From: a virus
Virus record (IMG/VR): IMGVR_UViG_3300042691_009741
Coordinates: 1 to 35,034 of that record
DNA: 35,034 bases
Reading direction: 5' to 3' (one strand)
Numbering within the stretch: position 1 is the first letter of the stretch; the number at the start of each line of letters is the position of its first letter. The notes beneath the pieces were generated by a model that made no database searches, was not told the origin of the DNA, and saw only the letters and a list, made by a program, of their open reading frames with translations. This document shows, one piece after another, positions 1 to 35,034 of this stretch. The translations under genes and the position numbers were made by a program.

Positions 1-295
1 CTGTGTCGTCCTTGGCCTGTTCTTTTTGGCGTTGCCTGTCTATTTTTCTTTGCCTGCGTTCGCTGGGTTCCGTGGGCTCGATGCCCAACATGGGATTCCC
101 GTGCATTTTAATTCTTGTGTCTTGTATCTCTCTGCGCCTGTGTTTGATCAGTGGTGAAATGTCGTTGAGAGCCGCACGAGCATCTCTAGCACTTTGAATA
201 TATCCAAAGTTTTCAAATTTCTCGTTGGCTGTACAGTATCTAATAAATGCCTTGACAATTTTGTCATGCAAACTGTCTTCTATTTCGTCACTCAT
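1..295 (-). CDS. Partial small basic/charged protein (C-terminus outside window)
   Basis: An open frame reads leftward from ATG at 295-293 and runs off the window edge after 98 residues. It overlaps the end of gp46 by 8 bases (the gp46 stop TGA is at 290-288), so it is translationally coupled in the gp55-47-46 operon. The visible protein is highly charged. Residues ~16-60 carry a pattern (NEKF... ARDARAAL ... IKHRRREIQ) that resembles short phage proteins often labelled histone H1-like, with a helix-rich 'NEKF-x(n)-A-x-x-AR-x-AL-x-x-x-x-x-LIK-x-R-R-x-EI' arrangement. The tail (residues ~78-98) is rich in K, R, Q, E and D. It is not a sliding clamp (gp45), which often lies nearby in T4-like genomes. 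The existence of the gene is well supported by the overlap and the uninterrupted frame; its function is unknown, and the histone-like resemblance is only a pattern impression. Confidence 0.75.
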   Translation of the reverse strand, partial: MSDEIEDSLHDKIVKAFIRYCTANEKFENFGYIQSARDARAALNDISPLIKHRRREIQDTRIKMHGNPMLGIEPTEPSERRQRKIDRQRQKEQAKDDT

Positions 296-2069
296 GAATT
301 TCTATGTCGTTGCTATAACTGGTAAAACCGTTTTCTTTAATAACTCTTAATACATTGTTTACTCTACCGATCAGTTCATCTCTATGACTGATCAAGTAAA
401 TGTTTTTATGTCTTTCACGACCCATCTTTTTCAATATACCCAGACTGCCTTCAACACCGGCAGCATCCATACCTGAATCAATAAGTTCGTCAATGAACAA
501 CAAGTTGATGTTTTGATACAAACTTTCCCACACGTCACGGAAACTCCATGACAATCCAAGTATTAACCGATTACGTTCGCCGCGACTCAAATTATCAAAG
601 TCTAGATCCTGCCCCAACTGTGTGATCTCAACACTCAAGTCGTTTTGGAATACCACGCTGTGCGGAAGACCCACCTTGTCAAGATAGTAGGTTAATCTGT
701 TGTTGAGATAAGCAAGATTTTGATCAATAATTTTCTTACGAATAAACGAATCTTTGTTGGTCAACAGTTTTAATAAAAATTCTTGATGATCTTTCATCAA
801 GGTCAAACTGTTAACGGAGTCCCACGAAACATCTTGCAGTGCAGTATTTTCTAAATCTTCTATTTGTTCTTGATAGGTATCTAGTTCATTGCGTTTATTT
901 TCTAATTGAGTACCTAGATTTTCTAAATTACTGCGATGATTGTATGCTTCGTCCAATGTGTCATAGAAAGACACTGGTCGTCCGTTGATATCTCCAATAC
1001 CGTCCAGTTCTTTTATTACGACTTCTAATTTTCCAGCAACATCGGACATGTATATATCTGCTTCAAGCAAATTCTTTTCAGCAGACTTGATCATTTCTTC
1101 ATGCTTGTGATCGTGCAGGTCTTGTTCGCAGGCAGGGCATTTGTTGTCTGCTAATTTTGCAATTTCTTTTTCATATTTTTTAACAGTCTTATCTGCCTGC
1201 ATCAGCGCAGTTTCTAGAGTGGCACGTTCTTTGTTAAGACTTTTAATTTTAGCCGCATGATCGTCATAGGTTTTTAAAAGAGCATGTTGATTGATTTCAT
1301 GCTCAATATCTACACCAGCAAGTTCGTCAATGGCTTTTTGAATTTTTGTAATATCTGTTTCTTTATTTTTCTGCCATGCACTTTGCTTTAACTTTAAACT
1401 GTTGATGCTTTCTTGAATTCTGTCATTGCTTTTCTTTACAGCATCAATTTTAGCACTTTCTTGTAGAATGTCGTCTTTGCTAATTCTAATCTGTTCCTTG
1501 AGCATTTCTGCTTTTTCACTGAGTAGAGTAATACCCAACAGTTGTTCAATGATGGCACGTTGGTCATTGGCCTTCATAGAAAGAAACGGTTCAGTGTAGG
1601 TGTTTAACGCAACAATGTGCTTGAACATGTCGTGACTCATGCCAAACAGTTCGTCAATGTCTTTTTGTGTTTCTCTACTGTCGCCTTGTCCTTCATCGTC
1701 AACATCTTGATCGTCGATTACTTGATCATCGATATAAAATTTAAGCACGTTGGGTTTACGCCCACGCTCGATACGATAAAGTTTACCATCTTTTTCAAAC
1801 TCAACAGTGACCAACATGTTTTTACCGTTGATTTTATTGATGAGGTTATCTTTTTTAATGTTTGTAAGTGCTTGTCCAAACAGTGCATAACTTAATGCAT
1901 TGACAATGGTAGTTTTACCAGTGCCATTACGACTTCCGCTGTCATCTCCGCCTTGGTCTAGATTTTCACCTAACACCAATGTCAACTGCTCTGTGCAGAA
2001 ATTAACCGCTTGTGTGGCATTGCCCACACTCATAAAGTTTTTTACAGTTAAATCTTTTAATTTTATCAT
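288..2069 (-). CDS. 46: gp46-like recombination endonuclease subunit (SbcC/Rad50 family ATPase)
   Basis: 593 residues, close to T4 gp46 (560). Known family role: with gp47 it forms an Mre11/Rad50-type nuclease-ATPase that resects DNA ends for recombination-dependent replication and host DNA breakdown. Visible motifs: N-terminal FMSVGNAT segment; Walker A RNGTGKTT at ~47-54, preceded by an acidic/glycine-rich insertion (LDQGGDDSGS, 37-46) absent from T4 gp46; the conserved ALFGQAL and RGRKPNVLKFY segments; a zinc hook CPAC at ~310-313 in the middle of long coiled coils (~170-300 and ~320-420); ABC signature LSRGERNRL at ~493-501; Walker B LLFIDELID at ~523-531; H-loop ISHRDE near 560. Start ATG is 3 bases after the gp47 stop, with no strong Shine-Dalgarno, so translation is probably coupled to gp47. 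Assignment is secure. Confidence 0.95.
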   Translation of the reverse strand: MIKLKDLTVKNFMSVGNATQAVNFCTEQLTLVLGENLDQGGDDSGSRNGTGKTTIVNALSYALFGQALTNIKKDNLINKINGKNMLVTVEFEKDGKLYRIERGRKPNVLKFYIDDQVIDDQDVDDEGQGDSRETQKDIDELFGMSHDMFKHIVALNTYTEPFLSMKANDQRAIIEQLLGITLLSEKAEMLKEQIRISKDDILQESAKIDAVKKSNDRIQESINSLKLKQSAWQKNKETDITKIQKAIDELAGVDIEHEINQHALLKTYDDHAAKIKSLNKERATLETALMQADKTVKKYEKEIAKLADNKCPACEQDLHDHKHEEMIKSAEKNLLEADIYMSDVAGKLEVVIKELDGIGDINGRPVSFYDTLDEAYNHRSNLENLGTQLENKRNELDTYQEQIEDLENTALQDVSWDSVNSLTLMKDHQEFLLKLLTNKDSFIRKKIIDQNLAYLNNRLTYYLDKVGLPHSVVFQNDLSVEITQLGQDLDFDNLSRGERNRLILGLSWSFRDVWESLYQNINLLFIDELIDSGMDAAGVEGSLGILKKMGRERHKNIYLISHRDELIGRVNNVLRVIKENGFTSYSNDIEIHE

Positions 2070-2072
2070 CTG

Positions 2073-3077
2073 TTATAGGTTATTATAGATTGCAAGCAAC
2101 ACTTTGGAGTCGTAGTTGTCGCTTTGAATGTTGGCAATTTGATTGCTGACAATTTGATCCACACTTTCAAAATGTTCAACATCAATGTCGTTGTTGATTT
2201 CTACTTCCTTCTTTTCAGGAATAAGTGTAAGTTCTCGCAGATCGCCGTTTGCTAAAAATGTTTCTTTGATGTAACTGGCTTCTTCGTAACTGATGTCAAT
2301 GTCAATGCCCACTCTTAGATAAGTTTTGCTCTTGATAAGATCATCGCCTTCGTCAATGAGTTGACTCAGTTTGACAGTTTTAAACTTAGGTGCGTCTAGC
2401 CAAATACGATATTCTGGTTTTCCACCGTGCTCTAGTATCATCATGCCTCTGTCATCGTCCCACGCATCTGCATAGTTGTGCGGAAATGCATTGCCAATAT
2501 AGACAATATTTTCTTTGGCCTGTCGCTTGTGAAAGTGGCCTGAGAACACATATTCAGGATTCTTAAAATTACTGGCCTGTAGTTCGCCGTGATCTGGCAT
2601 CTGTACCATGGCGTTCATCATAAACAACGGCAGTTCAAAGTGTCCAAATACATATCGACTCTTTAACTTCTCCATCTTTTTCCATTCTTCGCCTATTAAC
2701 CAAGGCACCATAGTTGTATCTCCTATGGTGGTAATCTCATTTACAATAGTAACTCCGGGAATATGACGTCCCCAGTCCACTGAATGCACATCACGCTTGT
2801 CTTTGTAATACAAGTCGTGATTACCAGGAAAGAAATAGAACTGATCAAAGGCTTTGCCCAGTTTTTCCAATGCTTTAACACTGGAAACCATAGTTAGCAT
2901 GTTGAGACTGTTACGATTATGATGCCAATCGCCTAAGAAGATGCCAGTGTCACAGCCCTCTTTCTTTGCTTCAGCAATAAACCAATCTACAAAGTCTTCG
3001 CAGTCTTGATTATGTGTGGTACTATTTGATTTTAATCCAAAATGGATATCTGTAAAGGCAGCAATTTTTTTAAACAT
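2073..3077 (-). CDS. 47: gp47-like recombination endonuclease subunit (SbcD/Mre11 family nuclease)
   Basis: 334 residues, matching T4 gp47 (339). It is the metal-dependent nuclease partner of gp46. All calcineurin-like phosphoesterase motifs are visible in order: D10-I-H12-F-G, G49-D50-W-H-H, G85-N86-H87-D88, G145-H146-F-E and G180-H181-F-H183, which together supply the two-metal site. The C-terminal ~110 residues (after ~225) form the capping/partner-binding part. A Shine-Dalgarno-like AGGA lies 4-5 bases upstream of ATG at 3077. Gene order gp55-gp47-gp46 with gaps of 35 and 3 bases indicates one transcript. Assignment is secure. Confidence 0.95.
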   Translation of the reverse strand: MFKKIAAFTDIHFGLKSNSTTHNQDCEDFVDWFIAEAKKEGCDTGIFLGDWHHNRNSLNMLTMVSSVKALEKLGKAFDQFYFFPGNHDLYYKDKRDVHSVDWGRHIPGVTIVNEITTIGDTTMVPWLIGEEWKKMEKLKSRYVFGHFELPLFMMNAMVQMPDHGELQASNFKNPEYVFSGHFHKRQAKENIVYIGNAFPHNYADAWDDDRGMMILEHGGKPEYRIWLDAPKFKTVKLSQLIDEGDDLIKSKTYLRVGIDIDISYEEASYIKETFLANGDLRELTLIPEKKEVEINNDIDVEHFESVDQIVSNQIANIQSDNYDSKVLLAIYNNL

Positions 3078-3112
3078 AAGTCCTAGTAGTGTAGCAAAAA
3101 ATTAAAGTGAAG

Positions 3113-3955
3113 TCAATCCTCAGCGGGTGTTTCGACTGAAGTGTCAATTTCTCGTTTCATAGCATTTGAATATTCGTGGTTGACCATTCTAGTGTTGCTA
3201 GGGTTCATACCATTCATTTCGAGGATGTCATCTCTGATGTTTTGCATTTTCTTTTCGATATTGATGACACGCACGAACGAGTTAGTAACCGCGGCGGTAA
3301 AATATGCGAAAGGATTATCACTTTTTGATTCATCGAATTGTAGTCCAATTTGTGTAAGTTGAAGAATTGCCTGACCTTTCATTTCTTCATTGTAAGTGTA
3401 TCCGCGAACGTTGCCCCTGGTAGCATACCGCTCACACAGTTTAATATACATACGAGCCAAGGTGTTGGTGATCTGTCCGTGCTCTTTGCTGAACTTGCCA
3501 GTTTTTACACCACCCGTCCAGTGACTTTTGCCTACACATTCCAAGTTGTCGTTGTCGTCAAACTTCCAATGTTGGAACGCTGGAAAGTTTACCTTGGCCT
3601 TGGCATCAGCCGCACTTTTGACACTCTTTTTTCTTCCTGGTTCATCTGGAATATGCTCGTAGGTCATGATTCTAAAAACTACATCTGTTTTCTCGATCTT
3701 TTTATAATCGACTTCAAACTCTGCAAGTTTGACCTTTGGGTCAACGGCCTTGGCTGCTTCGAAAGCCTGCTGGGCCAGCCGCTTTGCTCGAACACGTTTG
3801 GCCTCTGCCACTGTGCGTATGTTGATTTTTTCAATACTTGGCAAGATCAAATCGTATTGGTGGTATTCTTGTTTGGTAAAACTTGAATACGAATTTTTAC
3901 TTTTGTGTATTTCTGCCAATAAATCTTTGTTGTTTAAGTAGTTAACTTTTTTCAT
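3113..3955 (-). CDS. 55: gp55-like sigma factor for late transcription, with an internal extension
   Basis: 280 residues against 185 in T4. The N-terminus (VNYLNNKDLLAEI, residues 4-16) parallels the T4 gp55 start (YNYVNNKELLQAI). The C-terminal half contains the sigma region-2-like core: ERYATRGN...GYTYNEEM (~177-193), ILQLTQIGLQFDESKSDNPFAYFTAAVTNSFV (~199-230) and INIEKKMQNIRDDI (~232-245). Known role: gp55 binds host RNA polymerase core and, with the sliding clamp and gp33, recognises late promoters (TATAAATA in T4). Between the two conserved parts is about 140 residues, much longer than in T4, with a Lys/Arg/Ala-rich helix (~50-75), and a PDEPGRKKS loop (~103-111) followed by FQHWKFDD (~127-134). 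The gene is divergent from the late operon and has its own sigma70-like promoter. A GAGGAG Shine-Dalgarno (3974-3969) lies 13 bases before the ATG, a long spacing. Identity is confident; the role of the insertion is unknown. Confidence 0.9.
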   Translation of the reverse strand: MKKVNYLNNKDLLAEIHKSKNSYSSFTKQEYHQYDLILPSIEKINIRTVAEAKRVRAKRLAQQAFEAAKAVDPKVKLAEFEVDYKKIEKTDVVFRIMTYEHIPDEPGRKKSVKSAADAKAKVNFPAFQHWKFDDNDNLECVGKSHWTGGVKTGKFSKEHGQITNTLARMYIKLCERYATRGNVRGYTYNEEMKGQAILQLTQIGLQFDESKSDNPFAYFTAAVTNSFVRVINIEKKMQNIRDDILEMNGMNPSNTRMVNHEYSNAMKREIDTSVETPAED

Positions 3956-3980
3956 TTTTATTGTGGAACTCCTCTATGCT

Positions 3981-4009
3981 ATAATAAACTCAGCAGATAA
4001 TAAAGTCAA
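3981..4009 (-). promoter_or_regulatory. Sigma70-type promoter for gp55
   Basis: Read on the minus strand, TTGACT (4009-4004) and TATTAT (3986-3981) are separated by exactly 17 bases; each box matches the sigma70 consensus at 5 of 6 positions. The expected start point, about 3974, lies just before the gp55 ribosome site. This places gp55, and probably gp47 and gp46 behind it, under the unmodified host polymerase, as expected for an early or middle operon. Confidence 0.7.
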
Positions 4010-4015
4010 TAAATA
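4008..4015 (+). promoter_or_regulatory. Candidate late promoter (AATAAATA) for the baseplate operon
   Basis: AATAAATA matches the T4 late -10 consensus TATAAATA at 7 of 8 positions. A start point 6-7 bases further on gives a leader of about 16 bases holding AACGGAG and then ATG at 4038. The box overlaps the -35 box of the divergent gp55 promoter. Confidence 0.55.
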
Positions 4016-4037
4016 TATGTAACGGAGATAGCCAAAC

Positions 4038-4895
4038 ATGACACAGGGTATTAATAAATTTTTAGAAGGCGCTGATAATTTTGGCACCAGTATTGGGGGC
4101 AGTTTTGGCGGCGCCATCAAATCAGGAGTAGGACTTGTACAAGGAGTACGGCAGTTGTTTGGTGCTCCTGGTAGTAATACAGTGTCTCCAGGTGCAGAAG
4201 GTGACGGAGTCTATGGTTCACGTCAAGCCAACTTTGTACAAAGCAACAGTACAGACTGGCGAGTTAGATTAAGTATGCCCCCAATAGATGCTTGGAAATC
4301 GCCGCCTAAAAATGCAATCTTTGGATTTCAAAATCCTATTTTAACTCCGATCGTAAACACCAACGGGTTTATTTTTCCCTATACACCTTCGGTTACCCTA
4401 ACACATTCTGCAAGTTATTCTTCGATGGATCCTATACATAATAATTATCCGTTTTCTGCCTATGAAAACAGTAAACTGGACAAAATTACTATTGTAGGGG
4501 ATTTTTACTGTGAAACTTCTTTTGATGCGGCATACTGGATTGCCGGTGTACATTTTTTTAGAACTATGACTAAAATGTTTTCTGGTGAAGGTCCAAACGC
4601 CGGATCGCCTCCACCCATCATCAAGTTAAACGGATACGGTGATTATGTGTTTAAAAATGTACCTGTGGCAGTTACACAGTTTTCAGTAGAACTGCCTAAA
4701 GATGTTGATTATATTCCTAGCGGTTTTTTAGCACCTAGTGAAATAGACGCCAGTGCAAAAGGTACTGGCTATGTGCCTGTAAAAAGTGTTTTTACGGTGA
4801 CGTTGTTGCCTATGTACAGTAGAGAATCCGTTAGAAAGTTTAATCTAAATGATTTTGCCACAGGAAAATTAATCAATGGAAAAGGATTTATCTAA
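4038..4895 (+). CDS. Baseplate tail-tube initiator/cap protein (gp54/gp48-like)
   Basis: 285 residues. The N-terminal ~65 residues are Gly/Ala-rich and likely flexible or membrane-like helical (GGSFGGAIKSGVGLVQGV). The body begins at DWRVRLSMPP (~72-81) and contains the segment FIFPYTPSVTLTHSASYSSMDPIHNNYPF (~111-139) and HFFRTMTKMFSG (~174-185), then PPPIIKLNGYGDYVFKN and VELPKDVDYIPSG. This pattern is typical of the marine T4-like proteins annotated as baseplate tail-tube cap (gp48) or initiator (gp54); those two T4 proteins are related to each other and I cannot decide between them by reading. Known role of both: they sit on the baseplate hub and nucleate tail-tube assembly. It is the first gene of the plus-strand late operon, with GGAG 10 bases upstream, and its TAA stop overlaps the next ATG (TAATG). 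Confidence 0.75.
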   Translation: MTQGINKFLEGADNFGTSIGGSFGGAIKSGVGLVQGVRQLFGAPGSNTVSPGAEGDGVYGSRQANFVQSNSTDWRVRLSMPPIDAWKSPPKNAIFGFQNPILTPIVNTNGFIFPYTPSVTLTHSASYSSMDPIHNNYPFSAYENSKLDKITIVGDFYCETSFDAAYWIAGVHFFRTMTKMFSGEGPNAGSPPPIIKLNGYGDYVFKNVPVAVTQFSVELPKDVDYIPSGFLAPSEIDASAKGTGYVPVKSVFTVTLLPMYSRESVRKFNLNDFATGKLINGKGFI

Positions 4896-5197
4896 TGTCT
4901 GTACAATACCCTAACACTAGTCCATGGGCTAGGACTAATCTAAGTTCAGGTTTATTGGGATATTTTAATATCAGATCTGTAGCCGCACAGGATGATGATA
5001 TTCTTTATGTGATTGAACCACAGTTTAATTACAGACCGGATCTATTGGCCAATTATCTCTACGGTACTCCAAAGTTATGGTGGGTATTTGCACAACGCAA
5101 CATGGACGAAATTAGAGATCCTATTTTTGATTTTAGATCAGGTGTAGAAATATTTCTTCCTAAAAAAAGCGGATTGTTTAAATTGTTAGGGTTATAA
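4895..5197 (+). CDS. 53: gp53-like baseplate wedge protein (LysM-like fold)
   Basis: 100 residues, starting inside the previous stop codon (TAATG, one-base overlap), with AAAGGAT 7 bases upstream. The central part (IEPQFNYRPDLLANYLYGTPKLWWVFAQRN, residues ~45-74) is the hallmark of the gp53/LysM-like wedge family: a short beta-alpha-alpha-beta unit with the YGTPKLWWV helix, followed by IFDFRSGVEIFLP (~81-93). T4 gp53 is longer (196), but short versions are usual in marine relatives. Known role: links neighbouring wedges and the hub when the baseplate closes into a ring. The position between the tube initiator and the hub gene fits. Confidence 0.8.
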   Translation: MSVQYPNTSPWARTNLSSGLLGYFNIRSVAAQDDDILYVIEPQFNYRPDLLANYLYGTPKLWWVFAQRNMDEIRDPIFDFRSGVEIFLPKKSGLFKLLGL

Positions 5198-5200
5198 TCA

Positions 5201-8200
5201 ATGACCACAGCACAACAGCGAATGGGCGCCGAGAACTATGAAAAGATGCGTCAGTGGATTAAAAATAAAGAAAGCGGCGGCAACTATGCCAGCCTTCAAA
5301 GTACTCCATTATTTGAGAAAGGTAAAAAAGTTGCTGATAATGTTGACTCGGGCTATAGGGGCGCTTATCAAATGGGCGCCAGTTACGCAAAAGAAGCAGG
5401 GTTAATTAAAAGTGATAGTGGCCCTACTGGGTTTGAGACATTTGGAAAGACACAACTAGAACGAGCCGCGGGACATAAAGCCTTCATGGAGAATAATTCC
5501 AACTGGAAAGATCCGCCAGGCAGTCTACAAAACTTTTTAACAGGCGACAAGGCCAAAGAAATACAAGATCAAGCATTTGATAGAGTTACTCAAAAGAACT
5601 ATCAAGCATTGGTTGCTAACAAAGTAATAAAACCAGAAATGCCCCCTGATGAAGTAGCAGGACATCTCATGGGAGCCCACGCCGCAGGCGTAAAAGGGTA
5701 CACAGATTTCGTCAATGTTGATCCAAATAGAACAGACGGCGCGGGCACACGAGTGTCTACTTATTATAATGGAGCCGCCGCCGCAGTCAGCGGAAAAGCA
5801 CCACCGCCACCAGGTAATAAAACTGAACAAAAAGGTAAACCCGCAGACGATAAAACTGCAAAGAATCCAGGAGCAACAACCGGCAGCAACAGATCGTTAG
5901 AAGCAACTAGAATCGGCAATGAAGTAACCATTGGCACCGTTGCTAAAAAGAAACCACCGATACCCCTCCCATTTACTAATGTGTTGTCAGCATTTTCCAG
6001 TTACAATGCTGTTATAACACTAAGTTGTATTACTTCTGCCATGCATAGTGATCCTAAGGCATCTTATAAAAACGGGAACCTTGGAGTAATAGTTTTACGT
6101 AGTTCAGGTGCCGGAGATCTAGCAGGTCAGACGGCAATAACAACAAAAGAAAACCCAACAGGAAAATATGACTTTGGTATCAATAATCTTGAAATAAGTT
6201 CGCTGATAACGTTTAATCAGGCCACACAAGCATCCAACGGCCATGATATAACCTTTGATGTCTACGAACCTTATAGTATGGGATTATTCATGCAAGCGTG
6301 TCAGAATGCTGCCGATGCGCAAGGGTGGCCCACGTCCACTGGTTATATGACGGCAGTATTTTTGTTAACTATTGAATTCATAGGCTACGACTCTGACGGA
6401 AAATCTACAACAATACCAAATACTACTCGTAATATTCCGTTCACTTTTAGAGATATTGCGATGACAACAACGGCCGGAGGATCTGTTTATAAAGTACAAG
6501 CCCAGCCTTCTAATTTTGCCGCATTTTTAAATAATTTTAACCTATTCGAACATGACATTGCCGTTGAAGGATCGACAGTTCAAGAAGCACTACAATCTGG
6601 TGAGCGTAGTTTGCAAACTATTGTTAATAAAAGACTTCAAGAATATGCATCCAAATATACAACAGCACCAACAGCCTTTGACGAAGTAGTAATCATATTT
6701 CCTAAAATAAATGAATTACAAACTGTTGATCAAAGAGGCAATGCCCTAGGTATACCGATCGATCCAACAGACGGCACTATTACTACTAGATTTGCAAATA
6801 ATGCAATAAATACTGAAACCGGCGAATCATATTTTCGCGGAGCACTAGCATTACCGAATACTGGAGTTGCCAAAGCAGATCCAAATGCGCCGCCGGTAAC
6901 ATCCACAGTAAGCAGAAAAACTTCTGCAGCCAATTTAATACAAGAAAGTGATGATTTAAATCAGATTGGTAAAAGTATTTTACAATTTGATAATAGTTTG
7001 ACTGGCGAAAGTGGGAGTAACGATCAAGATGACATTCAAGTAGATCCAGCAAATCCTATATCTAGAAATAAAGTTACCTATGATAAAAACAAACGACAGT
7101 TTCAGTACAGTCAGGGCACCAGTATCGTCAATGCTATTTCTAGTATACTACTACACAGCAAATATTGTAGAGCAGGCTTGGACGCACAAAAAGCAGACCC
7201 AAAAGGAATGATACCTTGGTTTAGGATAGAATCAGAAGTTCATTATCAACCGCCTAAAGACGGCAATCTTGGAGATAATAACTTACCTAAATTATTAGTT
7301 TTCAAAGTTGTTCCTTATCTAGTACACAGTGAAAAAAATACAGCGAACGGGGCAGAACCCGCCGGTCTTGCTGAATTGGCAACAGAAGTTGCCAAAGAAT
7401 ATGACTACCTTTACACAGGAAAAAACACAGAAGTTTTAGGTTTTAATATAGAATTCAAACAAGCAATGTTTAACGCCATGGCCAAAGGTGCTGATAATAA
7501 CAAAAATCTCACCGACAACGGTAGACTAGGTGCTACTCCTGATTCTGATACAAGCAGAATTGCTAGTGATAATAGTTCTGGTTCTAGTAGTTACCATGGT
7601 GAAAGAGGTCATGGAAGGCCGCAAAATAATCCTCCAACACCTCCAAGTAACACCAACGGTGGTCTAAACTTCGCAGATCAACGAACAATAGTTGCCCAGG
7701 CTTTTCAACGAGCATTAAATGATGCCGCAACAGACCTAGTAATGATTCCTAATTTCACAATAATGGGCGATCCCTATTTTCTTGCCGACAGTGGATTAGG
7801 GAATTTTAGTAGTACTGGAACAGGGTCGTTCAACGTCACTAAAGATTTAACCATGGATTATCAAAGCGGCGAAGTAGATATAGCAATCGTCTTTAGAACA
7901 CCAATAGATTATAATAGTTCTACAGGACTAATGGACTTTGGAGACACATCGATAGTTAGGCACTTTAGCGGACTTTATAAAGTCAACGAAGTCAAACATC
8001 GATTCAACAGCGGCAAATTTACTCAAGAATTGTCATTAATGCGTCGACGTAATCAAACTGCTGAAGCCCTTAATAAACCAGCACCAGTATCTACTACTAA
8101 CAATCCTGCACCAGTTACACTAGTGCGCAGTACAGATACCAACGACGCTGTAGCATTTTCAGGAGCCGCCCAAGCAACCGCTATCGATTCGCGCCCTGCA

Positions 8201-8431
8201 ATTGAGGCTCGCGATTTGCCCGCCAACACGCCTAATCAGAGAGTAGCAGCCTTTAATCGATCAGATCTAGCCAACGATGATGGAGGCTCTGGATCAGCAA
8301 CTGCTAATCCAACCTCACCGACATCATTTGGAAAGTCGTTTGTTGAACGTCTTGGAATAATAAAAAATAGAATAGTATCTACGTTGACTAAACCTAAAGA
8401 CTCTAACGAAAATCAAGATATAAACGAATGA
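5201..8431 (+). CDS. Baseplate hub protein (gp27-type) fused to N-terminal peptidoglycan-hydrolase domain
   Basis: 1076 residues, starting 3 bases after gp53. Residues ~10-196 look like a lytic transglycosylase/lysozyme-like domain: E24-S-G-G-N-Y at the usual catalytic-Glu position, G54-A-Y-Q-M-G59 matching the GxYQ motif, and a closing TRVSTYYNGA segment. A Pro/Lys/Gly-rich linker follows (~200-245). From ~250 the protein follows the hub pattern of T4-like and jumbo phages: FSSYNAVITLSC (~262-273), AVFLLTIEFIGYD (~384-396), NIPFTFRDI, FQYSQGTSIVNAISSILLHSKY (~633-654), IPWFRIESEVHYQPP (~670-684) and EVAKEYDYLYTGKNTEVLGFNIEF (~728-751). The C-terminal ~120 residues are Ala/Thr/Pro-rich and probably disordered. 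Inferred role: trimeric hub that carries the gp5 spike and the cell-wall-cutting activity. The downstream gp5-like protein lacks a lysozyme domain, which supports relocation of that activity here. Hub call strong; hydrolase call moderate. Confidence 0.8.
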   Translation: MTTAQQRMGAENYEKMRQWIKNKESGGNYASLQSTPLFEKGKKVADNVDSGYRGAYQMGASYAKEAGLIKSDSGPTGFETFGKTQLERAAGHKAFMENNSNWKDPPGSLQNFLTGDKAKEIQDQAFDRVTQKNYQALVANKVIKPEMPPDEVAGHLMGAHAAGVKGYTDFVNVDPNRTDGAGTRVSTYYNGAAAAVSGKAPPPPGNKTEQKGKPADDKTAKNPGATTGSNRSLEATRIGNEVTIGTVAKKKPPIPLPFTNVLSAFSSYNAVITLSCITSAMHSDPKASYKNGNLGVIVLRSSGAGDLAGQTAITTKENPTGKYDFGINNLEISSLITFNQATQASNGHDITFDVYEPYSMGLFMQACQNAADAQGWPTSTGYMTAVFLLTIEFIGYDSDGKSTTIPNTTRNIPFTFRDIAMTTTAGGSVYKVQAQPSNFAAFLNNFNLFEHDIAVEGSTVQEALQSGERSLQTIVNKRLQEYASKYTTAPTAFDEVVIIFPKINELQTVDQRGNALGIPIDPTDGTITTRFANNAINTETGESYFRGALALPNTGVAKADPNAPPVTSTVSRKTSAANLIQESDDLNQIGKSILQFDNSLTGESGSNDQDDIQVDPANPISRNKVTYDKNKRQFQYSQGTSIVNAISSILLHSKYCRAGLDAQKADPKGMIPWFRIESEVHYQPPKDGNLGDNNLPKLLVFKVVPYLVHSEKNTANGAEPAGLAELATEVAKEYDYLYTGKNTEVLGFNIEFKQAMFNAMAKGADNNKNLTDNGRLGATPDSDTSRIASDNSSGSSSYHGERGHGRPQNNPPTPPSNTNGGLNFADQRTIVAQAFQRALNDAATDLVMIPNFTIMGDPYFLADSGLGNFSSTGTGSFNVTKDLTMDYQSGEVDIAIVFRTPIDYNSSTGLMDFGDTSIVRHFSGLYKVNEVKHRFNSGKFTQELSLMRRRNQTAEALNKPAPVSTTNNPAPVTLVRSTDTNDAVAFSGAAQATAIDSRPAIEARDLPANTPNQRVAAFNRSDLANDDGGSGSATANPTSPTSFGKSFVERLGIIKNRIVSTLTKPKDSNENQDINE

Positions 8432-8464
8432 ATATGCATACATTTTTAAACATCAAGGATTACT

Positions 8465-9835
8465 ATGGGCGTACCTGAAAGATCATCCGAAAAACAACAC
8501 AAATTTAGTGGAGGTCCTTATCTTGCAAGAGTTGTAAGCAATGTGGATCCCAAGTACATGGGAACACTACATGTACAATTATTACGTGAAGTGGGTAACA
8601 GTTATAATCGTCAAGGTCAAACGATACCTGTGAAATATCTAAGTCCTTTCTACGGGGTTACAAATGCAGACAGCACTGATAAAAATAATAATTTTAACGG
8701 AACACAAAAAAGTTACGGGTTTTGGGCAGTGCCTCCAGACGTAGGCTGTACAGTACTGTGTGTGTTTGTTGAAGGCGACATTAAGCAAGGATTTTGGATA
8801 GGTTGTGTGCAAGATGAATTCATGAACTTCATGGTTCCAGGATTAGCCGCAACAGAAATACACAATGATCCTGGCGGCAAAGGTAAGAAAGTAGTTGCAG
8901 AGTGGAATAAAAAAACAAATGACACTGTGCAAACAGACACAACACTAATTAAAAAACCAGTACATCCTTTTAACTCAGTGTTGGGACAACAAGGGTTAGC
9001 CACAGACGAAACAAGAGGACTTACTACCTCTAGTGCTCGCAGAGACATGCCCAGCATGGTGTTTGGTATTAGTACGCCCGGACCAGTTGATAGACGTAGC
9101 GGTGCAAAAACAGGATCCATCGGCCATTACGAAAGCAAAGTATCGGGCGCATTTGTAAGCAGATTAGGTGGTTCTACGTTTGTCATGGATGATGGTGATC
9201 CAACATTGTTGCGTAAAACTCCAGCCAGTGAAGGTCCTCCAGAATATGTCAACGTTGAACTGTCAAAAGACGGAGATCCAACATTACCTCACAATGAGTT
9301 AGTAAGGATTCGTACTAGAACAGGCCATCAAATTCTACTGCACAACACCGAGGATTTAATCTACATTGGCAATGCCAAAGGCACCACATGGATAGAATTG
9401 ACCAGCAATGGTAAATTAGATATCTATGCCGCAGACAGTGTCAGTATACATACAAAAAATGACTTAAACATCACTGCTGATAGAGATATCAATATGAGTG
9501 CTGGTGGCAAAGTTAACATTTTATCTGGAGACAACATGCATTTAGATAGCGGTGCAGCCATGGAAATTGTCAGTGGAGCAGACACACTGATTACAACCAG
9601 CGGAGCAACAAATATCAACAGCGGAGGAAACCATTTAGAAACAGCCGCACAGATTCATATGAACGGTCCTGCAGCCGCAACAGCCGGCGCAGGCAATAAG
9701 CCAGGCAGAGTACCACAAGCAGAACCCTGGAGTGGTCACGAAAATTTAAATCCTAAAGGACACACCCCTGATGCAAAACCCACAGATGGCAAGTTATCAT
9801 CAACACCTGATACATTTAGGAAAATTGGAAAATAA
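8465..9835 (+). CDS. 5: gp5-like baseplate spike protein (OB-fold plus beta-helix, no lysozyme domain)
   Basis: 456 residues with AAGGA 8 bases upstream. Residues ~15-135 form the gp5/VgrG OB-fold: YLARVVSNVDPKYMGTLHVQL, then PVKYLSPFYGV, YGFWAVPPDVGCTVLCVFVEGD and KQGFWIGCVQDEF. A middle linker carries conserved SKVSGAFVSRLGGSTFVMDDGD (~222-243). From ~270 a short beta region (VRIRTRTGHQILLHNTEDLIYIGNAKGTTWIEL) leads into a repetitive C-terminal beta-helix (~318-400: IYAADSVSIHTKNDLNIT..DINMSAGGKVNILSG..MHLDSGAAMEIVSGADTLITTSGATNINSGG), the membrane-piercing needle. T4 gp5 (575 residues) has a lysozyme domain between these two parts; none is seen here. It lies directly after the hub gene, in the order of its physical partner. 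The C-terminal ~55 residues are Pro/Gly/Lys-rich. Confidence 0.9.
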   Translation: MGVPERSSEKQHKFSGGPYLARVVSNVDPKYMGTLHVQLLREVGNSYNRQGQTIPVKYLSPFYGVTNADSTDKNNNFNGTQKSYGFWAVPPDVGCTVLCVFVEGDIKQGFWIGCVQDEFMNFMVPGLAATEIHNDPGGKGKKVVAEWNKKTNDTVQTDTTLIKKPVHPFNSVLGQQGLATDETRGLTTSSARRDMPSMVFGISTPGPVDRRSGAKTGSIGHYESKVSGAFVSRLGGSTFVMDDGDPTLLRKTPASEGPPEYVNVELSKDGDPTLPHNELVRIRTRTGHQILLHNTEDLIYIGNAKGTTWIELTSNGKLDIYAADSVSIHTKNDLNITADRDINMSAGGKVNILSGDNMHLDSGAAMEIVSGADTLITTSGATNINSGGNHLETAAQIHMNGPAAATAGAGNKPGRVPQAEPWSGHENLNPKGHTPDAKPTDGKLSSTPDTFRKIGK

Positions 9836-9838
9836 ATA
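9831..9838 (+). promoter_or_regulatory. Candidate late promoter box (AATAAATA) before gp25
   Basis: The box overlaps the gp5 stop codon and ends only 5 bases before the gp25 ATG at 9844. If used, the transcript would start at or near the ATG. Because the TAA stop supplies part of the motif, chance occurrence is more likely here than at the other sites. Confidence 0.3.
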
Positions 9839-9843
9839 CTGTT

Positions 9844-10278
9844 ATGAATATCGAAAAAAATCTTGTTTCTAGAATTAGTGTTCCGTCTGCTAGAAAAACC
9901 AGTATTGTATCTAGCCGTACCTACAGGGGAATCAGTACAGTTGCAGATTCTGGCACGTTTCCTTTGTATGATATTTCATTGATAAAACAAGATATTACCA
10001 ATCACTTTCACATTCGAAAAGGCGAAAAATTAGAAAATCCAGATTTTGGAACAATTATCTGGGATGTTTTATTTGAACCATTGACCGACGAAGTAAGAGA
10101 TTTAATTATAGAAGATGTAACGTCTATCATTAACTACGATCCCCGTGTTCGAGTAGTAGATATCACAGTAAGTGAGTATGAAAGCGGCCTACAAATAGAA
10201 TGCGATCTAACTTATCTGCCCTATAACATATCAGAAAGTCTACGTTTTAGATTCGACGAAGCCAACAGTATTCTATAA
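9844..10278 (+). CDS. 25: gp25-like baseplate wedge protein
   Basis: 144 residues (T4 gp25 is 132). Residues ~40-140 show the gp25/GPW family pattern: PLYDISLIKQDITNHFHIRKGEKLENPDFGT, IIWDVLFEPLTDEV, DLIIEDVTSIINYDPRVRV and the closing beta strands LQIECDLTYLPYNISESLRFRF. The family is a core piece of all contractile injection machines; in T4 it forms the wedge core with gp6 and gp53 and starts sheath assembly. The N-terminal ~35 residues are Ser/Arg-rich. No convincing Shine-Dalgarno precedes the ATG (nearest GGA is 14 bases away), so initiation may be leaderless or coupled to gp5. Gene order gp25-gp6 is conserved in T4-like phages. Confidence 0.9.
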   Translation: MNIEKNLVSRISVPSARKTSIVSSRTYRGISTVADSGTFPLYDISLIKQDITNHFHIRKGEKLENPDFGTIIWDVLFEPLTDEVRDLIIEDVTSIINYDPRVRVVDITVSEYESGLQIECDLTYLPYNISESLRFRFDEANSIL

Positions 10279-10281
10279 ATT
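10274..10281 (+). promoter_or_regulatory. Possible late promoter box (TATAAATT) at the gp25 stop
   Basis: Seven of eight matches to the T4 late box, but the sequence spans the gp25 TAA stop, and a second, better placed box lies 30 bases further on. Recorded as a possible tandem or decayed element. Confidence 0.25.
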
Positions 10282-10303
10282 AACTACCCACATTTTCTTA
10301 CAC

Positions 10304-10311
10304 GATAAATA
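10304..10311 (+). promoter_or_regulatory. Candidate late promoter (GATAAATA) for gp6
   Basis: GATAAATA lies in the 50-base gap between gp25 and gp6. It is embedded in ACGATAAATAA (10302-10312), an 11-mer that recurs exactly at 32452-32462 before the third fibre gene. A start near 10317 leaves a short leader with GAGG (10318-10321) 7 bases before ATG 10329. This is the best-supported late promoter in the window. Confidence 0.6.
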
Positions 10312-10328
10312 ACATGTGAGGGACATAT

Positions 10329-13300
10329 ATGGGTAGCATAGATAGACAAAATCGATTAATTGCCGCGGAAGACTGGACAAAAATCTACCAGAGTTTCCGT
10401 AATGCAGACTTTCAAAGTTACGACTTTGACAACTTACGCCGTACGATGATTGCGTACCTGCGTGAAAATTATCCGGAAGATTTTAACGATTACATTGAGT
10501 CCAGTGAGTACTTGGCCCTTATTGATCTTATTGCATTCTTAGGTCAAAACCTAGCATTCAGATTCGATTTAAATGCTCGTGATAACTTCCTTGAACTAGC
10601 AGAACGCAGAGAAAGCGTTCTACGTCTAGCACGTCTGCTATCCTACAACCCCAAAAGAAATATTCCTGCCAACGGTCTATTAAAGTTCTCTGCTTTAAGT
10701 ACCACTGAAGAAATTATCGACAGCAACGGTAGAAACTTATCTGGACAAACAGTGCTGTGGAATGATCCCAGTAATGCCAATTGGTATGAACAATTTATTA
10801 AGATTATTAATTCGTCGATGAACGAGATAATACAATTTGGCCGTCCTCAGGATAAAAAAGTTATTGGTGGCGTAGCAACAGAACAATATAGGATTAACGG
10901 ATTAAACACAGAAATACCTGTATACAGTTTTACTAAAAACATCGATGGCCGCACCATGGACTTTGATGTTGTTTCTACAGTGTTTAAAGATTCAGATTCA
11001 ATATACGAAGAAGCACCGCTTCCAGGAAATAACCTAGCATTTTTATATAGAGATGATGGCGGTGGCCCAGCAAGTAGTAACACTGGATTCTTTTTACACT
11101 TCCGTCAAGGCACACTAGAAGAAGGAAACTTTGTAGTAGATCGTCCTACACCCAACGAAGTTGTAGATTTAGATTCATCGGGTATTAATAACACTGACAT
11201 TTGGTTGTACGGTACTAATACACTAGGCGTAGAGTCGGTATTATGGACACAGGTAGAATCAATTGTTGGAAATAACATCATTTATAACTCTACACAAAGA
11301 AATTCTAGAAAACTTTATAGTGTACAAACTAGGTCTAATGACCGTGTTAGATTAGCATTTGCCGATGGTGTGTTTGGAGATCTTCCACAAGGATCATTTA
11401 AAGCATATTATCGCATCAGCAACGGTCTAGCATATAAGATTTCTCCAGGTAATATAAAAAGTGTTACCATAGATATCCCTTACTTGAATCGTAATGGTAA
11501 GGCAGAAACTCTATCAATTGTGTTATCATTAAAATACACAGTTACCAATGCCAGTTCGCAAGAGTCAACTGATTCTATTAAACAAAATGCTCCAGGCACG
11601 TACTATACTCAAAATAGAATGATAACAGGAGAGGATTATAATATCCTACCACTGAGCGTCAGCCAGGAAATTTTAAAAGTAAAATCTGTCAATAGATCAA
11701 GTTCAGGAATCAGTCGATACTTTGATTTAAAAGATGTAACTGGAAAATATAGCAGTACAAATCTATTTGGAACAGATGGAATTATTTACAAAGAAAATTT
11801 TACAGAAACATTTAATTTTAGTTTTGCAACAAAAAGCGAAATTGAAAGTGTTGTGGTAAATCAAATTATACCTGTGCTTAAAAAGAAAACAGTTTATGAT
11901 TTTTATTTAGATAATTTCTCAAGTATTAACTTGGGCGTTCCGTTCATTGCATGGAACCGTATCACTAAAGCCACAAATTTATCAACGGGATTTTTCTCAA
12001 ACAATACCACAGGGGAATCTAGGACAGTCGGTGCATTCACGAGTTCGAATCTTCGTTATGCAGTAAACGACAGTTTGTTAAAGTTTGTTCCGCCTCCAGG
12101 ATTTAGAGCGTTTGATTCTAAAAATAATTTCATTGCAAATAGTGCGCCCGTAGTGCCAGGCGAAAAGCCTTATATCTGGACAAAGGTAGTTAACATCACA
12201 GGCAGCGGAGTTTTTGGTGCAACAAATACTTTACCAAACGGTGACGGACCAATTAAACTTAATGAATTAATACCATCTGCGGCAGAATTACAAAACATTA
12301 TTCCTAAATTTGTTAGAGAAATATCTGACAGTGTAAGAAATAGAATATTTGATTTAATATTTGCACAAAAAGAATTTGCATTACGCTACGATGCTGTTGA
12401 CACAGCATGGAAAATTATCACTGAATCCAATGTAGATAAACTGTCTAATTTTAGTTTAGGAAAAACAGGCGACATCAGTAATCAACGACTTGATGCAAGT
12501 TGGTTAATTTTATTCGAAACTGACGGCGAAACATACACAGTTACTAATCGTTCTACTAGATATGTTTTTGAAAGCATCAAGGAAGTTCGATTCTTTTTCG
12601 ACAGCGGCGACAAAATTTATGATACTAATACTGGAAAAATTGTCAAAGATAAAATTTCCGTATTAAGTATCAATACTAAACCACTAGATGTATATCCGCT
12701 GAACAGAAATTATGACTGGGAAATTCTTGACGAGTTTAAGGGTGCTGACGGCTACATTGACAGTAAGAAAATCAGTGTAACATTCACCGACAAAGACGAA
12801 GACGGTGTAATTGATGATCCTGAAATTTTTGAAAGAATTGTAGAAACCAGCGTTGAGCCTACTAAAAAACTTATTTTTCAACAACGTCGAACTGGTCTTG
12901 ACGGCGTCACGGATTATTTTTATATCGCTAACGATGACGATTTAATCCTTACGTACAATACACAAACAGAAATTGACACCAGTGTACTAGGGGGGATTGC
13001 TGAAGGACAACTAGTATATTGTTTAGATGATAAACTAGTAAAAAGATTTATTAGAACTGGTCAGCCTCAATTCCAAGTAACCAATGAGTATAGAGGGTTC
13101 TTTGGCCGCGGCGACATAAAGTTTCAATATGTACATAGTGCAGACAGTAGTGCTAGATTAGATCCCAGCGCCACAAACATCATGGATGTCTATGTTTTAA
13201 CAAAGGCATATGACACAGAATATCGCCGTTGGGTAAAACAAGAAAGTCTTGCAAAACCACTGCCACCGAGTAGTGATGCACTTTTTATTAACTTTGGAAC

Positions 13301-13787
13301 AACACTGCAAAAAGTTAAAGCGATCAGTGATGAAGTTATATACCATCCTGTGAAATATAAAGAAATATTTGGCCCAACTGCACCTACAAGTCTACAAGCA
13401 ACATTTAAAATAGTTAAAAATAATAATGTATCAGTCAGTGACAGCGATATCAAATCTTCAGTGACAAATGCAATAAACGAATTTTTTGCAATTGAAAATT
13501 GGGAATTTGGAGACACATTCTTCTTTGCTGAGTTGACAACTTATATAATGAATAGAGTTGCTCCAAATATCAGCAATATAATAATTGTTCCTAAAGACCC
13601 AAGTTTAAGTTTTGGTAGTCTGTATGAAATTAAATCTAACTCTGATGAAATCTTTATCAGTTCAGCAACAGTTAACGATATTGAAATTATCAGCGAAATA
13701 ACAGCATCGAGAATACGAGCCAACGGCACAGTGACAACAACACTGAATAATAATACTGGTATACAGAGTTCAAATTATGGCATTTAA
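10329..13787 (+). CDS. 6: gp6-like baseplate wedge protein, enlarged
   Basis: 1152 residues against 660 in T4. The N-terminus (DFDNLRRTMIAYLRENYPEDFNDYIESSEYLALIDLIAFLGQNLAFRFDLNARDNFL, ~32-88) is the conserved gp6 helical start, followed by RRESVLRLARLLSYNPKRNIPANG (~93-116). VRLAFADGVFGDLPQGSFKAYYRISNG (~337-363) and APGTYYTQNRMITGEDYNILP (~420-440) are typical of gp6/baseplate-J relatives. The C-terminus (~1030-1100: SDIKSSVTNAINEFFAIENWEFGDTFFFAELTTYIMNRVAPNI) is the wedge dimerisation-type end. An EF-hand-like loop D821-K-D-E-D-G-V-I-D-D-P-E832 lies in a segment not seen in T4. Known role: gp6 forms the inner baseplate ring with gp25 and gp53. Its end overlaps the next gene by 11 bases, implying coupled translation. 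Confidence 0.9.
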   Translation: MGSIDRQNRLIAAEDWTKIYQSFRNADFQSYDFDNLRRTMIAYLRENYPEDFNDYIESSEYLALIDLIAFLGQNLAFRFDLNARDNFLELAERRESVLRLARLLSYNPKRNIPANGLLKFSALSTTEEIIDSNGRNLSGQTVLWNDPSNANWYEQFIKIINSSMNEIIQFGRPQDKKVIGGVATEQYRINGLNTEIPVYSFTKNIDGRTMDFDVVSTVFKDSDSIYEEAPLPGNNLAFLYRDDGGGPASSNTGFFLHFRQGTLEEGNFVVDRPTPNEVVDLDSSGINNTDIWLYGTNTLGVESVLWTQVESIVGNNIIYNSTQRNSRKLYSVQTRSNDRVRLAFADGVFGDLPQGSFKAYYRISNGLAYKISPGNIKSVTIDIPYLNRNGKAETLSIVLSLKYTVTNASSQESTDSIKQNAPGTYYTQNRMITGEDYNILPLSVSQEILKVKSVNRSSSGISRYFDLKDVTGKYSSTNLFGTDGIIYKENFTETFNFSFATKSEIESVVVNQIIPVLKKKTVYDFYLDNFSSINLGVPFIAWNRITKATNLSTGFFSNNTTGESRTVGAFTSSNLRYAVNDSLLKFVPPPGFRAFDSKNNFIANSAPVVPGEKPYIWTKVVNITGSGVFGATNTLPNGDGPIKLNELIPSAAELQNIIPKFVREISDSVRNRIFDLIFAQKEFALRYDAVDTAWKIITESNVDKLSNFSLGKTGDISNQRLDASWLILFETDGETYTVTNRSTRYVFESIKEVRFFFDSGDKIYDTNTGKIVKDKISVLSINTKPLDVYPLNRNYDWEILDEFKGADGYIDSKKISVTFTDKDEDGVIDDPEIFERIVETSVEPTKKLIFQQRRTGLDGVTDYFYIANDDDLILTYNTQTEIDTSVLGGIAEGQLVYCLDDKLVKRFIRTGQPQFQVTNEYRGFFGRGDIKFQYVHSADSSARLDPSATNIMDVYVLTKAYDTEYRRWVKQESLAKPLPPSSDALFINFGTTLQKVKAISDEVIYHPVKYKEIFGPTAPTSLQATFKIVKNNNVSVSDSDIKSSVTNAINEFFAIENWEFGDTFFFAELTTYIMNRVAPNISNIIIVPKDPSLSFGSLYEIKSNSDEIFISSATVNDIEIISEITASRIRANGTVTTTLNNNTGIQSSNYGI

Positions 13788-16700
13788 TAACGATCAAATT
13801 GACCCAATTTTACCGATTGCAAATGACGGTGAAAAAACTTCACTGAGTTTTGTACCTAAATATTTTAGAACTAGTTCTAATCGAAAATTTTTAAGTGCCA
13901 CCATCGATCAGATGATGTCTGAGGGTGAAGTAGAAAAAATAAATGCCTTCATAGGTAGAAAAACTTTCGAGCCGTATCGCGTTTCTGACAAATACCTACA
14001 AGGTGCTACAAAACAGCGAGAAGATTATCAATTTGAACCAGCAGTAATTATAAAAGATTCACTGGATAATGTTACATTCTTTAAAGATTATCCAGACTAT
14101 ATTAATCAGTTAGCAAGTTTTAACAGCGGTGACACTGATCATAATAAAATTAACAGTCAAGAATTTTATTCTTGGGATCCGCATTTTGACTGGGATAAAT
14201 TTGTCAACTACCGAGATTACTATTGGTTGCCACTAGGCCCTGTTAGCGTTCCTATCTCTGGACAATCAGATAACATTACCAGCACATATACTATTAAACT
14301 TGTTGACGATGGCGATAACCGTGCATATGTGTTTACCCCAGATGGACTAACAAGTAACCCTAATTTAAAATTATACAGAGGACAAACCTATAATTTTCAA
14401 GTGGACTGTCCAGATTTTGGAATTGCATTTAAAACTGTAAGAGAAACAGGCGACAGTAATTTTTATACACAAGGTGTTAGTACTGGAAATCAATATATTG
14501 AAAGTGGCAGTATTGAGTTTACTGTGCCTACTGATGCACCTAATATCATTTACTATGTTAGTAAAACTGATGTAAACACTGGTGGTATCTTTAAAATTTA
14601 TGACGTAACTGATGCATCGAGTATTGATGTTGAAAAAGAAGTACTCGGCAAGCAATCATATCGATCATCGAATGAAGTAGAATTGTCCAACGGCATGAAA
14701 GTATTTTTTCAAGGAAGAGTAACACCAGAAAAATATTCTTCAGGAAACTGGTACGTTGAAGGTGTCGGCACTGCAATCAAGTTGGTCAAAGAATCAGATC
14801 TAGCAACACCGTCTACATATTCGACAAGTACTAGCATTGAATTTGACAACGAGCCTTTTGATAGCCAAGGATTTGAAGTATCGGGCAATCTTCCAAGCAG
14901 TAAAGATTATATTTTAATTAATAGATCTAGTAAAGATTTAAATCCGTGGAGTAGATTCAATCGATGGTTCCACAAAGATGTCATAGAAGCATCATCTCAA
15001 ATCAACAATATACCAGCAATACTTGACCAGTCACAACGTGCCACTCGTCCTATTATTGAATTTGAAGCAGATTTAAAATTATGGAATTTTGGTCGTCAAT
15101 TTAAAACTAATGTGACATTGGTCGATTCTTTCACTAGAGATGTTTTCAGCACAATTGAAGGAAGTGTAGGCTACAACATTGACGGAGTTGATTTGTTGGA
15201 AGGCATGCGTGTATTGTTTACCGCAGATCCTGATGTACAGGTTAATGGTAGAATTTTTAAAGTTAAATTTATAACACATCTTGCTGTTAAAAGATTAACG
15301 TTGGTAGAAGAAGTTGACACCAATCCAATAGAAGGTGAAACAGTATTAGTGCTAGACGGTGTAATAAACAAAGGTAAAATGTTTTACTATACCGGAAATA
15401 TATGGAAAGAAGCACAGCAAAAAAATTCAGTGAATCAATCACCTTTATTTGATGTATTTGACGAAACTGGTATTAGTTACGGCGACAATGTAGTTTATCC
15501 AGGTACTACTTTTGCGGGTACACGAATTTTTGGATACCGCCCTGGCAGTAATATTGACAGTGAATTAAATTTTGGAATTGCTTATAAAAATATAGGCAAT
15601 ATCGGTGACATATTATTTGACTTTAATTTACAAAAAGATTCTTTTATCTATAAGAACATTGCAGACATTGTAACAATTACTCTTGATAAAGGTTATTTGA
15701 AAAAGTCAGTAGATTTGACAAATGTTTCATTTGTCAACGGATGGGTCAAGGCAATCGCTGACAGTCGACAATATGTTGTTCAACAGTTTGATGGCTCAGA
15801 CAGAATAAACTATTTCCCTATAGATGTCTATGATCAAAGCGGACTGCTGACTGATCTAGAAACACGAGTTTATATCAACGGTAAAATTATCAGTGACCCA
15901 CTAGATTATGTTATTGAAATTATAAACGATGTTGCGTTTGTCAATTTACGCAAAGATTTATTGCCTACAGAAAGTGTCGTAGTTAAGAGCACAAGTTCTG
16001 CTAAAAAAAATAACAATGGATATTATGAAATTCCCAGCAATTTAGAAAGTAATCCTAGCAATTTAGTTATTGGTGATTGCACACTGGGAGAAGTAATTAA
16101 TCATTTAAAAACCATAGGCAATTCTAGACTAGATTTCAACGGTGATATTCCTGGTACAGGAAATTTACGAGACCTATCTAACTTATCAGCATATGGTACA
16201 AAGATAATTCAGCACAGCGGTCCTTTGACACCGGTTATCTATCATTTTACAAACAAAGATCATAACATAGTAAATGCTCTACGATATTCAAAAGATGAAT
16301 ACAGCAAGTTTAAGCGAAATTTCTTGCGTGTGGCCAGCACACTTGGATTTGATGGCATTACCAGAGTACATTTGGATTTAGTGTTAAAAGAATTAGTCAA
16401 AGACAAGACTAAAACCATGCCGTTTTTCTTCACAGATATGGCGCCGTTTGGTGGAAGTGTGATATTTGATCAAGAAGTCATAGACAATTCTATAACAGAA
16501 TATCCATTGATTTTTGACTTTGACTTGAACACGTTGTCTGACAAAGCAGTTATAGTATATCTAAATGAAGAACAACTATTACATGGCCGTGACTATGAGT
16601 TCTTTAATACAAACTTTATTCGTATTTTAAAACCAATCGTTGCTGAAGATGACCTTAAAGTGGTCCAGTATGAAAACACCAATGGTTGTTATATTCCTGC

Positions 16701-19700
16701 AACACCAACAAAATTAGGACTATACCCGTTATATGAACCTAAACTGTATCTCGATGATACACTAGTAACACCACAGAATGTTATTCAAGGACACGACGGT
16801 AGTATTCTTTTAGCCTACAACGATTATCGAGATGATTTAATTTTAGAATTAGAAAAAAGAATCTACAATAACGTCAAAATAAAATACAATACAGAACTGT
16901 TTGACATTTCTAATTTTGTCAGCGGATACTATAGAAAGAATGATTTAACTAAAAAACAGTTAGATGATACTATTCGTCAAGACTTCTTAAAATGGAGTAG
17001 ATTCATTTCTGAAGATTATACCAAGCATACATTTTTTGACTCCAATAATAGTTTTACATATAACTATAAAAACTTTTCTGGCAACGATGGATCAGAAATT
17101 CCAGGACATTGGAGAGGCGTTTACAAATACATGTATGACACTGATCGTCCACATTCTCATCCTTGGGAAATATTAGGATATAGTCAGCAGCCAGAATGGT
17201 GGACAGATGTCTACGGTCCTGCACCATATACACGTGATAATCTTGTGCTATGGAATGATATAGCCGAAGGCATCATTAGAGAACCAAATAAACTAGTAAC
17301 ACGAAATGCTAAATTTGCAAGACCGTCGATTGTAAATCATATTCCAGTGGATGAAGAAGGTACTTTATTATCTCCATTAGAGTCTGTTGCTGTTAAAGAT
17401 TATGTTTTTTATCTTGCCGAAGGTGCATTTAGTTTTGGCGATTCTGCACCAATAGAAAATGCATGGAGACGTAGCAGTGATTATCCTTTTAGTTTAATTA
17501 CAGGTATCACAATACTTCGTCCTGCAAAATCATTTGCAACAATATATGACAGAGCCAGACAGATTAGAGACTTCACAGGACAACTAGTCTATAAAACCAG
17601 CAATGGTCTAACCCGATTCACTCAAAGAAATTTAGAATTTCCTAATTCTGTATCTGCTACTTCTAGGATCTTTACCAGCGGCCTAGTTAATTTTATCAGT
17701 GAATATTCGACATCTAAGAGTCAAGATAATTTTGAAACCTATAAAGAAAATTTAACCAATCTTCAAGTTAAATTGTCTACAAAGATAGGTGGGTTTATCA
17801 CTAAAGAAAAGTTTAAATTGGTATTAGATAGTCGTAGTCCGCTGAATCAAAAAAATATTTTTGTTCCTTTTGAAAACTATAATATTATTTTAAACACAAG
17901 CACACCAGTATCAACTATTAATTATAGTGGTGTGATTATTGAAAAACAACCTAAAAACTTTATTGTTAAGGGGTACAATCTAGCACTACCAGAATTTAAA
18001 TATTTCAAACATATTGAAATAGTAAGTGATCCAGTATCTATCATAGGCGGAATCAGTGAAAGTTTTGTGGAATGGGACAGAGAAAAGTTTTATAATAAAA
18101 CTGAAATTGTTCGATATGACAATAACTATTATAGAGTAACAGCAAGCCATACCAGCACTAATACTTTCGAAATAAAATATTTTGTTAAGTTGCCTAGCCT
18201 GCCAATTACAGGTGGCCGAGAAATAATTTCAAGAAGTACATTTGAAACTACAGAATCCACACTGCACTATGGCTCAGAACTTAAAACAGTGCAGAACGTA
18301 GTTGATTTCCTTGCAGGATACGGCAAATGGTTAACTGCACAAGGATTTAATTTTGATTTTTTCAACACCGAACTTTCAACAGTAACTGATTGGAATACTG
18401 CAATCAAAGAGTTTGCATTCTGGACCACTCAGAACTGGAGTGCAGGCTCAGTTATCAGTTTAAGCCCAGGCGCAGACGAAATTAAATTTACTGCCGATTC
18501 AGCAATAGTTGACAACATCAATGACAGTTTTTATGAATACAGCGTTTACAAGCAAGACGGTATTATTCTTGATCCATCTTTTATAAACACTGTACGTAAA
18601 GATAATAACTTTACAATACGACCAAGAAATACTGCTGACGGAATTTACCACGTCACTTTAAACTTAGTTCAAAAAGAACACGTTGTTTTATTAGACGACG
18701 TCACAGTGTTCAACGATGTAATATATGATCAAGTACAAGGGTACCGTCAAGAGCGTATTAAAGTAATTGGTTACAGAACCGGCGGCTGGCTAGGTAGTTT
18801 TAGCATTCCAGGATTTATCTACGACAATGCAGTTGTCACCGAGTGGACACAATGGAAAGACTATGCGCTAAGTGACACTGTCAAGTATAAAGAATTTTAT
18901 TATAGTGCTAGACAAAATGTAGCAGGCTCTGAAGAATTTGATCCGACAAACTGGAATAGACTGTTATCCAAGCCCGAGAGTAAACTAATCCCTAACTGGG
19001 ATTATAAAGCAAATCAATTTTTTGATTTTTATGATCTTGACACTGATAGTTTTGACGTTGACCAACAAACTATTGCAAAACACTTAATCGGATACCAACG
19101 TAGAGATTATTTAGAAAACATTATCAACGATGATGTTGCACAATACAAATTTTATCAAGGAATGATCCGCGATAAAGGAACTCAAAACGTACTAAACAAA
19201 TTATTTGATCCACTGAGTTCAGCAGATAAAGATAGTTTAGAATTTTATGAAGAGTGGGCAATTCGTCTTGGCACATACGGAGCAATATCTGCATTTGAGG
19301 AAGTAGAATACAAAATTGACGAATCAAAAATGTTGATTAACCCTCAGCCTTTTGAATTAGTAGATAGTGTTGATAATTCGTTCAATGACTTTGTCTATAG
19401 AATTACACCTAATCAAGTATATGTACCTAGTGAAAATTATAATCATGCACCATTCCCAAGTCATATTCCAACAGAATACTTTGTTGATACTCCGGGATAC
19501 GTTCGCAGAGAAGATGTAGATTTTGTCTTTAATAGCAAAGATGAAATCTCTGCGTTGGAATTTTCGCAGTTATCAGAAGGTACACGTCTATGGATCGGCA
19601 ATGACAAAAATACTTGGGGAGTTTATAGATTCACAGCCGTTTCTGCACGAGTATCTACTGTTGTTCTTTCAGACGAAACAATTCGTATTACATTTTCTAG

Positions 19701-22700
19701 CAACAAAGACACTGACCTATTAGTTGATGACTATATTGGAATTGATGCAACATCGCCAATAGACGGCCTTTATAAAATTACCAATGCTGGATATAATTTT
19801 ATTGAAATAAATGCCGGCGACATTACAGAAGACGATTTGTTGTTGGCCACAGTAGAGAACGCATTCATAATCTATAAATTTAGTTCTTTAAGACTTAAAG
19901 AGCGTTTAGTCAACGGGCAAACACTGCCAGCATCCATTGACAGATTAGACGAAATTGAACTTCCTGTAAAAGAAAACGGCGATCTAGTATGGATTGATGG
20001 AGTAGATAACAACTGGAGTGTATGGTTGTATGAAAACAATTATGCTATAAAACCAGTAACTGACGAAACAGATAATTTTGCAAGTACTGTTGCCGTTGAT
20101 AAAAATGAAACTGTAATGGCTGTCAGGGCCGGCACGGAAACTGATGATCAAGTATTATACTTTACTAGACCCGCTTCCACATTTAATTGGGCGTTTGCAG
20201 AATCTATTAATGCAGGTGCTACATCTCTATTGAATACAAATGGTTCTTTTGGTCAAGCATTAGCATTGTCATCAGATGGTGTCTTATTAGCAGTAGGAGT
20301 TCCTGCATCGAATACTAATCGCGGACACGTTTCATTGTTTACAAAAAATTCTGCAAATATTTTTCAATTCACGAAGAATCTTTTACCAGGCACACGTCGA
20401 GTAGATGAATTGTTTGGTGCAGAATTAGCGTTTACTAACAATAATTTAGTAGTAGTTTCTAAAGGAACTGCTGGTGCGGTATCTCCTGCAATTTTCCTTT
20501 ATGATTTAGAAGGTAATGAATTGGATACAGTAACTAGTTTTAGTTCATTATTTGAAATTACAGATATTTCTGTAGGAAATAATTTGCTGGTCGTTTCATT
20601 TGCAAATGAAACAGTTAACGTCTACGATGTATCCAGCAATGAATTAGACTTAATCGATACTGTTACGTTTGGAGATTTAGTTCCTAATACAAATATTAGT
20701 ATTTCCACAGGCTCTAATTTTGCAGAATCAGTGGCAATTACCCAAGACGGCAAATACCTTGCAGTCGGAGCCCCGGATTATACAGGTCTAAATTCACAGC
20801 AAGGGTGTGTTGTACTGTTTGAATTAATCAACGAACAGTATGTTGCACAATACATTATCGAAGGTCCGGGCGACATTTCGGCAGGAAGATTCGGATCAAA
20901 GGTTAAATTTAATCTACAAGGTGATCAACTAGTTGTATATGCTTCGGGAATTAAACACGATACAAGTACAACATTTGATAATACTACCACAGTCTTCGAT
21001 AAACGAAAAACTCGATTTGTAGATTTGGAACCAGGCTATGGCTCTGTTTCTATGTTTGACAAATACGATACAAGATTTGTGTTTGCTGAAACTTTAGAAC
21101 TCGACAATGCTCTCGGCATACGCTATGGAAATTCTTTAAATTTCCGCAAGTCAGTGTACATAGGGGATCCTGCAAAGTCTCGTGGGGCAGTATACGAATT
21201 CACAAGCCCAACTAAGAGTTGGAGAAAATATCAAACTCCTAGCCCGGCTGTGGATGTTAATAAAATTAAATCCATCTTCTTATATGACACCGACACTAGC
21301 AAGATTTTACAATATCTAGATTTTGTTGATCCTTTACAGGGAAAAATACTAGGACTAGCAGAACAAGAATTAAGTTATAAAACTTATTATGATCCTGCAA
21401 CATATATCATCGGTACAGAAAATATAAATGTAGATCAACTTACTGGATGGAACGGAAAACAAGTTGGAAAGTTATGGTGGGATCTTGCCGGTTCTAAATT
21501 CATTAATACCTATCAAGGCAGTGTAGTCTTTAAATCCAATAACTGGAATAATAGATTCAACGACACTGATGTTGTAGTATGGGAGTGGGTCAGTTCAATT
21601 TATACACCTAGTGTATGGGATAGTCTTGCAGACACAGAAGAAGGTCTAGCACTGGGCATCAGCGGCACAAGTAAATATGGCGACCTTGCATATTCTGTGA
21701 CACAGCAATTCGATGCTATATCTGAATCTATCTCAACAACATATTATTTCTGGGTAAAAAATAAAAAAACTGTTCCCCCTGTTGAAGGAAGAAACTTCTC
21801 AGCACAGGATGTTGCCGCATATATTGCTGATCCTAAGAGTAAAGGCATCAAGTACATTACATTACACGGACCACGACAGTTCAGTCTAGTCAATTGCAAA
21901 GACTTGATCACAGATAAAAAAGTTGCAATTAACTTTAGATACTGGACCATAGACAACACAGAATTGAATATACATAGTCATTATCAATTACTAGCCGAAG
22001 GCGACGAAACAAAACAATTAAACAAATACATTGAAAAGAAATGGTTAGAAAGTTTAATTGGGTTCGACGAGTTAGGTAATGAAGTACCAGATCCTAAATT
22101 ACCGTTAAAACTTAAATACGGAATTTTAAACAAGCCTAGACAAAGCATGTTTGTTAATCGTATTGAAGCATTAAAACAATTCTTTGAACGTGTAAACCGT
22201 ACTCTTATCAAAACTAACATCGTCGACGATGTAGATCTGTCTAAATTATACGAAAAAGATCAAGAGCCATCTGTATATTCTTTAAAATATGATGCTGTAA
22301 AAGATCTATATTCTGAATTAAGATTTATCAACGTTGCTCCAAGCCGAACAGCCATACTTGATCCTGTAATTGAAAACGGTAGAATAATTCGAGTTAACAT
22401 TATAGATTCAGGTCGAAACTATAATGATTTAAGTTACGACAGCAGTCAAGGTCGTCCGAAAAAAGGACCATATGTAAACATATCCGGCATTGGTACTGGT
22501 GCAAAACTCAGCACAATTGTCAATGATAAAGGCGAAATTATTAAAGTTGCCGTTGAAAATACAGGCAGTGGATACCAAGAATCTACAACATTGACTGTAC
22601 GTCCATTCACAGCATTAGTAAGAACAGATGAAAACTCAGGCGGCAAATGGGCATTATATATCTGGGACGCAGATAACAAAATCTGGATTAAGAATCTAGT

Positions 22701-25700
22701 TCAGACCTACGATGTTGCCAAGTACTGGTCTTTGACAGATTGGTATGCAGATGGTTATAATCAGTTTACAAAAATTAGTATAGTTATTGATTTTTCTTAT
22801 CAGTTGGCAGGACTAACTGCTGACATCGGTGATATAATTAAAATTAAAAACGTAGGATCATCAGGCTGGTTATTACTAGAAAAAAATACCGACAGTACAA
22901 ATTTATTAGATATTAATTCAAGTTTCAAAGTTATAGGTAGACAAAACGGAACATTGCAATTTAATAAAAATATCTACGAATTTGCAAACAGCAATGTTGG
23001 ATTCGATGGACCATTCTACGACATTGATGTATTCGATGACGAGCCTAAAGAAGAACTACGTATTATTGTTGATGTATTAAAGAACAATATATTTGTTGAT
23101 CAACTAACACAAGAGTACAATGCACTATTCTTTGCAAGTTTACGATACGTATTCTCAGAACAGATTTTTGTGGATTGGGCATTTAAAACTAGTTTTATTA
23201 AATCCAAACATAATCTTGGAGAATTAAAACAAAAAGTTACCTATCAAAACGATAATTTAGATAGTTATGAAGACTACATTAATGAAGTCAAACCTTATAG
23301 AACTAAAATTAGAGAGTTTGTCAGCGCCTACGATAAAACTGAGCAGTCTCGTACTCAAGTTTCAGACTTCGACTTACCGTCGATCTATAATCCAGATACT
23401 GGAAAGATAGAAGCAATTACTACACAGATTGATAACAATGTAATTATTGTTGATAACAATATAATTCTTACAGAACCTTATAGCGACTGGTATTACAATC
23501 TAGGACACTCTATCAAATCTATAGAAGTACGTAATCCAGGTAGCGGATATAAAACTGCACCTCAAGTTATAATTAGTGGAATTAGTACTATTCAGGCAAC
23601 TGCTACGGCTTATATAAGCCAAGGCAAACTTATTAAAATTGTAGTAGATGAGCCTGGACAGGGTTATTTAACAACACCAACAGTTGAACTTGATGGCGGC
23701 TTAGAGCCAGATGGCATACCTGCACAAATAAGTATTGAACTTGCAAGAGGACTTGTTAGATCTAACAAAGTTGGAATAAAATTTGATAGAGTATCTCCAA
23801 GATATCAAATTTCATCGCTGGATGCTACACAACAATTTACAGGATCGGGATCGCAAACTCGATTTGATTTAAAATGGCCTGCGGATATTCGTCCTAACAC
23901 CTACGTTGTTTCTATCAATGGACTAGATATCTTAGACAGCGACTTTACAATAACAAATGTAAAAGACCTTACCTCAGATTATACTAGATATTTTTCTAGA
24001 ATCACATTTGATACTGCTCCGTCGAATCAAAGTACTATTATAGTTTCCTATAAAAAGGACACCAGTTTATTAACAGCCGCTGATAGAATACAATTCTTCT
24101 ATGATCCAGCAAGCGGACAACTAGGCAAAGATCTTGGTCAATTAATGCAAGGTGTTGACTATGGTGGTGTAGAAATATCAGGATTGAATTTTGACATTGG
24201 ATCTGGTTGGGACGCACTACCGTGGTTCGTCGGTGGGTGGGACAGTTTTGACACTGAATTTAAAGATAGATTATTTGTTGGTACAAATAGAAACTTAGAC
24301 ATTGGATATATTCCTGACGACGGAGTAGAAATCAACGTCTACTTAAACAACGTAAAGATTGATGATTCTAACTACGATCAAGTTACTCTAGCACAAGATA
24401 TTGTTACACAAGAACAAACAACACTTGATGTTTTAGATAATGAACTACAAGACTTGGTACAAATTCGTGCTGATAAAAATGCACTAAGACAGGCTGCTGT
24501 TGACACAGTTGTACTAGAACAAAATGAGTTAGATTCTCTGACCGCTCAGTACAACCAAGCATTGTTAGATAATAACATAGTACTGGCCATGCAGATTCAA
24601 GCCCAGGTTGTTATTCAAGCGAACGTAGTTCTTGCGGCAAACAGTGCATTATCTACAGCAATTGTTCAGTACAATGTATCGGTGACCGCAGTTAATAACA
24701 AACAAGCGCAAGTAGCCCAACAACAAACTATTCTAAACTCAGCACTATCTGCGCTGAACAGTTTGGATCCAATCACCAACACCAATGCTGTGATGAATAG
24801 TTTGTACGGTGATGCCAGCACACAAGTTTTTGTATTACCTAACAATGTTCTACTAACATCGAGCGATAAAATTGTTTTACGTGAAAGCACCAGCGACGGC
24901 AGTGTTAAACCAGACAATCAAACATTTGACGTTGATATAACCGGTGGCGATCTTGCTTATACAAGTGCTCGCGGTATTAATCCAGAAGCAATTAATATCG
25001 ACGGCGATGCATTTGTATCTTCTTGGTCTAGTCATGCACCAGAAGAAGTGGTGCCAGGGCAAATAGTTGACAGTGTTGACATTCAAGTGTACAACAAAGT
25101 CAGTGACGGTGCTCCAACTATTCTAAATAAATTTTACAAAGTTAAATCAACGTCAGACATTACCTTTGATATAGGTCAACGTCCAGGAACTGTGGATTCG
25201 TTAATAGTTAAAATAGATAATAATATTGCAAGACTATTAACTGATTACGTTGTAGATTATAAAGATCAGCAAATACGATTAATAACTGCTCCTGTAGTTG
25301 GTACTGAAATTTCTATAACCAGTTTGAGTCAAAACGGCTCAGGCATTTTAGATTTAGATTTCTTTATTGCAGACGGAGTAACTACAGATTATGTCACAGC
25401 CGCTAGATCGGATGAGGCATACACAGCCTTTGTTACCATAGATGGTGTTACTGAATCTGTAACAACTTTCAATGCTGACGAAACATTTGATACACAGGGC
25501 AATATTGTAATTAGATTTTCAAATGCACCTGAGTCAGGATCAATTATTAATTATACATTGATCAGAGGTTTCGTCAATACAATTAGCAAAGTGCAAAAAG
25601 AAACAATCTTTCATGACGGTACAACTGCTACATACACATTAGAATATACTCCGGCTATAAGAAAGCCTTTAGAAAGCAATGTCATTGTTATTGTTGATGG

Positions 25701-27561
25701 AAAGATCCTAAAGTCTATTGATAATTATTATTTTGATGTGGTAGGTACTTCTAGAACATACACTGTAAGTCCTGCAGACTATGCGTTTAACTCCATAGAT
25801 CCAAACGATATACAAGTGTTTGTCAACGGACTACCAATTCAGCGAGCCCGGGATTGGAACTGGGTATCTACTAATAATGAATTGAAATTAAAACGCAATG
25901 CGGCAGCAGTTGGCGATGTTGTTACTTTAGCAATTTTTAAAGACGCAAATTATTTAATTGATGGTAACTCGATTACATTCTTAGACAGTTATCCAGACAA
26001 TACATTAATTGATGTCACCACTTTTAATAATCACGATATATTGAACATACAACGATTCAATGATCAAGTAGTCTTTGACTCTAGTCTAGTACCGGGCACC
26101 GTTGAGTATAAAAAATATACACAGTTAGGTGCAGGAAGAATTGAATTGAACAAACAATCTATTGGGCCAGAATATGTATGGGTAACAGTCAACGGTGAAT
26201 TATTAGTGCCAGATGTTGAATACGTTCTTGAAAACAATCTAAAGTATGTTAGAATTTCTAGACCGTTGTTAGTAACTGACATCGTTGAGGTTATAGTGTT
26301 TAGCAGTGAAACAACTCGCTCGGCATTCGGCTATAGAATATTCAAAGACATGGTCAATAGAGTTGTTTACAAACGAGTTGACGATTCGACCAGTACAGAG
26401 TTGGCACAGCCATTAAATGGATTTGACGCCAAGATTACAGTAGTTGATGCAGATAAACTAGCCACTCCTAACGCTATTAAAAATGAGCCAGGTATAATTT
26501 ACATAGACAAAGAACGCATTGAATACTTGAAGAAAACAGGTAATGTTTTAAGTCAACTACGTCGCGGTACACTGGGTACTGGTATTAAAAATCAATATCC
26601 AGTAGGTACTCGTGTGAGAGATCAAGGAAACGCTAACACAGTACCTTACAACGATGAAACGCAAACAATAGAAGCAATATCTGACGGCTACTTAACAGCC
26701 AGTGAATTTTATGCAAATTCTTTAGGTGTAATAGTAACTAGTTTTACTTACAACTTTAATAATAACACAGCCTTCCCGCTAGGCGGGCAAGTGTGTACTG
26801 TTATAGGTACAGGGTTCCGTGACAACGTTAAAGTATATGTTGGCGATACAGAATGCCCGACCACGTACATAAGTGAAACTCAGTTAACATTTATTACTCC
26901 AGCAAAGAGTGTAGGAGCATATGATTTAGTAATATTCAATCCTGCAAAGACTACGCCGTTTATTATTCCAGCAACCAGTGTGGTAGTTCCTGCATCGATT
27001 AAATACGTGCAGATTTTACTGCCTTTTGCACCACGTCCAAACCCTGCAACAGAAACTGGTTGGTACAAAAATACTAGAACAATACCAGTAACACGCATTC
27101 AACCAGGCAGAGGTTATGTAATAGCATCTGTAGGAACTACTAATTTTGGTTCAATAGGTGCTGGAGCAAATGTCGTTGGCACTGGATTCATAGCATCAGC
27201 CGCAGGCACAGGTACAGGCACAGTTATTGATTATACCAGTATTCCTTATGAATATTGGGAAAGCATGGACATAGAAGTGTTTGTGGGCGGTAAAAGATTA
27301 CGTAAGAGTCCAATTGAAGTCTATGACGAAACACTTGGACCAGATAGTCCCAGTGGTAATAAAATGTTAGAAGCAGAATTTGCTGTAAACAAGAACGTAG
27401 GCGCCTATGTTAGATTAACAACACCACCAGAACCTGGAGTTAAGGTCGTAATTCAAAAACGAACTGGTAAAACATGGGTATCTCAGGGAGTAGCATTATC
27501 AGACGCTACCAGCGACCCTGCTAAATTCATCCGCGCCAAGGGCGTAGATTTGTCTGAATAA
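13777..27561 (+). CDS. Giant mosaic baseplate/adhesin structural protein (4594 aa)
   Basis: About half a megadalton, with no stop, starting inside the end of gp6. Residues ~20-160 (FVPKYFRTSSNRKFLSATIDQ ... DWDKFVNYRDYYWLPLGP) and ~1108-1160 (PGHWRGVYKYMYDTDRPHSHPWEILGYSQQPEWWTDVYG) resemble large structural proteins of marine T4-like phages. In order: beta modules of the form VxVxxNGxxL...DYxV...IxLxxPxxGDxVxV near 690-735, 922-963, 3375-3425, 3808-3851, 3885-3930, 3969-3990, 4012-4055 and 4134-4177; two Trp/Tyr carbohydrate-binding-like motifs (W1433-Y~1470, W1690-W~1727); a probable seven-bladed FG-GAP-like propeller (2101-2480); GxGY motifs near 2879, 2930, 3255, 3294 and 4444; a coiled coil (3536-3665); an RIEYLKKTGNVLSQLRRGTLGTG segment (~4247-4270); an IPT/TIG domain (~4318-4400). 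It occupies the place of T4 gp7 to gp10, so a gp7-like wedge role plus outward adhesion is inferred. No signal peptide or enzyme motif is seen. Confidence 0.8.
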   Translation: MAFNNDQIDPILPIANDGEKTSLSFVPKYFRTSSNRKFLSATIDQMMSEGEVEKINAFIGRKTFEPYRVSDKYLQGATKQREDYQFEPAVIIKDSLDNVTFFKDYPDYINQLASFNSGDTDHNKINSQEFYSWDPHFDWDKFVNYRDYYWLPLGPVSVPISGQSDNITSTYTIKLVDDGDNRAYVFTPDGLTSNPNLKLYRGQTYNFQVDCPDFGIAFKTVRETGDSNFYTQGVSTGNQYIESGSIEFTVPTDAPNIIYYVSKTDVNTGGIFKIYDVTDASSIDVEKEVLGKQSYRSSNEVELSNGMKVFFQGRVTPEKYSSGNWYVEGVGTAIKLVKESDLATPSTYSTSTSIEFDNEPFDSQGFEVSGNLPSSKDYILINRSSKDLNPWSRFNRWFHKDVIEASSQINNIPAILDQSQRATRPIIEFEADLKLWNFGRQFKTNVTLVDSFTRDVFSTIEGSVGYNIDGVDLLEGMRVLFTADPDVQVNGRIFKVKFITHLAVKRLTLVEEVDTNPIEGETVLVLDGVINKGKMFYYTGNIWKEAQQKNSVNQSPLFDVFDETGISYGDNVVYPGTTFAGTRIFGYRPGSNIDSELNFGIAYKNIGNIGDILFDFNLQKDSFIYKNIADIVTITLDKGYLKKSVDLTNVSFVNGWVKAIADSRQYVVQQFDGSDRINYFPIDVYDQSGLLTDLETRVYINGKIISDPLDYVIEIINDVAFVNLRKDLLPTESVVVKSTSSAKKNNNGYYEIPSNLESNPSNLVIGDCTLGEVINHLKTIGNSRLDFNGDIPGTGNLRDLSNLSAYGTKIIQHSGPLTPVIYHFTNKDHNIVNALRYSKDEYSKFKRNFLRVASTLGFDGITRVHLDLVLKELVKDKTKTMPFFFTDMAPFGGSVIFDQEVIDNSITEYPLIFDFDLNTLSDKAVIVYLNEEQLLHGRDYEFFNTNFIRILKPIVAEDDLKVVQYENTNGCYIPATPTKLGLYPLYEPKLYLDDTLVTPQNVIQGHDGSILLAYNDYRDDLILELEKRIYNNVKIKYNTELFDISNFVSGYYRKNDLTKKQLDDTIRQDFLKWSRFISEDYTKHTFFDSNNSFTYNYKNFSGNDGSEIPGHWRGVYKYMYDTDRPHSHPWEILGYSQQPEWWTDVYGPAPYTRDNLVLWNDIAEGIIREPNKLVTRNAKFARPSIVNHIPVDEEGTLLSPLESVAVKDYVFYLAEGAFSFGDSAPIENAWRRSSDYPFSLITGITILRPAKSFATIYDRARQIRDFTGQLVYKTSNGLTRFTQRNLEFPNSVSATSRIFTSGLVNFISEYSTSKSQDNFETYKENLTNLQVKLSTKIGGFITKEKFKLVLDSRSPLNQKNIFVPFENYNIILNTSTPVSTINYSGVIIEKQPKNFIVKGYNLALPEFKYFKHIEIVSDPVSIIGGISESFVEWDREKFYNKTEIVRYDNNYYRVTASHTSTNTFEIKYFVKLPSLPITGGREIISRSTFETTESTLHYGSELKTVQNVVDFLAGYGKWLTAQGFNFDFFNTELSTVTDWNTAIKEFAFWTTQNWSAGSVISLSPGADEIKFTADSAIVDNINDSFYEYSVYKQDGIILDPSFINTVRKDNNFTIRPRNTADGIYHVTLNLVQKEHVVLLDDVTVFNDVIYDQVQGYRQERIKVIGYRTGGWLGSFSIPGFIYDNAVVTEWTQWKDYALSDTVKYKEFYYSARQNVAGSEEFDPTNWNRLLSKPESKLIPNWDYKANQFFDFYDLDTDSFDVDQQTIAKHLIGYQRRDYLENIINDDVAQYKFYQGMIRDKGTQNVLNKLFDPLSSADKDSLEFYEEWAIRLGTYGAISAFEEVEYKIDESKMLINPQPFELVDSVDNSFNDFVYRITPNQVYVPSENYNHAPFPSHIPTEYFVDTPGYVRREDVDFVFNSKDEISALEFSQLSEGTRLWIGNDKNTWGVYRFTAVSARVSTVVLSDETIRITFSSNKDTDLLVDDYIGIDATSPIDGLYKITNAGYNFIEINAGDITEDDLLLATVENAFIIYKFSSLRLKERLVNGQTLPASIDRLDEIELPVKENGDLVWIDGVDNNWSVWLYENNYAIKPVTDETDNFASTVAVDKNETVMAVRAGTETDDQVLYFTRPASTFNWAFAESINAGATSLLNTNGSFGQALALSSDGVLLAVGVPASNTNRGHVSLFTKNSANIFQFTKNLLPGTRRVDELFGAELAFTNNNLVVVSKGTAGAVSPAIFLYDLEGNELDTVTSFSSLFEITDISVGNNLLVVSFANETVNVYDVSSNELDLIDTVTFGDLVPNTNISISTGSNFAESVAITQDGKYLAVGAPDYTGLNSQQGCVVLFELINEQYVAQYIIEGPGDISAGRFGSKVKFNLQGDQLVVYASGIKHDTSTTFDNTTTVFDKRKTRFVDLEPGYGSVSMFDKYDTRFVFAETLELDNALGIRYGNSLNFRKSVYIGDPAKSRGAVYEFTSPTKSWRKYQTPSPAVDVNKIKSIFLYDTDTSKILQYLDFVDPLQGKILGLAEQELSYKTYYDPATYIIGTENINVDQLTGWNGKQVGKLWWDLAGSKFINTYQGSVVFKSNNWNNRFNDTDVVVWEWVSSIYTPSVWDSLADTEEGLALGISGTSKYGDLAYSVTQQFDAISESISTTYYFWVKNKKTVPPVEGRNFSAQDVAAYIADPKSKGIKYITLHGPRQFSLVNCKDLITDKKVAINFRYWTIDNTELNIHSHYQLLAEGDETKQLNKYIEKKWLESLIGFDELGNEVPDPKLPLKLKYGILNKPRQSMFVNRIEALKQFFERVNRTLIKTNIVDDVDLSKLYEKDQEPSVYSLKYDAVKDLYSELRFINVAPSRTAILDPVIENGRIIRVNIIDSGRNYNDLSYDSSQGRPKKGPYVNISGIGTGAKLSTIVNDKGEIIKVAVENTGSGYQESTTLTVRPFTALVRTDENSGGKWALYIWDADNKIWIKNLVQTYDVAKYWSLTDWYADGYNQFTKISIVIDFSYQLAGLTADIGDIIKIKNVGSSGWLLLEKNTDSTNLLDINSSFKVIGRQNGTLQFNKNIYEFANSNVGFDGPFYDIDVFDDEPKEELRIIVDVLKNNIFVDQLTQEYNALFFASLRYVFSEQIFVDWAFKTSFIKSKHNLGELKQKVTYQNDNLDSYEDYINEVKPYRTKIREFVSAYDKTEQSRTQVSDFDLPSIYNPDTGKIEAITTQIDNNVIIVDNNIILTEPYSDWYYNLGHSIKSIEVRNPGSGYKTAPQVIISGISTIQATATAYISQGKLIKIVVDEPGQGYLTTPTVELDGGLEPDGIPAQISIELARGLVRSNKVGIKFDRVSPRYQISSLDATQQFTGSGSQTRFDLKWPADIRPNTYVVSINGLDILDSDFTITNVKDLTSDYTRYFSRITFDTAPSNQSTIIVSYKKDTSLLTAADRIQFFYDPASGQLGKDLGQLMQGVDYGGVEISGLNFDIGSGWDALPWFVGGWDSFDTEFKDRLFVGTNRNLDIGYIPDDGVEINVYLNNVKIDDSNYDQVTLAQDIVTQEQTTLDVLDNELQDLVQIRADKNALRQAAVDTVVLEQNELDSLTAQYNQALLDNNIVLAMQIQAQVVIQANVVLAANSALSTAIVQYNVSVTAVNNKQAQVAQQQTILNSALSALNSLDPITNTNAVMNSLYGDASTQVFVLPNNVLLTSSDKIVLRESTSDGSVKPDNQTFDVDITGGDLAYTSARGINPEAINIDGDAFVSSWSSHAPEEVVPGQIVDSVDIQVYNKVSDGAPTILNKFYKVKSTSDITFDIGQRPGTVDSLIVKIDNNIARLLTDYVVDYKDQQIRLITAPVVGTEISITSLSQNGSGILDLDFFIADGVTTDYVTAARSDEAYTAFVTIDGVTESVTTFNADETFDTQGNIVIRFSNAPESGSIINYTLIRGFVNTISKVQKETIFHDGTTATYTLEYTPAIRKPLESNVIVIVDGKILKSIDNYYFDVVGTSRTYTVSPADYAFNSIDPNDIQVFVNGLPIQRARDWNWVSTNNELKLKRNAAAVGDVVTLAIFKDANYLIDGNSITFLDSYPDNTLIDVTTFNNHDILNIQRFNDQVVFDSSLVPGTVEYKKYTQLGAGRIELNKQSIGPEYVWVTVNGELLVPDVEYVLENNLKYVRISRPLLVTDIVEVIVFSSETTRSAFGYRIFKDMVNRVVYKRVDDSTSTELAQPLNGFDAKITVVDADKLATPNAIKNEPGIIYIDKERIEYLKKTGNVLSQLRRGTLGTGIKNQYPVGTRVRDQGNANTVPYNDETQTIEAISDGYLTASEFYANSLGVIVTSFTYNFNNNTAFPLGGQVCTVIGTGFRDNVKVYVGDTECPTTYISETQLTFITPAKSVGAYDLVIFNPAKTTPFIIPATSVVVPASIKYVQILLPFAPRPNPATETGWYKNTRTIPVTRIQPGRGYVIASVGTTNFGSIGAGANVVGTGFIASAAGTGTGTVIDYTSIPYEYWESMDIEVFVGGKRLRKSPIEVYDETLGPDSPSGNKMLEAEFAVNKNVGAYVRLTTPPEPGVKVVIQKRTGKTWVSQGVALSDATSDPAKFIRAKGVDLSE
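20077..21216 (+). other. FG-GAP-like seven-bladed beta-propeller within the giant protein
   Basis: Seven blade starts are readable at residues F2101, F2158, F2213, F2259, F2315, F2372 and Y2450, spaced mostly 46-57 residues apart. The best blades read FGQALALSSDGVLLAVGVP and FAESVAITQDGKYLAVGAP, each followed by a G-x-V-x-L-F strand; this is the FG-GAP/integrin-alpha propeller pattern. Such domains usually bind proteins or sugars and often hold Ca2+. The boundaries are approximate. Confidence 0.65.
24382..24771 (+). other. Long coiled-coil insertion within the giant protein
   Basis: Residues ~3536-3665 are rich in Q, A, V, L, N and D, poor in Gly, Pro and aromatics, with heptad-like spacing of L, V and A (LDVLDNELQDLVQIRADKNAL...). 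It interrupts a beta-rich stretch that appears to resume at SLYGDASTQVFVLP. Read as a trimeric or antiparallel stalk inserted between two beta modules. Confidence 0.6.
26728..26976 (+). other. IPT/TIG immunoglobulin-like domain within the giant protein
   Basis: Residues ~4318-4400 show the IPT/TIG order: V-x-S-F-x-Y at the start, PLGGQVCTVIGTGF, a VKVYVGDTECPTTYISETQLTFITPA strand pair (with two Cys), and AYDLVIFNPA at the end. IPT/TIG folds are common in cell-surface receptors and in phage tail proteins. Confidence 0.75.
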
Positions 27562-27564
27562 ATA
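27558..27564 (+). promoter_or_regulatory. Candidate late promoter box (ATAAATA) after the giant gene
   Basis: The box overlaps the stop codon of the giant gene and lies 19 bases before the next ATG (27584), with AGGTAG between. Placement would give a ~14-base leader. The TAA stop contributes to the motif, which lowers confidence. Confidence 0.4.
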
Positions 27565-27583
27565 TAAGAAATAGGTAGAAAAC

Positions 27584-28198
27584 ATGACTAAAGCACCCAA
27601 TGAAAACGCAGGCTTCCACGTAGAAGGGCATATCAAAATTTGGTATCCTGAAACAGGAGAAGTTGCAATCGACAAGCGTAATGCTATACATTACGAAAAT
27701 ATGAGTATCTCTCTTGCAGAAAGTCTTGGCAATGAGGGTAAAGGATTTATCTACGAAATGGCGTTTGGCAATGGCGGCACCACAGTTGACCCAACTGGTA
27801 TTATCACATACTTAACACCAAACACAATAGGTATCAACAGTGGACTTTATAATGAAACCTATGCAAAAGTTGTAGATGATCGTTCAGCAAACAATATTGA
27901 TCCTGTGCGTAACAAGATTGAAACCCGCCACTTGACTGGCACAAACTACACTGACATTATTATTAGTTGTTTGCTTGACTACGGTGAGCCAGCAGACCAA
28001 GAAGCATTTGATAATGCAACATTTACTGAAAGTCAATATGTATTTGATGAACTAGGATTGCGTAGTTACAATCCTAATGGCCCTGGCAGACTACTAACCC
28101 ATGTTATTTTCCATCCAGTACAAAAATCTTTGAACCGATTAATTCAAGTTGACTATACTGTTCGAGTACAAAGTTTAACCGGTTTCAATGAGGCTTAA
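27584..28198 (+). CDS. Conserved T4-like virion structural protein (204 aa)
   Basis: 204 residues with AGGTAG 5-10 bases before the ATG. Recognisable segments are GFHVEGHIKIWYPETGEVAIDKRNAIHYENMS (~10-41), FIYEMAFGNGGTTVDPTGIITYLTPN (~56-81) and YVFDELGLRSYNPNGPGRLLTHVIFHPV (~149-176), the last with beta strands near the C-terminus. Proteins of this type are found next to baseplate and fibre genes of marine T4-like phages, usually labelled only as structural. It is not similar by eye to T4 gp8, gp9 or gp10. Position between the giant wedge/adhesin gene and the first fibre gene suggests a connector between them, which is inference. It sits 2 bases before the next ATG. Confidence 0.7.
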   Translation: MTKAPNENAGFHVEGHIKIWYPETGEVAIDKRNAIHYENMSISLAESLGNEGKGFIYEMAFGNGGTTVDPTGIITYLTPNTIGINSGLYNETYAKVVDDRSANNIDPVRNKIETRHLTGTNYTDIIISCLLDYGEPADQEAFDNATFTESQYVFDELGLRSYNPNGPGRLLTHVIFHPVQKSLNRLIQVDYTVRVQSLTGFNEA

Positions 28199-28200
28199 TT

Positions 28201-30561
28201 ATGTCATATAGAATTTTTAGAACTAATCAGATAAATGGATCGATTGTTGTCGAAGACAACACTATCGATGATACTACCACTCTTCGATTCCCAGGACGCA
28301 ATACTACAGGCTACGGACAAGTAATTGGCGAAAACATGTTGCACATGTTGGAAAACTTTGCCAGCCCATCAGAACCAACTAATCCTATCCAAGGCCAGTT
28401 ATGGTATGATACAACAGACGGTGTTAATCAACTTAAAGTATATGATGGCACTGGTTGGGGCGCAGCCGGTGGTCTAAAGAAAGGTAGTACAGCACCAGAA
28501 TCAGAAAGTAGTATCGCTGGCGATTTATGGGTTAATACTGACACCCAACAATTATATTTGTTCACAGGCTCTAGTTGGATTTTAGTCGGACCAAACATAT
28601 CCAGCGGTGCAAAAACTGGAGCAGAACCTGAAATTATTATTGACACATCGAATAATAGTCAGTCTGTGGTTAGTCAGTTTGCCGGCGGCGAACGAGTAAT
28701 GATTATTTCTAAAGTGAGTTTTATTCCTAAGGCAGTTATTACTGGCTTTCCAGAAATCAAAGCCGGTGTTAATCTCAGCACACTTTATTCCAATTACTAC
28801 GGTATCTCAGAAAATGCAACATCGTTGCGTGTAGGATCAACATCAGTTCCAACGGCAAACTTTTTACGCAGTGATGTCACCAGCAGTACTAATTTTGGCA
28901 TCGACATTCGTAACAGCACTGGCTTGGCAATTGGATCAGATAGGCAAGTTACACTAGGGCTCGAAGGTACTATCGGTGTCTTGCTTAATAAAACAACTGG
29001 TTCAAGTACTGACATTCGTATTAACAACAATGGAACGATCCGCACTATGGTGCGTGTTGACAGTAACGAGCGTATTGGTCTAGGTCCTAATAATTTTGCT
29101 CCTCAGGAAACAGTAGACATCAACGGAACATTGTTGGTTAATGGAATTTCTAAATTTACCAACGATGAAGAATCCCTAAGCCCAACCACTGGAGCAGTAG
29201 TTGTAACAGGCGGTGTTGGTGTTTCAGGTACGGTTAATATTGGTGGCAACCTAGTAATTGCTGAAGATCAAGATATTATAATCGGCGGAGCAATAGTTCC
29301 TAATTTTGACCTTGGCGCAGATATAGGAACAACAGAAAAACGCTTTAATAGAATTATTGCCAGTAGAATGGATGCTAGTTTTTACGGATCATTGATAGGT
29401 AGCGTTACTGGCAACGTGTCGGGATCTGCCAGTAAACTTGCAAGTTCTACAGTATTTGAATTAACCGGAGACGTGGTCAGTAGTCAGGTAGAGTTTGACG
29501 GCCAAAGAGGAATTCCAACACTATCAACTTTAACAGCATCGGGAAATGGCACAACAGCAACGTTGACTTTTGCTCCACAAACAGTACCCCCTTACCCAGT
29601 TGGTTCTACAATAACAGTTTCAAACATTGTTCCTATCGCATATAGAGGAACGTTTGTTGTAACAGAAGCCACAGTAACTAGTGTAAGTTTTGCAAGTACA
29701 GTAACTGGTGACCAAACAACAGTTGGTAGTATTCAAAGTTTAGAGCCGCTAGGCAATAGAAAAAGATTTTTTACAAGATTAAGTGATACGTTCATTGCAG
29801 ATAAACCTCAAGTATCGTCGATTGCTGACAACGATGAATTTGTAGTAAGCAGAGGAGTAGAAGGTCTTAAGAAGATTAGAAAATCAGATTTGTTTACTGC
29901 GATTCCCGGCATTCCAGTAGCAAGTATTATTCCTTACGGTGGTCCAACTGCTCCAGCAGGTTGGTTGCTCTGTGACGGAGCAGAAATTCAAACATCCGAA
30001 TACTCAGAATTATTTGAGGCTATTAAATATACCTACGGTGATCCTGCAACACTAGAAGGTCTTGGTACATTTAGATTACCTGATCTTCGTGGTCGATTCC
30101 CACTTGGTGTTGACAACATGAACAACGGTGTTCGTGTACCACAAGGACCAGGCAGCGGCCCAGGTTGGGATCCTACAGTTGAAATTGAAACTATTGGTTC
30201 AAGTGCTAATCGTGTAACTGATCCAAAGGCAGATATCAATCCAGCAAATCCTTACCAAGCAAGACCAGGTGGCGGCAGTCAAGAAATAACATTACAAAAA
30301 ACTAATCTTCCTGATCACGAACATGATCTACGAGGCAATGCCGGGAACCCATATTTTGCTTTTAGAAATGCCCCAGGTGCTCCTGCAGACACTGATGCGG
30401 TACCTGGAACAGGTAATCCGCCAGATGATGCAGGACTGGGTCAGTATCTTGGAAACTCAGGCGGCATATTAACAGATCCACCAAACACATTTAGCCAGAC
30501 AGCAGTTAATATATTGAACCCGTTTATGGCCTTAAACTTTATTATCTACACTGGAGCATAA
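28201..30561 (+). CDS. Fibre protein A: shared N-terminal module and phage tail-collar C-terminus
   Basis: 786 residues. Residues 1-130 are the module shared with the next two fibre genes (SYRIFRTNQINGSIVVEDNT...GYGQVIGENMLHMLENFAS...GQLWYDT), including an internal duplication GQLWYDT / GDLWVNT with each ending in a Trp-containing strand, and closing in VGP. The middle (~300-420) has shaft-like repeats (VDINGTLLVNG, VVVTGGVGVSGTVNIGG). From ~573 is the tail-collar domain: IPVASIIPYGGPTAPAGWLLCDG, YGDPATLEGLGTFRLPDLRGRFPLG (~613-637), LPDHEHD with H706-x-H708, and C-terminal NPFMALNFIIYTG. The collar domain is found in T4 gp12 short tail fibres, where it forms the metal-binding receptor-contact head. 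This is the likely short-fibre equivalent. Confidence 0.85.
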   Translation: MSYRIFRTNQINGSIVVEDNTIDDTTTLRFPGRNTTGYGQVIGENMLHMLENFASPSEPTNPIQGQLWYDTTDGVNQLKVYDGTGWGAAGGLKKGSTAPESESSIAGDLWVNTDTQQLYLFTGSSWILVGPNISSGAKTGAEPEIIIDTSNNSQSVVSQFAGGERVMIISKVSFIPKAVITGFPEIKAGVNLSTLYSNYYGISENATSLRVGSTSVPTANFLRSDVTSSTNFGIDIRNSTGLAIGSDRQVTLGLEGTIGVLLNKTTGSSTDIRINNNGTIRTMVRVDSNERIGLGPNNFAPQETVDINGTLLVNGISKFTNDEESLSPTTGAVVVTGGVGVSGTVNIGGNLVIAEDQDIIIGGAIVPNFDLGADIGTTEKRFNRIIASRMDASFYGSLIGSVTGNVSGSASKLASSTVFELTGDVVSSQVEFDGQRGIPTLSTLTASGNGTTATLTFAPQTVPPYPVGSTITVSNIVPIAYRGTFVVTEATVTSVSFASTVTGDQTTVGSIQSLEPLGNRKRFFTRLSDTFIADKPQVSSIADNDEFVVSRGVEGLKKIRKSDLFTAIPGIPVASIIPYGGPTAPAGWLLCDGAEIQTSEYSELFEAIKYTYGDPATLEGLGTFRLPDLRGRFPLGVDNMNNGVRVPQGPGSGPGWDPTVEIETIGSSANRVTDPKADINPANPYQARPGGGSQEITLQKTNLPDHEHDLRGNAGNPYFAFRNAPGAPADTDAVPGTGNPPDDAGLGQYLGNSGGILTDPPNTFSQTAVNILNPFMALNFIIYTGA

Positions 30562-30567
30562 TCAGAA

Positions 30568-32421
30568 ATGACGTATACTATTAATAAAACTGACGGCAAC
30601 GAATTAACCAAGATTCCAGACGGCACGTTAGATACTTCTGCTACTGCTCTTACCTTAATAGGTAGAAATTCAGTGGGATTTGGAGAAGCGTTCAATGAAA
30701 ATTTTGTAAAATTACTTGAAAATTTTGCTTCCACTACTGCACCTGAGAATGCAATTAAAGGTCAAATTTGGTTTGACACACAAACTAATAGACTCAATGT
30801 ATTCGATGGAAATATATTTAGAGCAAGTGGTGGCCCTCAGGTTAGTCCTCGAGTTCCAGACCCATTGACCACTGGCGATTTGTGGATCAACAACGAAACA
30901 AATCAAATGTACATGTATGACGGTACAGACTTAATTTTAGTAGGCCCAATATACACAGCACAACAAGGTGTAACCGGATTTAAAATAGATACAGTACTGG
31001 ATATCGACGGAGTCAGTCACAGTATTTGTCAATTATTTGTTAAAAATGTACTATTAGGTGTCTTTAGTAGCACAGCATTTTTTCCTAAATTACCTATCCC
31101 TGGTTACGGCACAGTAGACAAGCCAGTAAAAATAGGATTTAATGCATCAACTTTAGCAAATTTAAAATTTGATGTTACTGTTACAAGAAGTGAAAGTATT
31201 TTACTTGAAGATGGTGTAACATCTAAAACAGCATCTGAACTAGTATTCAACAACGAAGAAAATACATTTACAGAACGAGTATTCATTCAAAATAATGAAG
31301 GCTTAGACATCGGAACAGCCAGTCAGGCAAGACAATACATATTAGCAAATGACTTAATAATTGAAAATCAAATTGAAAATAAATCGATTCAATTAAAAGT
31401 TAAGTCAGGATCTACTACAGTTTCTGGAATAACCATTGCTGGAAATGGACAGCGTGTTGGAATTTTTAATCAGACGCCTACATCAACACTTGATATTGCA
31501 GGTGATCTAAAAGTGTCTGGTGACATATTTGTTGGCGGGGTAACAACTACTCTAAACACATCTGTACTTGAAGTAGAAGATAAAAATATTACACTAGGAA
31601 ATACCCAATTTCCTACGAACTTAACAGCCGCAGGCGGCGGAATTACACTCAAAGGAACCACTGACAAAACGATTGTTTATAACAATGTGAGTAACAGTTG
31701 GGACCTTTCAGAGAACTTAAAATTGGCATCAGGAAAAACATTTTCCATAAACAACGATCAAATTGTTGCACCTAACGGATTGGGGCAATATACACTGGGT
31801 ACAACAGTTGTTACTTCCAGTTTGGTCAGTGTGGGTAATCTGATTTCCTTGCAGATGGCTGGCACAGGTACCAGCGGCCTGAATTTACAAGACGGCACAA
31901 TCAGTGTTGCAACTGGTAATATTGGACTTAACCCAGTTGCAGGAGCAATCACAGTAAACGGTAAAAAGATTATAGATTTGCCCTTGCCAACTAACCCGCA
32001 AGATGCTACCAACAAAGAATATGTAGACGATGCAATATTTGCTCGAGGCATTACACTTAGCATGGACATTACTGGTCTAAACAACACAGAAATTGCCGCT
32101 ATTCTTGATAACATTGCACCTTTTTATAATCCCACAGGCACTCCTGAAGAACAGGAGGGTGTTGCAATCAACGGAACAATCCTTCGTTTACACGGTACAA
32201 TTACCACAGCAACTTCTGCAGACTTGGATTACAGTCCAAACGTGGGCGACGAATTTAGTACAATAGAAGTATCCACGCCAACAGGAGTTGCCCAAGTAGT
32301 TAGCGATATTGTTACAGGGCAGACGATTTTGGCACCAGCATTAACCGTGTCAATTGCCCGTCAAAACAAGAAATTTACAATGACCAGTGGAAATTGGGCA
32401 TTTACTGAGGATATAGCATAA
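30568..32421 (+). CDS. Fibre protein B: shared N-terminal module, intramolecular shaft repeats
   Basis: 617 residues, 6 bases after fibre A. Residues 1-127 repeat the shared module (MTYTINKTDGNEL...GRNSVGFGEAFNENFVKLLENFAS...GQIWFDT...GDLWINN...LILVGP). The middle contains shaft motifs (PTSTLDIAGDLKVSGDIFVGG, ~306-326; VEDKNITLGN), and ~466-490 has LPLPTNPQDATNKEYVDDAI, a sequence pattern common near the end of phage fibre shafts. The last ~125 residues form a different, unrecognised C-terminal domain (GITLSMDITGLNNTEIAAIL...). Presumed trimeric adhesin or fibre subunit. Confidence 0.8.
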   Translation: MTYTINKTDGNELTKIPDGTLDTSATALTLIGRNSVGFGEAFNENFVKLLENFASTTAPENAIKGQIWFDTQTNRLNVFDGNIFRASGGPQVSPRVPDPLTTGDLWINNETNQMYMYDGTDLILVGPIYTAQQGVTGFKIDTVLDIDGVSHSICQLFVKNVLLGVFSSTAFFPKLPIPGYGTVDKPVKIGFNASTLANLKFDVTVTRSESILLEDGVTSKTASELVFNNEENTFTERVFIQNNEGLDIGTASQARQYILANDLIIENQIENKSIQLKVKSGSTTVSGITIAGNGQRVGIFNQTPTSTLDIAGDLKVSGDIFVGGVTTTLNTSVLEVEDKNITLGNTQFPTNLTAAGGGITLKGTTDKTIVYNNVSNSWDLSENLKLASGKTFSINNDQIVAPNGLGQYTLGTTVVTSSLVSVGNLISLQMAGTGTSGLNLQDGTISVATGNIGLNPVAGAITVNGKKIIDLPLPTNPQDATNKEYVDDAIFARGITLSMDITGLNNTEIAAILDNIAPFYNPTGTPEEQEGVAINGTILRLHGTITTATSADLDYSPNVGDEFSTIEVSTPTGVAQVVSDIVTGQTILAPALTVSIARQNKKFTMTSGNWAFTEDIA

Positions 32422-32453
32422 TGTGGTGCGAGCGAGCGTATTCCAAAATATAC

Positions 32454-32461
32454 GATAAATA
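32454..32461 (+). promoter_or_regulatory. Candidate late promoter (GATAAATA) before fibre C
   Basis: GATAAATA is embedded in ACGATAAATAA (32452-32462), identical to the element before gp6. It lies in a 64-base intergenic gap, the second largest in the plus-strand operon, with AGGGGTG (32472-32478) and ATG at 32486 downstream. The location and exact repeat make it one of the two strongest late promoter candidates. Confidence 0.6.
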
Positions 32462-32485
32462 AAATTATACCAGGGGTGAATATAT

Positions 32486-34036
32486 ATGTCTTATGTTATT
32501 AATAGATTTGACGGGCAAGCAATTAGTACTATCGAAGACGGTACTGTAGATCAGACGCTCGATATCAAACTTATTGGTAAGAATTACGCTGGCTACGGCG
32601 AACTTCAAAACGAAAATTTCTTACACATGCTGGAAAATTTTGCCAGTAGTAGTCCGCCACCTAGAGCAATTCGCGGACAAATATGGTACGATGTTCCGTC
32701 CAAAAAACTCAAATTTTACACAGGTGAAGCACCAGGTGGCGTCAAAGTGTTTAAAACAGCCGGCGGCGTTGAATATAGTCAAACTGCACCTCTTGGCGCC
32801 ACAGAAGGCGATCAATGGTTCGACTCTGGGCTAAATCAATTAAAAATTCGTACAAGTACCGACTGGTTAGTAGTTGGACCACAGACAGCAGGTGCTGGTG
32901 TTACCCAGTTAGTATCTAGACAAGTTCGCGGTAATGATGCTAATTTGTATTCTATCATTGCTGCCACTATTGGTGGTACTGGAATAGAAGAAGTAACTTA
33001 CATTATTTCTAAAGCAGAATTTACTCTTGATAACACAACTAATCCTATTGCAGGATATAGTGTTATCAAGAAAGGTATGACACTACCTAACACAGTTGGA
33101 ACTCTAACTGAAGGACAACAAGTTACCAGTAGTGCTCACAGATTTTGGGGTATTTCTGCAGCCGCTCAAGGTATTGTGGACGGTCTAGGTAACTTTGTTT
33201 CCGGTGCAAAACTAAAAGAAATTTCAGAAGGTACTAATAATACATTAGTTAACTTCTCATCAGATGATGGTTTAACAGTTGGTCTAGGACAAGACCTAGC
33301 AGTGTACATTGATCCAGACGATCAACAAACACCTATATATGAAAATCAATCAGGACCAAAATTAACTTTCCGTGCAAGACAAGCCGGTATACCAAAAGAC
33401 ATTGCAGTCATTGACGCAACAACATTAAGTCTTTCTCCAGGAACTGACAGCACCTTCTTCTTGGGAACAAATTCCAAGAAATGGGCTAACATTTATTCAA
33501 ACACTTTTACAGGTACAGCCACACAAGCGGCAACATTGCAAGTAGGTGTAGATTTATTCAATAATCCAGTATTCCGTCAAGCAAGTACTGCGGCAACTGC
33601 AAACACAGTGGCCTGTCGTGACAGTTCGGGTAACATTACTGCTACTATCTTCAACGGTACAGCAACAACAGCACGTTACGCTGACTTGGCAGAAAAATAT
33701 CTTGCTGATGCAGAATATGAGCCAGGTACAGTTGTGTGCATTGGTGGAGAGAAAGAAGTTACAGCCGTTAAGTTTGGTGATTTGGCAGTTGGTGTTGTTT
33801 CTACAGACCCTGCATACATGATGAACAGCGAATTAGAAGGTGGAACTTATGTTGCCCTAAAAGGTCGTGTTCCATGCAAAGTTGTTGGCGCTGTGCGTAA
33901 AGGACAGCGTTTAGTCGCATCTGACAATGGCTGTGCCATTGCTGCCGGGTTCCATCAGCATTCTGATGTTTTTGGTGTTGCATTAGAATCCAGCGACGAT
34001 GTTGGCATCAAGAAAATAGAAGTATTAGTATTATAA
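32486..34036 (+). CDS. Fibre protein C: shared N-terminal module with peptidase G2/IMC-like C-terminus
   Basis: 516 residues, own promoter candidate and a strong AGGGGTG site 7 bases upstream. Residues 1-131 repeat the shared module (SYVINRFDGQAIS...GKNYAGYGELQNENFLHMLENFAS...GQIWYDV...WLVVGP). The middle contains FFLGTNSKKWANIYSNTFTGTATQA (~319-343). From ~393 a domain begins TTARYADLAEKYLADAEYEPGTVVCIGG and continues to DPAYMMNS, VALKGRVPCKVVGAVRKGQRLVAS and the C-terminal ALESSDDVGIKKIEVLVL. This C-terminus is common in marine phage fibres and resembles the peptidase G2/intramolecular chaperone autocleavage fold, but I cannot point to a catalytic residue with confidence. Presumed fibre whose C-terminus helps trimerisation. 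Confidence 0.75.
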   Translation: MSYVINRFDGQAISTIEDGTVDQTLDIKLIGKNYAGYGELQNENFLHMLENFASSSPPPRAIRGQIWYDVPSKKLKFYTGEAPGGVKVFKTAGGVEYSQTAPLGATEGDQWFDSGLNQLKIRTSTDWLVVGPQTAGAGVTQLVSRQVRGNDANLYSIIAATIGGTGIEEVTYIISKAEFTLDNTTNPIAGYSVIKKGMTLPNTVGTLTEGQQVTSSAHRFWGISAAAQGIVDGLGNFVSGAKLKEISEGTNNTLVNFSSDDGLTVGLGQDLAVYIDPDDQQTPIYENQSGPKLTFRARQAGIPKDIAVIDATTLSLSPGTDSTFFLGTNSKKWANIYSNTFTGTATQAATLQVGVDLFNNPVFRQASTAATANTVACRDSSGNITATIFNGTATTARYADLAEKYLADAEYEPGTVVCIGGEKEVTAVKFGDLAVGVVSTDPAYMMNSELEGGTYVALKGRVPCKVVGAVRKGQRLVASDNGCAIAAGFHQHSDVFGVALESSDDVGIKKIEVLVL

Positions 34037-34058
34037 TGATATATAATAAACAAGGTTA

Positions 34059-34066
34059 AAAGGAAG
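34059..34066 (+). promoter_or_regulatory. Strong ribosome binding site before the last structural gene
   Basis: AAAGGAAG with 4 bases to the ATG at 34071. This is one of the clearest Shine-Dalgarno sites in the window and fixes the start choice. The sequence TATAATAAAC lies at 34042-34051, but no -35 box stands at the right distance. Confidence 0.6.
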
Positions 34067-34070
34067 AATT

Positions 34071-34988
34071 ATGGCAGTCGGTGATTTAATTACAGCATTA
34101 AGATACAATAACCTACAAAGTAGGATCAACGTTATCATGGGCACAGGATCTGGTAACAGCGGATACGGCCAGGCTTTGGTCAGCGGTCAAGTTGCAGTAG
34201 GCAGTAACGTAGACCTTCTCAGAGTATTAAATTTGCGTACAGATATGGTTAAGGCACGACAGCATCAGACTGCTAATAATGAAGCACCTAGTCCAGGCAC
34301 TGGCGCTTTTCCTCTAGTAACTACAGCAGATCAAGTCACTGATGCATTTGCAGCCAACCTTGAAAGCCAAATGACCACTATTGAAACCAATAGACTAGCA
34401 TTAGGCGCAGGCGGAACATTGGGAAATCAATTTACCGATACAACAGACGCTAATACTAGCCAGCGTACTGCAAGTTGGAACGGTTTGTTAACACACAACG
34501 TCACAGTGGCATTTGGTTCAAACGATGCCGCACGTTTTTACTTTAACAGCGGCGGCGACATTCGTTTCCGTGTTACATTAACTGGCGGAACAAGTGATAC
34601 TGGCGTTAACCAAATTTTCACAGACTGGTCTAATATGTTTTCTACCATGGGTACTATTACTATGAATCATAATAGTACAACTAGATCGGGCTCCTCAGGT
34701 ACTACACAAGCCATTGGTTTTTATCAGTTAACGACTAGCAACCAAGAAATTTTCCGACGTGTCGGTTCTGGTAATTATGCTACTAACACATATATCATTA
34801 ATGCACGTACAGATAACGCAGGTAACGTATTTTTCAACATCCAATTCAATGATAACAAAGGTGGAAATCCAAACTTCGACGAAGCCGTAACTGGTACTTT
34901 AACAAGTCGTATTGATATCCGTCGTGCTACTGGCTCAAACGTAGCAGTAAACGCACCAACTATTACTACAACAACAGCCATTACTTAA
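34071..34988 (+). CDS. Marine T4-like virion structural protein (305 aa)
   Basis: 305 residues. The N-terminus (MAVGDLITALRYNNLQSRINVIMGTGSGNSGYGQ, ~1-34) is a short helix followed by a Gly-rich GSGxSGYGQ segment, a pattern I associate with structural proteins of marine T4-like phages, usually annotated without function. The middle and C-terminus (~115-300) are Thr/Asn/Gly-rich beta strands (LTHNVTVAFGSNDAARFYFNSGGDIRFRVTLTGGT), typical of a jelly-roll or Ig-like exposed domain. It ends with a Thr-rich tail (TITTTTAIT). Position after the three fibre genes suggests a fibre-tip or decoration protein, which is inference. It is the last complete gene of the operon here. Confidence 0.7.
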   Translation: MAVGDLITALRYNNLQSRINVIMGTGSGNSGYGQALVSGQVAVGSNVDLLRVLNLRTDMVKARQHQTANNEAPSPGTGAFPLVTTADQVTDAFAANLESQMTTIETNRLALGAGGTLGNQFTDTTDANTSQRTASWNGLLTHNVTVAFGSNDAARFYFNSGGDIRFRVTLTGGTSDTGVNQIFTDWSNMFSTMGTITMNHNSTTRSGSSGTTQAIGFYQLTTSNQEIFRRVGSGNYATNTYIINARTDNAGNVFFNIQFNDNKGGNPNFDEAVTGTLTSRIDIRRATGSNVAVNAPTITTTTAIT

Positions 34989-34996
34989 TATTTTTC

Positions 34997-35025
34997 TTGA
35001 CATCTGTCTCCTAGTGCTATATAAT
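34997..35025 (+). promoter_or_regulatory. Perfect sigma70-type promoter at the window edge
   Basis: TTGACA (34997-35002), 17 bases, TATAAT (35020-35025): both boxes match the consensus completely with the ideal spacing. It points rightward out of the window, 9 bases after the last stop codon. It is expected to be active with unmodified host polymerase and therefore to drive an early gene or unit that begins beyond the window. Confidence 0.85.
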
Positions 35026-35034
35026 ACACAATAT

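Follow-up and report, generated by a model that had tools for sequence, protein, structure and literature searches.

The gp55 locus and its divergent spacer

The stretch of DNA analysed here, which we call the window, is a virus record of 35,034 bases (IMGVR_UViG_3300042691_009741). Near its start, an 82-base spacer (3956-4037) separates two divergent transcription units and is flanked by two ATG codons, one opening a gp55-type sigma factor gene and the other a virion/baseplate operon. The genes and elements of the locus, with the E-values of their matches, are:

288..2069, minus strand: gp46/SbcC-like subunit, gp55 operon (PHROG 77, 5e-103)
2073..3077, minus strand: gp47/SbcD-like nuclease subunit, gp55 operon (PHROG 100, 7.8e-62)
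3113..3955, minus strand: gp55-type late sigma factor, 280 aa (PHROG 12791, 5.5e-76; PHROG 234, late sigma, 1.4e-25)
3981..3986, minus strand: -10 element TATTAT, from the sequence (TATAAT in most relatives)
3991..4001, minus strand: TGC-type core, conserved between the -35 and -10 elements, from anchored consensus sequences
4004..4009, minus strand: -35 element TTGACT, from the sequence (in the 44 unique spacers almost always TTGAC(A/T), with a single TTGATT)
4008-4015, plus strand: late box AATAAATA, with the conserved core ATAAATA at 4009-4015 and a predicted start at ~4021
4038..4895, plus strand: virion structural protein, gene 1 of the late operon (PHROG 12050, 5.4e-47)
4895..5197, plus strand: gp53-like baseplate wedge protein (PHROG 7145, 3.2e-23; PF11246, 6e-4)

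These PHROG matches agree with the identities that a sequence-only reading of the window had given to gp55 and the late operon. The sigma region 2 part of gp55 is homologous to PHROG 12791 and, over aa 151-270, to PHROG 234, and tblastn searches matched PA5oct, 121Q, Atu_ph07 and others. On the minus strand, gp55 is the first gene and is followed by gp47/SbcD and then gp46/SbcC. On the other side, the product of 4038..4895 is 41% identical to PA5oct YP_010678867.1, which is annotated as a virion protein by ESI-MS/MS, and the gp53-like product and its positional counterpart in PA5oct share 51% identity along 68 aa.

The window gp55 carries an N-terminal extension of ~150 aa ahead of the part matched by PHROG 234, and its start, YLNN.DLL, is common to 121Q gp55. 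It ends in ...EIDTSVETPAED, where a hydrophobic end is not evident by eye; the clamp contact could be elsewhere. Further along, 13777-27561 encodes a virion protein of 4594 aa (PHROG 10938) with a single TIG domain near the C-terminus.

The late box

The window contains ATAAATA six times, always on the plus strand, and five of the six copies lie immediately 5' of a gene. No other 7-mer is as strongly enriched in the 45 nt ahead of ORFs in six related phage records, where 45/68, 44/72, 24/32, 18/26, 16/26 and 9/13 of its copies lie at most 45 nt upstream of an ORF; for the first of these counts, 1.8 copies were expected. A rarer variant, CTAAATA, also precedes late genes, for example a tail-sheath-like gene (gene names read by eye), and is the late box of Aeh1 (PMC1524935). 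A TATAAATA-like box is thus enriched upstream of late genes, as in T4-type late promoters, and judged by this enrichment the late box of the window is real.

At 9832-9844, a late box ends 5 nt 5' of the ATG of a gp25-like baseplate gene, for which a leaderless late transcript is predicted.

The gp55 promoter

Facing the late box, the gp55 promoter matches the sigma-70 consensus TTGACA-N17-TATAAT at 10 of 12 positions, with 17 bases between its -35 and -10 elements. In the window alone such a match is unremarkable, since a 20-kb scan found 79 promoter-like sites where 68.5 were expected; what makes the promoter credible is its conservation. The relatives have TTGAC(A/T)-N17-TAT(A/T)AT, reaching 12/12 in many of them, and the 17-bp distance is constant throughout the 44 unique spacers. 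The TGC-type core at 3991..4001 sits where a sister clade, described below, has the TGTGC of an extended -10 element, with which it may be homologous. A dyad operator, AACT-N4-AGTT, which appeared in the promoter spacer of some relatives, was discarded, as its arms, judged by eye, are not kept together.

Read on the minus strand, the late box appears as TATTTA beside the -35 element, and it might be part of the gp55 promoter, as an upstream activator or UP-like site, instead of an opposite-strand late box. Throughout the window-type clade, TATTTA does adjoin the -35 of gp55. However, the same promoter class occurs at many other genes of these genomes without a directly adjoining TATTTA, for which reason we also rejected the idea that it is an upstream element common to early promoters. 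ATAAATA is moreover a genome-wide motif ahead of late genes, precedes a virion gene by 16-25 nt in the window clade and is retained by the sister clade after loss of the consensus -35. We therefore regard this explanation as extremely improbable.

Conservation of the arrangement

The coordinates that the sequence-only reading had given for the minus-strand -35 and -10 elements and the plus-strand box hold base for base. The two shared bases that it noted, 4008-4009, are found when the full AATAAATA is considered, and only 4009 is shared with the 7-mer ATAAATA. It had also proposed conservation in related phages as a check, and the overlap passes it strongly. From a sample of 80 loci chosen by gp55 similarity, the window-type clade yielded 44 unique spacers, and in all 44 the gap between the 7-mer box core and the oppositely oriented -35 is 0 or -1 bp, so that the two promoters form an overlapping divergent pair. 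These spacers are 72-84 bp long, with 16-25 from box to late ATG and 17-26 from -10 to gp55 ATG. On a gp55 tree, the arrangement requires only six state changes among ~62 scored rows.

In scans of IMG/VR, which are samples of partly redundant contigs, a composite of box and promoter with the 17-bp spacer had gp55 downstream in 98 of the 120 matches listed, and about six more of these 120 were followed by a truncated gp55. With a composite one base shorter, gp55 followed in 51 of the 119 matches listed, and with a composition-matched control carrying a rearranged hexamer in 3 of the 120 listed. Records having the composite with 0-1 nt contain one copy per genome, at gp55. In two gp55 samples taken together, [AC]TAAATA is found on the late strand in 106 of the 107 unique divergent spacers; the exception, locus L069, has none in its spacer. 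The divergent gene order is kept in PA5oct, MIJ3, 121Q, Kae01, XbC2, RaK2, BF, CBB, Munch and others. A search for further relatives with Atu_ph07 gp55 as query returned only its own record.

Elements, gene identities, overlap and conservation can all be read from the sequences, and by this evidence the promoter pair at gp55 is a real, strongly conserved, back-to-back pair of an early and a late promoter. Both promoters proposed by the sequence-only reading are thereby borne out as sequence elements, the late box by enrichment and the gp55 promoter by conservation.

Other geometries in relatives

In the sister clade, most of the 54 unique spacers sampled contain TATTTATT followed at a fixed distance by TGTGCTATTAT. 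Their gp55 promoter is of the extended -10 type, with the late box placed directly on the -35 position. In spacers of the 121Q, Kae01, XbC2, RaK2, BF and CBB types, a poor or TGGAACG-type -35 lies 2-6 bp from the box and the leaders are longer; this spacing is the one seen in enterobacterial jumbo phages. In 121Q-type spacers, which measure 103-131 bp, the box keeps this distance and the extra length lies in the leaders. PA5oct and MIJ3 preserve the gene order and lack the overlap, their box being ~22 bp from the -35. Atu_ph07 has an exact TATTTAGTTGACA, and its best-scoring -35/-10 pair is elsewhere. Four sister-clade spacers (L467, L468, L474, L485) have a late box facing gp55, just past the gp55 -10, which suggests late auto-activation.

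Predicted occupancy of the spacer by two polymerases

A polymerase footprint covers ~60-70 bp. Placing the late start by the T4 rule, with the box at -13 to -6 (PMC1524935), and the gp55 start ~7 bp past the -10, we infer promoter activity at two starts ~47 bp apart. At this distance both holoenzymes would need largely the same DNA, so that their mutual exclusion on the spacer is very likely. The sequence-only reading had proposed that polymerase carrying gp55 at the late promoter would cover the -35 box of gp55, the two elements sharing two bases. The need for overlapping DNA stands, and the shared bases prove too narrow as a mechanism: exclusion follows from the ~47 bp between the predicted starts, and it should be just as effective where the box is 2-6 bp away (121Q and CBB types) or sits on the -35 (sister clade). 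That two bases are shared is incidental, and exclusion is expected across most of the geometries observed.

In the mechanism that we propose, host sigma-70 RNA polymerase would start gp55-gp47-gp46 leftward at ~3974, and RNA polymerase carrying gp55 would start the baseplate operon rightward from AATAAATA at ~4021. Early in infection, the gp55 promoter alone would be in use. As gp55 builds up, late complexes would fill the spacer and gp55 transcription would fall, the sliding clamp lying upstream, as it does in T4, and covering the gp55 -10 and start. T4 late promoters have no -35, and the clamp lengthens their footprint by 13 bp upstream (PMC2988020). The outcome of this occupancy would be negative autoregulation of gp55 and a sharper handover from early to late expression, a reading of the back-to-back pair that we consider evenly poised between right and wrong.

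The opposite interference is also conceivable, with sigma-70 polymerase at the gp55 promoter silencing the late operon until sigma-70 initiation drops. A gp55 promoter that equals the consensus in many relatives would fit it, as would the weak binding of T4 late closed complexes without the clamp (PMC2988020), but early in infection there is no gp55 and the late promoter is off regardless, which makes this explanation unlikely.

The serious rival is compaction, in which both promoters are genuine and divergent, a minimal spacer brings them together and their exclusion has no selected regulatory role. Window-type spacers, with the distances given above, have almost no room to spare, and similar junctions exist at two other early genes (below). 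More widely, most relatives have spacers of ~62-95 bp, about the minimum for two promoters and two leaders, so that compaction alone could give abutment. Against this, 5' leaders are longer in the 121Q and CBB types, yet their box stays 2-6 bp away from the -35, which argues against packing alone, and the sister clade overlaps through a different geometry. We give compaction appreciably less than an even chance.

For negative feedback of gp55 on its own gene count the validation of the late box, the gene identities, the conserved divergent order and the occurrence of the composite before gp55. The close contact of box and -35 in all 44 window-type spacers, with few state changes on the tree, counts for it too, as do the other sigma-70 promoters without an adjoining TATTTA, the sister-clade geometry, the spacing in the 121Q and CBB types and the two T4 features named above. 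Besides the short spacers, the absence of overlap in PA5oct and MIJ3 and the composites at two non-sigma early genes count against it, as do the four sister-clade boxes that face gp55, which would feed forward instead. Sigma-70 promoters may also be silenced late by other means, which would make the feedback redundant. Weighing these points, we find the feedback plausible, at about an even chance, and the one-way switch put forward by the sequence-only reading may exist as well.

More broadly, the sigma factor could repress its own gene through occupancy of a divergent promoter, with the late promoter ahead of the baseplate genes as the operator: a cis-encoded homeostat that needs no repressor and has persisted through changes of promoter geometry among jumbo T4-like phages. 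We advance this wider reading tentatively and rate it slightly below an even chance. As a simple circuit that lends itself to testing, the gp55 arrangement bears on the early-to-late handover in widespread and abundant uncultivated jumbo T4-like phages and in laboratory relatives such as the 121Q-type coliphages, where promoter exclusion might by itself limit gp55 production.

Comparison with known systems

Like the T4 late promoter (TATAAATA, served by gp55, gp33 and gp45), the window has an 8-bp box in the -10 position without a -35, a gp55-type sigma factor and structural genes downstream. It differs from T4 in the long N-terminal extension of its gp55 and in that its box adjoins the promoter of the sigma gene itself. 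Dependence on gp33 and the clamp, a feature of T4, is putative here. The first base of the box is variable in other T4-like phages as well (PMC1524935), and the CTAAATA variant corresponds to that of Aeh1. The cyanophages S-PM2 and P-SSM2 likewise have gp55 followed by gp47 and gp46, but there gp55 is co-directional with its upstream gene and has no divergent late operon.

In jumbo phage CBB, according to part of the published report, ATAAATA occurs at 35 sites before structural genes and gp55 is under a middle-like promoter (PMC5259590). CBB shares the divergent gene order of the window, whereas its -35 is of the TGAAACG type instead of TTGACA, with the box ~4 bp away. The overlap at gp55 is not remarked on in that part of the report (PMC5259590). 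We found no account of a divergent promoter overlap at gp55 in the literature searched, nor any of the means by which T4-like phages restrict the amount of their late sigma factor.

Overlapping divergent promoters are already known as a kind, and the gp55 case is apparently undescribed in the papers searched. At lambda PR/PRM, the promoters overlap divergently and polymerase binding is mutually exclusive. The pair at gp55 resembles it in having opposite promoters too close for simultaneous occupancy and differs in that the competing polymerases carry different sigma factors, one of which is encoded by one of the genes.

Similar arrangements at other genes

Two further divergent junctions, whose early genes encode no sigma factor, carry the TATTTATTGAC composite as well (L361, L365, L381, L401, L314; L335, L363, L366, L405). 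The partners, named by eye from the sequence, are exonuclease-like/SGNH-like and UvdE-like/SGNH-like genes. The composite is therefore not specific to an autoregulatory loop. At the SGNH-like junctions the late box is only ~5 nt ahead of the ATG, which suggests leaderless late mRNA.

A late box that seemed embedded in the promoter of a PHROG 12062 gene (clamp-like by our reading only) was rejected, its positions being inconsistent. In five genomes, a GTP cyclohydrolase I gene (PF01227; L138:13535-14281, minus strand, and equivalents in G002, G003, G005 and G006) has a conserved CCTAAATA within the -35/-10 spacer of a sigma-70 promoter, in the same direction, possibly forming a combined early and late promoter.

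What the first reader, a model, noticed from the sequence alone, without database searches (positions are those of the whole stretch)
13777..27561. Giant 4594-residue mosaic protein in place of T4 gp7 to gp10
One intact gene takes about 39% of the window and is far larger than T4 gp7 (1032 aa). It joins wedge-like N-terminal sequence with many domains normally found on adhesins. It sits directly after gp6, and no separate gp7, gp8, gp9, gp10 or gp11 is seen between gp6 and the fibre genes. It may replace several baseplate proteins with a single chain and also carry host-binding functions. Large structural proteins are known in marine T4-like phages; this particular domain order may be new.
Basis: partly seen in the sequence, partly recalled or inferred. 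Interest (0 to 1): 0.75.

Follow-up and report, generated by a model that had tools for sequence, protein, structure and literature searches.

The report
Giant baseplate-region protein of jumbo phages
This very large phage gene is real and intact, but it belongs to a widespread, already catalogued family of giant virion proteins in jumbo phages; it sits where phage T4 keeps its wedge protein gp7 and may stand in for it, although no sequence or fold comparison proves that yet.

Summary
In detail: window 13777-27561 (+) is one uninterrupted 4594-residue (516 kDa) reading frame overlapping the end of a gp6 homologue, with no separate T4-like gp7, gp8, gp9, gp10 or gp11 before the fibre genes. It is not an assembly join, because 33 distinct relatives from other contigs have the same gene at full length. 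It is not new: it matches phrog_10938 at E=0. The gene is present in about 87 sequenced jumbo phages (PA5oct, Atu_ph07, 121Q/RaK2-like) and in at least 595 IMG/VR contigs, usually in the same gene order, and relatives have been found in virions by mass spectrometry. Seven relatives' genomes lack detectable gp7, gp8, gp9/gp10 N-terminal domain or gp11, although gp6 is detected in all seven, so 'replacement' is plausible. Homology to gp7 is not shown: profile, fold and motif tests give only a weak hit at one KGT motif, whereas cyanophage giants at the same place do carry gp7 motifs. Adhesin-like modules are real (two chitin-binding-type modules, a hypervariable FG-GAP propeller, a TIG domain), but the core architecture is conserved. 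The TIG and coiled-coil inserts are restricted to a few relatives. Best reading: a baseplate wedge/periphery scaffold in the gp7 slot.

The parts
13777..27561 (+). Giant virion structural protein gene, 4594 aa, 516 kDa (phrog_10938 family)
10329..13787 (+). gp6-like baseplate wedge gene, overlaps the giant's start by 11 nt
   Evidence: phrog_10646 E=0 and phrog_219 2.6e-23
13777..14226 (+). Residues 1-150: conserved N-terminal block present in all five divergent jumbo-phage relatives
14797..19476 (+). Residues 341-1900: conserved central block; residues 1000-1880 modelled (pLDDT 85), no solved fold matches it apart from the CBM modules
18070..18162 (+). Residues 1432-1462: CBM5/12 (chitin-binding type) module
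   Evidence: Pfam E=0.013, below cut-off; family profile against PDB E=6e-5; Foldseek
18811..18945 (+). About residues 1679-1723: second CBM5/12-like module
   Evidence: profile against PDB chitin deacetylases E=2.8e-4
19075..19242 (+). Residues 1767-1822: FYxGxIxxKGT helix-turn-helix motif, the only place resembling the gp7 core
   Evidence: best of 90 sliding windows against the marine gp7 profile, P=0.003 before correction; helices in model
20077..21201 (+). About residues 2101-2475: FG-GAP type beta-propeller, hypervariable
   Evidence: FG-GAP_2 over cut-off here and in most relatives scanned; six blade motifs and 37% identity to the nearest relative against about 60% in the neighbouring core blocks
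21202..23451 (+). Residues 2476-3225: second conserved block ending in the helical EVKPYRTKIREF segment
24367..24771 (+). Residues 3531-3665: coiled-coil-like insert, well aligned in only two relatives (L008, L060)
26764..26943 (+). Residues 4330-4389: TIG domain inside an insert (about 4300-4495) filled only in the window and L007/L008 among 33 complete relatives
   Evidence: Pfam TIG E=1.3e-9; occupancy
27584..28198 (+). 204-aa conserved partner gene (phrog_11259), nearly always next to the giant

Best explanation
It is a member of the giant virion structural protein family of T4-superfamily jumbo phages (RaK2/121Q, PA5oct, Atu_ph07 and SCTP-2 group, phrog_10938). Shown: an intact gene, family membership, the gp6-adjacent position, conserved blocks with hypervariable and inserted modules, virion presence of relatives, and absence of recognisable gp7-gp11 in relatives' genomes. 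Inferred: about six copies, one per wedge, bind gp6/gp25/gp53 through the conserved blocks and build most of the baseplate periphery. The FG-GAP propeller, CBM5/12 modules and TIG domain face outward and touch host glycans or neighbouring fibres. The adjacent 204-aa protein and the three fibres, which share one N-terminal domain, dock on it. It would thus occupy gp7's place and do the scaffolding that T4 divides among gp7, gp8, gp9, gp10 and gp11.
For: phrog_10938 E=0. 87 phages, nearly all jumbo, match by tblastn, and PA5oct has the same gene order, with an ESI-MS/MS note on the giant. There are at least 595 IMG/VR relatives and 33 distinct complete ones. Published virion MS covers phAPEC6 gp245, 381.88 kDa, 17 peptides (PMC7247149); the 121Q protein computes to 381.9 kDa. 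CBB_236, which precedes the baseplate-wedge gene CBB_237, gave 21 peptides (PMC5259590). gp7, gp8, gp9/10-N and gp11 models find nothing convincing in seven relatives' genomes, while gp6 is found in all seven. The window protein's 516 kDa is close to the 558 kDa of gp7+gp8x2+gp9x3+gp10x3+gp11x3 per T4 wedge (masses and copy numbers from PMC3004832). Cyanophages carry proven gp7 motifs in a giant gene at the same position.
Against: No significant sequence or fold match to gp7 or any T4 wedge protein. The KGT hit (P=0.003) does not survive correction for 90 windows. In SCTP-2 gp6 lies about 92 kb from the giant, so adjacency is not obligatory. Location inside the virion is not known: PHROGs files the family under 'head and packaging'. 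Absence of gp8-gp11 rests on sequence models; fold-level relatives elsewhere in those genomes were not sought.
Confidence: 0.65

Rival explanations
1. It is a true, highly diverged gp7 homologue swollen by insertions, as in cyanophages. The KGT helix-turn-helix at residues 1767-1822 is the gp7 core, and gp8-gp11 were lost separately rather than fused in.
For: The best of 90 sliding windows against the marine gp7 core aligns KGT to KGT. Position after gp6. Cyanophage giants (3007 to 8573 aa) carry T4 gp7 727-758 and 866-897 motifs in order, with about 2,200-2,900 aa between them.
Against: P=0.003 becomes about 0.25 after correction. The second gp7 motif (SYxIKSxxP...HPxGF) is not found. The model of residues 1000-1880 has no T4 gp7 among its listed PDB matches.
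Confidence: 0.35
2. One chain has absorbed several T4 wedge proteins: recognisable gp8, gp9, gp10 and gp11 units are fused to gp7.
For: Mass per wedge similar to T4 gp7-gp11 combined. Separate genes undetected in relatives. Weak gp10 profile similarity at residues 3989-4085 and 671-740.
Against: hhalign finds no gp8, gp9 or gp11 segment. The gp10 similarity (probability 8%) is weak and recurs at several places in the giant, and gp10 is a trimer in T4 (PMC3004832). Nothing shows that the T4 genes were ever fused.
Confidence: 0.08
3. It is mainly a host-adhesion or side-fibre protein (for example tail whiskers or hairs) and not a wedge subunit.
For: CBM5/12, FG-GAP and TIG modules. Hypervariable propeller. 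Relatives such as CBB and phAPEC6 have whiskers or hairs (PMC5259590, PMC7247149).
Against: Large, strongly conserved blocks including many invariant Trp/Gly/Pro residues. Gene placed in the wedge cluster. Whiskers are not mentioned in the passages read on the PA5oct relative MIJ3.
Confidence: 0.15

Closest known systems
phrog_10938 virion structural protein (121Q gp582, 3323 aa; phAPEC6 gp245)
   Same: Conserved blocks in the same order, gene after gp6, virion protein
   Different: Window protein is about 1270 aa longer: insert at 151-340, longer propeller region and C-terminal extension with coiled coil and TIG
PA5oct gp355 (3857 aa) and Atu_ph07 gp180 (4449 aa)
   Same: Same family; PA5oct has the same gene order from gp46/47/55 to the fibres
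   Different: About 23-39% identity per aligned block; different variable modules; Atu_ph07 has a longer variable middle region
IMG/VR relatives L007/L008 (4694 aa)
   Same: 53% identity, same inserts including the TIG region, same gene order
   Different: Propeller region only 37% identical
Cyanophage giant gp7 / 'baseplate wedge initiator' (S-SZBM1_208, 6619 aa, 71 peptides by MS, PMC9146016)
   Same: Giant gene right after gp6; shares a repeat-type module (window 2845-3001 and 3246-3305)
   Different: Carries T4 gp7 motifs; its genome keeps gp8 and gp9/10 genes; no phrog_10938 match
T4 gp7 (1032 aa)
   Same: Gene position after gp6
   Different: No significant profile match; T4 has separate gp8-gp11

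Membership tests
Jumbo-phage giant virion protein (phrog_10938) | Profile match over the conserved blocks | tested here: met
   E=0, 1069.8 bits, four stretches
Jumbo-phage giant virion protein (phrog_10938) | Position in the gp25-gp6 wedge cluster with the 204-aa partner downstream | tested here: met
   exception SCTP-2 (gp6 elsewhere)
Jumbo-phage giant virion protein (phrog_10938) | Present in virions | not testable with these tools
   Shown for relatives by published MS (PMC7247149, PMC5259590; PA5oct GenBank note); not for this phage
T4 gp7 wedge protein | Match to T4 gp7 profile / phrog_964 | tested here: not met
T4 gp7 wedge protein | FYxxKGT core motif (gp7 727-758) | tested here: inconclusive
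   Residues 1767-1822 rank first of 90 windows, P=0.003 uncorrected
T4 gp7 wedge protein | C-terminal SYxxKSxxP...HPxGF motif (gp7 866-900) | tested here: not met
   No window better than P=0.065
T4 gp7 wedge protein | gp7 fold | tested here: inconclusive
   Residues 1000-1880 modelled, no PDB match with E<=0.001, only CBM modules; rest not modelled
T4 gp8 / gp9 / gp10 / gp11 | Segment of the giant matching their profiles | tested here: not met
   hhalign, best P 0.004 for gp10 with probability 8%
T4 gp8 / gp9 / gp10 / gp11 | 204-aa neighbour is one of them | tested here: not met
   hhalign; AF2 pLDDT 87, Foldseek best hit HFTV1 tail chain E=2.5e-4, no T4 wedge protein listed

The most novel reading that the evidence does not exclude
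A large branch of T4-related jumbo phages builds the whole baseplate periphery from about one 380-580 kDa chain per wedge that is not homologous to gp7-gp11, with host-binding modules inserted into the scaffold itself. That would be a second, independent solution to wedge architecture, beside the swollen gp7 of cyanophages.
Probability: 0.25. Interest if true: 0.65.

Novelty: new member of a known kind. Interest (0 to 1): 0.36.

Why it matters
The protein family is abundant and found in virions of cultured phages, yet it has no assigned role, and residues 1000-1880 match no solved fold apart from two carbohydrate-binding modules. If it is the wedge scaffold, a cryo-EM structure of a cultured relative would show how contractile baseplates can be built without gp7-gp11, and would show whether host-binding modules sit inside the baseplate core rather than on detachable fibres.

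Tried and rejected
Assembly join or frameshift: rejected, 33 distinct complete relatives. Homology of the N-terminal 165 residues to gp7: no signal. Fusion of gp8-gp11: no profile signal. The 204-aa neighbour as gp8, gp9 or gp11: rejected by profile and fold. Direct PDB sequence search with the giant: nothing. DNA-level relatives in cultured phages: none by megablast. A Pfam scan of whole-protein alignments failed for size limits, so segments were scanned instead. Residues 1-1000 and 2470-3260 were not modelled because only two structure jobs were allowed.

Full report
WHAT IS THERE. The frame 13777-27561 (+) is open for 4594 codons and starts inside the last 11 nt of a gp6-like gene. The window is a 35,034-base viral record, presumably a genome fragment. 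Its genes read, on the minus strand, gp46-, gp47- and gp55-like; on the plus strand, a structural protein, gp53-like, a hub protein, gp5-like, gp25-like, gp6-like, the giant, a 204-aa gene, three fibre genes and a short last gene.

IT IS A KNOWN FAMILY. The giant matches phrog_10938 ('virion structural protein', 3324 positions) at E=0. A tblastn search with its first 1400 residues hits 87 cultured-phage records, nearly all jumbo: PA5oct group, Atu_ph07, Phosso, SCTP-2, Vibrio 2.275.O, 121Q/PBECO4/RaK2/CBB and others. PA5oct has the same gene order from the gp46/47/55 genes to the fibres. Thirty-three distinct complete ones are 4452-5262 aa long, in the order gp5-gp25-gp6-giant-204 aa-fibre wherever the contig reaches. 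The window protein is therefore towards the shorter end of its own group, and its core domain order is the group standard.

VIRION PRESENCE. The PA5oct record marks the giant as seen by ESI-MS/MS. phAPEC6 gp245 (381.88 kDa), directly after its baseplate wedge gp244, gave 17 peptides (PMC7247149); the 121Q protein computes to 381.9 kDa. CBB_236, numbered next to baseplate wedge CBB_237, gave 21 peptides (PMC5259590). RsoM2USA ORF361 (2541 aa) was assigned to a gel band (PMC8504454).

ANATOMY. Blocks 1-150, 341-1900 and 2476-3225 are conserved even in distant jumbo phages. Residues 1000-1880 were modelled at mean pLDDT 85. Foldseek against PDB found no match at E<=0.001; the high-probability local matches were mainly chitin-binding CBM5/12 modules, and the same modules came from profile search. 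Residues 2101-2475 contain six FG-GAP-like blade motifs, and FG-GAP_2 passes its cut-off in the window and in five of seven relatives scanned. This region is 37% identical to the nearest relative, against about 60% in the neighbouring core blocks, and its length varies from about 530 to 1300 aa among relatives. A coiled-coil-like insert (3531-3665) and a TIG-containing insert (about 4300-4495) are confined to very few relatives.

IS IT gp7? T4 gp7 motifs are demonstrable in cyanophage giants at the same gene position. gp7 727-758 and 866-897 lie in order in proteins of 3007-8573 aa, with about 2,200-2,900 aa between them. Profile comparison gave P of about 4e-12 and 6e-8 for the two motifs. 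One such protein was seen with 71 peptides in virions (S-SZBM1_208, PMC9146016). The window family fails these tests. There is no profile match and no second motif. The only signal is the FYxGxIxxKGT helix-turn-helix at 1767-1822, first of 90 windows with P=0.003 before correction. The model shows helices on both sides of the KGT turn. I treat gp7 homology as possible but unproven.

ARE gp7-gp11 MISSING? In five cultured relatives' genomes (the Vibrio 2.275.O record is deposited as partial) and two large IMG/VR contigs (369 and 453 kb), the models for gp8 (PF09215), gp9/10 N-terminus (PF07880), gp11 (phrog_963) and gp7 (phrog_964) found nothing over cut-off; three weak PF07880 hits lie below it. 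The gp6 model found its target in all seven at E 3e-11 to 4e-19. T4 was positive for every model. S-SSM7 and S-SZBM1 were positive for gp8 and gp9/10. The gp10 model also gave a C-terminal collar-region hit in a PA5oct fibre gene and sub-threshold partial hits elsewhere. So the jumbo group lacks recognisable gp7-gp11 although its other wedge proteins remain recognisable. The 204-aa neighbour is highly conserved, but by profile and by predicted fold it is none of them; its best fold match is a chain of the Haloferax virus HFTV1 tail.

MECHANISM, PARTLY INFERRED. Position, virion presence and loss of gp7-gp11 make a wedge/periphery scaffold the likeliest role. The protein's 516 kDa is of the size of T4's gp7-gp11 set per wedge (558 kDa from PMC3004832 masses and copy numbers), which shows feasibility only. 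The fast-evolving propeller and carbohydrate-binding modules are the likely host-contacting surfaces. Contacts with gp6/gp25/gp53 and the copy number are inference.

VERDICT. Observation confirmed. Replacement is plausible and supported by absence tests but not demonstrated.

Noticed in passing
28201-30561, 30568-32421, 32486-34036: Three consecutive fibre genes share one N-terminal domain of about 75 aa (phrog_14394, phrog_15511), suggesting that they attach to the same site.
   Followed up: no
5201-8431 and 8465-9835: A tail-lysozyme-type domain matches the N-terminus of the hub-like protein (residues 8-210, phrog_27932), apart from the gp5-like gene.
   Followed up: no
L114-L119: Cyanophage genes right after gp6 encode gp7 with insertions of thousands of residues (3007 to 8573 aa); T4 gp7 motifs survive in order.
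   Followed up: partly
L004: In Salicola phage SCTP-2 the giant follows a 3096-aa gene, and the gp6 homologue lies about 92 kb away.
   Followed up: no
window residues 2845-3001 and 3246-3305 (22309-22779, 23512-23691): Module shared with cyanophage giants, in several copies there; points to exchange or reuse of beta modules between giant baseplate proteins.
   Followed up: partly
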